In this document: piece after piece, positions 1 to 64,000 of the stretch
Layout: every line of letters starts with the position of its first letter
Numbering within the stretch: position 1 is the first letter of the stretch
Assembly: GCA_014871385.1 (NCBI GenBank)
Contig: CM026427.1
Location: 2,352,068-2,416,067 of the forward strand
Length of the DNA stretch: 64,000 nucleotides
Direction: 5' to 3'
Origin: Ceratodon purpureus
Taxonomy: Eukaryota; Streptophyta; Bryopsida; Pseudoditrichales; Ditrichaceae
Notes under the pieces: model-generated
What the model was told of the DNA's origin: nothing
What the model saw: the letters and a program-made list of their open reading frames with translations, nothing else
Databases searched by the model: none
Position numbers and translations under genes: made by a program

Positions 1-3000
1 GCGTCCACATTCTTGGGACTCATGAGCAGTTCCCCAGATGTGCCCTTCTTGGAGGAAGTCTTCTTCGAAGCAGCCTTCCGTTTGCCCTTCCCAGAGGACT
101 CCTCCCCTTCCTGAACCCCTGAGGAATCACGGGATAAGTTACCCACAAGAGAGGAATCCTGAGCAGTACCATCGGTCTTACTTCTCTTCAATGCTCGTGT
201 CTTGACCAGAGGGTTCTCATCTGGGCCAATCATCCGAGTTGCGCCCTTCACACCCTGAGTGACGAATGCGATTGACTTCCCTGTCAACTTGGTCTTGGCA
301 GAGGGGTTAGATGAGGTTTGCTCGTCTGCCGTCGGCTGCCCGCCGACGGCAGCAGGAGGAACATGCCCTTCAATGCTCACTGCAGGCTCCTGGGTTGGCT
401 TCTGGACACGGAGAACCACTTCATCGTCAGGCCTCGATGCTAGAGGAACCTGCATCTTCTTTGGAGGCCCCGCCTGGTCTAGGTCACGTTCTGGCTCGGC
501 GAGAGGAATCTCCTGCTCTTGAAATGTAGGAGAAATAATACCGAAGCTGAGGGAGTCAGTTCCTTGCTCCCCTATAACTTGCGACAGCGGTGGGTTCACG
601 TAACGAGGATTCAATTCTTCCAGTGGTACCACGTCGGGTTCTGGTTCATAGTCTAAGTCATCCGTGTATCTGTCCTCTACCTCTGCATCTCCAGTTGGAA
701 TGCGAGCCTCAGCTTGGTCGTCCTCGTTTCTTGGCTGTTCCTCAGCATCTCCAGCTTCATCTTCAACGTCTGGGTCGGGTACATCTGGTGGCTCCTCGTC
801 GACATCGTCGTCGGAGTCCAGATAAATCTGTGAGGGAACCCCCGCAGTCTTCCCCAAACCCATACATCCACCCTTCCCGACCAAATGGGCCTCCTCCGCA
901 TTCACACCCAAGTCGGCAGCCGTGAGAGTGCCAGTCCTGCCTCTAGCAGAGGCGGGGACAGACGGCCCGGCCCCAGACTGCGTGGTCTGAACTGGAGCTT
1001 CGACGAGCACGTTATAAACGCCCGGAATGAAAGTCATATTCCGAACCCGACAGTGCGCTTCGTATCTCTCTTCCTTGGTACGCACGATCTCAATTACAGT
1101 CAAATGGTTTTTCTGCAATAGAACAAGACGAAACGGTTAAGGAAATCTTCTACCCAAGAAACACGAAGGATGCAATGAGCGTCGGCTGCCCGCCGACGAT
1201 CGGTGAGCAAATAGCGAAGGCACCAGAAGAGACAGCAGTGACTTACCAGAGCGAGGGCCGTGACGTTCCCCCCTCCCCAGCAATTGATCACCCGAATGTC
1301 CTCAAACTGCATCGCTTTCTCCAGAAGAGATTGGAGGAAAGAGTAACTAGTGTGGCAGTCTCCATTAGACCAATCCTCCCCAAGACCATCTTCTCCTTCG
1401 TCCACATAGGGAGGAAGCGGACGTTTCAAACCAGTGAAGTCCGAGAAGGTATTCCATGCATCCCCGGGCGTTGTTTTTGGATACATAACGGACACATGAA
1501 CCTTGGGTCTAGAGTCAATGAGAGAACTCCTTTGAAACCCGGCGGAACTATCAGGGAAGTATTGCATAGTATGAACCGTCCACGAACTACTCGTCAGCCT
1601 TGACACGCCTTGCCAGAATGTAAAATTTACACTCAGCATCGAGTAGCCACAAGGATGGGGTGACAAGCTTATTCACCTTAATTGTATCTACCTTCTTATC
1701 CACCTGAATGACCTCCTCCTCCACCTCACGGTGAATCCTCTCAGCGACAGTTATAACGTGTTGTTGTCGCATGCTAGGCATCTCCTTTCCCGCTGGATCG
1801 TAGCCAAAGACTACGAACATCTCATACTGCGCCTTGTTGAAGGAGAATGCTCCGCGAACGTCAAGAGCTGTGCACACTTCACCTAGGTCCTGTGCAATCC
1901 GGGCATCGAACTGTACAGACGACTGCGAAGACTGGTCCACATCCGACTTCCAGTACTTCTGCACAATGTCTTTGAAGAATTCTGGTGTTGGCCCGTGCGA
2001 CGGCGTGAGCGGATGATTCCGTCCCTTAAGCCACTCCTTCCCCTCAGGACTATCTTCCAAGTCAGCCCGAATATTACTAATCATTGTATCATTGAACCCC
2101 TTCTCGACTTGAAGGGAATTCCAGTCATCCATGCTCCACTCAATATGCTTCCCAGTCCCTGGCTTCCTAAGTGCGAAGCCCCTGTAAATACACATAAGCT
2201 CGTTTCGGACAACATACTCGTACTTCACACGAAAACACCAATTCTCCAATGATATTCCGTCCCGTTGAACCACCTCTTTCCCAGTGACCTTGAGGTACAC
2301 TTTAAGGTCCAGAACTTCCTTGGCCAGCCTCTTGCATTCGTGGTCCCGAAGACCGATCATGTACTGCATGTCGTTGAGTGTTATGTCCCGGCGGGCTGGC
2401 TTTAGGGGAAATCCTGGTTTTAAACCGTCCTCCCCGATGATCCTCCCCTCCTCCCAGGCGTTGAACACCAGTTGCCACTCGTTGTATGTTTCGTCAGAAA
2501 CGAAGACTAAGGGCAGCTTCAAGGTTTGGGACGTAGGGGTCTTTCCGAGAATCGGACTGAGGTACTCCTTGCAGAACTCCTGCAAGGAAGAAGAAAATGA
2601 AATCGATAAATAAATCCCACAATTACAATATGGAAAACCACCTGAGCGTCGGCGGGCCGCCGACGACTTTCAACTACATGGAAACAACAGGAAACGAGAA
2701 AGATGTAAATTACCTTCCATGCGCTGTAGTCATCTTTCTTCTCGATCCTCCCCCTCTCGATCCATTTGGCGCGCATCTTCGCCAGCTGGGACCTAAAACT
2801 TACTTCGGCGACTTTATCCTTCACCTCGATGTTTAATGCGTTAGAGACCTTAATGACGGTATCCTTGTTATCAGCATATACAGGAATGATATCGTGGTTA
2901 AGGTAATACTGCCGCATAGGAGAGTCCAGTGGTTCCTTCTCTCCCAGTTCTCGACAAGCCTCAAACGTGTGCTGGCCCCCAATTATGTACCAGCGGACGA

Positions 3001-4428
3001 GCTCATCTTCATACCAAGGTACCTCCTTAAATGTGCCGTCAGCCTGTTTATGCGCAATCTTGATATTTAGGGCCGGCAAAGGATTAAGAAGTCCTTCCAA
3101 GCCTTTAAGCTTAATCTCGCCCGTCACTGGAACCTTTACTCTGGGGTCACCACTCATAGGAAGGCAGTACAGCTCGGGCTTCTTCCGGATTGCTCCAAAT
3201 CCTTTGTAGAAAAGACTTATCTGATCCTGCCTCTTCCTGAATATCGCTCTGTACTTAAATTCGTCAGGAGCTATGTGTATCCTGTTATATGGAATCTGAC
3301 AAGAAAGGGCACGTTGCCCGTTGGGGAAGCAGTGCCCAAGTCCCTCCTCCAACGTCTGGTACATAGCAAGGACGTCGGTGTCCTTTGTTTTGGAAGTGAG
3401 ATTGTTTGCGAGCATGAGAGCTTCCGCCACGGTCTGCTTTTTCTCTTCCTTCTTCCCACCTTTCTTCTGTCTCCCACCCTCGCCCTCAGCAGCCGCTGCC
3501 TTTCCCTTCTTCTTTCTCGATGATCCCCTGTCGCCTGTGTCTCTCCGGTCTCGGGGGTGACTGTACCAGTGCCCGCTTCTACAGCAGACTTGCGGCCGCC
3601 TCTTTTCTTTGGTGAAGGCTTAACCGAGTTCTTCGTCTTCTCTTCCATCACTTTGTCCCCGAGCGTATCAATCACGTCGAGTATCTGTTCAACTTCAGGG
3701 TTCTCGCCCCTGCCCCAAGTAGCCGCTTCCTGTACTTCCTTAGAGCACGAGCCGTCCATGCACTTCTCAGTCGGAATTACAACCGCGAAGCAGTCCACTG
3801 GTGTGCCCTCCGCGACAGGAACCGATGCAAACACCAAGCACACGTTGTCCTTATCCTTGCAATCCCTGGCTCCAATAATCTCGAATCTTGGTCCACCCGC
3901 CATTTGCTTCTGACCTATTTTGGTCACGAAGCCCAGCGACGTGGGAGTGTCACGCCAGGTGATGCCCCACTCCGTTATCCTCGAATCACCGAGGAATGTC
4001 ACCCTCGGTTTCAAGCCCCGTGCTTGTATTCTTCCTTCAGGATCAACAACCTTGTCACAGAGCCACCGTAACCCATTTGGTTTTGCGGTGGAGTCGACCA
4101 TCGCCCTGCAAAATCAGAATCACAAGATTAGACCATCAGATTCTCACTCCATCGGCGGACAGCCGACGGGGCGGATGGACACGCCCTCCCCATCGGCGGA
4201 CAGCCGACGGGGGGGATGGATACGCCCTCCCCATCGGCGGACAGCCGACGGGGGGAATAACCCATGCGAGAGAACACAAAACATGAAGGACAAAAGAAGG
4301 GGTGGCGTCGGCGGACAGCCGACGGGAGGGACAAACCCATGGGAGAAAACGGAAACATGAAGGACTCAAGAAGGGGAGCGTCGGCGGACAGCCGACTGGA
4401 CAACTTACCCACTCTCGGAGGCTGCCAT
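1..4428 (-). CDS. ParB-like / methyltransferase-like protein of a two-gene mobile module (partial, 4 exons)
   Basis: Exons read on the minus strand are 4428-4409, 4105-2714, 2579-1247 and 1112 to beyond the left edge; all three introns are GT-AG and phases match (2, 0, 0). The ATG at 4428 begins MAASESG and splices in frame to AMVDSTAKP. Exon 2 has a Lys/Arg/Ala-rich linker, then a segment with IIGGQHTFEACREL (about 2940-2980) that resembles the ParB/sulfiredoxin signature. Exon 3 ends and exon 4 begins around CWGGGNVTALAL/KNHLTVIEIV, which resembles the SAM-binding glycine loop of N4/N6 DNA methyltransferases (inference). Exon 4 is open for about 370 codons, acidic then Lys-rich. Two frame changes are needed to read it through, one near 3.43-3.54 kb in the basic linker and one near 1.59-1.65 kb, so this copy looks slightly decayed. 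Each intron carries a 17-nt hairpin. It diverges from the gene at 5438. Function unproven; DNA binding or modification is the likeliest role. Confidence 0.6.
331..347 (+). repeat. Short GC hairpin, copy 1 (exonic)
   Basis: GTCGGCTGCCCGCCGAC: six-base arms GTCGGC/GCCGAC around TGCCC, extended by GCC/GGC outside. It lies in exon 4 of the minus-strand gene and is read in frame as AVGGQPTA, so it does not break the protein. Confidence 0.85.
1181..1197 (+). repeat. Short GC hairpin, copy 2 (intronic)
   Basis: An exact GTCGGCTGCCCGCCGAC within intron 3 (1246-1113) of the minus-strand gene. Confidence 0.85.
2648..2664. repeat. Short GC hairpin, copy 3 (intronic, symmetric form)
   Basis: GTCGGCGGGCCGCCGAC, a variant with an almost fully palindromic loop, within intron 2 (2713-2580) of the minus-strand gene. 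Confidence 0.85.
4151..4396 (-). repeat. Cluster of five hairpins in nested tandem repeats, intron 1
   Basis: Five hairpins in the opposite orientation (TCGGCGGACAGCCGAC core) lie at 4151-4167, 4192-4208, 4233-4249, 4307-4323 and 4380-4396. The first three sit in a 41-bp tandem repeat; the last three sit in a second tandem repeat of 73-74 bp that includes a CCCATG..GAGA and ACATGAAGGAC block. All are inside intron 1 (4408-4106) of the minus-strand gene. The hairpin is part of the amplified unit in both repeats. Confidence 0.85.
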
Positions 4429-4452
4429 GGCGTCGACGGATGGCCTTTCACC

Positions 4453-4483
4453 GTCGGCGGATGATCCACGAACAGCAGCCGAC
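4453..4483. repeat. Hairpin with enlarged loop
   Basis: The GTCGGC and GCCGAC arms are separated by 19 nt instead of 5, giving an enlarged-loop variant just upstream of the minus-strand start. Two half-copies (CAGCCGACG) follow within 70 bp. Confidence 0.6.
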
Positions 4484-4714
4484 GCGCGCAGGTGAAGGAG
4501 CCGACGCCCTCAACCCTAGCAGCCGACGCAGGAAAACCTAGCAGCCGACGCGACCTCTGCGGAGCGCTGAGAAGAGGACAAAAGAGAGCTGAAAAAGAGA
4601 AGGCTGGAAATGAGGAGGAAATGTCGGGGGTGGCGGGTGTATACCCTGCAGACCCCCACCTCCCGAGACTGAATCGTCACGCCCGATGGGTCATGACGTA
4701 TGGCTATGTACATA

Positions 4715-4732
4715 CCATCCATGCATGGATGG
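4715..4732. promoter_or_regulatory. 18-bp perfect palindrome with RY core
   Basis: CCATCCATGCATGGATGG is identical to its reverse complement. Its centre CATGCATG matches the RY element bound by B3 (ABI3/FUS3-type) factors in plants. It lies in the divergent spacer; a role in regulating both genes is inference. Confidence 0.5.
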
Positions 4733-5321
4733 TCATCCCTAACATCCGTCCCATCACGCCACGTAGGATGATGATGGGACGTGTTTTGACTTTTTTTCAA
4801 TCCGTCACCAAGTCATGATGGCGTGGGCATGTGATGTGACAGCTGCTCCAATCGCCATGTTCAAATTCGTAATAATGTACTAACATTGTTCTGTGACGGC
4901 GGGGGTATCTCGCCGCCATGATGGGATCTTGATCTGTCCAAGGCGCGCAAAATTGAATTCGATTTTGGCGCCAATTTGTACTCCTGGGAATTCATAACTA
5001 ACCCCCCGTCAGATGCGCATACTTCATTCTATTTCTGTCATTGCACTTTCGATTCCCTCTGAGAGTGCTCCTAACGCACACGTTTCCTGAGAGGACCGTT
5101 ATTATTCTCGCATGTGCTTAACTGTCCCGCACCTTCTGTTGCCGTTTCTGTTGTCTTCGTTTATTGTTTCTGATTGGACGGTTGAGAGGAGTCTCTGATT
5201 GGACAGGTTAGGGACATCATACTACTTCTCAACTAAGGTCCCCTGCAATTTCTGTCAGCGGACGTGTCCGTCATCGTCGGCGGATGCTATTTCTGTGCAC
5301 ACTCCGAGTTGTACGATCCGC

Positions 5322-5338
5322 GTCGGCTGCCCGCCGAG
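5322..5338 (+). repeat. Short GC hairpin in 5' leader
   Basis: GTCGGCTGCCCGCCGAG has one mismatch at the last base and lies in the leader of the plus-strand gene. A half-site GTCGGC lies at 5276. Confidence 0.8.
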
Positions 5339-5399
5339 TCGTCTTCGTTGTTGGCGGATACATTTTACTCTGTCGGCGGGGACATTTCCCGTCGACCCT

Positions 5400-5416
5400 G
5401 TCGGCTGTCCGCCGAC
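5400..5416 (+). repeat. Short GC hairpin 22 bp before the plus-gene ATG
   Basis: GTCGGCTGTCCGCCGAC, with C-to-T in the loop, ends 21 bp before the ATG at 5438. If transcribed it would place a stable hairpin beside the start codon. Confidence 0.8.
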
Positions 5417-5437
5417 GAGGTCTTCATCTTTTATCCA

Positions 5438-8400
5438 ATGGAAGTAGAGCCGATCCAGACGTTTCTAAGGAATGGCCGATCAGGGCGGTGGAAGGTTAAA
5501 AAGGGCGTTGTCGTGGCCCTTACTCATTCTGGGCTCTATTATGCAGGCAGGGCAGTGATCCAACGTGTTGTAGAATTTGATCCTATAGTGGTGATGGTAA
5601 AAGTGATTGAGGTTTCAGACAGCATGGAAATGAATATACCATTTCCGGATGAGGGTGTGATGTCCTTGAACAACTGCTTAGGACGCATGATATTGTGGGA
5701 CGCGGCCGACCTCAGGCCTTTCGGAGAGGTGGAAGACGATGACATCAACGCCGTCGGCTGCCCGCCGACTGATTGTTGAAGAAGATGTCAAGCCCGTTCA
5801 AGAATTCCTGGACCTCGCAGAGCAGATGGAAGTTGCGCTCCTTGAGGAATCCGGAGGCTCAAAGCGTTGTGTAGCCGCTGGAGTCATTATGGAGTGCTCT
5901 CCTAAAGGAACGTGGGAGGGGTTCTTGATTCCTCACAGCTTCTTTCTAATAGTGAGAGTCTCGTCCGTCAATCCAGAATTCTCTGAAACACCTGCTTTCT
6001 GCAAGTTACCGGATGTGTTAACGATCGGCTGTGCTGTGGGGCGATTGGTACTTTGGAGTGGATACAAGGTATGTCCACTTGTGAACGGCGCGTTGGCTGG
6101 CACATGTCCCGTCGGCTGCCCGCCGACGGAACCTCACTTGGGGAACGACAATGAAGAAATTGATGAAAGCAACTCCGCTCCGTCTCAGCAGGATCTGGCG
6201 ACTAGGTCTCCAATGAATATCAGCAGTGACGACGATGTGTCTAAACAGGGGGAATCCGACGTAGAAACAGATGATCATTGTTGGGGTCCGGATTCCGGGA
6301 CCTCGGGTACTCCTTCCACTCCAGATGCTTCTTATCCTGACCGCCACCTCTGGAGAAATAGGTATGTCGAACTTCTTAATGATGACCTATCAGTCCGTGG
6401 TAGAGCAATGATTCAAGTATGTTTACCGGACGAGGCATGTGATGATGAAGTCTTAGGGGATACAGAGGTTGGGGTTCTCTTCGTCTCTGAAGACGATCAT
6501 CTGCAGATGACAACTCTCAGATGGCGTCTGACTCACACTCGCTTAGAAGGGGGTCACCTTCTCTCTGATATAATTACTTACTGCTCCGAGAATTTAGCAG
6601 ACGCCGACGCGGACGTTGGTCTGGATGGTGTCCCGAAGAATGCCTATCGATCGGTGAGGAGGAAAATTCGCGAAAAAGATGACGTCTCTTCCACTAAGCT
6701 TCGTCGAATGGTTGTCCCTGCTGAATGCCGCTTAGTGAGCTCAAAGCGGTGTTGCAAGGACCGATGTTGCCAGACTTTTAGATGGGAAGATACTGTGAGT
6801 ATTCATCGTAGATTTTACGCAACAACATTCGAGGCGAGGCGAGAGATGTCCTTCGCTGTGCAAGGGCACTTACATACTGTACCCGGCAAGCGGAAGCTCT
6901 ATGTTACTCTTGCGAACGTTGACGTATGTGAAGTGGCGTGGTATATCATTCACGGAGTATCGAAATCCGCGTACTACAGCTACAAGGCTTCGGCCCGAAG
7001 TGGCCGTGTCAATGGGAGTCACGGAAATTCCGGTGTACATCGTCCCCAGATTCACACAATCCAGGCCCGCGCGACGTTGACCACTATCGTTAATGAGAAT
7101 GCCGACCAAATGCCCAATGAGTTTCGGATGATTGGCAAGAAGAGAGTGGCCGCGCTCAAAGTACTCCCGTCTGCGATGAACTGGAATCACATGCGCGAAA
7201 TGGCCAACGCCGTAAGTTCCTCCTCATCTTCTTTCACTTTGGATAGTTTACTGAATTGTAGTGATTACTATCGTCGGCTGCCCGCCGACTGGATGACGAA
7301 CTTGCCAACTGATCGGCCTCACTCTGTGCTATTCAGGTCAATGAGCAGTGCAACGCGAAGCTGATTTCGCAGTCCTCCGTTAGTCGCATGAGGAAGGAGT
7401 ACTTCCGCAACGTTGAGGTCAAGGCAGTAGGAAGTAATTTCTCCAAGTGCACTGAGTGTGACTTCCTCGTTGAACTCATTGCCAAGTATCCTAGAGGGTC
7501 GGACGAGTGGCAGAGCTTGACAGAGGATAGGACCAGGCATTTGAACTATCAGCGAGCTTGTCGCAACATTTATTACGGATGGACAACCCAATCTATACAG
7601 AGTCCTACTGAGTTCCTATGCATCATACACGATAAGATGGACACATCGAAAACAGCGATCCCCCGCATGCAACGTATCACGAAGGCTACGGCAGGGCTTG
7701 GTCAAATTCCGATTTCCTGTACTGGAATGCTGACTCACGGTCACGGAGATGGCGCCTACGCACACTATGCAACTGCCCTGTGGCCAGGAGACCCAAATTT
7801 CACAATCTCCTCGTTGTGCAGGGTATTCCGTGCCTTGGAGAGACTACCTGTCCGGGAGTCAAAAGCACTCTTCGAGGCACCGCCACAGAATGAATTCTTT
7901 GCAGCGCTAATGCATGGATCGTCACGTTGCATCCCCTCAATTCCACCCTCTAGAGATGAACCACTCACTCCACCTCTGCCTGGTAGGCCTGCTGTTCCTT
8001 TGCCGAAGAAGTTGTATCTCCAGCTTGACAATTCTGCGAAGGACAACAAGAACCGGTTTCTTCTAGCATTCTGCTCGTTGCTGACGGCGAGGCAAATATT
8101 CAAGGAAGTTACAGTTGGTTTCCTGATTGTGGGACACACACATGAGGACATCGACGCCCACTTCAGTCACCTGTCGAAACTCATTAAGCGAAAGAACACA
8201 TACTGCCTTGCCGACTTTATGAAGGCATTCATGGATTCTCAGAAGACAGTTGCCTTTATTCCAGAGGTTGTTTAGGAAGCGGCAGACTTCAAAAGTTATG
8301 TTGCTGATTTTCATCACGACGGAGGTAATGCGATAGAAGGTCACAGTGAAATGCATCTTTTTAAATTTTATGTAGTGGATGATGGGGAGGATGCGGGGTG

Positions 8401-9349
8401 GCCCGTGATGAGGTACAAGAAGCGTGCAACTGATCCGTCATGGCTTCCACCTGGCAAACCCGTGAAAATGTGGAGGGCAGACAAAGAGGGTAAACCACGT
8501 TTGCCCGTCGGTGATCCCAAACCGGTTCCTCATAAGCACTTATGGGGTAGTGTTGAAGTCGATGAGGGCAAGAGGAACGCGGATAAAGAGGTGGCAAGGG
8601 CAGCGGAGTGTTCAGAGAAGAGAAATTTCATTAAAAATGGATTATCTAAGTACATTGAGTACTGGAGAACTGGCATGGCTCGGGATAAGAAATACGCACA
8701 AGACATGTTACCATATGTACTGTATTGGGAGCGAATTTTAAAGGAGGTCAACGAGCCACTGCCCCCCAATTCCGCCACCTTACAGGAAGGATTCTGGCCT
8801 ATCTCAGACTGGAAGCGGGACCACGTCACCACATTCGATGCAGAGGACGAATATATACCGGATCCGGATATTCGTCCCGGTGACGAGGATGAGGTGGAGC
8901 CCTATCCTTTCTGTGGTCCGAAAAGCTCTAGGCCGAAGTCTGTGTTTAATCCATATCGTGACGTTTTACGTGGCGATTGGGTGTTCTGTCGTCCGTGTAA
9001 GGAAGACCACCTACCCATTTGGATGGGTAGGGCGATAGAGCCTGTTATAACAGAGCCTGGTTCTAATTACGGTAAGTTCAAGGTTGAATGGTGGACTCCG
9101 ATGAAGGGCAAGAAGGAAGGTAAGAAGAAAGTTGCGAGAGAGTGTTGGACAAGACGGTGGGAAAGGGAGTTGACTCTTGCGGAGTGGGTGGAGTGTAAAT
9201 CCGTTGTATACACTCATAGGACCAAGAAAACTACGCATGAGGGGCCCCCAAAGTCCCATCTAATACCCGAAGATGTTGTGATTGCTGCCATGGCAAACTT
9301 CGAATCGCATGGAATCTCGATGAACTGGAATGACGAGGAGGAAGACTAG
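5438..9349 (+). CDS. DUF7869-like putative DDE/RNase H-type nuclease of the module (2 exons, interrupted)
   Basis: Exon 1 is 5438-7211 and exon 2 is 7337-9349, with a GT-AG phase-0 intron. The N-terminus holds two weakly similar segments, each ending in a GR-x-(I/V)LW motif (about 5440-5730 and 5780-6080). A Cys-rich stretch (KRCCKDRCCQ, near 6750) follows. Exon 2 has IIHDKMDTSKTAIPR (Asp codons 7631 and 7640), LQLDNSAKDNKNR (Asp at 8027) and GHTHEDIDAHFS (8132-8164), a pattern I associate with the DUF7869 family; the spaced acidic residues suggest an RNase H/DDE fold (inference). A frame change occurs exactly at the hairpin at 5753, and a single in-frame TAG lies at 8273, after which the same frame stays open for 358 codons to 9349. 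The C-terminal part is basic and Trp-rich. The stop codon abuts another hairpin. Probably a transposase-like enzyme whose copy is lightly damaged. Confidence 0.65.
5753..5769 (+). repeat. Short GC hairpin at a coding frame change
   Basis: An exact consensus copy in exon 1 of the plus-strand gene. The upstream frame reads AVGCPPTDC then stop, while the downstream frame reads SAARRLIVEED and stays open. The hairpin marks the point where the reading frame switches, as expected if it was inserted. Confidence 0.8.
6111..6127 (+). repeat. Short GC hairpin read in frame (VGCPPT)
   Basis: An exact consensus copy in exon 1, translated as VGCPPT without breaking the frame. It follows the second N-terminal segment, as the 5753 copy follows the first. 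Confidence 0.8.
7273..7289 (+). repeat. Short GC hairpin, intronic
   Basis: An exact consensus copy inside the only intron (7212-7336) of the plus-strand gene. Confidence 0.85.
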
Positions 9350-9365
9350 TCGGCTGCCCGCCGAC
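9349..9365 (+). repeat. Short GC hairpin fused to the stop codon
   Basis: The last base of the TAG stop (9347-9349) is the first base of an exact hairpin copy, so the element starts within the stop codon. It could act in 3'-end formation; this is inference. Confidence 0.8.
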
Positions 9366-9555
9366 GATTGTGATCTTAGCTGTAGAAGACGTAGCTTGTG
9401 ATGGTTTTCTCTGTAAACGTTATAGTTGAATATTGTAAACACTGTGATTCCTTCGAATAAGAATTGTATTTTACCGTAGACCCAATACTAGTCATGTATT
9501 ACGCTTTGTCTTCTATTTGTTGTTCTGATGCCTTACTTTTCCTTCTTCGGTGGTC

Positions 9556-9572
9556 GTCGGCTGTCCGCCGAT
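9556..9572 (+). repeat. Short GC hairpin, 3' flank copy
   Basis: GTCGGCTGTCCGCCGAT, with one loop and one arm difference, in the 3' flank of the plus-strand gene. Confidence 0.75.
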
Positions 9573-9670
9573 GCCTCTAACCATGTTAGATAAGCATCAT
9601 GAACGGTGACTTTGTGAGGCTGGTCTATATTGTATGGCCTGTGATTTTTACGGTGGACACTGGTACTCTA

Positions 9671-9687
9671 GTCGGCTGCCCGCCGAC
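9671..9687 (+). repeat. Short GC hairpin, 3' flank copy
   Basis: An exact consensus copy preceded by CTA, so CTAGTCGGC begins the element as it does at 9347 and 11060. Confidence 0.8.
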
Positions 9688-9999
9688 GCTTTCCACAACA
9701 TTGGTAGAACCACTATGCGCTTTGAGAAACTGGGAAAAAAAAATTATCCATTTCATTATATTCTTATCGGAGTACAACGGTAGTGTTCCGCCCTTTACAT
9801 GTTACTTTGTATTGTGTATACATCAGAGATGCCACTACTTCTAAAGCCTCAGTAACAAATGCTAACCATGAATTCTACAACTATCCGAGTGTGTGAAGCA
9901 GCTCTATTGAAAACGAGCTGGAAAGTTCTAACACACAGTAATTCACCCTAAAGCCAAAAAACCAAAAAGCTGCATATGGTCGCCAACGCCATGAAGCGA

Positions 10000-10521
10000 T
10001 CAGTCCTTCGCAGTAGACTTGGCTCGGACAGCACTACACCCAGTATCGACGGATGGATGCACGGATCCAAACGACGAATACGTGGACTGCGGGCTTGCGT
10101 TCCCTCCGCACCACTGATCTTGGCCAGAGCACCGACTTCCAGCACCCTCCAAGTTGTCGTATGCTTCGCCAACAATGCGGAGCCACCCTGCAGTTGACAT
10201 GGTTTGCGTTGACACCTCCCCTGTGTGGCTGAAGTGAACGCTGCCAACACTCTCGGACTCCTCAGACTCCTCGGACTCCTGGAATGTCAGTGGGAAGGCG
10301 ATGCCGGAAGCGTCAGAGATCTCCAACAACTCAATGGTGTGAGCAATACTCCAAAACCACTCCGCACCTGGCTGCAGAAGGCGTGTGATGTATTTGAAAG
10401 CTGGAATGGCGGTGTTGCGAGAACGGGCGACCACCGCCCTATACCATGGCCGGAGCTCCTCGAGGTCAGCCGGTGTCTCCTGATAACCCAGGCATCTCGC
10501 ATTGCTACCCCGCCTCCCCAT
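10000..10521 (-). CDS. Unrecognised open frame, possible gene fragment
   Basis: A 173-codon frame starting MGRRGSN with an ordered-looking first half (WYRAVVARSRN, PGAEWFWSIAHTIELLE) followed by a Ser/Glu repeat (SEESEESES) and a Ser/Gly-rich tail. No domain is recognised. The plus strand is also open over much of the same stretch (10225-10614), so either or neither frame may be coding. No convincing splice partners were found. It may be a captured or decayed gene piece at the edge of the hairpin module. Confidence 0.25.
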   Translation of the reverse strand: MGRRGSNARCLGYQETPADLEELRPWYRAVVARSRNTAIPAFKYITRLLQPGAEWFWSIAHTIELLEISDASGIAFPLTFQESEESEESESVGSVHFSHTGEVSTQTMSTAGWLRIVGEAYDNLEGAGSRCSGQDQWCGGNASPQSTYSSFGSVHPSVDTGCSAVRAKSTAKD

Positions 10522-10680
10522 AACGACAAAATATTGGACAATATGCGACTAACTTCTACAGTATGCGACCTTCTTCTACAGTATCCAGTTGGAGTTCGTC
10601 TAGTAAACTGGTAAACGTTCTAGTAATCCACTTCTCTAGGGTTTTGTGGACGACTAATTGCCAACGTCGACCTAGTCTAG

Positions 10681-10980
10681 TAGCCCCTACTCTCCTACTC
10701 GGCTGGTAGCCGACTAGGACTAGCTTACTCATCATTTGCATCATTAGGACTAGGACTTATTTACTCATCATTAGGACTAGTAGCCCCTACTCTCCTACTC
10801 GGCTGGTAGCCGACTAGGACTAGCTTACTCATCATTTGCATCATTAGGACTAGGACTTATTTACTCATCATTAGGACTAGTAGCCCCTACTCTCCTACTC
10901 GGCTGGTAGCCGACTAGGACTAGCTTACTCATCATTTTTATCATTAGGACTAGGACTAGGACATCATTTTTATCACTGGG
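10681..10980. repeat. 100-bp tandem repeat, three units, with internal hairpin
   Basis: Units begin at 10681, 10781 and 10881 with TAGCCCCTACTCTCC, giving a period of exactly 100 bp. The first two units are nearly identical; the third diverges after about 55 bp into TTTTTATCAYTRGGACTAGGAC repeats. Each unit carries a hairpin TCGGCTGGTAGCCGA (10699, 10799, 10899) flanked by CTA..TAG, plainly related to the module hairpin. Much of the rest is built from TAGGACTAGGAC and TTACTCATCATT blocks. Confidence 0.9.
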
Positions 10981-11062
10981 ACTAGGACTTATTTACTCAT
11001 CATTTTTATATGTATTTCAAATTCCAGAGGTCGGTTCAGTGAGGAAGAGGTTGGCTCTCCTA

Positions 11063-11079
11063 GTCGGCGGCCAGCCGAC
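11063..11079. repeat. Rightmost hairpin, long-armed variant
   Basis: GTCGGCGGCCAGCCGAC with arms extended outward to CTAGTCGGC/GCCGACTAG. It is the last member seen; none was noticed from 11.1 to 64 kb. Confidence 0.8.
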
Positions 11080-11293
11080 TAGAAAGGACTTCCATTCGTT
11101 GTGACCGTGAATACTGTTCATTCTAAATGACGACTCCGGAGTCCTCACAGACGGACACCCCAATGTGAGATGCCTGGCAGTCCTGTCCACTCAGCGGGTC
11201 GCCGACGATCTTCCCTTCACCCGCTTCACTTCACAGATCCACATTTTGCAGAGCAAGTATTTCCTTTTATTAGAACAGATAGATTTCTAAGGA

Positions 11294-11332
11294 TAGGGTT
11301 TCTAGGGTTTAGGGTTTCTAGGGTTTAGGGTT
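11294..11332 (+). repeat. Interstitial telomere-like tract
   Basis: Five TAGGGTTT-type repeats (TAGGGTTTC and TAGGGTT alternating) of the Arabidopsis-type plant telomere TTTAGGG. It may be a short interstitial telomere or a telo-box cluster like those in plant promoters. It supports a plant origin. Confidence 0.75.
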
Positions 11333-11969
11333 CTCAGTCAGCCACTCGCCGAGAGATTCGGCCATGACAGTGGGACTTGGATGTCCTCTATTCAACATTA
11401 TATTAAAATTCACTCAAATGATTTTATCCCTTGTAAGCGGAATGCATTTTTTCATAAATATTTGACATCTTTGTCTTTAAATTTGAGGGATAACACATGA
11501 ATTGGACGTCTACTGATGATGCAAAGTAGTCCATAATTGAGCGTTTTGTCCATAATTACTTAAATACCCCTTTTTAAATCAACAATAAAAATTGAGCTCT
11601 AAATTGCAATAAACCACTCTATTTTATGAACTACTTAGCAGTTTAGAACTTTCATATATAATCAAGAACAATAAAATAGTTTTAATCCTTGAACATCACA
11701 GACTTGGTTGGATTCTTTCAAGAGTATTCAACAACATTTTCACCTTCTAATTTCATTTAAAAAATATCAATAATGCCATAATGAAATAAGCATCTTTCAT
11801 AAATTCGACCTCAAAAGTATCCACTTCTTATTTTTTTTTAATCACATATATGTTTACTGAAGTACAATATGTTAACAGGAATGAATATACCAAAAAAATC
11901 ACTTCAGTTTCTAAATTTAGAATGCCCAACGATGTCCAAACATGTCAAAATCCGGTGTCTCCAAACATG
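11333..11969. other. AT-rich intergenic sequence
   Basis: No coding frame or repeat is supported. The right part is probably the 3' untranslated region of the minus-strand AP2 gene; a small repeat of the phrase AACATGTCAAA/AACGTGTCAAA lies at 11935-11998, overlapping the gene's last codons. Confidence 0.5.
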
Positions 11970-14095
11970 TCAATATGTGTCTCCAAACGTGTCAAACCAT
12001 GAAAATCCTGCGAGGTCGTCGTTTAAGTCGAACGATTGGCTCATGAAGTTAAGGCTGTGAGAACCTCGTAACCACTGACTACCGGAGCCTCCTTCTGCCA
12101 GCGTCGCAGTTTCTGCTTCGTCGCATAAGTTCCCATCAAGCTGTTCGATGTAGGTGGGAGTGGAGGCAGCGGCTTCAAGGAGCCATTCTTGAACCATCTC
12201 ATTCAGCTCGTGCGCATTCATCGCCGCCGCCCGATCGACCTCAATTTGCCTGATAGTCTCGCCATCTGAGGTCGAATTGATGGACGTTCTCGCAACCTCC
12301 CTCGCCAGTTTAGCAATGGCTCTATGCGTCTCTTCGAGGGAGAGCTTCGAGGGAATTCTCTTGAGCATGCGCGGCGAGTCTTCGAAATTCAGCGGCAAAT
12401 TTCTCTTGCAGCACAAATTGCCAATGTCGAAGGCGCGAGCTGCCTCCTCCGCTGTGTCGTACGACCCGAGCCAAATCGTCTTCATGCACCGCTTGGGCCG
12501 AATTTCCGTTACGTACTTGTTCAGCTCCTCTCGATACCTCACTCCGCGGTATTGTGGCACAACTGTCCGCGACGAACCAAGCGGCATACTGCTCACCAGG
12601 TTCCGTAACGCATTCCGGCGCGATGAAGGAGAGAGCGAAGCTGACTGAGCCACATTCTCGGAGAACGCATTGTTGGTTCTCCCCCCGGCAGATCCCGACG
12701 ACGACTGATCCGTAGACGTTCGCTGGCTCTTCCTCCATGTAGTAGCTGGAGATCCTTGAAGGCTGGAACTGAAGATACTACTGGCCATGGACCTCACAGA
12801 GGAAGCTGATGGGTGGCTGATTGGAGGCCCTGCTCCTAAGCTGAAACTGTGGTCTATATCAAGGCCCCAAACATACGAATTACCACTAATGGTTACATCA
12901 ACCAATTTAACAACGTCAGATGGAACAGACATAACACTAGGTTCACCATCGTCCACGCTCCATCGAATTTCTACTCGGCATGTAAAACCCGCAATTCCAT
13001 CTGGCAACTCTTTATCACCAAAAACCAGGGTCACGTACCCTAGACGTCGGAGAGACGCCAGTGACTCTTCATCTGCACTTGAACCCAGTGCTCTAGTTGC
13101 CAAACACAAGGGCTTAGGCATAGGTTCCCTGACCAGCCTCCTGTAGGAAGCATTTACCCACTTCACCCGAGTTCTCAGATCTGTGATAACATGTGGCATG
13201 TCCACAGTATCCAATCTTTTCTGAACAGCCCCTAAATCCTCCTTTAAAGGAACAATATGCGAGTCTAGAGTTTCTATGCTTTGCACAGTCATGGTAGATC
13301 TCACATCAATCATCTCCAAGGCATCGGACGAGGTGTGAGTATCCACTTCGTGAATGACCCTTGCAGGCTCATCATCCTTCTGTTTCATAGAGTCCTGCAA
13401 GAGCACTGAATCAGTGCACGTCTGACCATTTACTAGCAAACTATTTACATGCTCCGACTTTCAACGCAACACACATAGAGAAGTAGCATGAAATTCCTGA
13501 ACTGGTTCCCCACGACAAAATACACGCCGGGTTGAGAAATGAATTATCAAGAAACAATGTTCAGTTTTATCCAACTCTTGGAGGATATTTATGAGAAGGA
13601 AAAACAAGAGGCTACCGGTTTCAATTTGATAAGGAGATGACAATGAGAAGTTAGATGAGTTGTAACGAAGATGCTGCGACACAGCGCCTGAATAATTTGC
13701 AGGAGATTCATTTGACGTAAAGGGCTAGGTAACAGGACATAACCTTTTTAGGTGGATTTTGGTTAATGTTGTAATACTTTTTTACCAGTTACCACCTCAA
13801 TTGTTAGACCTTATTCAATTTTCTTTACTGCATCAAGGGTCTCAAAAAAACCACTATTTCTTCAGAACAATTGTCACTATTTCATACGGGTTCCATGAAG
13901 GATACTAAATGAAAATTTTGAATGAAAGAAAATCAGCTTACCAGTGATGGCAATGATAATTTAAACCTACGCTCCTTTGAGTCCTCGCTTCGTTTGGTTG
14001 TAACGTGTGTTAGGAGTTCGCCGTAAGACGTGCCGGTTGCAGGAGACAGTTCATATCCAGTCTGACATTTAAGTTCAAAAGAAAGTGCACCTCCA
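11970..14095 (-). CDS. AP2/ERF-domain protein with N-terminal DUF7950-like region
   Basis: Two exons are supported, 14095-13942 and 13394-11970, joined in phase 0 across a GT-AG intron (donor CTG/GTAAGC, acceptor TTGCAG/GAC). The exon at 14095 itself follows an acceptor (TCTCTTACAG) in phase 2, so more exons lie upstream. From about 13160 to 12840 the sequence shows VKWVNASYRRLV, FTCRVEIRWS, VPSDVVKLVD and YVWGLDIDHSFSLG, matching what I know of the plant DUF7950 region. The AP2 domain (about 12555-12370) shows YRGVRYREELNKYVTEIRP and WLGSYDTAEEAARAFD. The tail holds an acidic/aromatic C-terminus (DDLAGFSWFDTFGD) that could activate transcription. A nuclear DNA-binding regulator is the likely role. 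Whether it belongs to the same transcript as the hydrolase upstream is unresolved. Confidence 0.75.
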
Positions 14096-14375
14096 CTGTA
14101 AGAGAAATGGCGTGAAATTTCTGTTTGTTGTGACAACAGATTACAGAGTCCTAACTCACTCAGTCGGGGAGTCACTTATTAGAGTCTCAGAGATACAGAA
14201 TAATTACTTCGTCTAAAACAAAAATTACTATAAAATAACTTTCTCCAAATTGGGAGAATGATAGAGTTCCTACCACCTCACTATTCGTTCTCTGAAGTTG
14301 GAGAATGTAAGCTATTATTTGGACAAAGTATTCTTTGGAGAATGAATTTTTAAATAATCTCATGTGGAACACCCC

Positions 14376-14865
14376 TAACAGTGGGTAACAGTGGGTGTCA
14401 CAATAGCTCAAATCACTATGTATTCTTTGAGGAAGTTACTTCATCCAAGTGAGAACTGCTTTGAGCTACAATTCTAGCCCACTTTACAGAATGCATGACA
14501 ACGTGTCGCTCTCGTTTACACCTTCAATGCATTACAGAAGAATCAACATTCAAATTTCCCAAAGAGCCCAAAATGCATCAGAGATGGAGGAAAGAGTGAC
14601 ACATTCTATAAAGTGGGAGAATGGTAACTTAAGATAAATTTCACTTGAATGAAGTTAACCAATATATGGGAATTCATTCCTTGAGAATTGATCATGTGAC
14701 TATCTCTTCTCTCCACTAACCTCAATAAGTTTTAAGAGAATTGGCATTCCACCTTACCACAAACAGGGAATGATAACTCAAAGTCACTCTCACTTGGATA
14801 AAATTAATCATTCTATGAGGATTGATTATATGAGGATTGTCTACTGTGACACCTCTCTACTGTTA
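14376..14865. mobile_element. MITE-like element with about 25-bp imperfect terminal inverted repeats
   Basis: The left end TAACAGT..GGGTGTCACAATAG (14376-14406) is inverted at the right end CTACTGTGACACC..ACTGTTA (14841-14865). The interior holds repeated GGGAGAATGGTAACT and ACTTGGATGAAGT phrases and no gene. Related phrases recur at 55.4-55.6 kb. It lies in the gap between exons of the hydrolase and AP2 genes. The superfamily is not assigned. Confidence 0.5.
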
Positions 14866-16880
14866 CAAAGCACTCTAATCGGATTTTGGGATAGACAAAG
14901 AAAGTTTTATCACTGAGAACCATATCTAGATAGCTAGTACCAACAGAGCAAAACCAAGCAACTCTACAACAATCAGGATGGTAATTGGTTGAGTCACGTA
15001 CATCAGAGACATCTTCTGATTGATGATATTTGGTTTCACCAGTGCCTGGATTAAAAGAACCTAGATGATGCACAAGCCAAGAGTTAAAGAAAACTTGGTA
15101 AGAAATCAACCAATTGTTGTAAGATCTCAACAGCTAATTACCAACAAACTAGCTCATGCAGGACCTTAATTATACATGGGTGTCTCAATTAGCGATATTT
15201 GTAATTATTCTAACATACGGTATAGGAACAAGAAAATGCCTGAATAAATAATTAGTGGCTTCAGTCAGGCTTCTAATTTGGAAGGAGAACCACAATAAAC
15301 ACTAAGAAACTGGCAAATCCCACCTGACTAATATTTAAAGTACTGACATGGATGATGGAAAGTCATACATACCAATCTCAAGTGTACCCTTAAGAAATTC
15401 CTCCACCAGGATCCTGTATCCCTCGTGGTCTTTGGAAACAGGTCGGCAAACTTCAAAGTGATTATCGTCTTTCAGAACGTGGAAGACCGCCTTCTCCAGT
15501 TGCGCTATAGCTGAAGCGTATGAGACAACAACTTGTTTCTCATGTATCTAGCAGGAAAAGTGTGTCAATTATAAACCATTTGGGACTGATTTGAAACTTT
15601 CTTACGAACTACTTTCAATTCAACATTGATCTTCCAGTAAGGATTTTTCCTTAAGTAAGATTAATCATAGTTCTGAAATGGTCCTTTTTCCATTAAGTGC
15701 ACAAAACCTGCTCAAGTTACACATTCGAGCACAACAGCAATACTGGCCGCTATAGATCCACACAAATAAGTGTTTTACTTTCAATAGCACTGAACATTCA
15801 AAGCAGCATATCACTTCAATCCATGCATATGCTTGCATCTATCTACTGATGAGTGCATCAAGATTATTTGTGTACTGTAATGACTCGAATATTCATCCAG
15901 CATTGAAGTCAATTCAATCCTTACCTTTCTCATTCCCTTTCCTTCTATGAAGCACAGAATCTTTGTCTTCTCTGGGATACTTTTTTCGAATTGAGAACCG
16001 AGCAATTGCATTTCTTGATTAAATACCCCCTTATCAAGTTTCAAAAGCGCCTGCATCAGTGTACTTCTTTGTAACACACCCGTTTGATTCAATTTGTTAA
16101 TGTACTGCTCAAACTGCTGGTTTTGATCAGTGGCTGAACCGGGCACGCTGTAGAAGACGATGCCTTCAAGGTTTTCTAGGAACTTCACACATTTCTCGTG
16201 TAACCTTGGTTGCAGAGTGGCTTGATTATGAGCCTCTACAACCAGACTTTTGATAATCAAACCTCCAAAGCTATGTCCAATTAAAATAACTTTTACGTCA
16301 GGATCTGAAAGATTCCATTTTGAGCTGTACACACACAATAACCTGTATTAGATGTTAATCAAAAAAGGGGGTAGAATTATACGATCCAGAAGAGATTAAA
16401 CATGAGAAGTTGAAATCTTAATAATCGTACGTAGAGCAACAACTTTGCATGCATCTCAAATATACTAGCTAAATTGTTTCAATCAAGGAATTGAAATGCA
16501 AGTTACAGATCTAAAAGCCAGTTAGAAGCTCGACAAATAGGACAGTACCTAAGAAGTAGATGCATTAGCACCTTCTTGCCAATCTCAGCTGTATTGACGT
16601 TTTCGCTGCCTCCAGAAGCATCAGTATCATATGACAGGGAGAGGACACGAACATTTCCAGGCAAATCTTTTGGTAGCCACGCTTTTGGCCATACATGCTC
16701 ACGATTACGTGTCATCCATGTCGATTTCCACTCATCAGGGCTCTTGGCAAGACCATGGAAGAAGATTAACGTAGTAGACAGATTTGAATCTGAGACTGAA
16801 ACATCCGATTCTGGATACAACTGATAAATAAAATACTTCTGCAACATTACAGAATAATTCAGAAGAGACCCTTCGACCAT
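14813..16880 (-). CDS. Alpha/beta-hydrolase, SERAC1-like (4 exons seen)
   Basis: Exons are 16880-16549, 16324-15925, 15547-15373 and 15060 onward; all borders are GT-AG and phases 2, 0 and 1 match. The start at 16880 (MVEGSLL) is preceded by an in-frame stop. The fold motifs are LIFFHGLAKSPDEW, then WPKAWLPKDL and VLSLSYD (residues about 35-80), and the nucleophile elbow ILIGHSFGGLIIKSLV with Ser at about residue 129. IVFYSVPGSA and ILCFIEGKG follow, as in SERAC1/LipA-type hydrolases. The fourth exon (GSFNPGTGETKYHQ...) stays in frame to a stop at 14813, but it runs into the inverted repeat of a MITE, so the true end may be a splice near 14.87 kb. Likely a serine hydrolase acting on lipids or esters. 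Similar domains occur on bryophyte NBS-LRR proteins (HNL class); no NBS is seen here. Confidence 0.7.
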
Positions 16881-17300
16881 TGAGGTAAACAGAAATGATT
16901 CTCAAGTCTGAAGGTAAATTCCCTTTGATCGTAGCACAGAATAAATTACTCATCCTGTGGTTATTACTCAGCTGAGCGGACATGAAAGTCAGTGCTCTCC
17001 CAATAACCTGAAAACTTTCCGACATCGACTACATATCACTTCAGTCATTCATAACATCATAAATTGATTGAAGTATCTGAAAACTTTGGTCCTTGTTGTC
17101 AGACTTCTAGTTTGCGGAAAAACAATGAAAGTGGGTGTTCGTGGTAATACCTCAAGGTCGGTATCTGCTGAGGAAGGGCGTGCGCAATCTGGAGGTTCAA
17201 TAGACCTTAGCATTAAGTGATGTGAGTTTCAAGTAAACCAAGCCCAGTTCAATAATTGAATGATGAGAAGGTATACAAAAGAAACTTGCACAAGAAACCT

Positions 17301-19004
17301 TTACAATGGCACTTCATATTTGAGAGGAAGCTTACCAGGTGAGTTGAGCTGTACAGTTTCACAATCTTTACTACCGAAGGCCTCATCTTTCTGACTCTTC
17401 AGTATTTGGCACTGGGCTAGCAGAAGGAGTGTAACCACTTGCTCAAACCTAAACGTGAGGTTGCCCTCGAAACAACTTGATATGCAAAATCTCAAAATTT
17501 GTGGAATTGCATCTGATATGCTAGGCCTTGTGTCTGCATCTGTATCAAATGGATCCTCGCATTGTCGCCTTCCAGTCAACACTTCCAAGCAAAACGAAGC
17601 AAAACGGTGCACATCATGCGTCTTTCTCTCATGAGAATCATCATCCACAGAATATCCACCCCCACTCAACTTAATTGTGTACTCAGGGTGTCCGTCCTGC
17701 AACATCGTATCAGAATTTCTGAACAGGACTTTGGAACAATTCAGGTGTGGATATGTGATGCCCAAATCATGAAGGTAAAGCATGCCCTTCGCTGTCTGCA
17801 GCATGATGTCAACCGCCATAGGTAGCGAGAGAAGAGATTCATTTGCTCTCTTATGCCTTGCGAGGAGATCTGTAAGATCACCCTCCATCAGCTCCATCGC
17901 AAGAAATAAGTATTTGTCTTTTCTCCAATAATGCATCAATTGCACAACATGTGGATGAGAAAGACGAGCGATAAGAGGCTGTTCACCGTCACCATTGTCA
18001 GCTACTCTCTTCAGGGCACAGTCTACTCCTTGGATATTGGTTCTAATCACCCATGATCCCGTCTGGCTCACCCCTAGAATATCTCGGGTCAGGTCTAACG
18101 TGAGTTCCTCTTCTATCAACGGTGACGGCGCCTGGTGTACAAAGCTTGCTGGTATGCCTTCGATGATGAAACCTGGGAAACTTGCATTTTTAATAGCCTC
18201 AAGAGCCATTTTCGCCCTGTATCCATCTTCCCCCAGTATGTTGCCAGACTCAACGTTCCACTCGAAAATGTCATTACCCTCTGATCCGTATCTCAAATCT
18301 ATTACCCGCTGCCATGTCTCAAATCCGTAAGATGGAAAGTGCCTTTCATAAGATGAAATTAGCGAACTCTGAGGGTTCACTAATGATACACCCTCGAGCT
18401 CTTTGCCTTTCATATAAAGCACATTACCATAAATCTCGGAACCAGCAAACCTTTCTCCTTCCTGTAATGCTGCAACCATTGTCCACCAGCGCACATCCAA
18501 GAGAATTTCAAGGAAATGTTCTCGCCACTTAGCCAACACTGGTTCATGATTGTGCATTCCCAGGCTCCACCACTCTTTCGCCAAGGCCTCGGTCTGTATA
18601 ACAGCACGGTGTAGTTCTCGACGAACTGGTTTGTGCCCCTCCAAGGCTGGTTTAAAGCCATGAAGTAGTCTCTTAGTTTCGTCAAGTTGAGACAACAGAA
18701 TCAACCCTTGGTTGTTACCCTCTTGGCTCACGCACATGGGTGCAAAATCCGCCGCCCAGGCTGCGCCCCCGTCCTGTTGCTGTGACAAGCGGCGCTTCTT
18801 TGGGGGCTCGGGAGAGAGACCTCGCGCGAGCTGCCCGGGCAGGATCAGCGCGAGCTGCCTGCGCTCTCTGCCGTCGTTCCATGTGCGATAGCCTTCTGCA
18901 ACATTGTTTGAGGTTGTCCAAGAATCTCGGGGACTCAATTGAAACTCTATTCGGGTTATGGCTCGCAGGGTTTGCCCCACATAGTCGTCCATCACAAATT
19001 TCAA
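17301..19004 (-). CDS. Pseudokinase with N-terminal helical region
   Basis: A 567-codon frame starting MKFVMDDYVGQ. The first 110 residues include a basic PPKKRRLSQQQ nuclear-signal-like stretch in locally GC-rich DNA. Residues about 130-200 are helical with EHFLEILLDVRWW, the same pattern as in the kinase at 21176. The kinase-like domain keeps the beta-3 lysine (DCALKRV) and the C-helix/hinge area (LAMELMEGDLTDLL), but HRD is replaced by HLN and DFG by SGG, so phosphotransfer is unlikely. The frame passes a strong donor (CCTG/GTAAGC at about 17336) shortly before its stop, so the true last exon may be spliced, perhaps to exon-like pieces at 17.15-17.21 kb. It is head to head with the active kinase and on the same strand as the hydrolase. 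A scaffold or regulator is inferred. Confidence 0.65.
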   Translation of the reverse strand: MKFVMDDYVGQTLRAITRIEFQLSPRDSWTTSNNVAEGYRTWNDGRERRQLALILPGQLARGLSPEPPKKRRLSQQQDGGAAWAADFAPMCVSQEGNNQGLILLSQLDETKRLLHGFKPALEGHKPVRRELHRAVIQTEALAKEWWSLGMHNHEPVLAKWREHFLEILLDVRWWTMVAALQEGERFAGSEIYGNVLYMKGKELEGVSLVNPQSSLISSYERHFPSYGFETWQRVIDLRYGSEGNDIFEWNVESGNILGEDGYRAKMALEAIKNASFPGFIIEGIPASFVHQAPSPLIEEELTLDLTRDILGVSQTGSWVIRTNIQGVDCALKRVADNGDGEQPLIARLSHPHVVQLMHYWRKDKYLFLAMELMEGDLTDLLARHKRANESLLSLPMAVDIMLQTAKGMLYLHDLGITYPHLNCSKVLFRNSDTMLQDGHPEYTIKLSGGGYSVDDDSHERKTHDVHRFASFCLEVLTGRRQCEDPFDTDADTRPSISDAIPQILRFCISSCFEGNLTFRFEQVVTLLLLAQCQILKSQKDEAFGSKDCETVQLNSPGKLPLKYEVPL

Positions 19005-21175
19005 CTCTTACATTGAAAGATCCCTTGATCCACCACTTTCGTTGGAAGAGCCGAGAGAAGGACCAGCCCTGCAACATGTGCGGGTGTACTGTCCATCTTC
19101 CGCATGGACGCTATATCGTATTCAACCAAACTTAAACCTAATCTAAGACTGTCGACTGGCTCTCTCCAAATAGTGCAAACGTGCAAACCATCGACTCATC
19201 TCACAAGTGGACTCTCAGTATCTGCTAATGAACCATCCAAAGGCACCACACCAAACTTCCTGCAAGACAGAAACATGCAGATTTCAAATCTCGAAGGACA
19301 GAACCATGCATAATTGAAATTACCTTTAAGGATTCTAGCATAATCGATCGCCCTTGACGTGTGATTCCTCTGAAACAACTCCAACGAGTAACGTCTGGAT
19401 ACAACCAACTTACTTTATCCCATTCGCAAAAAACCTCTACAAGCTGCGGCGGAAACGGGTAATATAACTTCAGAAACGAACAGTACTGATCCCCGCAGCC
19501 ATTTAGTGCTCCCTACGTTTCCATCTAGAGCTGGCCTTCTTGTTCGACAATCTACAGCAACTGGAACTTAGGTTTTGAAGGGTGGACCAAGACTTCGGCA
19601 TGTTACTCGGTACGCCACCCATCTCGAATAAGTAAATATTATTTTCACAGATGAGAGTATCTGCACAAAAGAAGAACCTTAGACGTGTGAAAAGCTCACA
19701 AGCGTTCACCGTCTGATTCTACTTACAGTAGGATATTCCACCCGGCGACCCGGCGATGTTGTTTACCATTATTCACATGCGATCAAGAATTTGCTTTGCC
19801 AGGGGTGGGTGTCGCAAGGATTCGGAAGGGAGAAGACAAGGGTTTCGTTCCGCTTGTTCGACGCATGAGGAGAAGCGATGTGCAGACTCGGGGAACAACA
19901 TTTCTAGACAGGTTTGGATTCTGTGTCTCTAGTTCTACTCACAGTACTACTTCTTACTGCTTCACCTTGCGCACCTTGGTGCGCTTAGGAATTGAAAAAC
20001 ATTGGAAGTCATTTAGGTCTTACAGACGATTCCGATCTGGAAAGCAGTACGCGATTCTTTGCACAGAAAGTCACCGTATTCTTTGCAGGTTGTTCCATCT
20101 AGAAGTGTCTGCCCATGATAATCTCTTCCTAGATAGGTTAAACCTCCTAAAGATGGCTTCTTTAGATTCTGAATTCGCGCTTTTCTTCTTTGTCATATTC
20201 TTGGTCTTCTACAAAACACATGAATTTTTTTATGGCTACCAGCTTGATGATCCAGCTAGTAGAGGCACGGTTCAATGTGAGACTGAGAAGATCGTGTTGG
20301 AACACACCTGTGTCGCCTCATTATTTTGACTTCACTTGTGTATGCTTGTGGTAAGCGGCCCAGACGGTGCTTCGTGAGTCAATGGAGTCTCTGGTATTTA
20401 GCAGTGGTATATGGATCCGACCCTAGTTTTTCTATTGTATGGCATCTAGTTGTCGAGTTATTTGATTGATAGCTGTACCAAGGCACATTGGAAGTGATCT
20501 GGACATTTGATTCCAAGGATTGAACGTGGTACTCATCAATATTAAGGGAGGGTTAGCTATAGCCTACACACTCTTTCCTTCTCGATCTGTCGCACAATAT
20601 ATAGAGAATTTGATGGCTTCCAGACTAGCTTTTATCCTCCTCTTTCCACTTTGAAATATCTCTGCTCAATCAGCCAAGTTGCAGAAACTTAGGAGCTAGC
20701 AAAGCCTACCTCCAATGTTACAACTGGTGATCCAGGGGTTTATTGTTTCTAATCATTCTGTTTCTGTAGATCTCAGGGCATCCATGCAAGCGGAGGCTCC
20801 TCGCAACTAGCTGGCTTTCAAGTGTAGCTCACTTTCATTCTCAGGTTGGTGGGAACATTTCATACTTCAAATATTCCTCTAGATTTCATGGCGCTGTCCT
20901 GTTTCTTTTTCCTGCTTTGGCTACTAGGATGTTGCGTTATACTAGTTCCTCAATCCGCAGTTCTAATTATACAGGTCTGCATAATTCCTCTGATCTGATT
21001 CATTTGCAAGAGGCTGCGTCAGATAATAAGATCTTCCAAGTGCAGCGCACTCTATCAAAAGTTAGGTCTGAAGCAAGTTGGCCAAATTATGATGCTTGAG
21101 ATGTCCATGAACCATTACTTGGTGCAAGAGAGGAGCCATGGTATAGTGCACGTCGCTTCTTGAGCTAAATTGGAC
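19005..21175. promoter_or_regulatory. Divergent spacer between pseudokinase and kinase
   Basis: 2.2 kb between head-to-head start codons. A plus-strand frame at 19796-20329 is open by chance or belongs to the kinase 5' leader. Donor/acceptor-like sites near 20.8-21.1 kb suggest a spliced leader. No conserved coding content was found. Confidence 0.4.
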
Positions 21176-22756
21176 ATGGAAGATCAATCTGGAACGTATG
21201 CAAGAACCTGGAGGAGCTTACGCAACAGCCTGGAGAGACTGACGCAAGTGAAGGAAAACTTGCATATCAATGTAAACCAATGTCTCTATATGCAATCAGA
21301 GATTTTGAAGCTATTGCAAGTCCTACAGCAAGACCAGAGCCCTGCAGCTCAAGAGTTCTATGGAATTGCGATGAGGGCTTTGAAACTAGTGGAAGAGTGT
21401 AGCACTGAGAGATGGCTTTTGAAAGCTGTGGAGATCGGCGACTGTCCTGAACACTTTGTCGAACTCTATCTCGACCTTCGCTGGTCATCGAATTTAGCCG
21501 GCCAGGAAATTGGGTGTGATCAGATCTCCATTTCCGATGTGCATAAAGTCAGAGACGAAGACAAGCTGAGTCTGATGTTCAAGGTGAAGGAAGTGCTTGA
21601 AGGAGAAAACAAAAACCACAAACGTTGTCAGGTAGAACAACAACTTGCTACAATTCTGAGAGATCGTAGTGGATGCTCTGACCCGTCTTCTCCACAGTCT
21701 CCACCTTATGATCTAAAAAGGTACGTCAGAGGGTTCAGGTTCAATCTAATTTCCGGGACTTTCTTCCAGCGAGTACAGGGAGGATCATCATTTGTTGTGA
21801 AATACCATTGGGTGTATAAAAAGGAGTTTGTGTTGAAGTTGGCACTCAAATCCTCTGATCGTGACATAATCAAGAAGGAGGCTGAGATCATGGAGAAATG
21901 TCGCCATCCATATGTTGTTGGAGTGGTGGGATGCTGGGAGGTAAAATCGTCAAAATCGTTCATGGTGATGGAATGCATGGAGTGCACTTTAACGGACCTG
22001 ATGCGCAGAAGACGCACTAGCACAACAAAACAAGGTTTCTCTGCCTCAGAAGCTATCGACCTCCTGCTTCCAGTCGCGAAGGCATTGCGGTACATGCATG
22101 GGAAAGTGAAGCCAATTGCACATCGAGACATTAAACCTGACAATATCATGTGTTCTAGGGAGCCTGAAGTCGGCACTAAACTTATAGACTTCGGGGATTC
22201 GGTGGAATTCGATCCAAGTTACTTCAGTCGCACGCCTGGTGTGGCTCTCACAACTAAAGAGTATGGCGTCACTGGCACAGCTGGATACATGGCTCCTGAG
22301 GTGAGGGATTGTAGAAATTTTGAGTATATTGATTCCTTGAAAGCCTTTCCATACTGTGATCTCTTGAAAGCCGATGTCTTTAGTTTTGGAATGGTTTTGG
22401 GAGAGCTTTTGACCTGGAAAACTCCAGAAGAGTCTCTTTGTGCTCAAGCACAGAGATCCCTGCCTAGATCAGAAATGAATGATCTTCTGAAACGTGGCTG
22501 GAGGCCACATATCCCACATGATGTACCAGCCTACGTTGCATTCGTTGTTGAGAGTTGTTGGAGAAAGTTCCCAACAACCCGGCCAAGTTTTGAAGATATC
22601 TGCTTGATGCTTCAGAATGCACAACATTTGCTTGGTTTGAACGTGAAAGTTGCCAATGAGGCCACATCATCCCTTGTATCATATACTGATAGTGACGCTA
22701 CGGACTGGCCCATCCCTGGCAAGTTCACGGTAAGGGAAATGCTGAACCTAGAGTAG
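21176..22756 (+). CDS. Protein kinase with N-terminal helical region (526 aa, single exon)
   Basis: The start chosen is ATG 21176 (MEDQSGTYARTW). Residues about 1-130 are helical with ERWLLKAVEIGD and EHFVELYLDLRW, resembling a region seen in bryophyte/lycophyte kinase families and in plant MLKL-like proteins (family assignment is inference). The kinase domain covers about residues 195-495, with the beta-3 lysine in FVLKLALK, HRDIKPDN at about 316, DFGD at about 338, GTAGYMAPE at about 365-373, DVFSFGMVLGELL, and CWRKFPTTRPSF in subdomain XI. All catalytic residues are present, so it should be an active Ser/Thr kinase. It has no signal peptide or membrane segment. It is head to head with a pseudokinase of the same architecture, 2.2 kb away, suggesting duplication and a partner or paralogue relation. 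Confidence 0.85.
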   Translation: MEDQSGTYARTWRSLRNSLERLTQVKENLHINVNQCLYMQSEILKLLQVLQQDQSPAAQEFYGIAMRALKLVEECSTERWLLKAVEIGDCPEHFVELYLDLRWSSNLAGQEIGCDQISISDVHKVRDEDKLSLMFKVKEVLEGENKNHKRCQVEQQLATILRDRSGCSDPSSPQSPPYDLKRYVRGFRFNLISGTFFQRVQGGSSFVVKYHWVYKKEFVLKLALKSSDRDIIKKEAEIMEKCRHPYVVGVVGCWEVKSSKSFMVMECMECTLTDLMRRRRTSTTKQGFSASEAIDLLLPVAKALRYMHGKVKPIAHRDIKPDNIMCSREPEVGTKLIDFGDSVEFDPSYFSRTPGVALTTKEYGVTGTAGYMAPEVRDCRNFEYIDSLKAFPYCDLLKADVFSFGMVLGELLTWKTPEESLCAQAQRSLPRSEMNDLLKRGWRPHIPHDVPAYVAFVVESCWRKFPTTRPSFEDICLMLQNAQHLLGLNVKVANEATSSLVSYTDSDATDWPIPGKFTVREMLNLE

Positions 22757-24593
22757 GAAACAAATCGTGGTATTCTGTATGAATTCCAGAAAGCACGACG
22801 GACTTGAGAGAACAGTTGGAAGAGCCAGAAACGAGGCGACTTGTGTATGATGTACTATTAGTAAACAGATCCTTTGCTCCAGTACTTGCTTTGTTGTAAC
22901 TCGATCAAGTATGATACCTTCAGCAATAACATCATGGTGTGATGATTTGGGGATGTTGTTTTATATATCAAGTTGTAACTACTCCTTTTGTTGGCAATTG
23001 GTTGTGTAGTTGGTGATTTTGTAATCTCATTGTTTCATCACTACCAGGTGAACAGTGTCCGTTTCTGCAGAAAAACCAACAGAATATTTACAGAACTCTG
23101 TTAGTTAGGACGAGTGGATCCATTTGTCGATTCATTTGTAATTTGACAGATTCTTAGTCAACTAATTGTTGATTTTTGTGTCAAAAGGGCATGAGCCACG
23201 TCAGGCCTCCATGTCATAGTCCACATCAGCGTCCACATCAGCTGAGTCCACATCAGCCTCCACGTCATAACATCGCGTCAGCAGTCCACATCGGATTTTC
23301 CCGCCGTGAAGTTTCGAACTCCCGCGGTTTCATCTACATTCCAGGAGCCTCTCAGGCACAGACATGTGCGCAACAGCCGTTGCCGATTGCAAACGATATA
23401 GACGACTGCGATGCTGACAATGTAAAATGGTTCGCCATATATCATCCACACGATTCTGTACCATAACGCCGTCGATTGTTCTCCGACCTTCCTTTTCTCT
23501 GTCTGACATGTGTGTACTTCGTGTCTTGAACTTCCCATTTTTGGAGACGAAGGGAGACCTCCACGACTGGTTCTTCCCCTACTAAAATACCCGAAAGATA
23601 TTGTATTGAAACATGCAATCATACGCGTGTAACACCGACATTGGATGGCCACTGGGCATTTCACCGATTCTGATTCTAACCGCGACTACGTGTTTCGTCG
23701 CCAGTGGATAGTTTGTAGGCTATCCATGCGGCGATATGTACGCATATTGGATCGAGGGTTTACCGTCTGCATCGTATTGGTGACACATGAGACAATATGA
23801 ACATTTTTGAAGCACATGTTGTTTCACTATTTATTTCTTGTGGATTGAAATCCAGTATTCGCCTGACATTTGTCTTTTTCTGTGCCGACGATTGTAATTA
23901 GTGCACTACTGCGTACACTGTGACTTGTGTTTAGTCTGTGGACGCTTGTGCTTCTGACCATGACCAAAGGTCGTTGTTTCCATATGCGTTGAGGTACTTA
24001 TTGCATTCTCTACATAGATCTCTGTACACTGATTACCTACAGCATATTCTCAGTGTCATGTCTGAAGGTTCGAAAGACAATCTGTGCTATTGTATTCACA
24101 CAACAACTATGACAGTGATGTTAATTTTCCGGACCAAAACCAATGGTCTTCACTGCATTAGTCGATGATGTTTTGTGAGCGACGTCCGCGTTCATTTCCC
24201 ACGAGCTTTCGACCTTGTACTCCGCGATGACACAACAGCGACGGGTTGAGCTTCAGGAATAGCCCTCTGAGCCTCACCAGTGGTGTCAACCTCCCCCTTT
24301 CACGGCACCAAAAAAATACGACATTTTAATCAGTCCACGTTAAAGCATTATGCGTTCTTTTTCCAACATTCAATTATTACTTAAGCTTATCACTCCACCG
24401 CATATACATTAGGAAAGACTCAGTTATTTCGTGAATGTAATCAAACCGTGCATGCTCTATGGATACGAGGTCGATAATGACCAATGCAAACCCGCAGAAA
24501 TAAAAAAAACATAGATTGAAAATTACAGACAAATCAAACTCCGGAGACGAGGTGCAATCAAATACGAGAGGAAGTTTACGACTGAGTCAAATA
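22757..24593. other. Non-coding: kinase 3' flank and left flank of the CACTA-type element
   Basis: No gene is supported. 23196-23300 is rich in CCACATCAGC/CCACGTCAT repeats, and the remainder up to the stop of the TnpA-like gene at 24594 looks like transposon subterminal DNA and 3' untranslated sequence. Confidence 0.5.
23196..23300. repeat. CCACATCAGC short direct repeats
   Basis: Six or more copies of CCACRTCA(G/T) in about 100 bp, several as GTCCACATCAGC. Inverted matches ATGACGTGG and GAGACGTGG lie at 35.45 and 35.65 kb. This fits subterminal transposase-binding repeats at the left end of the CACTA-type element. Confidence 0.5.
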
Positions 24594-27500
24594 TCACCAC
24601 ACCTTTTTCGCAATCCTTTCTTCAGCTGCTACCTCCGTCGATGAATCTTTCTCCAAGCCTTCCAAGATTGGGCGCTGACCACCGCTAGAATCTTCAGTTT
24701 GAACAACCTTCGCCTTCCACATTTGAAGCTCGTTCCATATTGACTGCACAAACGGGTCCTGTAGTATCACATCTTTTGACAACCGCACCTCTGAAGTCTC
24801 GGGCTTCTCCGGAGTTCCCTCTCTGTCTTCTTTGTCGTTGCATGTATCGTTCTTTTTCGAGGCACTAAATCCATACGGATAGCATTCAGTTACAAGTTAG
24901 TATCCAAACCCTTGAATCGGAGCATTGTCAATGCCACATGTTTTACTGCACTATGATTACGCTTGCAAGATCTGTCCTCTTTACTCTGAGTAAGAATAAA
25001 AAATGAATAAATAAGAAATAAAATTAAAAAATGGTGCTGAAAACAAGTATCTGCAGAAACCGATGAGGGAGGACTGTGTTTGGGAATACCTTGCTTCTAG
25101 TGATTGAATCTCCGGGATCCTTGGAGCCTTCCGTTTTCTCCCACCCCAGCCCTTGTCACGATTCATTTCTAAGGCCACCTCCTCAGGGTCTGGCGAACGG
25201 CCTAGCATCTCACTTAATTTCTGCCTAACGCCAGATTCGCCGAGAGGTCCAGTCCGCCCACCTGATCCTCTAGACGCACGTGCGCGTTGAGTGTCCTCCC
25301 TCTTCTTCTGTGTTGCAGGATCGTCTTTGTACTTCTTTAAAGTGTTCCAAATTCTTTCATCAAAAGAAAGGGGACATGGAACTCCACTCTCGATGAGAGC
25401 AAGTACAGCGTTTCTCCGTTGGCTTAAGGCCCTCCCAAGGACACTTCGAAAGAAACCCTTCGACAGTTTCGAACTATACTCGAATTTTTCTGCCAATTTT
25501 TCTCTTGCTTCCCTCAGTTTCTCCTTCGGGAATCTCCTCACGTCCACCACTGATGGATCCAGTGAGTAACTTATTTTTTTGACCTCCTTCTTCCAATTCT
25601 TTAATCCGTTCCCATACACCTCCCCTGTGTCACTGTCAACAACTACAAAAAAAGGCTTTTTTCCTTCAGACTTCCTTCGGTCGGCCTCTTTCTTCATCGA
25701 GTTCTGCTTCCTTCTACTCTCTCTTCTCCTGCATGACTCCGGCAGTGCTGTAATCCGCATAGAATCCCTCTCCACAAGTGCACCAGCGTCTGCCTCGCTG
25801 GAAAACTCATCCGACGATGACGTACTTGACGCCTCATTGTATCGCTCTTTCATGGTGCGCTTGTCGATTGAAGGCTGTGCACCTCTCCACGATCTGGAGT
25901 GTTGGCGTCGATCTACGTCTGATTCGGAGGAGCTACTCAGAAATCGTTCTCCACCGTCCCTCCTCGAATTTCTTCTCCATCCGGACTTCTGATCAGTGTG
26001 ATTTCTCCCAGATCGATGCCTTCCTCCACTGTCGACACTCTTCTTGTACCAGTCCCTCCCTGAGCGTTCGTCTTCACTACTGTGGAAGCTGAAGCTGGTA
26101 TATTCGGAACTTGGACTGCGTCTACGTTTTCTCTCCCGACTGCGCTCTTTTTTTCGCTTCCCACGGTGTACTTCCTTCGACTGACGCCCTTCAGATCTTG
26201 GAACGTGTTGTTTCTTTCTCGCTTTTTGTGGCTGCCTCTGTTCTGCTTCGCTGCCACTGGCCTATACAATGAATCCACATACAATGATTTCATATTGCAT
26301 AAGTCAAGTAAGATTACACGTACGATTAAAAAAAGTGTATTCTAAAACCAGAACAAGATCCGTTGTTTGCATGCCCAATGTATGATTAAAACGAGAATGC
26401 GAATTTAATAAGCCACTGGCTGCTAAGTTTGATATGCAAACAGGGGAACAGAAGTAAAAATACGAGGATCACATTCTATCAATGAAGTGGCTCTTCGTGC
26501 ACTAAACAGTCCCTGATGACACTATACTAGCAGATGACTACAGAAGTAACTCTACTCTATGCAATGGAATTCTTTAAAGCTACAATAGGTAACAATACAA
26601 ACATGCACATCTATCACTACGTGTACTTCTAGATGTCTGCAGCAAAATGTATATTATGTATCTCCAGAAATAAACGAAAAAAATAATGATAAAAATAAAG
26701 TGCTGGATGTCTTACCCATTCAGGAGATTGCCTCTCTTTTGATTTTGTCCCTCCAAGACGGTCATCGCTCGCTTTCTCTACGTGAGCCCTTTTATCTGAG
26801 CTAGCAGGTCTGGCCTCGTTCGAAGAGCGCAGTAATTTCTCCATTCTTGTATCTGCCTTCGAAGGTGGATCATTCGTTCCTCGTAGCTCATTGGACACAT
26901 TTTGATTCAGGGTATCCTTATCTGTAAACGCTAATTGATTAATTGTATTTAGGAAACAAAACAAACACGTAGACCAAAAAAGAAACATACTCTTTTCGAA
27001 TTCACCTTCCAAAATGACGGACATATTCGTGCAACATAATTCGTGATTGCGCGGTAACCAAAAATATTAAAAACATATATTATTGAGCCCCGAAAATATA
27101 TCTGTGAGTGAATGACTATGACTTTATGTTGCACCTTCAGATTTCAAGGTTCGATACTGTTGTTTGGATTGACAAACAAATTACAAACGGTCCTATTTTT
27201 AGGTGAAACGAGAGTTACAAAGTTGAATGCGACCTACCAATACCAAGAAGTCCAAGCAGCACAGTACCTAAGCCTGAACAGTAATCTCTACATCTAAGTT
27301 CCTGATTTCATACATATCCTTTAAATGTGAACATAATCAAGTTCAAAGCACGGTCAAATATAATGTATACACTGAATTAAAGAATCCATATCATGCAGTA
27401 CTTGCCGAACATGATGCTTCCATGAAGACCTCTTCATCATCGTCTCCTCTTGCTCCAGAGCTACTTCCTCCCTTTTTCCTCAGAGTTTTCATGTTGGATT

Positions 27501-27681
27501 GCTGAAGGCCGCTGTTCTTGTGCCCTGGTCCGGATTGTTTACCCGATTTCCAGGCTGACGAAGTCGATCCTTTAGTTCCAGACTCCATCCTTTCTCCCTC
27601 ACCGCTAGCAGGTAACTTAGTCCTTCTCTGATTAGACCACCTCCAAAACGACAACTTTTCATCTTTTTGAGGACCGCCCAT
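24594..27681 (-). CDS. TnpA-like accessory protein of the CACTA element (642 aa, 4 exons, intact)
   Basis: Exons are 27681-27402, 26921-26716, 26261-25090 and 24864-24594; phases 1, 0 and 2 match at every junction and the frame is open throughout. The N-terminus is Ser/Gly/Lys-rich (MGGPQKDEKLSFW). Exon 3 begins with an Arg/Ser/Lys-rich stretch (RGKRKKERSRERKRRRS) like an RS domain or nuclear signal. The central part has VVDSDTGEVYGNGLKNWK and WNTLKKYKDDPATQKKRE, followed by RARASRGSGG, resembling the plant Transposase_24 (PF03004) pattern. Exon 4 has a short helical IWNELQMWKAKVV segment. In En/Spm systems the TnpA-type protein binds subterminal repeats and assists TnpD/TNP2; that role is inferred here. 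The first donor (CAA/GTACTG) is weak. Confidence 0.65.
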
Positions 27682-29986
27682 CTTCTCCGAACAAGGAAAA
27701 TGTCGTAATGGACGTCAGATAATTGCAATACAGAAACAACATACACAGGGTTTCAAAAAAAAAAAATTGCGTCTTCATGCAATGAAAACCCGGGGATCAA
27801 AAGTGCTTATCTTCTACTGACATGTGAAGCAAAAGATCGTCTTCTTGTAGCAAAATCTCCTTCTGCCCACAACAGTAATCAGAAAATTCAAGTTTCTCCG
27901 TTTGATATTAGAATAGAAATTGCCGGCATCAAAAAACCATTAAAATCATGTGTGGAACAAGTAAACAACATTTGAATTCATCTACCCCAGTACAGCAGAG
28001 AAATTTCACAACGACCTTCAGCCACTGTATACACGAAAAGAAAAAAAAAACATAACTGGACGGCACGGTCGGGTGTGCGCTCCTAGCGATATAACGCTGG
28101 GATGAAGGAGATGCTACATATATCGATGTGGTCCTTGAACGCGTGAAACCGTAACTCCGTCACTGCTGCGACGATGGCACACAGCCGCCGTCGGAACTTG
28201 GGACGTCGGAGTGACATAAACAGTGTCTACACAAAATTTAAAACCTGACTCGTGAGATAGTAGAGGACAGAATGAAAGACGAATAAAACCCCACACATAA
28301 ACAGTCCTCACATCTGTAGTACGAGTGCTGCATGCACCTGTAGCAATGCCGCTATGTTTGGTAATGCAGATGAGAGAGACGTAAAAAAAATTCTAAATAC
28401 GTTTATAACGAGCTTGAAAGGCTTACCGCGGGACTCACAGTTCACAAGAGGTGAATCACGTGAAAAACCAGTGCGATGTTGTTCTTTCGGAGAACTGGTT
28501 GTACGTGTGACCGTGCGTATGGACTTCACTATCTCAATGCCCTAATCCGAAACTTGTTATTTGGGTACTTCATCCATCCAGGGCACGCATCATCGACATG
28601 GATGCGGACGAATATGGATGTAGTCTACGGAAATATGAGGACCCTTCACGAGGAATTCGACCCGTCGGAGGCAATGACGCTTCAATCGGCCAGGATACAG
28701 ATCCGTTCACAAAGGAGTTTCATACTCACGTCCTCTGACCTGTATCCTACAGAGGTTCTGTGTCACCAAACATGTTTGCGCGGTCTGTGTCTCTGGATAT
28801 AAACCCCGCAAATATCACACGGTGATTCAGTGACATCATTCCTGTGCCAGGTGAGTTTTACGTGACTCCTTCTTCGAAATATGTTAACTTTTCCGACTAT
28901 GAAGTTCCTTTCTTGTCCATTCGGCGTAATTCGCTGCAGAGTCTTCTTTGCTTCCTCCGTACACTGGCAGAATTGAACAAGAGTCTTCTTTGCTTCCTCC
29001 GCAACGAATCAAATCGCAACTGTTAGGTCAGAGTGTAGCTCTATTTTTTTTTTATCACAGTTTGCGATTGTGGAAGCTGTAGCGTCCCATTTTCTGTACA
29101 CAAATATCCTGTCTATTTCATTAGGGTTACGTTGTGAGGGAAATGTTTTCAATTGTACTTTTCGCCTCGTCGCGAAGAACATGTTCGACATGTAGGTGTA
29201 GTCATGTATAGTTCGGTTCATTTGTACACCCTACTCCATGTGCGAAAAACATAGAGTCCTTCTACGATAACAATGTTCTACGGGAGATGTCATATTCTCT
29301 TCTCCGTATGTATTTTTTTGTTCTTTTATTGACACAAATCCTGGCCGTTTTTAATATCTGTATGTATCTTTCAATCTAGGGTGTTTCCGAACACTTACTG
29401 AAACCTTGCCCTTGTACCTACTCTGTGAAATCCCTCGTTATTCATGGAAATTGTGTAAACTTCGGAATTGTTGGATCCTCGATTTAACGTTAACGATGCC
29501 ACATGCTTGTGTTTAATCCAGTGTTTCTGATGTGACATAACAGGGTCTGGTACAGCCTGTATTACTTCTCGAACCGAGTCGAAACGCCTCGACGGAAGGA
29601 CCACTGCATAACCTAAATCCAACCAGGATCAACAGTTCTCATTGAGAAGGTAAAAGTGAAATTCAATGTAAATTCATCGTTCTGAGTTCACGGATTTCAA
29701 AGTTACAATTCATTGCATCTAGTCATGACCACCTTCGGCGGTGTTATCAATGATTTGATTAGTTGTAGAGAGTCGGATAGAAATTGTTATTCTAGTCGAA
29801 CAAAGGAGCATTGTCGAGTTTTACGAAAGCTATGTCCGATCAGTGTAGCATTACATGGCTGTCAATGCTATTTGTCAACATTTTCCTTTATTTTGTAGTT
29901 CATATTATACATATTCGGATTTGCATATGCGCATATGCGTAGTAAACAGACCACGTTTTTTGACACAGGTTGAATGGTACTTCAAC
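27682..29986. promoter_or_regulatory. Spacer between the divergent CACTA genes
   Basis: 2.3 kb between the TnpA-like start and the TNP2 start, AT-rich, with no conserved frame. It contains a 21-bp direct repeat at 28939-28959 and 28981-29001 (period 42 bp; core GTCTTCTTTGCTTCCTC). An acceptor TTGACACAG at 29969 precedes the TNP2 ATG, so TNP2 probably has a spliced leader. Confidence 0.5.
28939..29001 (+). repeat. 21-bp direct repeat, two copies
   Basis: Two identical 21-bp copies (28939-28959 and 28981-29001) sit 42 bp apart in the leader region of the TNP2 gene. Confidence 0.8.
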
Positions 29987-32900
29987 ATGGCGGCCTCGCA
30001 GCTGCAGCGGGCGTACCACAAAGAACGAGCTATCGCAAAAAAGATGAAGCTTACTGAATACCCGTGTGCTTGTTCACATTGCCGAGGGGCCCAAGTCCAC
30101 GATGTACGAATAATCGCACAGCACCATCGAGAAAACAAAAGAGACCCATATTTGACAAACTCATTGCTGGTATGTTATCTTTTGCCATAGAATCGAGAAT
30201 GTAGGTTTACAGACTCTATGTTTGATATGTGGAAATCAATGGTGTGCAACCAAAAAACAAAAATCATTGTAAATGCGTGCCTACTGTTAAAATTTCATTG
30301 CGGACTTCTGTCTCTAAATAACCTTGCCCGTATCGCACGTACAGAGGCTGCCACGTAGGTTGAGGGTAGAACTCGAAGAGGATGAATACGAAGTAACAGA
30401 TGACGATTCAGACGACGACGGTTTCGATTACGAACGTATGGTGGAAGACGCTTTTGCGAGAGGAGACGATATACATTGGGAGCAACAACAACAGGATGAT
30501 GTCCCAGAACCTGAAGAAGATGAGTTATGCCACAGTACGGAAGAAATGGAGGCACTGTTTGCTGAAGGAAGGAAACGCCTTTTCAGAGGTTGTAAAACTA
30601 ACCGACTGAAGTTTGTCATCGTGATTTTGACAATGTGCAACCTTTTTGGGGTCCCTTATAGTTTTCTAGACGAACTTTTGCGTTTTCTGGGAAGTGATGT
30701 TCTGCCAAGAAACAATCGCCTTCCTAAAACGTCCTATGAATGTCGCTCCCTGTTGATGAGAATGGGCTTAAAACATGAGGACATTCCGTGTTGTCCTGAT
30801 GGCCATATGCTGTTCTGGAAACACAATAAAAATTTAGATAGATGTACACATCCTGGCTGTGGAAAAAGCAAATATATGCCAGGATCAAATAGTATTCCTG
30901 CAAAGGTTGTTAGGTATTTCTCTATAGTAAAACGGTTACAAAGGCTTTTCCGATGTCCTGAAATTGCTAAATTGTTTCAGCATCATAAGGAGTACCAATC
31001 AGATACCATCATACCAGTTTCATGCGGTCAGTAGTTGATAGTCCGATTTGGAGATGGATATCATCTAGGTGGCGCGAATTTGCAGATGACCCAAGGTTTC
31101 TCCGGCTTGCACTGTGCTTAGACGGAATTAACCCATTCAACATGCAATCGACAACCCATTCTACGTGGCCTGTATTATTGATAACGTATAATCTCCCACC
31201 TTGGCTGGTGACTAGAAAATTCTTTGTGTCTCTTGTTCTTCTAATACCCGGACCGAAGTCGCCTACATCAGAAACCATTGATGTGTTTCTGGAGCCCGTT
31301 GTGGATGACCTACTACAGCTCTGGAATGGAATCAAGTCTGTCGATTGCTCCATCGTTAATGAACCTAGGAGCTTTTCCATGAGAGCGATCTTGATGTGGA
31401 TAGTTGGAGACTACCCAGCACTTGGACTGATCTCAGGGCAGGTTACGAAAGGGTATTCAGGTTGTCTACATTGCGGAGAACTAACGTGTGGTGAAAGCTG
31501 CCAGCCTGCCATTAACAAAGTGGTTTACCTAGGAGCGAGAAGAAATCTGGATCTAGAACATCCCTGGCGAAGAGCTCGGAAAGCATTCAACAACGACACA
31601 GAGGTGCGACCTGCGACTCATCGCATGACTGGAACTGAAGTACGACAGTATGCAGAGGAACGTCAGATATGGTTGGATGGTGGAGGAAGACCTAACAGCG
31701 ACGGTGATCCAGTCAAACGACATGGCGTGAAGCGACTGAGTAGTCTATACCGACTACCATACTGGGAGGTACTTGGTCCTCAGTTCAGATGTTAAACCAC
31801 ACTCAATTCATTGCATTCTACGTAACTAGTACCATCTTGTACACACATTCATTTTCACAACTAATCCAGTCTTCGAAAACACGCCCAGTTTGCTTAGATA
31901 CCATAAAAGCTGAAACTGTGATTTCATGATCCAAGTTGCACTCTGATTTGAAGAATGTTTACTTTTTCTCCGATTTAGTTATCACTATCAATATTTGTTG
32001 TATGCGAGGCTTCATTTATATGTTGATTTGTTACAGGAAATGCCCGTTCGATACGTGCTAGATGTCATGCACTGCGAGAAAAATCTTGCCGACAGTTTGT
32101 TGCGAATGCTATTTGGGGAAACTGACACACCGTCGGTACGAATGGACTTAGAAAATCGACGAATTCGAAAACACCTATGGCTGAGACGCATTGGTGATTC
32201 AGGAAGGCTCTACATGCCTGATGCACCGTACGTTTTGTCTCCTGCTCACAGGAACGTGTTTCTCGAGACTCTACGACGCTTGAAGATGCCAAAAAAATAC
32301 TGCAGCAACTTGTACTCAAAACTCAGCCAGGGAAAACTAAGAGGTTTGAAATCACATGACCTACATGTGCTACTGCAACAAGTATTACCTGTCTGTTTGC
32401 GTGGAATTGGAGATTCAAAGGTTGTCGGGCTTATCATGCGCATTAGTCGTTTGTTTAGGAAGATATGCGCAAAAACAGTTGATGCAGACGCAGAAGAACA
32501 GATGTTGAGTGACGTCACCGAAATCCAGTGCACGATGGAGAAAGAACTTCCACCCGCTTTTTTTAATATTACCTATCACCTTCCCCGTCATTTGGTCCAG
32601 GATCTATTCCTATGCGGCCCCGTCCACACACGATGGATGTACCCTTTCGAGAGATGGCTGAAAGGACTTAAAGGGAGCGTGAGGAATAGAGCAAAACCTG
32701 AAGGAAGCATGGCGAAAGCATACTCCATTGAAGAGGCGTCTGGATTTCTGACTGAATACATGTGCGAGTACACAGGCACCTCCAGGCGAGTATGGGAGAA
32801 CACTGAAGACATATCAATGTCGGAGGATGTACTTGAGGGTGAGCCAAAAGAGAGACCACTGACCGAGAACGAACGACACTGGATGCACAGTTTTGTTTTG

Positions 32901-34680
32901 GACAATGCTACACATCTCGAGCCTTGGAGAAGGTGAGTATTATAGTTCTTTTCTTGAAATTTGCAATGTCTGTTTTATATATTTGGCTGTTCTAAAGCAA
33001 TTACGCATTCATTTGAAGTCCCATTTCAGGAGTGTGACTAAGTAGTTCTCAGTTATTGTCTCAGTCATTCACTGGCTTGCCAACGCTGCCGTCAGTGGCG
33101 ATCATGCCGTGGTTTAATATTTAATTTTAATTGGTTTGTCTAATCAGTTAGTCAAATTAGAGTTTTATTGTGACGCTCTCCTGAATTGTTATATAGTTTT
33201 TCACTCTATTTTTGCGTTACCAGCTTTATGTAATTTTTGTTTACATGGGTTGTTTAATGTGCATCATACAAACATTATAGGCTCTGTCAGCGATACTCCA
33301 TTAGAATGTCAATTAGAGTACCTAAGTTTGAATGTTTTTGGGATTCAACCATTGTCGATGGGCGTGGCAATAGATTAATGTACTTTATGGGTGTTCATTA
33401 AAATAATTCAATGTGATATCTGTCGACATACATGTGCTGGTCATGTTTAGTGTTAATTGATGTCCACTAGTAGATTGGGGAAGCTTTTGAACTTTATTGA
33501 AAAAGTCTGTCGATACAAACCCTGAATCAACGCCATGTATGCAGAGAATTCATAGTCCAGGATTCAAACATTCGGACTGTTTTATGTGTACAGAAATATT
33601 CTACAAGTGGAAAAAGATTGCTCTCATAAGGTTTTGGAAAAGTAAGAGTTTGTCATCACTGACTATGACCATTGTTTGTGTACGTAATGATTCAGTGAAA
33701 TGACCTAGAAGACTGAAAAAATTCCACTATTGTGCAGACGATATCAAGATGCTGTCGAGAAGAGGGCATCAGACCAAAGACAGTGGCGTCGACAACACCG
33801 GAAGAGGAAGAATAGTAGACGAAGATCTACCTTACCAACAGAATTAGCAGACCTTCCGAGTTTCAGCGAATGGCTTCGAGAAGATGTTGATGAGTTAGAA
33901 GACTCCGGTATTCGTTTGGACCCATTAGTGGTGGAATCCTCGAGGCCCCCCTTACTCATGGCCAGTAGGTACAAGAGTATGTATTCGCAAGGCAACCACT
34001 TTAGAGTGGCCAGTGCAGAGGAGTCCATGAAAACATATGACAGTGGCATATGTGCAACTTTTCGACAGCGATGTATCAATGGACTCAGAGATAAAAGTCC
34101 TGTTGTCGCAGACTTAGAGTACGTAGGTGAACTAAAAGAGATCATAGAGTTACATTACCCTGGTCACTACGACAGTCAGCCGCTGGATGCTCGAGGAAGT
34201 GAACCGTTGGAGGACAGAGGACATAAGACAGTTCTGTTTGTGGGAAGCTGGGTGAAGGCGAACTACCGTGGACCCCATGCCACAATCAAAACCGATCAAT
34301 GGGGTTTCACTTTGGCGAACTTTGATACTCTTTGTGGACTAGGGCCTGAATCTTTCGCATTTCCCATTCAATGTGAGCAGGTTTTTTACGCTGACGCTGT
34401 AGAAGATCCTAGATGGAAGGTAGTACTACGAAAGGAAGCGAGATCCAAAAGAGCATCTCTGGATGACTATGAAAACAATGCAACAGGTATATTCCGATTT
34501 GGAAGTGACGCAGACTACGAGGCCATAGTTCCAGAAAGGGAGATACCTGAAGAGGATCCAGAGGGGCTGCCAACTGGGAGGGACGTGATGCCACATGAAG
34601 TCACGTTCGCACAACGAGAACTTGAGGAGTCGAGTTCCGACGACGATGTTCACAATTCTTCAGACGAGCGTGAAGATTAA
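29987..34680 (+). CDS. TNP2-type transposase of the CACTA element (4 exons, one frame change)
   Basis: Exons are 29987-30169, 30345-31768, 32037-32932 and 33738-34680; junction phases 0, 0 and 2 match and all introns are GT-AG. The N-terminus YPCACSHCRGAQVHD, then an acidic region, the zinc-finger-like CCPDGHMLFWKH...CTHPGCGKSKY, IPAKVVRYFSIVKRLQRLF, then RLALCLDGINPFN, CLHCGE, LPYWE/..VLDVMHCEKNLADSLL are the landmarks of TNP2 (PF02992). ELPPAFFNITYHLPRHLVQD and MYPFERWLKGLKG match DUF4218, and FVGSWVKANYRG..QVFYADAVEDPRWKVVLRK matches DUF4216. The frame changes once near 31.01-31.03 kb, between HHKEYQSD and MRSVVDSPIW, with no room for an intron; otherwise about 1140 codons are open. It cuts and moves the element together with the TnpA-like protein (known for En/Spm; inferred here). 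Confidence 0.9.
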
Positions 34681-34917
34681 TGGAATTTTGTCTCTGGTTC
34701 ATGAGTGATAACGGTGGACGATATGGAGATCGCTGCTTCGCCCTGCACTTGCGAATCACATCAGATTTAAAAAACAAGAGTAATAATTGAGGAAGACGCT
34801 GGGCGCTTTGTAAGTTGGATCTGAACCACTAGTATTCCATTATGTCAGTGATTTATGTTTTTTTAATAAATTCTATTTCATCATTTGTTCATTCTCATTG
34901 TTGTTTAAATTTTTTAG

Positions 34918-35385
34918 GTCTGGGAAGAGGGTCCTACTACGGGGGTATCCAGAGATATCAGTCGACAGTGTCACAAGTCATGGTTCGCACGTAGCATCAA
35001 ATTAGTATATCAACACTGTTGTTTAATTTTATTTTCATTTTATGTTTTCAAGTTCCTTTCTTCTAAGATGTTTTTTTTTCATTCTGATAACCTTTGTTTT
35101 TTTGAAGCCGTCTTTCTTCATTCTGTTAATCTCCATAATTCTATCACTTGAAGATTATGGTTGATTTGATTGTTGAATCTTTTTATTTAGATTCGTGGAG
35201 CCAAAGTGTCCCTGTACGGGGGTCACCAAACCTATCGGTCAGTAGTATCTCATATGATGGTGCGCATGTACCATCAAATTAGTATATCAAAAATGTTGTT
35301 TAATTATTTCTCCATTTTATATTTTTAATTTCGTAAATAAATTCTGTTTTTTTACATTCTTCATTCTGATAACCTTCAAAATCTA
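34918..35385 (+). repeat. Tandem duplication of an exon-like block
   Basis: Two diverged copies begin at about 34918 and 35195, each after a T-rich TTTAG acceptor-like site. They encode SYYGGIQRYQSTVSQVMVR and SLYGGHQTYRSVVSHMMVR in the same relative frame. Both are followed by ATCAAATTAGTATATCAA and a TTCATTCTGATAACCTT block. They lie just downstream of the TNP2 stop and may be duplicated terminal exons or subterminal repeats. Confidence 0.7.
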
Positions 35386-35892
35386 CTGCGTGAAGATGAC
35401 GGTTGAATTAATAATTGTTGGTTTTTTTATACTCAGATGACTCATGAGACGTGGAAACAAAGTTTTGATTTTATTTTCATATGTTTTACAATGTATGGTA
35501 TAATGTAATTCACTATCTAAAGAAGACAGCGATCCTCGGTGCATGCATGTACTGTTCACACAAATGTCCAGTTTCACACACAGTTACATGCAGGACTTGT
35601 CAAGAATAGAGGCTGTTGTTCGGGAATTGGAGTACGAGTCCATGACGTGGAAATTTTTTCTATTATTTAAGTGGCAGTCACTCTGGAGATAGTCGGCAGA
35701 TGTCTTGCGGTGCCTCTCACATTCGCAGTGAACTCTCGTTTCTAGTCGTTTTAGGTGAACTCTTTTGTAATGTCAATATAGGTACAGGGAGGGTGAGGTG
35801 CAAAACATTCTCGCAATTGTCAGCTCGGGGCTATTTGTCTTTGTTGCGCTGTGATCTTCATTCCAGCATTATTTTTCTTTGAGTAAGTGGAG

Positions 35893-36732
35893 ATGGCTAC
35901 TGGAATGGCTCCGTCGTCCACGGTGTCTGAAGGCGATCACAGCCGGTGGACATTCGAATCAGTCGTGAAGAAACTGGCGGAGGATGTGGATTGGACTGAC
36001 AACGAAGTGAAAAGTTTGTTGGATTGTAGTCTGGTCACTGGTCTCGACGAAAACAAAGATGACGACAGGTTTCTGTGGGCATTGATTGAAAGCAAGTTTA
36101 ACACTCCTGCGAATTGGGGATTTTTCAGACGAACGTGTGCATTTTTCCCACCTATGAGCTTCTCCAGGTAGAGTTCGTTTCTGAATTCATAGTCATAACA
36201 GTTTCTTCATTTAGATTTATTTATTTCTTTAATTTAAAGTTTTGTCTACAGCAAAGGAAATCACTGTTGCAACACTAAGTGCGTCCTGATCTTGGTTGCA
36301 GTTCGATGAACACCGGAAATTCTGCAGCTATTGAGAACACTATCGACATACTTAAAGGAGCTGTGGAGATGTTCGGGGGAACCGTGAATCAAGTTTTGGA
36401 CGCGGATGTTACTCATTGTGTGTGTTACGTACCTCGGGGTTCCTGTAACGAAGACACATTCGCGGCAATCGTGGGCAGGTATTTATCCATTTCGTTTATG
36501 TGCTTTTGAATCGATGCGTAATTTTATCTGTTATCCGACTTGTAGCCGCATTGATTTCATATGTTATTAAATTTCAAAATTCTCTATTCTCAGCATGGAC
36601 TTCGTGGAGGAAGACGATATCCTGTTGCAGGGCAGTTTGAAGGTCGTCACTCATCAGTGGATCGTGGATTCCGTCCGACTTGAAAAAGAGCTTCCCGTGG
36701 CCCAGTACGAGATTCCTAGAGGCAGACTGTGA
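35893..36732 (+). CDS. Small BRCT-domain protein, copy 1 (196 aa, 3 exons)
   Basis: Exons are 35893-36167, 36302-36478 and 36594-36732; both introns are GT-AG in phase 2. The start is MATGMAPSSTV. Residues 15-90 are a charged helical region (WTDNEVKSLLDC, FFRRTCAFFPP). Residues about 100-190 form a single BRCT-like domain: MFGGTVNQVLDADVTHCVCYV, then LKVVTHQWIVDSVRLEKELP, with the GG, TH and Trp positions typical of the C-terminal BRCT of DNA ligase IV. BRCT domains bind partner or phosphorylated proteins in DNA repair. The protein is far shorter than ligase IV and has no catalytic domain. A paralogue with the same exon phases lies at 38284. It sits immediately outside the CACTA-type element. 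Confidence 0.75.
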
Positions 36733-38283
36733 GGTTCTGAATATGACGTCGTCTATAGCAAATGTTGCGCGGGATTTCTAGCCTGCATTTCGCAGTATGT
36801 ACCAGACTGTTATTGAAATAAAGTGTTTAATTTTCTGGTCAATTGATGCGTAGCACTCTTTGTTATTGAACCTAGTGGATTACAAGTATTAATAAGAAAG
36901 CTTGCTCACATCCTCGCTTAAACAGATGCATAACCTGGACATATGGTGAACCTCCTTCGTATCCCGCTTCATTAGATACGGGGGTAGATAGTAATGGAAA
37001 AAGTCCTAGGTACTCGAGGAATATTTCCTTTAATGACTTCAGTTTTGGCGGTTTTTTTTTTGGAAGGGAATGGTCTGCATGGCTGCGACAGTGTATAAGA
37101 AGCAGAGAACGCAACCATGTTAGTTGCATTCGATGTACGTCGATGATGTGCGTAGTAGCCACTTCCGTTTTCCATTCACTGACTGGATATGTAGTAGCTT
37201 GCAATGATCGTAGGAGTCACTTCCTTTCTCTTTCTCTAAGTAGGTAGGTTGTCTCTCTGTAACAATGTCTTCGTCGGTCAGTATGTGACATGTCGCATAT
37301 TAGCACAGTGATTTTGATGGAATGGCTCCAAGAGAACTACGGCTCTGTCGAGAATGAAGACGACGATGAGCTAATTGTTTTTTGGGTTCTCTCTCAGACT
37401 TGCAGCTGGGCTCGGCAGTATTCTCGCAATTACCCGCGAATGATTGGGAATGCACATATGAACTACCTGTTTAGCCTAGAGGACTGCAGGTTGTACTACA
37501 ATCCAACTCTGTACGATTACGAGAACGACGAGGTGAATTTCGCAGCATTCTGGAGCAAAGTCCGGTTCTAGAACCGCTGGAGCGAGCTGTGTAGGTCGGC
37601 AGGACACCGAGGTAGTGTAGAATGTTATTTTACCCTGTCCATATAAACTAGATGTTAATGTTTGTAGTGAACCAGGAGAGCCGTGAACTGCATATTCCTC
37701 TGTCCGTATTTATTTTCTTCGTACTTTGATTCATCGTAGTAATGTTTGATTTCGGTACTCTACAGAGTAGTGGTCCGCGCATATGAGTCTCGTACCTGGC
37801 ACACATGCAGTCACACTGCCTAATGTACCTGTCTCAGTGGCACTTGGACATGGCAAATCATGGGGAGGTTTTAGGTATGTGCGTGAGTACTAGAAGAGGG
37901 GTTGCGTTCGAAAAAAAATTTGATTGGGTACTATAATCTTTGTCCTGCATAGAATAAGTATCCGCATGGCAACAGTGTTACATGTGTGGTTCATTTCTTT
38001 GGGACCCCATTCACGGAACGCTGATCTCAAGTTTCTATTCTAACTCGGAGTATGTTCATTGGCAACCATGTTTCCACATGCAGTAAAGTGTTTTTGCATG
38101 TGTACCTAAAGAAGTAGATAAATAGGATAATGTAAGCTCGAATTCTACCATGCCTTACGTTGTTGGATCCGTAAGAGAGTGCCAATTTTCGGCTTACATT
38201 TAGTAGGCGAGAACGACAGCATCAGAGTACGTAGGAGTGAAAGTGTGTGGCACGTTGTGTTCTACCTATAGTGCGCTTGCAGA
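36733..38283. other. Spacer between BRCT paralogues with one small open frame
   Basis: Mostly AT-rich non-coding DNA. An intronless 93-codon frame lies at 37290-37571. No other feature is supported. Confidence 0.5.
37290..37571 (+). CDS. Unrecognised small open frame (93 aa)
   Basis: Starts MSHISTVILMEWLQENYG and is rich in Tyr, Trp and acidic residues (VENEDDDELIVFWVLSQTCSW, ending AAFWSKVRF). The composition looks protein-like and there is no intron. It lies between the two BRCT genes in the same orientation. It is not clearly similar to their first exons. It may be a third, diverged member that lost its BRCT exons, or a lineage-specific gene. Confidence 0.35.
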   Translation: MSHISTVILMEWLQENYGSVENEDDDELIVFWVLSQTCSWARQYSRNYPRMIGNAHMNYLFSLEDCRLYYNPTLYDYENDEVNFAAFWSKVRF

Positions 38284-39303
38284 ATGTCAGGGGACTGGAG
38301 CATGGAGCGGCTCGATACGAAGATGATGGACGACACGGAGTGGACAGTGGAGGAGCTTTCAAGTCTCTTCGAATCTAGGTTCTGGGAGGAGACTATGCGA
38401 AAGACTAAACCGCTCACTAGAAGGGAGATCGATAGAATGATGGATAAATGGTTCCACGATGTTAAGAAGTGGAGGAAATACAGAGATGTTGTTGCGTTTT
38501 TCGTTCCACTGGATTACATCAAGTAAGTGGCATGCATTTCATTTGTAAGAGTGTAATTTCTTGTTGTACCCAATATAACTCATTCCGTTGTTCATTTATG
38601 TTTAGCTTTTGTTATCTTTTTGAAGGAGACGAATCTTGACACGAAAGCGTTTCTGTCGTTTCTCACTGCGAATTCTCTGCTGCAATGCAACAGGAACAGA
38701 GACGCGCGTCTCATTGCATCCTTCTTGTCGGACAGGTTAGCTTTAGAAATTGACGTTTACGGTGGACGCGTCTCTCATGCTCTAAATGAAGATGTCACAC
38801 ATGTTGTATGCGTTGTCCGAGATGACATTCCACTCAGCATATTGACCGTTTGCCGGAGGTGAGTAAAGTACATAATTATATGGAGGATGTTACTCTATTA
38901 TGCAGATCGTTTCATTAATGTCTTCAATGTTTTAGAAATATTCCGGATTATTAGTATGTGCACGTGAACAATCATTTTGGATATGATGCAATAGACTCTT
39001 TTACGGGTTGGGAAAAATACTTCAAACATATAACTCAAATTTGACTGAATCGGTGTCCACGTGCACAGCTTGGATTTAAACGAAGAACAGAACATCCTCT
39101 TGAAAGACGACGCCCCCTTCGTGGTTTCACACAAGTGGGTTGAAGATTCTCTTGATCTTCAGGATCGTCTCCCCGAAGACGATTTCCTTCTCAAAAAGGA
39201 TGACAGTCATGAATCTGCAAGAGGACCTACGCGTACACCTCCATCTTCGCCGCCACCTCTTTTCGGTGTAGCGCAGTTTGGATTAGATGTGATGGACGTG
39301 TAA
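38284..39303 (+). CDS. Small BRCT-domain protein, copy 2 (212 aa, 3 exons)
   Basis: Exons are 38284-38522, 38694-38858 and 39069-39303; both introns are GT-AG in phase 2, exactly as in copy 1. The start is MSGDWSMERLD. A charged helical N-terminus (WTVEELSSLFESRFWEE, KWRKYRDVVAFFVPL) precedes a BRCT-like domain: DVYGGRVSHALNEDVTHVVCVV, then PFVVSHKWVEDSLDLQDRLP. A Pro/Ser tail (RTPPSSPPPLFG) is extra. The second acceptor (GCAACAG at 38693) was chosen because it keeps phase and aligns with copy 1; an upstream frame (38620-38693) is then intronic. A role in DNA repair or chromatin is possible but unproven. Confidence 0.7.
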
Positions 39304-39649
39304 TGACCTACACTGTTTAGCATCGCTGAGGTAGGACTGTGTATATTTTGTTGTTTCTATACTTCCTCCACTTCAGTAATTAAGCTGGCAGTAGAAGTGA
39401 GACGCACATAGCTATGCCCCTAAAGAGTTAGAGTGCGCCATTTAGCAGTTGGAGTACACCGAAGTTTTCTGTTGAGGTGACGAGTTGTTTGTGTGTTTTA
39501 GAGTGCGTCGGATGTTGAAGGATGTGCTGTCTTGGAATTTTCCAATTATCCAAGCAAAACACGTCCCTTTTGTTTCAGATTTTTACAAAAACGTATAAAT
39601 AAATATCAGACTGTTTGATATCTGTGAGTATATAGCTTATTGACGCTAA

Positions 39650-39823
39650 GAATCACATCGGTAAACTTTGTCAAGGCTGGCTATGTCACCTGATGGTTAT
39701 ATGTTCATTCCTGAATTCTACTCATCAGATTTTCATGACTTTGGTGAAATAACAATCATCACACTAAAAAATCACATATGTAATCTTCGTCAAGGCTGGC
39801 TATGTCACCTGATGGGTATATCC
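39650..39823 (+). repeat. 51-bp direct repeat pair inside the larger repeat
   Basis: A block from AATCACAT to GATGGKTATA with core GTCAAGGCTGGCTATGTCAC occurs at 39650-39702 and 39770-39822, 120 bp apart. The second belongs to the first 440-bp repeat. Confidence 0.8.
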
Positions 39824-40143
39824 CATATCGTTTGGAGGCTATCGTATGGTATAGTATATATATACGTTCAATGTGGCAGTGTCTCCCAGTTAAGAGCCTT
39901 GGTGGCTTGGCGTTCATGAGCCGCGGTTTGAGGCTCCCGTGGCAACCTCCGGGTGCTAGTGCCGGGTCTCAAACTACCTCATGCCGCCCACCCCACCACG
40001 CTCAACCGGGTATCCCACCCCGCGGAGTTCAAGCAGCACTGTTGAAGCATGCCAACAGTGCGCTTTTGTTTTTATTTTTTGTTCTGCATGGTCATGTTAG
40101 TTCCAATATTCGATTAATGAAATTCTGTCTGTGTGCACAGATC
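39702..40143 (+). repeat. 440-bp dispersed repeat, copy A
   Basis: From TTCATTCCTGAATTCTAC to TGCACAGATCTA, over 90% identical to 40622-41061 by eye. It contains a GC-rich core (GAGCCGCGGTTTGAGGCTCCC, CCGCCCACCCCACCACGCTC) and a hairpin near GCACTGTTGAAGCATGCCAACAGTGC. A plus-strand frame through it is likely chance. A SINE-like origin is possible, but no clear tRNA boxes are seen. Confidence 0.8.
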
Positions 40144-40621
40144 TATATCGCTTAACAATGTGCACACCTTTGCATCAGGGTACTCCTGTGTTTAAGAATT
40201 TCATTAATCGCATATTGTTTATCGGATTTGTTAACTTTACTTCGTTTTGCTCAAGCATCAAGTGGCTTCCACAAACTGTTCTTGAATGTTACCGTATTTT
40301 GGTATGTCCAATGTGTTATTAGAAAGTCTAAGGTAACTGCCGAGATAGAGTTATGTGCTTTCGGCAAATGACTTTATTTTCTGAGTCTTCTTTCAAAAAG
40401 GGATTAATTCATGTACAAATTTCATTTTACGAAGTCTGTATGATCTGTATGAACCGTTTATTATGCTCTTCGTGTTTTTATGGTTTATTTCGACTGACTA
40501 CTTGAATCAGGGAATTTTAGGTGTTTCTTAGACTAATATCTGATCTATACATACTGGACATGTGTTACACTCAACTCGGATTCCTAAATTGTTTCAATTT
40601 TTCTGAAACATTCGTATGGCT

Positions 40622-41061
40622 TTTGTTCATTCCTGAATTCTACCCATGACACAATCATAACTTTGGTGAAATAACAATCATCACACTAAAAAATCACATC
40701 TGTAATCTTCGTCAAGGCTGGCTATGTCACCTGATGGGTATATCCCATATCGTTTGGAGGCTATCGTGTGGTATAGTATATATACGTTCAATGTGGCAGT
40801 GTCTCCCAGTTAAGAGCCTTGGTGGCTTGGCGTTCATGAGCCGCGGTTTGAGGCTGCCGTGGCAACCTCCGGGTGCTAGTGCCGGGTCTCAAACTACCTC
40901 ATGTCGCCCACCCCACCACGCTCAACCGAGTATCCCACCCTGCGGAGTTCAAGCAGCACTGTTGAAGCATGCCAACAGTGCGCTTTTGTTATCATTTTTT
41001 GTTCTGCATGGTAATGTTAGTTCCACAACTCAATTTGAAATTTTGTCCGTGTGCACAGATC
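40622..41061 (+). repeat. 440-bp dispersed repeat, copy B
   Basis: The second copy of the repeat at 39702-40143, same orientation, about 920 bp downstream, with few substitutions. The similarity ends at TGCACAGATCTA in both. Confidence 0.8.
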
Positions 41062-41733
41062 TACAGCGGCGTGCAGCTCCGGCACAGCATCCAAGCCTTT
41101 GAAAAAAGTCTTTCAACAATTCTGTGATCAATTTTTCTCTTTCACTACTTCATGTACATTCTGTTCCATAGCGTATACACTTTGTTCCTTACCAGTGAAA
41201 CTTGCGTTGACGTTATTATTTAAAGTCATTAGGGTGTTTGCACACCGCTCTTTGAAAGAACCTTGTTTTAACGCTGTAAAGAAACCTAGAACTAACTGGT
41301 CTATGCCGAGATGAAATAACGAGGCGGAACTCGCGCTGTCCGTGGCTACTGGGATCAAACGAGTCTTGTGCTGGGTCATGTCTTACAGTGGATGTTGCGT
41401 TCCTTGTCTTGTCATAAATTTTAGGGCTGAACGGCTTCCTCCCAGGTGAAATGAGTAACCTGCAGAGGCAGGTGTTCATTAGGCAAAAGTATTTGATCAT
41501 AAGACAAGGGACATGGTGAGGGTTGAGAAAACCTGCCCTCATTTGAGTTTGCTTGAATTCGATTCGATGTGTTGTAGCATGGGGGCGGCTGTGCTTTTGT
41601 TGCAGAGACTACTTGGTAAGAGGATTTCAAAGCATATAAAATGGCTGACAGTTTGTTGTCTTCCCGTAGTCGCTGCTTTTCTGCCCTCAGTCGATGTTTT
41701 CCTCCCTTTGTTGTTGTTTCCAATTATTATAAG

Positions 41734-42543
41734 ATGTATGGGGGAAAAGGAGCCCTGTGCGGGTGGTTGTCGGTTGTGCATTACCAGCTTGAGAAGAAGA
41801 AAATTCGGACCCCTTACACTCCTGCTTTGTCGCGTCTGCTGTTCGCGGTTACTACTCCTCGTGGCAAGTGGAGCCGAGAGGTCCGTCGGGATGTCAGGAA
41901 GTTGGAGGTGGTTTCGGGAATATCATTTTCATCGTTTCTCGAGAATAACGTGACCTCCCCCCTTGCCGCCCCTGGAGCATGTGCTGCGAATCCAATTGAA
42001 GTGGGGGAGTCCGATCCCGATTCTGAAAATGCGATTGCTTCTTCTGGTGATTCTCTAAGTGTGATGGCGCGGTCTGTGAAACGCCTTTATCGGCCTCGGG
42101 TTGTCGTGAGCTCGTGTGATTCCCTTGCAAGCTCTGCTCTTCCTCCACCTGTTCAGGTTGCTTCCGCCTTGGTTCCTCCTTTCGAAGGTGAGGGAGGGAT
42201 TAGTGCTCATGCAGGTGATGAGCCTGGGAAGGGTGCTTCCACTAATGGAGAGGTGACTCCTGATGTTGCTGCGGATGGGGTTACGGTGTTTGATATTGGC
42301 GATGACGGGGCCAAGGTTGAGGTGCCTGCTGGTATGGTTACTTCACGTGTTTCCTCTGTTTCTTCCAATTTAGCTTGCCTAGGGTTCATGCCCTTCAATT
42401 CCCCAGGGCAAGTTTCGACTGACGCTGATGATGCTGGAGAGGAGCGCGGAGATGCTGTTGATCCTTCTCGAGGTGGTCCCCGCTCTGTCGACACTATGGA
42501 GCACTATACTGCCGAGACTGTGGATGCGCCGTCTGGAGTGTAG
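41734..42543 (+). CDS. Orphan tandem family, member 1 (269 aa)
   Basis: The start MYGGKGALCGW is chosen by alignment with members 2 and 3, although the frame is open upstream to 41641. The first 90 residues carry the family pattern: KG-L-W near the start, a WS-EVR block, FSSFL, and a terminal GACAANPIEV. The rest is a Ser/Asp/Pro/Val-rich, probably disordered tail. No known domain is recognised, nor any signal peptide or membrane segment. It is the most diverged member, since the helical middle is basic (EKKKIRTPYTPALSRLL). Single exon as far as can be seen. Function unknown. Confidence 0.5.
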   Translation: MYGGKGALCGWLSVVHYQLEKKKIRTPYTPALSRLLFAVTTPRGKWSREVRRDVRKLEVVSGISFSSFLENNVTSPLAAPGACAANPIEVGESDPDSENAIASSGDSLSVMARSVKRLYRPRVVVSSCDSLASSALPPPVQVASALVPPFEGEGGISAHAGDEPGKGASTNGEVTPDVAADGVTVFDIGDDGAKVEVPAGMVTSRVSSVSSNLACLGFMPFNSPGQVSTDADDAGEERGDAVDPSRGGPRSVDTMEHYTAETVDAPSGV

Positions 42544-44985
42544 AATGCTACTATCGGAGTCCTGGTCCTGGTCTGGAGTGGTTGCTATGAATTTTGTTAA
42601 TACTCTATAGTGTGTAAATAGATATACAGAGTTAGAGGAAAGGGTTTAGGGGATGGTACTCCAGGGCTGTGGGTATTTGGGTTTTACTTTCTGTAGATCC
42701 CCTTGAACCAAAGTACCGAACTCTTTGGGCTGATTTAAAGCTTGCTTTTTTATATGTTTCGGCTCTATCTGTTGGGCAGCCTCGTTGTGCTTCGAGTAAA
42801 AAGGGTTTGCTCCCAGTGTTATTGGTATAGTTTATGTCTATGCTGTTGTCTGTATTGTGTATGACCTTGATTGCTGTAGACTGAATTCAGTCGAAAACAC
42901 CGTGTCCTGTCAATAACTTTAGAAGGGATCTCGGGGATCCGTTGTTTGAGCATTTGTAAATCACCGGGGATGTAGGCCCTACAGTGTTGTCCAGATATAG
43001 AGGACCCGGTCTACTGTAAGCTGAGATACCGTGGCTATGGTCGGATTGTTCCTCTTTCAATGGGGTGGTCTCTACAGGCTCAGGATTAGTATAAGGGTTA
43101 AGCGATCTTGGAGCCATACCTTGAGTAACTTTGTTATTGGTGAATTGTGAGAGCTCTTTCGCTTCGTCTTCCTATTCCTCCCGGTAAGGTCTAATGGGTG
43201 CTCCATGTGCAATTTATTATGAAGCTAAATTCAGCTTGGGAGAAGGTTGTTAATTCATGTCATTGTTTGATTCGCAATCTTCTGCTGTGGTTGAAGGCTG
43301 GTGAAGTATTCAAATTTTTTGTTCTGTATACTTAGTTGTGACATTGGGGTTATTCGGTGGTTGCTTGAACTTTGATTTTGTAATGTGGTCTCATTAGGAG
43401 GTCATCGTTAATGTTGTCTGTTCATATTCCCGGTTAAGTGGCTAGTGTCTTATGTGCCACATGCTTGATTTTTTTTCTCTTTCTAGTCACACGCCTGTTG
43501 AATGTGAATATAATTTGACGCAACCTTGCATTGTATTCAATGTTTAACTTCTGCCATTTATGCTTCGGAGTCGGATGTTCACATCTGTTCAGAAATTGGA
43601 ATTCGAGTCAATTACCGCTTTCTGTTGTTCAATTGAGTCCTAAATACTTTCTGTAGTTCGATATGATTTTGAGGTTGGAGGTTTCCCACAGAATAGGCGT
43701 AATATTGTGGATTGAATTTACTCATATTTTTTTTTTTTTTCCTTTCTTCATCATTATTCTATAACATGTTGATTATTTATTTATTCTTTCCTATTCAACG
43801 GAGAGATAATTGCATCATGAATTATAATTTGAGACCTTTTGTTCATCTAAATATCATGCAGAAAGTAAGAGTTAGTATTGTACCCGTACAGTTAAAATTC
43901 GGGATCAACAAACAGCGTTTCGCATTCCTTGAGTAACAAGGACAAAGCATTATTTGAGAACAATGTTCCAAATCTTTACTGTGGTAATCGTTCAGACTTC
44001 GCCAGTGTGAGTTTTAAAATTAAAAAAAAGGAAAAAACCGAACCACCTTACGGTGGGCCAGCCAGGTTTAACAGGCGTGGGTCCTCACTGTATTGATACA
44101 GCATTCCGTGTAATTTGTTTCGATTTCGTACGTGATGCCCCTACAAAACCTAAAAGCAAAAGACTTCTCCCCCGTGTAGTGTGACAGTTCCTCTATCGAG
44201 GTTTAGTATTCCGCTGCTGCGTTTCAAATCGGGATTGCGGGGAATGCATAACGCTTTGGAAGTCAATGCACAAGGTTTGCCATGTTGATGCGCTAAGTGT
44301 TGGCGCTGATTTTGGAAACTGTGAGTACATTCTACCTTAACGAATTGCTTTTGGGGTTGCTAGTACTGGACGATTTTTCTGGGGGGTTTAGGTCAGTTGA
44401 TGCATGTCCCCTTGTAAGTCCCGTCGATTAAATCTTTCACTATTGCACAGCTTCTGTTCTGTCGCAACAAAGTTTTTGGGCGAATCCTTCGAGTATTCTC
44501 TAGTCATCGATAATGGGAGGACTGTCCTCAGTTGTTTACCTCCTACCGCCCATCATCACTATTTGCCTACCCGGTTGTCTAGGGAACCTACAACGAAACT
44601 AACTATGAAAGGCTACTTTGTTGTATGATGTGAATTCACCTGATTTTATTTTGAAAAGATTAGTTGAGGATTGATATGACAACCTCGGGAGATATGAGTG
44701 TGGAAAATCGTGATTGACCTATTTGAAGGCCATCCAGGTTATGATGGCTGTCAGTTTCGGCTGATGTGCTCTTCTTTTGTCTTCTGAATTGTCCACTGTT
44801 GGCGTCTGTCTTTCGCTATGTTGTCCGAGTGGATTGTTAAGGGCAGGCCATGGCTCTTGTTCTCTGCACTTGGTTTTCTCGTTTTGTCAGAATGGGCTGA
44901 TCCTTGTGTCCGCGAAGGAGAAGTTCTGAGTGTTTTGAAAGTGTACCTACTATACTTTCTTCCTCTGGTATTCACGATTGTCGGG
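42544..44985. other. Non-coding spacer
   Basis: No conserved frame is supported. It contains T-rich stretches (43725-43745), untranslated flanks of the orphan genes, and a frame at 44818-44985 (MLSEWIVKGRPW) that is open into member 2 and could encode a hydrophobic leader but is not conserved in member 3. Confidence 0.5.
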
Positions 44986-45711
44986 ATGGACGAGCAGAAG
45001 GGCTTGCTTTTGGCGTGGATGTCCATAATTTTCTTCAAACGCGACGCTGAGGACAAATGGGAGAAGAAGCAGTGGTTACCTGAAGTTCCTGCCCTCGGCC
45101 ATCTGTTGCATACATCGAGTGATTTTCCATGGAGCGAAGAGTGCTACCAGGAGGTGTTGCTGTTGGGTAGGGCCGCCGGATACCCATTTGTGAAGTTTCT
45201 AGACCAGCTCGAATTACCTCGAAACAGCTACGGAGGCTGTTTTGCGAACCCAATAGCGGTGGATACAACCTCCAACAGCTCTTCGTCAAATTCTACTGGG
45301 TCGGGCAGTTCATTCTCTGACCCAGTAACTCCTCGTGTTCGTCATATTCATAGCGTTGGGGATGGTTGTAATTTGCAGACTCTGGATGGGTCGGGGATAG
45401 ATGTACACATCCATGCTGATAGTTCAAAGGTCGCGCCAAGTACAATGTATCCGGGTGCTACTTCTATGATATCAATGGAATATGGGGGAACCGACGGACA
45501 TCCTTGCAGAGTGAAGACGGAAGTTGCGGACCCACCGGATAGCCCCTTGGGTTTGAGAGACGAGATAGCTGGATCAAGCTTCGGCACTCCCCACCACTCA
45601 GAGGATGCGTCGCTGGTTCACGCTGGAGCTGATGAGGAGACCTCGGCGGAAGACAGTAAGGAGTCGGAAGAGGTGTCTGACTGGGGGGAGAGATTTTCCC
45701 ACTACCAATGA
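44986..45711 (+). CDS. Orphan tandem family, member 2 (241 aa)
   Basis: The start MDEQKGLLLAW is set by alignment with member 3. The conserved region (residues 1-93) has KGLLLAWMSIIFFKR, KQWLPEVPALGHLLH, FPWSEECYQEVLLLGRAA, YPFVKFLDQLELP and GGCFANPIAV. The remainder is Ser/Thr/Asp/Gly-rich and acidic at the end. A hydrophobic in-frame extension upstream (44818-44985) could be a leader if translated; the kin do not share it. The family is unrecognised. The pattern suggests a compact helical domain followed by a disordered tail. Confidence 0.6.
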   Translation: MDEQKGLLLAWMSIIFFKRDAEDKWEKKQWLPEVPALGHLLHTSSDFPWSEECYQEVLLLGRAAGYPFVKFLDQLELPRNSYGGCFANPIAVDTTSNSSSSNSTGSGSSFSDPVTPRVRHIHSVGDGCNLQTLDGSGIDVHIHADSSKVAPSTMYPGATSMISMEYGGTDGHPCRVKTEVADPPDSPLGLRDEIAGSSFGTPHHSEDASLVHAGADEETSAEDSKESEEVSDWGERFSHYQ

Positions 45712-46381
45712 TTTCCAGACATACTGCAGCCAGTTGGGGAACATGGTTGGATCACTCCTTTCCCTGATCGTTGACACCGTGGGATGGCTGGCCAACAGTT
45801 GTATTTCTATTGCCATTTTTTGATATGCAAATACCTATATCCGGTGCGTATCCTTGACAGGAATGAACAATATTTTATTTTTAAATTTTTTTCCGCAGAG
45901 TCACAGAAATAGTTTTATGGACAGCGCTCTGCATATAAGGGTGTGAGTTTGTTTCATTTTTTGACGGATGCTTCGTACCTTGTTGGTGTTGTCGGTCGTT
46001 TCCGAAAATTCACCGGACTTTAATGTTGTCGAACGCTTTAGGATGGTTAAAAATCTGAAGTCAACGACCGATGTTGGAAGGTTATGGGTTCTTGCCTTGA
46101 TGTTCGGATTTGAAGGGTTTGTTTTCTGCTGTGATGTATGTAGTGACCAGGAGTGCTCTCTGATATTGCCGGGTCCATCTTTTAAAGGTCATTAGGGTAA
46201 ATTGTTAGCAGTGGGAATTGATGGCGATGTGGATGGCTTGCCCGTGGGTTTCGCTGTTATCATCTTCTTAATTGCAGCCGTAATCGTCTCCCGGAGCCAT
46301 GGGTATATATGGAGACTCCTGGATGGCTATGGTGGGTTTTTTGTTACATTTTCTCTGCATCTGTCCTTAGTTTAGAGCGAC

Positions 46382-47011
46382 ATGGACGTTGAGAAAGGTC
46401 TCTTACTAACTTGGGTCGCTGGAATCTTCATCCGTCGGGGTGCGCACAATGATCTGGACTCCAAGGCCTGGCTTCCCGATCTGCCACATCTTAGTGAGGT
46501 TCTGCTGCATTCTGGAAATTACATGTGGTCCGACCAGTGCTTTGTTGAGGTTCAACTATTGGGGATGGCTGCGGATTACAGCTTCGCCGAGTTCATGTCG
46601 AGCTTGAATTCTCCTCTAAGCCGCCGGGGAAGTTGCGCTGCGTATCCCATCACGTTTGAGGAATGCTCCGAGGATACCTCCGGTAATTTGTCTCGTCCCA
46701 GCTCAACGAGAGTTTTCATGACTAATGTTCTGCCTTCGGATGGAGAATTGGACGCTGTGGGTGATGCTGGCACTCGTGTCGCGGACGCGATGGCGGAGCA
46801 TGCAATGGATGACATGGCGTTGTTGAACTTGGGCGCTGGGGCTCCAGATGATTCGAGCGGAAGGTCAGAGGGTCTCGAGCCTTCTCCTCGTAGCGGCTCC
46901 ACCGAAAGCGAGAGTTGCAGCGGCCCTTTGTTCGGGGAGAAGACGGTTTGTTGCTGCTCAGAGTCTACCGATTCGGACGTCACTATGTACTCCCCACCTC
47001 GCCCTCTTTAG
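46382..47011 (+). CDS. Orphan tandem family, member 3 (209 aa)
   Basis: MDVEKGLLLTWVAGIFIRRG, KAWLPDLPHLSEVLLHSG, MWSDQCFVEVQLLGMAADYSFAEFMSSL and GSCAAYPITF align with member 2 over the first 92 residues at roughly 40-45% identity by eye. The Ser-rich tail ends CCCSESTDSDVTMYSPPRPL. The clear conservation only up to the (A/N)PI motif, followed by free tail drift, argues that all three are translated. Function unknown. Confidence 0.6.
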   Translation: MDVEKGLLLTWVAGIFIRRGAHNDLDSKAWLPDLPHLSEVLLHSGNYMWSDQCFVEVQLLGMAADYSFAEFMSSLNSPLSRRGSCAAYPITFEECSEDTSGNLSRPSSTRVFMTNVLPSDGELDAVGDAGTRVADAMAEHAMDDMALLNLGAGAPDDSSGRSEGLEPSPRSGSTESESCSGPLFGEKTVCCCSESTDSDVTMYSPPRPL

Positions 47012-47114
47012 AAGTAATTGTTGAAGTTCTTGGTCAAAGAGAGGCTCATACTGGCACTTGACTGTTCCATGTCCACGGATCAGGGGTTGTATACAGTATT
47101 CCCAAGAGTACAGG

Positions 47115-47900
47115 ACCTAGGCCTTGGATGCCAGTTATTTTTTTGAAGTTGTTGCGGTGTGGTCGTCGGCTACAGGAACATACATCTTGCTTTCGGTTGG
47201 TTTTGATTTGGATTTCTAGCCCAGGGTCTGATGGTCAACGGAAGCATACTCGCCAGACATTTGTAGAACTCTTGGTTTTTAAACTTCTCGTTTTATCTCA
47301 CATTTGTGGAACTTGACTATGCTGATGTATTACCTCTGTAACATGTCAGCGAACGTTTGAGGCAGTTACCTTGTCCTGTGCGGTGTATACATGATCTGCT
47401 ATATAACTGTTTTAGTTGACAATGTCAGATTTGTTGTGTCATTCTTCTGACCCGGTGAGTACTCCAGGTAGTTCCCGTAGCGTTGATGTCATGTTTCTAA
47501 TTGAGCGTAGACCTGGGATGCCGGTTATTCTATTGAAGTTGTTGCGGTGTTCTGTCGTTGGCTGCTGGAACAGACAGTTTGCTTAGAGATGGCTTGTAAT
47601 GAATTTTCTAACCTAGGGTGTGATGGTCAATAGAAACATACTCGAAAGACATTTAGAGGACTCTGGTTATTGATTTTCACATGTTTTCTTGTTTTTTTGG
47701 AACTTGACCATGCTGATGTATTACCTAAGTAATACGAAAGCGAACGTTTGAGGCAGATACCTTGTTTTCTGTTGTGTATTCATGGTCTGATATGAAACTG
47801 TTGTAGTTGGCAATGTTGGTTTAGTTGTATCATTCTTCTGATCGAGTGAGTACTCCAGGTAGTTCCCGTAGCTTAGATGTTGTGCTTCTAATTGACCTAT
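47115..47900 (+). repeat. 390-bp tandem duplication
   Basis: Two diverged units, about 47115-47510 and 47511-47900. For example TGAAGTTGTTGCGGTGT ends at 47160 and 47550, and GTACTCCAGGTAGTTCCCG recurs in both. Many substitutions and small indels show it is not recent. It lies downstream of orphan member 3 and has no coding potential. Confidence 0.85.
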
Positions 47901-49792
47901 ACCGCGCACTAGCTGTAACTGAGAGCCTTCTGTAGCGAGGACTCTTCTGTTGATCTCGATTCTGGAAATAGAGGGTGTTTAAACGGGCTTGTACGGGGCA
48001 GGATGTCTATATGTTGTTTTATTTTGTTCTTGTTTAGAGGGATGTCATTTGTATCTTCCCTCGTTTACTTCTGAACGGAGCAGAGGGTATAGACATCGCA
48101 GGTATGAATAAAATGCCACAGATATAAGGAGTTGAACAAATCGTATGAGTTGTTACTATATGGTCGCAGTTTGCAATAGGGAACACCATGTTTCGTGGAG
48201 TTGTATAACGGGTTGTGTGTTCTGGGGTGTGTTGAATGTTAGAAACAGAAAAGGAAATTACTTAGAGGAATTGTTTGTGTTCATTAATTTTTTTAACTTC
48301 CTTATTATCACATCCCATTTCGACGGAATTAATACATTGCAGTACAAGTTAGTAGGGTATGGTTGATTCATACACAATCTTCTAGAGTACTGTTTGGTTT
48401 GTTCACCTCTGAGCCCGACAATGTCATCGGTGCCAATTTTTATTTCTGCCTTGACTCTATTCAAGACTGCTAACGTACTATCTGTATCTGCGAGCATTTT
48501 GAGTATTAGTCTTGCCGTATGGTTTGTTTTGTTTCATGAACAATTGCGGTTTGAGAGAAACTTTCTAAGGAATACGTGTTTGTATCATTTACTGTCTGTT
48601 TGTCTGATCGGTTGTTGATATAAATTTTCTCTTGTATGCTATGCACCCCGGTGTTTCTTCAATTTTCCATGTTGCATTATCAACTCGCGTGTTCACTGAT
48701 CTCGTTATAAAGCATAATCTTAAACTCCTTCGCCCTTTCGAAATGTTCTCTGTCCTTTTTGAAACATGGGATTTGTAGGGCACCTCACCAGTGGAGGTTT
48801 TAACTCAAGTATATGTGTTTGCGTACATCTTTGGCGGCAACGCTTTGTGTAGCACACATATAGTTTGAAGGGACGTCGAGGAATGTAAATCATGTATTCT
48901 GCAGAGAACCTGAGGTGGGAAAGGAGAATGTGATTGGCGAGGAAGGGATTATCGAACCCCAAGCTTGTTATCGGTGCGTCCTGGTCTTTCTGCTTTACTT
49001 TTTATTTTTTCCTTTTTTTACTTTTTAAATTCACATAGTATTCTCAGTGTGATACGAGGATAGATTATGTTTTGCATAATTAGGTTTTGGTCATTGAGAT
49101 CTGGCTTTTTTTTTTCCTTGATATCCACGTTGTTTCTCATACCCTGGCTACACTTGGAACAGTATTGAGACCCTGGCACTGGCGACTGCTTCGTCAGGTG
49201 ATACCCATGCACTGCAGTATTAGAACTTACCTAGATATCAACCACAAGCATGATATCCACGGAGATAGTGAGTGCGTCACATACTGCACTAACTAGGACT
49301 ACTTGAGAAATTATGATGCGTATTTGACATGTAAGTCATGAAGAGGCTGCTTGGTTTGTTTTTTTCTTTTTTGTCATCATAGAACCGATCGGATGTGTAA
49401 AAGATGACATTACAGCTTGGTGGTTTAATGCGATTAATGAAGATATGATGATAGGGATTCTCAGTGATCCTGGATTTCTAGGTGCATATGATGACAAGGC
49501 ATCATGAAATCTCTCAGCTGAGGGCCAAATCAGATGACATGGCAGTGCGCAGCCATCTCCTGTTCTTCTCCATCGAGGGAAGTAGCTCCTCTTATGCCCA
49601 TATTCTCTCTCTGATTTTCTTTGAAGCTCAGATTGAAACTTTGTTTTTGAGAACGGTGCAGTGAATTGTATCAACATTTGCGTTAGTAGTGCATGAGCGT
49701 TTGGGCTTCGAACAAGCAGCAGCGCATTGTGCCTCAAGTCCAGTAGCCTTGATCAGCGCAGGAGAGCGAGGGCTACGGAACAACATCGGAAG
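47901..49792. other. Non-coding spacer
   Basis: AT-rich, with no conserved frame, RNA gene or repeat that can be supported. Confidence 0.5.
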
Positions 49793-50944
49793 ATGGAAGT
49801 TGACTCAGCGACGTCGAAGCGGAAGATCATGGACACGAAGGGAGACGATGGCAAACTAAAACCCCCGCTGAAGTGCATGGTTAATCTGGACTTCGAAGAA
49901 TCGGGCTTGGAGATTTGGAAGGATGCGGCTTGGAGACGCGGTGGTCACTACCAGCACCTTCGAGATGCTCCGGATCTGCTCCGCGACCTCCTCGTCTGGC
50001 TGAACTCAGTGCGAGACTTTGAGAATGCAACAAATCTGAAGTGCCCAGATTATTCAGATGTTCGTGCGATGGTGGGCCCGCATTGGATGGGGAGGTGGAC
50101 GCCGAAGGCATTGCTGGCCTTCCAGGCTGTCGCAAACTCCTCTGGCGTCATGCACCCTCCACGCCGTCGATTAGGAGTTTCTAATTGGAAGGCGTATGGT
50201 CCGCGCAACAGGACCAGCGTGCCAAAGTGGAGAACGCACGGAGGTGAAGCGTGTCGAAGGTTCATAGAACTTCCTCCGAGACGAAAAGTGCATCACAACG
50301 CGCTCCCGCCACTGCAGAATGTGAACAGAGACCCTCCTGGCTCGGAGATTTCAAGTGCATCTGTCCAGGTCATGGCTGCTGCTCGTACGCCTCCCGCCAC
50401 ATCCCCTGTGTGTGCATTTGCCTTTGGCCGCGTTCCTGCAAATCGAGTCGTTCGTGCTGATGGAGGAAATTACGGTCGTCCACATTTCACAGGGGCTGTT
50501 GTGGGGAATCGGCCCTCTCTATCCACGGTGGTCTCTGGCGCTCCTTCTGTTGTAATCGGCACTTCCCGAGCTCCTCTTACGGCCTCTCGCGACAGTGATG
50601 GAGGCCATGGTGTACGTCCACCTCCGAATCATGTTGTTCCGCGCAGGCAGGTTCTTACTTGTGCTGCAGCGATTCGTCCTCCGATCGCAGCAGGGCGCCT
50701 CCCTGACGATGTCATCCAGCTCTCCGATTCAGGTGACTCCGAAGGAAAACCCATTAAATCAACAGCGGCAGTCGCTGGCTCGTTCATGACCGCACAGTCT
50801 GGCTCAATGGACTCCCTAGGCAGTGAGGGGGAGGCGAGAACTGTGAATACGCAGGGTTCGGCTATCCGATCTCTAGCGGCAGCAGGAGATCGTCGCGCAG
50901 TGTGCTTCCCGTGGAGAGGCGCTCATAACGAACGCCGCATGTGA
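49793..50944 (+). CDS. Unrecognised basic/disordered protein (383 aa)
   Basis: The start MEVDSATSKRKIMD is chosen at the first ATG with a good context. Residues about 30-135 look ordered (CMVNLDFEESGLEIWKDAAW, PDLLRDLLVWLNSVRDFE, VGPHWMGRWTPKALLAFQAV). The rest is Ala/Pro/Arg/Val-rich and probably disordered. A DDVIQLSDSGDSEG motif near residue 305 fits a SUMO-interacting motif (hydrophobic core followed by acidic/Ser residues). The frame ends NERRM with a stop immediately before GTGAGTACG, which may be a donor. It is not clearly related to the upstream orphan family. A nuclear role is a guess based on basic composition and the SIM-like motif. Confidence 0.5.
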   Translation: MEVDSATSKRKIMDTKGDDGKLKPPLKCMVNLDFEESGLEIWKDAAWRRGGHYQHLRDAPDLLRDLLVWLNSVRDFENATNLKCPDYSDVRAMVGPHWMGRWTPKALLAFQAVANSSGVMHPPRRRLGVSNWKAYGPRNRTSVPKWRTHGGEACRRFIELPPRRKVHHNALPPLQNVNRDPPGSEISSASVQVMAAARTPPATSPVCAFAFGRVPANRVVRADGGNYGRPHFTGAVVGNRPSLSTVVSGAPSVVIGTSRAPLTASRDSDGGHGVRPPPNHVVPRRQVLTCAAAIRPPIAAGRLPDDVIQLSDSGDSEGKPIKSTAAVAGSFMTAQSGSMDSLGSEGEARTVNTQGSAIRSLAAAGDRRAVCFPWRGAHNERRM

Positions 50945-53482
50945 GTACGTCCTTCAAATGCTCCTTCCGTTTTTTTTTTTTCTTCTGTATTTTCTCTTCG
51001 CGTTTTATGCTTGCAACCTTTTTTTTCTCCTCTCCTTCGTTGAGTACGTCTATTTTCTTCTGGAAGACGCGTTGGATGATCTGATTGAAGTGTCGAAATG
51101 AAGAGGGAAGGTGATCTGTGGAGAGAAATACCACCAACAGTCCGTTTCTGCAGAATCCCTACGAAATCTATCATAATTCTAGTTAGCTTTGGTGAAAGTT
51201 TTGATACTAACGAAAACCTAGGGTGTCTATCCGGGCTTCTCAGGTGAGCAGGACTGAAGGACAGGAGAATTGGACGACGACATCTGTGAATCCGTGTTCG
51301 ACGAGGAAGAAGAGAAATTCGTGTGTGGGATTTTTTGTTTTGGGTTGGGTTTAGGGAAAATGCGGTGAGCATGTTGACAGAGAAGATGGTCGTAGTACTG
51401 CTAATTTCAAAGAACAAACTGTTAGGTCCACTTGTTTGTCGTCTCTCCGATTTGTGTAGTTTCTATTTTGTCGACCTTCGTATTTTCCATTTCCTCTCTT
51501 TTTTTTTTTTTCTCATTTCATTTTTTTTTTTCGCATTTCTCCTTTGTATCCATCGCACATCGCCATCTTAAGTTGTTGAGGCATTGAATGCAATGGAGTC
51601 TTAGAATTCAGCATGAAAAAACAGGGTGGTCAGAAGGTTCTTTTTTCTAGGAGCATCTTAAATCAGACGTGGAAAACTATGTTGCACTTCGACGGTCTAC
51701 AGACATTGGTGATGAGGATCGGAGGATTTTGAATGTAGCATGAGTACTGTGCTATGTGCTATGTGTAGGATAGCTAGATTATCCTAAAGACAAGTTTGCA
51801 GAGTCGCCGATGTGGACAGTTTGTAATCGTCGTTACAGTCGTCCTTCATGTTATCGGAATTAGTGTCGTAACATTTGATGATTTGCCACAATGATATAGA
51901 GATTATTGTCTTCACGTCTGTTGCTCTGACAGAATGACCTTATCAGATGATTCTGGTGGGCTCAAGGTAATGCACGTGTTTTGAGTAGCTTATGTGAATT
52001 GTATGTTGCTTGATTGTGGATATTGGAATTTCACAGCTGAGAATATGTAGGAAAACGGAAAATATAAACTTAAACGCTTCTATAATGTTTACCATTACGC
52101 AAATGTCCTGAATATATTTGTTTCGTAGCTGCTGGTATTTGCGGATTGGATCACATGTGAATCGTTTCAACACACTGTGCAAGTATGAAAGCGTGGGAGG
52201 AATCCATTGGTGTCAGTAAAGAGTGTGTTCAGTCTGTGGCAGTGAATAAGAAAAAATACGTTGATATTTATTCTTTTCCATAGGAGACATCAAATCGTAT
52301 TACTCTGAATCATATAGAAAAAGAAACAGATAAAGCAACAGACAGAAGGCATATGACTAAGAATATGACGTGGAAAACCGGACCTGCGATGACTTCCATC
52401 ACACAAAATCTCATCCAAACAAGCCGAAATCCAATTCTAACAGATAACGTCCATTCTGACAAAATCGATTCAGTGGTTCTGACAATTATTGTCAGGGAAC
52501 ATTATTCCAACAGAAATCCAACAGAACCATGTCCGTTTTTACAGCAATCTGTTTTTTTTTTGTTGGATTGGTCACACAGCTCCGGTAGTGCATACTCCTA
52601 GTATATAGTGGTCGTGTTGACTATGGCAAGAGTGAGGTGCAACTAGTAACTCCCAAGTAACCTCGGCTTTGCGCAGATGGATCAAGAACTTCCGGTTTAA
52701 TACAAGGTGTGATAAAAAATAAAAAATAAAAACAATTACTCCACCATACCACAGTAAGTACCCGACCCACATTCTGGGTCATACCCAACCAGACAAACCT
52801 TCCACCCACCAGGCTGAATTTATCTTCCGGAAATTTTGGTAGGAGCACTGGAGGGAGGTAGCATTGCCTCCAGCCTCCAACTTGGCTGAACTTGGCTGAA
52901 CTTGGCCGACTGAACAAGGCTACATAGCTGGTCCAGTGTGGCCCCGGTAACAAAACTAGCATGACGGCACAGTCTCCTACCCCATTTCCGGGCCCAACGG
53001 AACTCCGCGTGCCTACAGTGTTCCAACAGTCGGAATCCCAGCCGACTACGCATCGTCTGCAAGATCACGAATGCCACGAGGCGCCGCTGATAACTCTCGC
53101 TCAGTTTCTACCCGCTTCCCAAGGTCCACCACGTTGCCACTACGCTGCCACTACATTTCAAGTCGATCACCTTACAGCTGATAGCTCACCTCATTCCTCT
53201 CAAGTGCCAGTCCTCAGACATTCTAGAACTCATTAGCTAGCTTATAAGTTATTCATGTGATTCAGATTTGTATTATTGTGCACTCATCAACTTTGTTTGT
53301 GGTAGACTGTCCAGGAGTAAGTTATTTGATTAGTTTGAAAAGTTTGGCTCATGCGGGCCATCGTCATATTGTGGAGTTTTGGAGCATCCCTTTGTGTAGT
53401 TTGATACTTGGACGGTTTGACATTCTTTTGTTTGGGTAGGGTTGAAGTTTTGGGGTTGTTTGGGTTTTTGCTCTTTGGGAGA
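50945..53482. other. Non-coding spacer
   Basis: T-rich tracts near 50970 and 51500-51530; otherwise no supported gene. Frames on the minus strand at 52.6-53.1 kb are short, low-complexity and overlapping, and were not accepted. Confidence 0.5.
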
Positions 53483-53863
53483 ATGGCGCCGGCTGTGACG
53501 GAGATTGTGAACAACACCCAGCAGGCGTTGAACATGAAGGTTGGGAATCATCATTATTTCGTGGATTTCGCGAAGATTGGCAAGGGTGAGAAGCATTCCA
53601 TGCAGGTGGACTATAATGATACATATCAAGAGTTTCTTATGGGGTGTGACCGGACGGGGAAGAAGCTGATCGTCACGTCGGACGATTGCTGCGACTACAA
53701 GTGTATAACCATTACAGAGGTAGACGGGAAATTCGATGTGAAGAGAGTCCCAAGGACGAACTTTCGGGCGACGGAGGAGACAAAGGCGGCCGCTCCTATG
53801 GCTAAGAAGCCATGCCACGGCCATAGCTCAAGCTGGAGGACCATGTTGAAGTTTAGAAGCTAG
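53483..53863 (+). CDS. Small DUF7748-like protein (126 aa)
   Basis: A single exon starting MAPAVTEIVNNTQQALNMKV. A compact beta-rich domain follows (HHYFVDFAKIGKGEKHSMQV, YQEFLMGCDRTGKKLIVTSD, DCCDYKCITITEVDGKFDVK), a pattern I associate with the plant DUF7748 family (moderate certainty). The C-terminus is basic with Cys/His (KKPCHGHSSSWRTMLKFRS). No signal peptide. Function unknown; the family is small, soluble and plant-specific as far as I know. Confidence 0.65.
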   Translation: MAPAVTEIVNNTQQALNMKVGNHHYFVDFAKIGKGEKHSMQVDYNDTYQEFLMGCDRTGKKLIVTSDDCCDYKCITITEVDGKFDVKRVPRTNFRATEETKAAAPMAKKPCHGHSSSWRTMLKFRS

Positions 53864-56005
53864 CTTCCTCTTCTCTTACAGAAGTAGTGCACATCTGAAG
53901 AGTTATCTCGGATTTTGAGAACCAAATAGCGATCATTCACTTAAGTTTTGACGAATTTTCGTAGCTGAGTGGACCTGTCATTGTGTAAATATGAGCACCG
54001 TGGCCACTCTCCGAAATTATTACCACTCTTGGGACAACCGAGTTCCCAAATTCATTGAAGAACACATACATAATTTAATTCTTCAAATACTTCAGATAAT
54101 TCTATCTGCCAAATCCAGCTTCTGTCTTTACTTTCTGAGGCATGTTCATCGAATATGTAACGGTTCGCAATCAAGCTGAACGGATCCCTGACTTGGTATA
54201 GCTCATTCAGTGAGTCTCTGTTATGTATTCTGTGCAATCTCTTCACTTCTGCTAGTCAATGAATGGCAGACAGCAGATTCATAAATTATATTTGTATCCA
54301 TTCAACATCGGCACGATTCTCAAATTGTAAAACCACGTGAAGAAATGAAACCCAGACGAAGTTCGAACCCATCTTCCACCTACAATACGATTGGCTGGAC
54401 CGAAATACATGCAAACGAGCTGAACAGTGACATCAAATGTCATGCTAAAAGACAGTCGTACAAATCTACAGTATGTTTGGTAGCCTAGTGTGAACCCCAA
54501 ACTGGAGAATGCAGACAGAATTCAGCTCTAAACATCCTTTCGAGCCTCGATTGAATCGAACAAATAGTGAACATCCTGAGCAACCGACTGGCCTTCAAAA
54601 AGGACCCGGACTCTGCCCTCAACACAGCTTCCGACCTTCATGAAGCCACCTGTCCAGGTTCCTGTATTCCTTAACAAGTTGGAACAATAAGTTGTATCAG
54701 ATCAAAACATATGATACGGCTAATTTGGTCGGTGAAATGTTGATACGAGAACATGGATTTATTGTGATCATATCTCTGGTATAGATGTTCATTCTACTTC
54801 ATCAACTCGTAGGAATAAATAATTAAAATTCACGGGGAATCCGTTTCTCGGTGCGCGTGGAGTGGCCGCCGCAGACCCGCCAATTCTGCACTAGTTCTAG
54901 TATATAGGTTGCCCTCACTATTTATCAACGCACTATTCAGATTTTATATTTCCAAAGGTAAGCCTTCTGTATACCGTATATCGATAGGAGGTTCATTCAC
55001 CCTTGAACAAATATTTTAATTTTATTGGAATAATAAGGTTTGTTTACCAAAATTTTAATTATTTTTTATTTCAAAAAATATATATTAAAAAATCCTTTGA
55101 GGATTAAAAATAGGTAAATTTCACATGAAATAATTTCTCGTGTTTTAATATTTCCATCCTTAAATTTATCAAAAAAAATTGCATTTTTTTTAGAATTACA
55201 TAGGAACAACTTGATATCGACGTACAATACAAAAAGTAAGAATGTTCATATATTCTAGATCTTCTTATGAACATTTGTTTTAGATATTTAGGTAAATTCT
55301 TTTGTTGATTTTAGATGCCAAAATGTTTGCACTTAAATAAATAAATATATTTTTATACTTATTTGGAGGACGATACAAGACAACTTAAATATCCTAAGAG
55401 CATTCCACCTTCCCAAGAGCACGGAATGTATTCCGGGAGAATGGACATTGAGGTTGGAGAAGAGAGTGACACCTCATCATACATTCATGAAGTGGGAGAA
55501 TGGTAACTCAAGGTAACTTCTACTTGGATGAAGTAACATTCCGGGAGAATGGACATTCCCTGAGGTTTCTCTACTGTGACTCCCACTGGTAACTATAAAT
55601 CACCAAAATCCAAAAAGGACTGGGCTGGAGTCGTGTTCACACAGCGTGCAAACAAAACAACAAAACAAAAGTGTAAAAAGCAGACGTGGGCATGATGTGA
55701 AATTGTGAATGCTCACTAGCCTAAAATTAGGGTTTGGCGCTCCGACAACAGACCTCGGACTCTGTTCATTTTTTCATTTCTGTTTTGGTTTTTCATCTCA
55801 CTTCCGGCGATCATTTCGACAACAAACCATCAGTTGTGTTCATGCACTGGCGATGTTCCAGAGAGTGAAGTGATCTCCGCGCAAGGGAGGAGCTGATTAC
55901 ATGGAGCATCGGGGCTTGCATGGTGCTGGGGTTTGGTGAGGAGTCGGTGCGTGATCGTCGCTAGGGGGACCGGGGAGGAGGCAGCGGGGATGTGAGAGTG
56001 GGCAG
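53864..56005. other. Non-coding spacer with old repeat at its right part
   Basis: AT-rich (especially 54950-55380). 55416-55600 shares phrases with the MITE-like element at 14.4 kb. No gene was found. Confidence 0.5.
55416..55600. repeat. Fragment related to the MITE-like element at 14.4 kb
   Basis: Contains AAGTGGGAGAATGGTAACT, ACTTGGATGAAGT and CTCTACTGTGACTCCCAC, all with near matches at 14.58-14.86 kb, plus two copies of ATTCCGGGAGAATGGACATT. It looks like a truncated or rearranged relative. Confidence 0.5.
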
Positions 56006-59000
56006 ATGAATTTGATTGCGCTTGTAGAGATCGTGGACGTCGTGTTGGCGTATCTGGAGACTACATGGCGTCGGTGTGCTCGGATCATGGGGGCGAGGAC
56101 GCTCAACGTGGCCTACATACTCGTGCTGGTAGTGCTCTCCTCGTGGCTGCTGTTGGCGAGCTTGACTCGCTTCCCACGCACCCGTGTTCTCCAATGCAGG
56201 CATTCCTTGACTGACAGTATGCTCACACCTCACTTTTGTGGTCCCGATGTCTAGTTCTTTTTGTTGTTTCGGAGCTTTCGATTTTTGAGGTTTTTTGCAC
56301 TTTCTAAGTAAGGTTTCTAAGCCAAGTACATATAAGTCGACTCATATGTTCACAAGAGTGACATGCATTGGGGTGGGGTTCCCGATGCAGCATTCTACCG
56401 ATACTCGGATACAGCAAGTTTTATGTGCAATGCGATTCGTGGTTCATGAGAAGCTTAGTTTGATTAGAGACTCGATTGTGATTTGCAACCTCAGGATATT
56501 TTTCTTTGTTTGAGGATTTTCCTTTGGTGATATCATCGAAGCATTTTGCTTTTGAATGGGTGCAATTCTTGGATGTATTAAATGATGAACAAGCTGTAAT
56601 TGCCATGTTTGGTTGATTTTGTTCATTGGATGGTAGAATGTATCATAATTTATTGGTGTTTTGATCTAGCTCTGTTGTCCTTCAAGTTTGCTGATGTTAT
56701 TTTCGATTGCAGGAAGCGCACACAGCTTTGAGAATAATGAGCGGTCTAAGCTGTACGAAAACATGGCAGCGGAGCTTGGCAAACAGGGGCCTGTTTTTCT
56801 TGGGGGAGGAGAGACCTCACAGTCTCTGAAGGTGTGCTCATAGTTTGTGTATTTGTTCGTTGTTAGAAACTGAGAGATCTAGTGGTATGGCATGTTGTGA
56901 TGTTGATACAGTTCTTCACGATGGTCAGTTTCACCAATTGGTTTTACCTACTAAGGATGTGTGGTGCTCGTTTTGTGTGCAGTTGTCAGATTTATTTTCT
57001 GTGGTAGAAGGAAAAATCGTGCCCATCCATAAGGTATTTCAAAAACATCTTTCGATGACTGCTCAAATGCAATTTGTAATGGGTTGAGATGGTTGAAGTA
57101 TATATCCAACCCCGTGCTATTCAAGAATCATGCAATAACTTTAGAGTTCATATCTGACCATACTTTTTGGTGAATTTTCTATAATAGCAGCTTTAACAAT
57201 TACGTCTTGCTTCCTCTTTTCTGCCTTTTTTTTCTTCCCAAAAGAACTTATTTTAAGCTAAGTGACTTGTGCTTCAACCGATCGGACAGTTATCAAGGTC
57301 CTAGAAGTCAGCTGCAAGTCACTTAGGGTACAGAAGGGTATTTGATATAGGCATAGGACGACACACTCAACTATGCATTTCTCTTGAGCAGGCTGCAAAC
57401 CCACCAGTGCGGGCAGTTGTTCTGTATCTCGACCCTGACGCGGCTCATGAAATCTCGTATGTTTGTTTCTGACTGCATTTTGCATCCGGTGAAATCATTC
57501 TCCGTTAAAAGATTACGGTAGCTCAGCATTGAGTGAACAATCATAGGTTGTTGCTTGATCCTCTAAAGCTTCCCTGGTGAATCACTTCATTCTCGATTTG
57601 AATCATATCCTAGCTCTTATCGATAGTCCAGCCTTTAAAGGACTAGAGTCTCACCTCTTTAATGATGTAGCAACATGTTTACCTGAGTACAATCACATCA
57701 ATTATCATTAAAGATGCCTGGATTATTGCAGGCGGACAGTGAAGAGTGTTCTCTCACCTCATTTTTCGAAAACAGGTGAATACCATTTTTATTCGAATCT
57801 TGCCAATATTTAGATTTGACTGATGTAGTTGCCAGTGAGGTTTAGAGTTACAGTATCATCAGATACGGCGGCTTAAATTCAGGTTATACCTTCAGGGCCT
57901 TTCTCATTGCTCTGTTTTATGATTACAGGGGTATGGTACCAAGATCCAGATTTCTACCATTTTAGCATGCATCATGCGTCGCACCATCAAAATCCCGTGC
58001 CAGCCACCCCTGAAGAGGTAAGGAAGGTTCCAATTCGGCATTGATGAGTAGTAGATTAGACACGAACAGAGCAAACACCAAAAGGTTTGATTCACTGGAG
58101 CGAAGACTAGGCATGTTGCGGTATCCTGTTCTCAGCAGGTTCAATAAAAGTCTCGTCACATTTTTTCTCTCATTTTTGCCTAGCTGTGTAATACGGTCGC
58201 TTTAATTGATTCAGGTAGAGATTGAAGCCGCATCGGTTAAGAATGTGGCAGATCGAAGTTGGCTTTTGGAGATTGAGCTTGAAAGAGTAGTGCTTACTCC
58301 TTCTGGTGTACTCCTAGGATGCTGGCAGGTTCTGTCTGTTCTTGACTTCTCGACCTCCAGTTATTTCCCCTGTCTATGTCGTTACTTCTTGAACTACAAC
58401 ATTTCCTTGTTTCCTTTCCATCTATCCTATTGCCTCTAACTTTACACGAGATAAGTTGCCATGAAGGGATCGTCTATTCTACGGTTTTTGGGGAACTGAG
58501 TTATCGCTTTGTGACTTTTGCTGTCATTCGTTATGCATTGATTCGTTCTTGCTTTTAGTGATTCTAGAGCAATTGCATTTTGCATTAAACAGGTTTCAAA
58601 AGGCACAGATCCGTCACTTCTACGGAAGGAGCTGAGAACAGCTCTGCCTCGATCGCCAGCAACTCAGGTGGTGAGTTCTTAGTAAATCATCAAACAGCCG
58701 TTCAATACATTCAAGACCTACATATACTCAAGACATAAGTTGTTTTCTGTAATGTGGCGAGAGGTTTTCAACGAACTCTTAAGTTCAAAGTTGTGCAAAT
58801 AGTATGTATTATGCAGTCATCGATTTTTGCGCATTGGCATGTTTTGCTTGCAATTGCATGTATATCAATTGTCTGTTGGCCTGTTGTTGCAGTATAATCC
58901 AACTATATTTTATACTTCTTTCGCGAGACTTTTGAGCCCGCCGCTTACAACTCGCAAGGTCAGACAAATCAAATTTGGAACTAAGTAGATAAACTAATCA

Positions 59001-59658
59001 TCTCAATCATTTACTAGCATGTTCTCCACTGAGCATACACTTTTTACACGTTCTTGTTTGTGTTGTGAGTGTGCGATTCGAGAACTATACTAGTGAAGTA
59101 CAGTCTCTCAGGACGGCTTTTAATGTTGTTTGACCTTTTGCAACCTTCTATTATCCACTGGCTGTCAACAGGATGAATCTATGGAGGCGGTGCTGGAAAT
59201 GTTTAAGGAGCTTGTTGTTGAGCTAAATCTCAAGCTTTGCTCCAAGGTACGACTTCACGAAGAAGGGCTTGAGATTATCTGTTGACCTATTTATCATGAG
59301 CTTTGGTTTGAGAACAAGTTAGGAATTTGGCTTGCATCACAATCGAGTGTGTTTGATAATACCTGATCAAGCACGTCTGTTTCATTCATATGCTGTGCAT
59401 TATAGTAATTCGAAATTCTTACACTGATTGAAACGTTTTCCTAGAGTGACCATCGTCGTACTACATATGACGTGTCATTTCCATTTCATTCTATCAAACG
59501 TTTCTTCCACTTTCTGAAAGGCAATTCTGTGTTTGCAGACCACAGTTGAGGAGCTTTGGTATGTTGAAGAACTTGATATTCTTGCCTTGGCCTTGAAAGG
59601 GAGAACTCGGATCAGGCGCTTCCGACTAAAGCCTCAGCCCCCTCATCCAGAGGGCTAG
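56006..59658 (+). CDS. Plant-conserved membrane-anchored protein, 2H-phosphoesterase-like pattern (11 exons)
   Basis: Exons are 56006-56216, 56713-56831, 56983-57033, 57392-57456, 57732-57775, 57929-58017, 58215-58328, 58593-58670, 58893-58958, 59172-59246 and 59539-59658; every junction is GT-AG with matching phase. 343 aa from 56006, or 316 aa if the ATG at 56087 (MGARTLNVAYIL) is used, which places one membrane segment at the very N-terminus. Landmarks: VVLYLDPDAAHEIS, VWYQDPDFYHFSMHHAS, GVLLGCWQVSKGTDPSLLRKELR, YNPTIFYTSFARLL and ELWYVEELDILALALKGRTR. HFS-M and the second xTSF motif resemble the paired HxT/Sx of 2H phosphoesterases; in this copy the second His position is Tyr. Probably a single-pass membrane protein; the enzymatic role is inference. 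Confidence 0.85.
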
Positions 59659-61502
59659 AACAGGAAACATTACGAACAGATACATTGATATTTATCCTAC
59701 CCTGCATTGTACGTTAAATTGAGTATATGTCACGCCACTTGCGTTCTTTACACCGTATTGGGAATAATTCACCAATATTCATTACATAACATTCCCAACA
59801 GCTACGTTGAGAACGAGCATAAGCAGTGGCAATAATGTTGTAGGCAGCAAATTGGTGCTAATAACTGCCTATGTTAGAAGTCCTGAACATTTTTGGTTCT
59901 AACACAAGACAGTCCATGGAAGTATACAATTCCTTTTAATCATCGTAACCAATAATTACGAGGGAATTGCTCTTTTCTATATTTGAGGTAGCAAAACATG
60001 TGATGATGGTGAGTGTGCAATGCTTCAAAGTAATGCTTTTTCTATTACTGTAGAAATTAATGTGCAAAATCACGTAACCTTTCTAATTGTATCGTGTCTT
60101 CTATCATGGAATTAATCTAAATATTATTGTTTAGTGACATTGAAAAAAAATTTGGGTCGAGTAAAAAAGTTGTATTCACAATAGTTCTTTCAAAGTTGAC
60201 ATCGTTTTAGTACTTTGTTACAAATGAATATTTTACGAAGGGTCTATTGGGAATACATAATTTAATAAGACACAAATATATAAAGATAATGATAAAGATA
60301 GATATTAAATAATAAAATTCTGAAAATATTATTTGAATTGAAATATCCACTTTATTATTAAAAAAAAAATTAAAAATTAAAAATGTATGTCCGTTGGCTC
60401 AACTATCCTTCTTGTTAGTTGCAAACTAACTTCACAACAAATCTTATATGAAACTTCATTTATGTACTTTTGAAAACATTTTGACATTTTTAGAATTTGA
60501 AAGGTTGTTTGTGTGTCGCTTGAAATTTTTCAATGACTTTCAATGTATCTTTTTGCACAATTTTTATATTTTATGTATAAATATCTTGACACAATGCACA
60601 TTGTGAATGCATTTATAATTTCTTACTAAAAAACTTGGAAATCCTAAAATTTACAATTAATTTAAATTATATATTCAAGAATTTTAAAGATATGATTAAA
60701 ACATTAAAAATGATGGTCAATGAAAAAAACACTTTAACACATTGGAATTTATTTATTTATTCATAACTATTAAATTATGCGGTGGTCTATAGGCCATCAC
60801 AAATCATTGACGCTTACAATATCCAAGCAAATTCATGTTAAAATGTGAATTTTTTGATAATATGCACACAATATTTAAAAAAATCTATAATGTGCCAAAA
60901 CATCTTTTTTTTAATGCTAAATTAATCTAAAGACTAAATGTATGAGTATATTTTTTAATCATAAAATTATAACGATTTATAAAAATTCAATGTATTAGCG
61001 TTGTAGGCCCCAATGATTTCCAGTGGTGGATAGGCTGCATAATTTATTTTGTATTAAATATAATTAAAATTAGATAATATTAATCTAATGTAATATATAG
61101 GTATTACAAGTTCATTTTTGTATTTATTTAAAGCTGAATTTATCATTAATTTTGTATTTTTGTGATATATAAACAAAGATTAACTTCAATATAATGAAAA
61201 AATCATAAATAAAACAAGTATCAAACTAATGAATTGATATTTTTCCTTCCTACAAAAATATATACAAAGTGTGAATTAAGTTCTATTTATTTGAAAAAAT
61301 TTGAACTTATCTAAATCCAATTTCATAAAATTTTGTTTAGCTAAAATTTAGTAATCATTTATTTTAAATCAATCAAAATTATTATTCATAATGTAATAAA
61401 GACAATTGTTGATCACTTAAACATATGATTTCACATTTAATGAATTTTACAAAAGCTGTAATAAATTAATGATATTTGTAATCAACTCTAAAAATATATA
61501 CT

Positions 61503-61721
61503 TTAAAGAAAACAATGAAATAATTTAGTTTTACAAATCAATATTTTTGATAGTATTGATGTATTAAAGAATTGTAGAATTACTTTATCCACACAGAACA
61601 ATATATTCAGGGGCAAGTTACCAACACGGATAGGGTTTGTATGGCAGGAGAAGGAGCCGGAACCAGCAAGGCCTTGCCCAAAAGATTCAACATCGTCCTC
61701 AAGGTTAATACTATCGAACAA
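61503..61721 (-). other. Short coding-like remnant
   Basis: A 72-codon frame of which the first 40 codons (DSINLEDDVESFGQGLAGSG, FSCHTNPIRVGNLP) are of normal composition and embedded in AT-rich DNA. No family is recognised. Probably a fragment of a decayed gene or element. Confidence 0.25.
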
Positions 61722-62177
61722 TAACGGCTGAAAATCGGAACATTCTATAGTGCCCCTTACAACCTCTGGTTCAATATCGTACCATCTGTCGTCGGCAATA
61801 GTTCCTTGCCAAAAGAATCACATAATACCAGTACATTACCCTCTCCCACCTAATTGAATTCCTATAATTACTATTAGTTATTGTTGTAGAATCGAAGAAG
61901 TTAAAATATCTCTTCTAAGTTCTTAGTTGTCGGTCCTTGTATGTTTATTATGTTTGTATCGATAACTGAATCACTTAGGTGAACATTAAAAAATATCCAC
62001 TTTTTCAACTACCGTAGTTAATGATAATCTTTGAATATAATAAAAAAATAAGGTAATGTTAAGCTCAAAGACCTCTAATTTTTAATCATAACAATTAATT
62101 AAAATAATTTTTTTTTTCATACAATGGCTCATAGTTTTTATTTTAAAAAATTGAAGATTGTTACTAGAGAGTAACTC

Positions 62178-62525
62178 GGGCCGAAGGCCCACGTGAATGA
62201 AGTGTTTGTTGGGGATAGTGATACTAAGTATGCCACCATGACCTACAGAGTGCATGCTACCCTTGCTGCCTCCTTTCGAAGGTAAACACTATAACTACCT
62301 AGCCTAGAGCTAAGTACTATCATTAGGAAGAACGGACAAGTTCTCCACCCCTAGGACATTTTAAAGGGTACCCATACAACAAGGTCAAGAGACTCCCCAC
62401 CAAGATTGGGTGGATCAATGGTGCTAAAGCCCCGGGCGGCATTGGGATTCGAATCCTGGTCATCCCAGAGGGATGCCAAGAGCCTACCTAACCATTGCCC
62501 GAAGGCCCTATGGTAGTTTAAAATC
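62178..62525 (-). repeat. tRNA-derived SINE-like repeat
   Basis: On the minus strand GGATTCGAATCCC matches an RNA polymerase III box B, and about 50 nt upstream GCAATGGTTAGGTAGGC could serve as box A. The repeat is GC-richer than its surroundings and bounded by GGGCCGAAGGCCC (62178) and GCCCGAAGGCCC (62499). It is a candidate SINE, single copy in this window. Confidence 0.5.
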
Positions 62526-62844
62526 ATTCCGGACCAGATTGTTACTACCATTATATGTCAAAGTATAAAATATGTTCACTTTTATGTTTTGAAATTGATA
62601 AGATGTGATCAAACACTAATATGGATCTATCTATGTTATAAACAATTCATATCACATATGCAAAGATAATACTATTTCATTAGCGTTATTGCTCGGAAAA
62701 GTTTATTGACAAACTAAGTGCTGGTTCACAAGCCTAAAATCGTTGTTAAAAACGATTTCAAATTTATGTAACTGTAAGATGCTAATTATCACACAAACAA
62801 AAAAAAAGATTTTTATTCATTTGGAGTTTTATGCTGGTACATCG

Positions 62845-63541
62845 ATCTGTCCAGCATCGCTTGGAGCGCATTTTCTACATCAAGAAAATAAATCACATAG
62901 AAGTTAAAGAAACACATGTAGACAAAATTGCAAATTTGCAAGATAAGTCAAATGAGTAAGAAATTAATTCACTACTTACATTTCTTGCAAAGGACTTCCA
63001 AATCTTTCTTGATGTCTTTGAAGTGTGCCTCCATGTTGGTTTAAAGAGAGTTGATCCTCTCTTCAAGATTACTTATCTTTTCTTCAAGCTCTCCTAGCTT
63101 GCCTTGGACATCATCCTTCATTCCTCTAAGCTGAGTATCAGTCATGTATTGGCTAGCAGCTACTTTGGAGCAACACCCAGTGATCAATTTATGTATGAAT
63201 ATATTGTATTACTTTGTATTTTAGATTTTTAAAAGAAATCAAATTTTAGAGAATTAAAATTTTTTGATTGTAAATCTATATTACTTAAAAATATTTTTGT
63301 TGATAATACTTCCTAAGTTTTAATTTTCTATATTTTTGTTTAGAGAGTTCTACATCCAATACTTACAGTTCCATCAGGAGATGTTGCTTATACTATACGT
63401 TTTTGTTTCTCACAAAATTTCAAATATAGCTCTTGAAGCTTAAGGGCATATTCTCCACGAACAATTTTTTTGATAAAATCTTTATTTTTATATAATATCA
63501 TTCCTATTTGATGGCATAGATCATTGATGGACTTGGCCATG
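62845..63541 (-). pseudogene. Decayed gene with coiled-coil exon
   Basis: Exon-like blocks on the minus strand: an ATG at 63541 opening MAKSINDLCHQIGMILYKNK, a coiled-coil block near 63170-62985 (QGKLGELEEKISNLEERINS, KDIKKDLEVLCKK) ending at a strong GTAAGT donor, and a short block after a TTGATGTAG acceptor near 62875. The frame is broken. The family is not recognised; it may be a host gene remnant or derived from a mobile element. Confidence 0.35.
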
Positions 63542-64000
63542 ATTCAAATGTAAGATTTACACTTTGCCATGATATAGTATATATCATACATCACATATTT
63601 AGTTTTGTTTTGATTTAAAAACATACTTATACTAATTTTTTATTAAATGAAAATAAAATGACCATTTTTGCTTATAACATGTTTGCAATTTTTTTAATCA
63701 ATGCTTTTGTTATACTATAAAAAAATCAATATACAAAATTATGTAACACTTTTGCTTATATCATATCTTTTATCAGGAAGGGTGATGTTTATGTAAAAAG
63801 TCATGTTTTCCGATTTTTTTAAAAGTTCTATAAGTTAATCTAAATATAATTGTTTGATAACTTTGACAAAAGACTTTGGTGTATCGTAAAAAAAAGCTCC
63901 CGCTTGTACTGTTCCGGTTGTTCTAATGCGGTTCCAAATTCAGTGGACTTTAGCCTCTTGAAGAAGAACAAAAAAGAAGCCATGTTTTGCTCCATTTAGT

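Follow-up and report, generated by a model that had tools for sequence, protein, structure and literature searches.

Why should a 17-bp palindrome recur through the introns, exons and flanks of two neighbouring genes of Ceratodon purpureus and be missing from the DNA beside them? The window, meaning the whole 64,000-nt stretch that was analysed, contains 12 exact GTCGGC-N5-GCCGAC sites, and eight more with one arm mismatch bring the total to 20. Every one of them lies within 331-11079, and the remaining 53 kb (about 52.9 kb) has neither exact nor one-mismatch sites. Exact sites averaged 0.01 in 100 shuffles of the whole window (largest 1), against 12 observed; 200 shuffles of the first 11.1 kb gave, on average, 0 exact sites and 0.035 with one mismatch, against 12 and 8. 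An earlier note on this DNA had described about 18 copies, confined to this interval, and had named the frequency in shuffled sequence beforehand as a check. The window scan and the shuffles bear out the confinement and show a large excess over chance; the family is real, and its number is corrected to 12 exact sites, or 20 with one arm mismatch allowed. The left boundary at 331 is a window effect, because exon 4 of the left gene has not yet ended where the window begins.

Architecture of the motif

Brought into a common orientation, the sites have the form GTCGGCTG-N-CCGCCGAC, and the oriented motif is GTCGGCTGNCCGCCGAC. T7 is kept in 19/20 sites and G8 in 20/20, and it is mainly the centre base that is free. 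Four of the five loop bases are constrained nearly like the arms (17-20 of 20 sites), and 16 of the 17 positions, asymmetric T7 included, are conserved. Departures from the consensus in the middle occur at 2648 (T7 to G) and in three identical satellite copies (TGGTA). Compared with the 16-base consensus, the sites stand almost wholly apart from other sequence: 17 of the 20 differ from it at 0-1 positions and the satellite copies at 3 each, whereas the closest remaining matches differ at 4-5, as do some outside the module.

The variable loops claimed before largely disappear after orientation. Most of their variety comes from reading sites on different strands, because GGACA and GGCCA are TGTCC and TGGCC on the opposite strand. 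Of the arm-preserving changes, also claimed before, none is compensatory (two-sided) at any arm pair among the sites. The broader claim of a non-random, module-specific 17-bp palindrome, either selected or copied, is supported.

Half-sites follow the same distribution: counted as 8-mers, they number 35 in the first 11.1 kb, where shuffles give 0.56 on average and 3 at most, and one in the other 52.9 kb, where shuffles average 1.03. Six half-sites in the module stand alone, all in the divergent spacer at 4429-5437. Upstream of the left-gene ATG, at 4453..4549 (no strand assigned), GTCGGCGG occurs at 4453 and CAGCCGAC at 4476, 4520 and 4542; the latter three and a one-base variant at 4498 are spaced on a 22-bp period, about two turns. 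Upstream of the right-gene ATG, at 5276..5416 (+ strand), half-sites at 5276 and 5372 accompany two palindromes, one with a single mismatch at 5322 and an exact one at 5400. Lone half-sites cannot form this hairpin; they fit a dimeric DNA-binding site instead.

Genes of the module

Two divergent genes were modelled from open reading frames and splice signals, not from transcripts, and all four introns are GT...AG. The left gene (1..4428, - strand) has exons at 4428-4409, 4105-2714, 2579-1247 and 1112-1 and runs off the window. The right gene (5438..9349, + strand; intron 7212-7336) encodes DUF7869 (Pfam, E 3.7e-38), a probable transposase. Both genes look broken in the copy studied: the reading frame of the left gene changes within 3271-3619 and 1587-1672, and that of the right gene changes within 5691-5779 and is interrupted by a TAG at 8273-8275. 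With one gene encoding DUF7869, the host module is probably a DNA transposon.

The left-gene pieces matched no family above the cut-off and gave no recognisable DNA-binding domain; their best match was FlbD, sub-threshold at E 0.0039. PHROGs and NCBIfam searches gave weak matches only (best E 0.076 and 0.08). A PDB sequence search returned no match for the DUF7869 ORF and a single one for the left ORF, to histone H2B at E 3.2, and two predicted structure models, with mean pLDDT of 33.9 and 31.1, were of too low a quality for use. With a partition system of the ParB/parS kind in mind, a GGQHTFEA stretch in an element protein is reminiscent of ParB/Srx proteins; family searches of the element ORF pieces gave no ParB match, and the structure model was unusable. 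A third copy of the tandem domain of the right gene was not supported, as its similarity to domain A was equalled by 315 of 2000 shuffles and its similarity to domain B by 1251 of 2000.

Searches for further copies covered several sets. The first 11.4 kb gave 0 blastn rows at 1e-3 against the rest of the window, and nine ORF pieces gave 0 tblastn rows. Relatives of the DUF7869 ORF were not confirmed among 9 and 24 pattern stretches in the viral and genome contig sets, nor were relatives of the left-gene ORF found among 9 pattern stretches in the viral set. PF25273 had no match in one virus record or in 14 controls, a result that carries no information. The consensus 17-mer appeared in 30 stretches of the viral contig set, with a single match each, which was taken as chance. 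Both the exact 17-mer and the word DUF7869 were absent from the literature searched.

Placement of the sites

Three sites are exonic. The exact palindrome at 331..347 (+) lies in left-gene exon 4 and is read as VGGQPT, and those at 5753..5769 and 6111..6127 (both +) lie in right-gene coding sequence, each read as VGCPPT and each 18 residues past the LW of a domain (A and B, respectively). All four modelled introns carry at least one site. In left-gene intron 1 (4408-4106), five palindromes form an array at 4151..4396 (-) of 41- and 74-bp tandem units, with one mismatch each at 4151, 4192 and 4233 and exact copies at 4307 and 4380. Intron 2 (2713-2580) holds the T7-to-G site at 2648..2664 (+, arms exact), intron 3 (1246-1113) an exact site at 1181..1197 (+), and the right-gene intron an exact site at 7273..7289 (+). 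Further sites lie at 9349..9687 (+), namely 9349 (exact, sharing one base with the right-gene stop codon, the codon's last), 9556 (one mismatch) and 9671 (exact). A satellite of 2.8 copies of a 100-bp unit at 10677..10957 (+) contains the variant palindrome CTCGGCTGGTAGCCGAC at 10698, 10798 and 10898, and the last site in the window, at 11063..11079 (-), is exact. The 41-, 74- and 100-bp tandem arrays carry 8 of the 20 sites, and the other 12 lie outside such arrays.

The gene models thus confirm the reported presence in all four introns, exons, the divergent spacer, the 3' flank and a satellite. The sites prefer non-coding DNA and are depleted from coding sequence, although the latter makes up 69% of the first 11.1 kb: only 3 of 14 loci are coding, against about 9.6 expected (binomial P 0.0004, or 0.002 if the stop-overlapping site at 9349 is counted as coding). 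When 14 loci were placed at random 20,000 times, all four introns were occupied in a fraction of 0.0008 of the placements.

Possible copying or folding of the palindrome

One explanation is a mobile or copied palindromic unit that spread inside the element, like mitochondrial GC clusters or repetitive hairpin elements (RHE). The 17-bp identity at 14 loci with unrelated flanks (in 182 comparisons between flanks, none attained the 99% level set by random pairs) fits such spreading, as do the sites inside coding sequence. A direct duplication is, however, absent at 12 of the 14 loci, and the other two share only TA, inside a longer palindrome. For RHE-type elements this is not evidence against, because those of Allomyces are likewise reported without flanking duplications, according to PMC2800124. 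Loops vary more than stems in GC42 and in sponge RHE, as far as the excerpts of PMC4478555 and PMC2800124 describe them, whereas here the loop is no more variable than the stem. Yeast mitochondrial GC clusters and sponge RHE are similar in being GC-rich palindromes in many near-identical copies; the module differs from both in its GT-AG-intron genes, its conserved loop and the confinement to one module of the window, and from GC clusters alone in having no clear target duplications. The absence from the adjacent 52.9 kb and the non-coding preference also count against a mobile unit, which we consider rather unlikely. The resemblance to mitochondrial GC clusters proposed earlier is not supported, and a mobile GC cluster is not favoured, given the missing duplications and the loop conservation.

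The palindrome could also act as an RNA hairpin in element transcripts, for protein binding, splicing or small-RNA production. The seven distinct 17-mers fold as RNA at -7.9 to -10.7 kcal/mol, every modelled intron has a site, and all eight sites from 5322 to 9671, within or next to the right gene, share its sense. The outer-pair changes at 4151, 4192, 4233 and 9556 turn G-C into G-U in the sense RNA, which a stem could accommodate; each is at the same time a C-to-T change beside a G. Yet two left-gene sites, 331 and 1181, are in antisense, half-sites stand alone in the spacer, conserved loop bases would require a loop-binding partner, and Rfam at the gathering threshold has no match in 1-12000. 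Two-sided changes are absent, and paired cells amount to 95.2% against 95.9% in shuffles over the seven distinct rows, a test that is weak either way because these rows vary little. We regard an RNA hairpin as very unlikely. Its free-loop form, on which selection had been suggested, was rejected on site orientation and the lone half-sites, with pair counts giving no support; the constrained loop bases speak against it as well, and the G-U changes lean the opposite way.

A proposed recognition site for an element-encoded protein

We give an about even chance to the 17-mer being a transposon-specific recognition site for an element-encoded protein, which would work like VANC or TnpA sites and belong to neither group. 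Two inverted 8-bp half-sites (GTCGGCTG and GTCGGCGG) flanking one free base would be bound by a dimer, most likely of the product of the unclassified left gene. By way of the copies in introns, divergent spacer and 3' flank, this protein would coat the element and mark it off from host DNA. The likeliest purpose would be to protect the element's promoters and introns from being closed by host silencing, in the manner of VANC, and to regulate the two divergent promoters; binding by the transposition complex may be a second use. The conservation of 16/17 positions, the nearly all-or-none mismatches, the confinement, the spacer half-sites, the non-coding enrichment, the arrays and the similar layout of VANC21 sites were counted in favour. 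Counted against were the lack of a recognised DNA-binding domain in the left-gene pieces together with the poor structure models, the three exonic sites, the mixed orientation (331 and 1181 antisense to the left gene, its intron-1 array sense), the CpG ratio and the comparison resting on a single element copy. CpG observed/expected is 1.08 in the spacer and 0.68-0.87 elsewhere; because it is raised only in the spacer, a history of hypomethylation is not clearly visible.

A host factor could be the binding protein instead. We take GTCGGC/GCCGAC to be the DRE/CRT core of plant AP2/DREB factors, and the element may use paired cores to be switched on under stress. Half-sites and full sites are concentrated upstream of both start codons, and an AP2-domain ORF lies about 0.9 kb past the last site, perhaps by chance. 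A host factor needs little beyond the 6-bp core, however, whereas 16 constrained positions in a fixed inverted pair are kept here, also in exons, introns and the 3' flank, and full sites are absent from the other 52.9 kb. Host AP2/DREB sites seem unlikely.

More tentatively, the element-specific recognition site may be part of a new, independently evolved self-recognition, in which a DUF7869 element is coated by a second-gene dimer through the 17-mer in every intron, the promoters and even coding linkers and so escapes silencing. If this is true, finding the same palindrome at corresponding positions of two domains that arose by an ancient duplication and have since diverged strongly would imply that the site predates the duplication. 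To our knowledge, Arabidopsis VANDAL elements are the main established case of anti-silencing by an element's own protein through a family-specific DNA motif. A VANDAL-like layout in an unrelated transposon type would suggest that self-marking evolved more than once, and the sharply defined 17-bp site would be a compact, testable DNA address for it.

Comparison with VANDAL and CACTA elements

VANDAL elements have a Mutator-type transposase; neither this nor DUF1985/DUF287 was found in the ORF pieces scanned with Pfam, the left gene running off the window. In Arabidopsis, VANC21 sites are a short motif specific to their family that lies mostly in introns and in intergenic or terminal non-coding DNA, often within tandem repeats, and the VANC protein carries DUF1985/DUF287 (PMC5735166). 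The module is similar in its short motif in such DNA (family-specific in VANDAL, confined within the window here), in the multiplication by tandem repeats and in a second gene next to the transposase gene. It differs in that its motif is a palindrome of 17 bp, against 9 bp for the VANDAL motif, that three of its sites are exonic where VANC motifs are mainly non-coding, and that their orientation is mixed rather than single. VANC binds its motif and causes methylation loss, whereas the binding protein of the module is a predicted one.

Classical subterminal repeats, bound by a transposase or accessory protein for transposition only, are exemplified by TnpA in En/Spm. A repeated motif with half-sites, some toward the right side of the module, would fit, and TNPA gives a precedent for recognition of such repeats (PMC2613891, in excerpt). 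En/Spm (CACTA) elements likewise have an element-specific short repeated motif. Here, however, the sites spread through introns, spacer and exons and not just near the ends (the left end lies beyond the window and the right end is undefined), and the module gene is DUF7869, not tnp2, for which Pfam (PF02992) found no match in the module. We consider subterminal repeats highly improbable. Elsewhere in the window, a tnp2 ORF is present at 30989-31795, where the 17-mer is absent.

A palindrome confined to one module

A pattern search found 12 exact copies of the 17-mer GTCGGC-N5-GCCGAC in the window, all within 331-11079, compared with a mean of 0.01 in 100 shuffles of the window. When one arm mismatch is permitted the total reaches 20, and the remaining 52.9 kb holds neither exact nor one-mismatch sites. 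Dinucleotide shuffling of the first 11.1 kb alone, the module that carries two divergent genes, gave means of 0 exact and 0.035 one-mismatch sites over 200 shuffles. The confinement to 331-11079 claimed in an earlier note is thus borne out for 20 of 20 sites, as is an abundance far above that of shuffled sequence; the motif family stands as well, with 12 exact or 20 near-exact members in place of about 18. Other perfect 6-5-6 palindromes show no excess in the module (1 there versus 15 in the rest of the window).

Palindromic arms give no strand, and the orientation of each site was set from its middle bases, by which GGACA becomes TGTCC and GGCCA becomes TGGCC. After orientation, the 20 sites align as GTCGGCTGNCCGCCGAC with 11 invariant columns. 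T7 is kept in 19 sites (the exception is the site starting at 2648), and C10 and C11 in 17 (the exceptions are three identical satellite copies). Collapsing the sites to 14 loci, with the intron-1 array and the satellite each counted once, TGNCC fits the middle of 12, an agreement favoured by the act of choosing orientation; by our own arithmetic, a random five-base middle matches TGNCC on either strand less than 1% of the time. The earlier description of conserved arms therefore holds, but that of a variable loop does not. Seventeen sites have 0 or 1 consensus mismatches and the satellite copies 3, while the next-best matches have 4-5, a level also found outside the module; site matching is nearly all-or-none.

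Pairing and half-sites

The G-U sites 4151, 4192, 4233, and 9556 would remain paired in sense RNA, which we count in favour of an RNA hairpin. Among seven distinct rows, pair variation is restricted to the outermost pair (one G-U row, two unpaired rows). The arm-preserving changes reported previously were not recovered, as these rows contain no two-sided pair change, and paired cells show no excess (95.2% versus 95.9% in shuffles); with so little variation, both are weak tests. This hairpin is impossible at a lone half-site, that is, one 8-bp half of the 17-mer, in which two inverted halves flank one free base. Counted on either strand, the 8-mers GTCGGCTG and GTCGGCGG number 35 within the first 11.1 kb and 1 in the rest of the window. 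Six of those in the module are lone half-sites, at 4453, 4476, 4520, 4542, 5276, and 5372. Every one falls in the spacer separating the two start codons, where a 22-bp repeat bears three of them plus a one-base variant at 4498. Such half-sites would be expected if a protein bound in dimers or lined up along one helix face.

Gene content and position of the sites

Reading on the plus strand from its ATG at 5438 to its stop at 9347-9349, the right gene encodes DUF7869 (PF25273, E 3.7e-38), and we take DNSAKDNKN and GHTHEDID in its protein to resemble DDE transposase motifs. The left gene lies on the minus strand and starts with an ATG at 4428. Its pieces matched no family above cut-off, and the same holds for exon 4 in a scan limited to Pfam; FlbD came closest (E 0.0039, under its cut-off). 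A GGQHTFEA stretch may resemble ParB/Srx proteins. In this copy, the left-gene frame changes within 3271-3619 and 1587-1672, and the right gene has a frame change within 5691-5779 and a TAG at 8273-8275; both are broken, unless there are sequence errors or missed introns. DUF7869 and the layout suggest that the module is a transposon. No right end was recognised in the window, and the left end falls outside it. The element may have a third gene, since a 182-residue stop-to-stop ORF without a Pfam match lies past the right gene and before the satellite (10000-10548, minus strand).

Each of the four modelled introns has at least one site, as had been claimed: left-gene introns 1 (4408-4106), 2 (2713-2580), and 3 (1246-1113) hold five, one, and one, and the right-gene intron (7212-7336) holds one. 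When 14 loci were placed at random 20,000 times, a fraction of 0.0008 of the trials reached all four. The claimed exonic copies also exist, namely site 331 in left-gene exon 4 and sites 5753 and 6111 in right-gene coding sequence; the three share one reading phase (VGGQPT, VGCPPT, and VGCPPT). Coding sequence makes up 69% of the 11.1 kb yet holds 3 of the 14 loci (binomial P 0.0004, or 0.002 if site 9349, which overlaps the final base of the right-gene stop codon, is counted as coding). All eight sites from 5322 to 9671 are in right-gene sense orientation. Left-gene sites are mixed, with a sense array in intron 1 but antisense copies at 331 and 1181.

Copied unit or binding site

None of 182 flank comparisons (14 loci, 60 bp each side) reached the 99% level of random module 60-mers (best score 19, level 21), so there is no sign of shared flanks outside tandem arrays. 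Flanking direct duplications were absent at 12 of 14 loci, and the other two share a flanking TA that is part of a longer palindrome. Together, these results give no sign of insertion with duplication.

The DUF7869 protein starts with diverged tandem domains A and B (5438-6100, plus strand), the first of which has a sub-threshold Pfam match to the UvrD tudor model (E 0.1). The domains look related, their alignment being equalled by 12 of 2000 shuffles (local) and 1 of 2000 (global), and the same 17-mer comes after each, 18 residues past its LW. Ungapped DNA identity around it is 23/60 upstream and 12/60 downstream. The 17-mer may have been put twice into a tolerant linker. Given the modest similarity of the domains, we lean cautiously towards a site older than the domain duplication and kept while its surroundings changed.

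A putative recognition site

We give about even chances to the prediction that a protein encoded by the element recognises the 17-mer as an element-specific site. The leading alternative is a binding site of host AP2/DREB factors, since GCCGAC, the core of the half-site, is the core that these factors bind. On the minus strand at 11970-13460, about 0.9 kb past the last palindrome, an ORF combines an AP2 domain (E 8.2e-11) with DUF7950 (E 1.6e-08); it is probably a host gene whose nearness is coincidental.

For an element-specific site, the closest working parallel is VANC of Arabidopsis VANDAL elements. PMC5735166 describes a 9-bp motif strongly enriched in that family, located for the most part in introns and in intergenic and terminal non-coding DNA, and multiplying through tandem repeats; there and in PMC10398659, its binding by the element protein leads to methylation loss. 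TnpA of CACTA elements (PMC2613891) is a second parallel. By gene content, the element belongs to neither VANDAL nor CACTA. Anti-silencing would be the likeliest use of the site, and CpG observed/expected levels lend this weak support (spacer 1.08; genes 0.78 and 0.87; 3' flank 0.81; rest 0.68-0.84).

Neighbouring features

A CACTA-type element at 30318-34680 (plus strand) encodes Transposase_21 (tnp2, E 4.1e-65) together with DUF4218 and has a match to DUF4216 below threshold; the palindrome was not found in it. This tnp2 element, the AP2 and DUF7950 domains close to the module, and the GT-AG introns are consistent with land-plant DNA. Protein kinase domains occur in two flanking ORFs, at 17301-19007 (minus strand) and 21164-22756 (plus strand). 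Just past the right side of the module, telomere-like repeats with the unit TAGGGTTTC and its relatives occupy 11294-11332.
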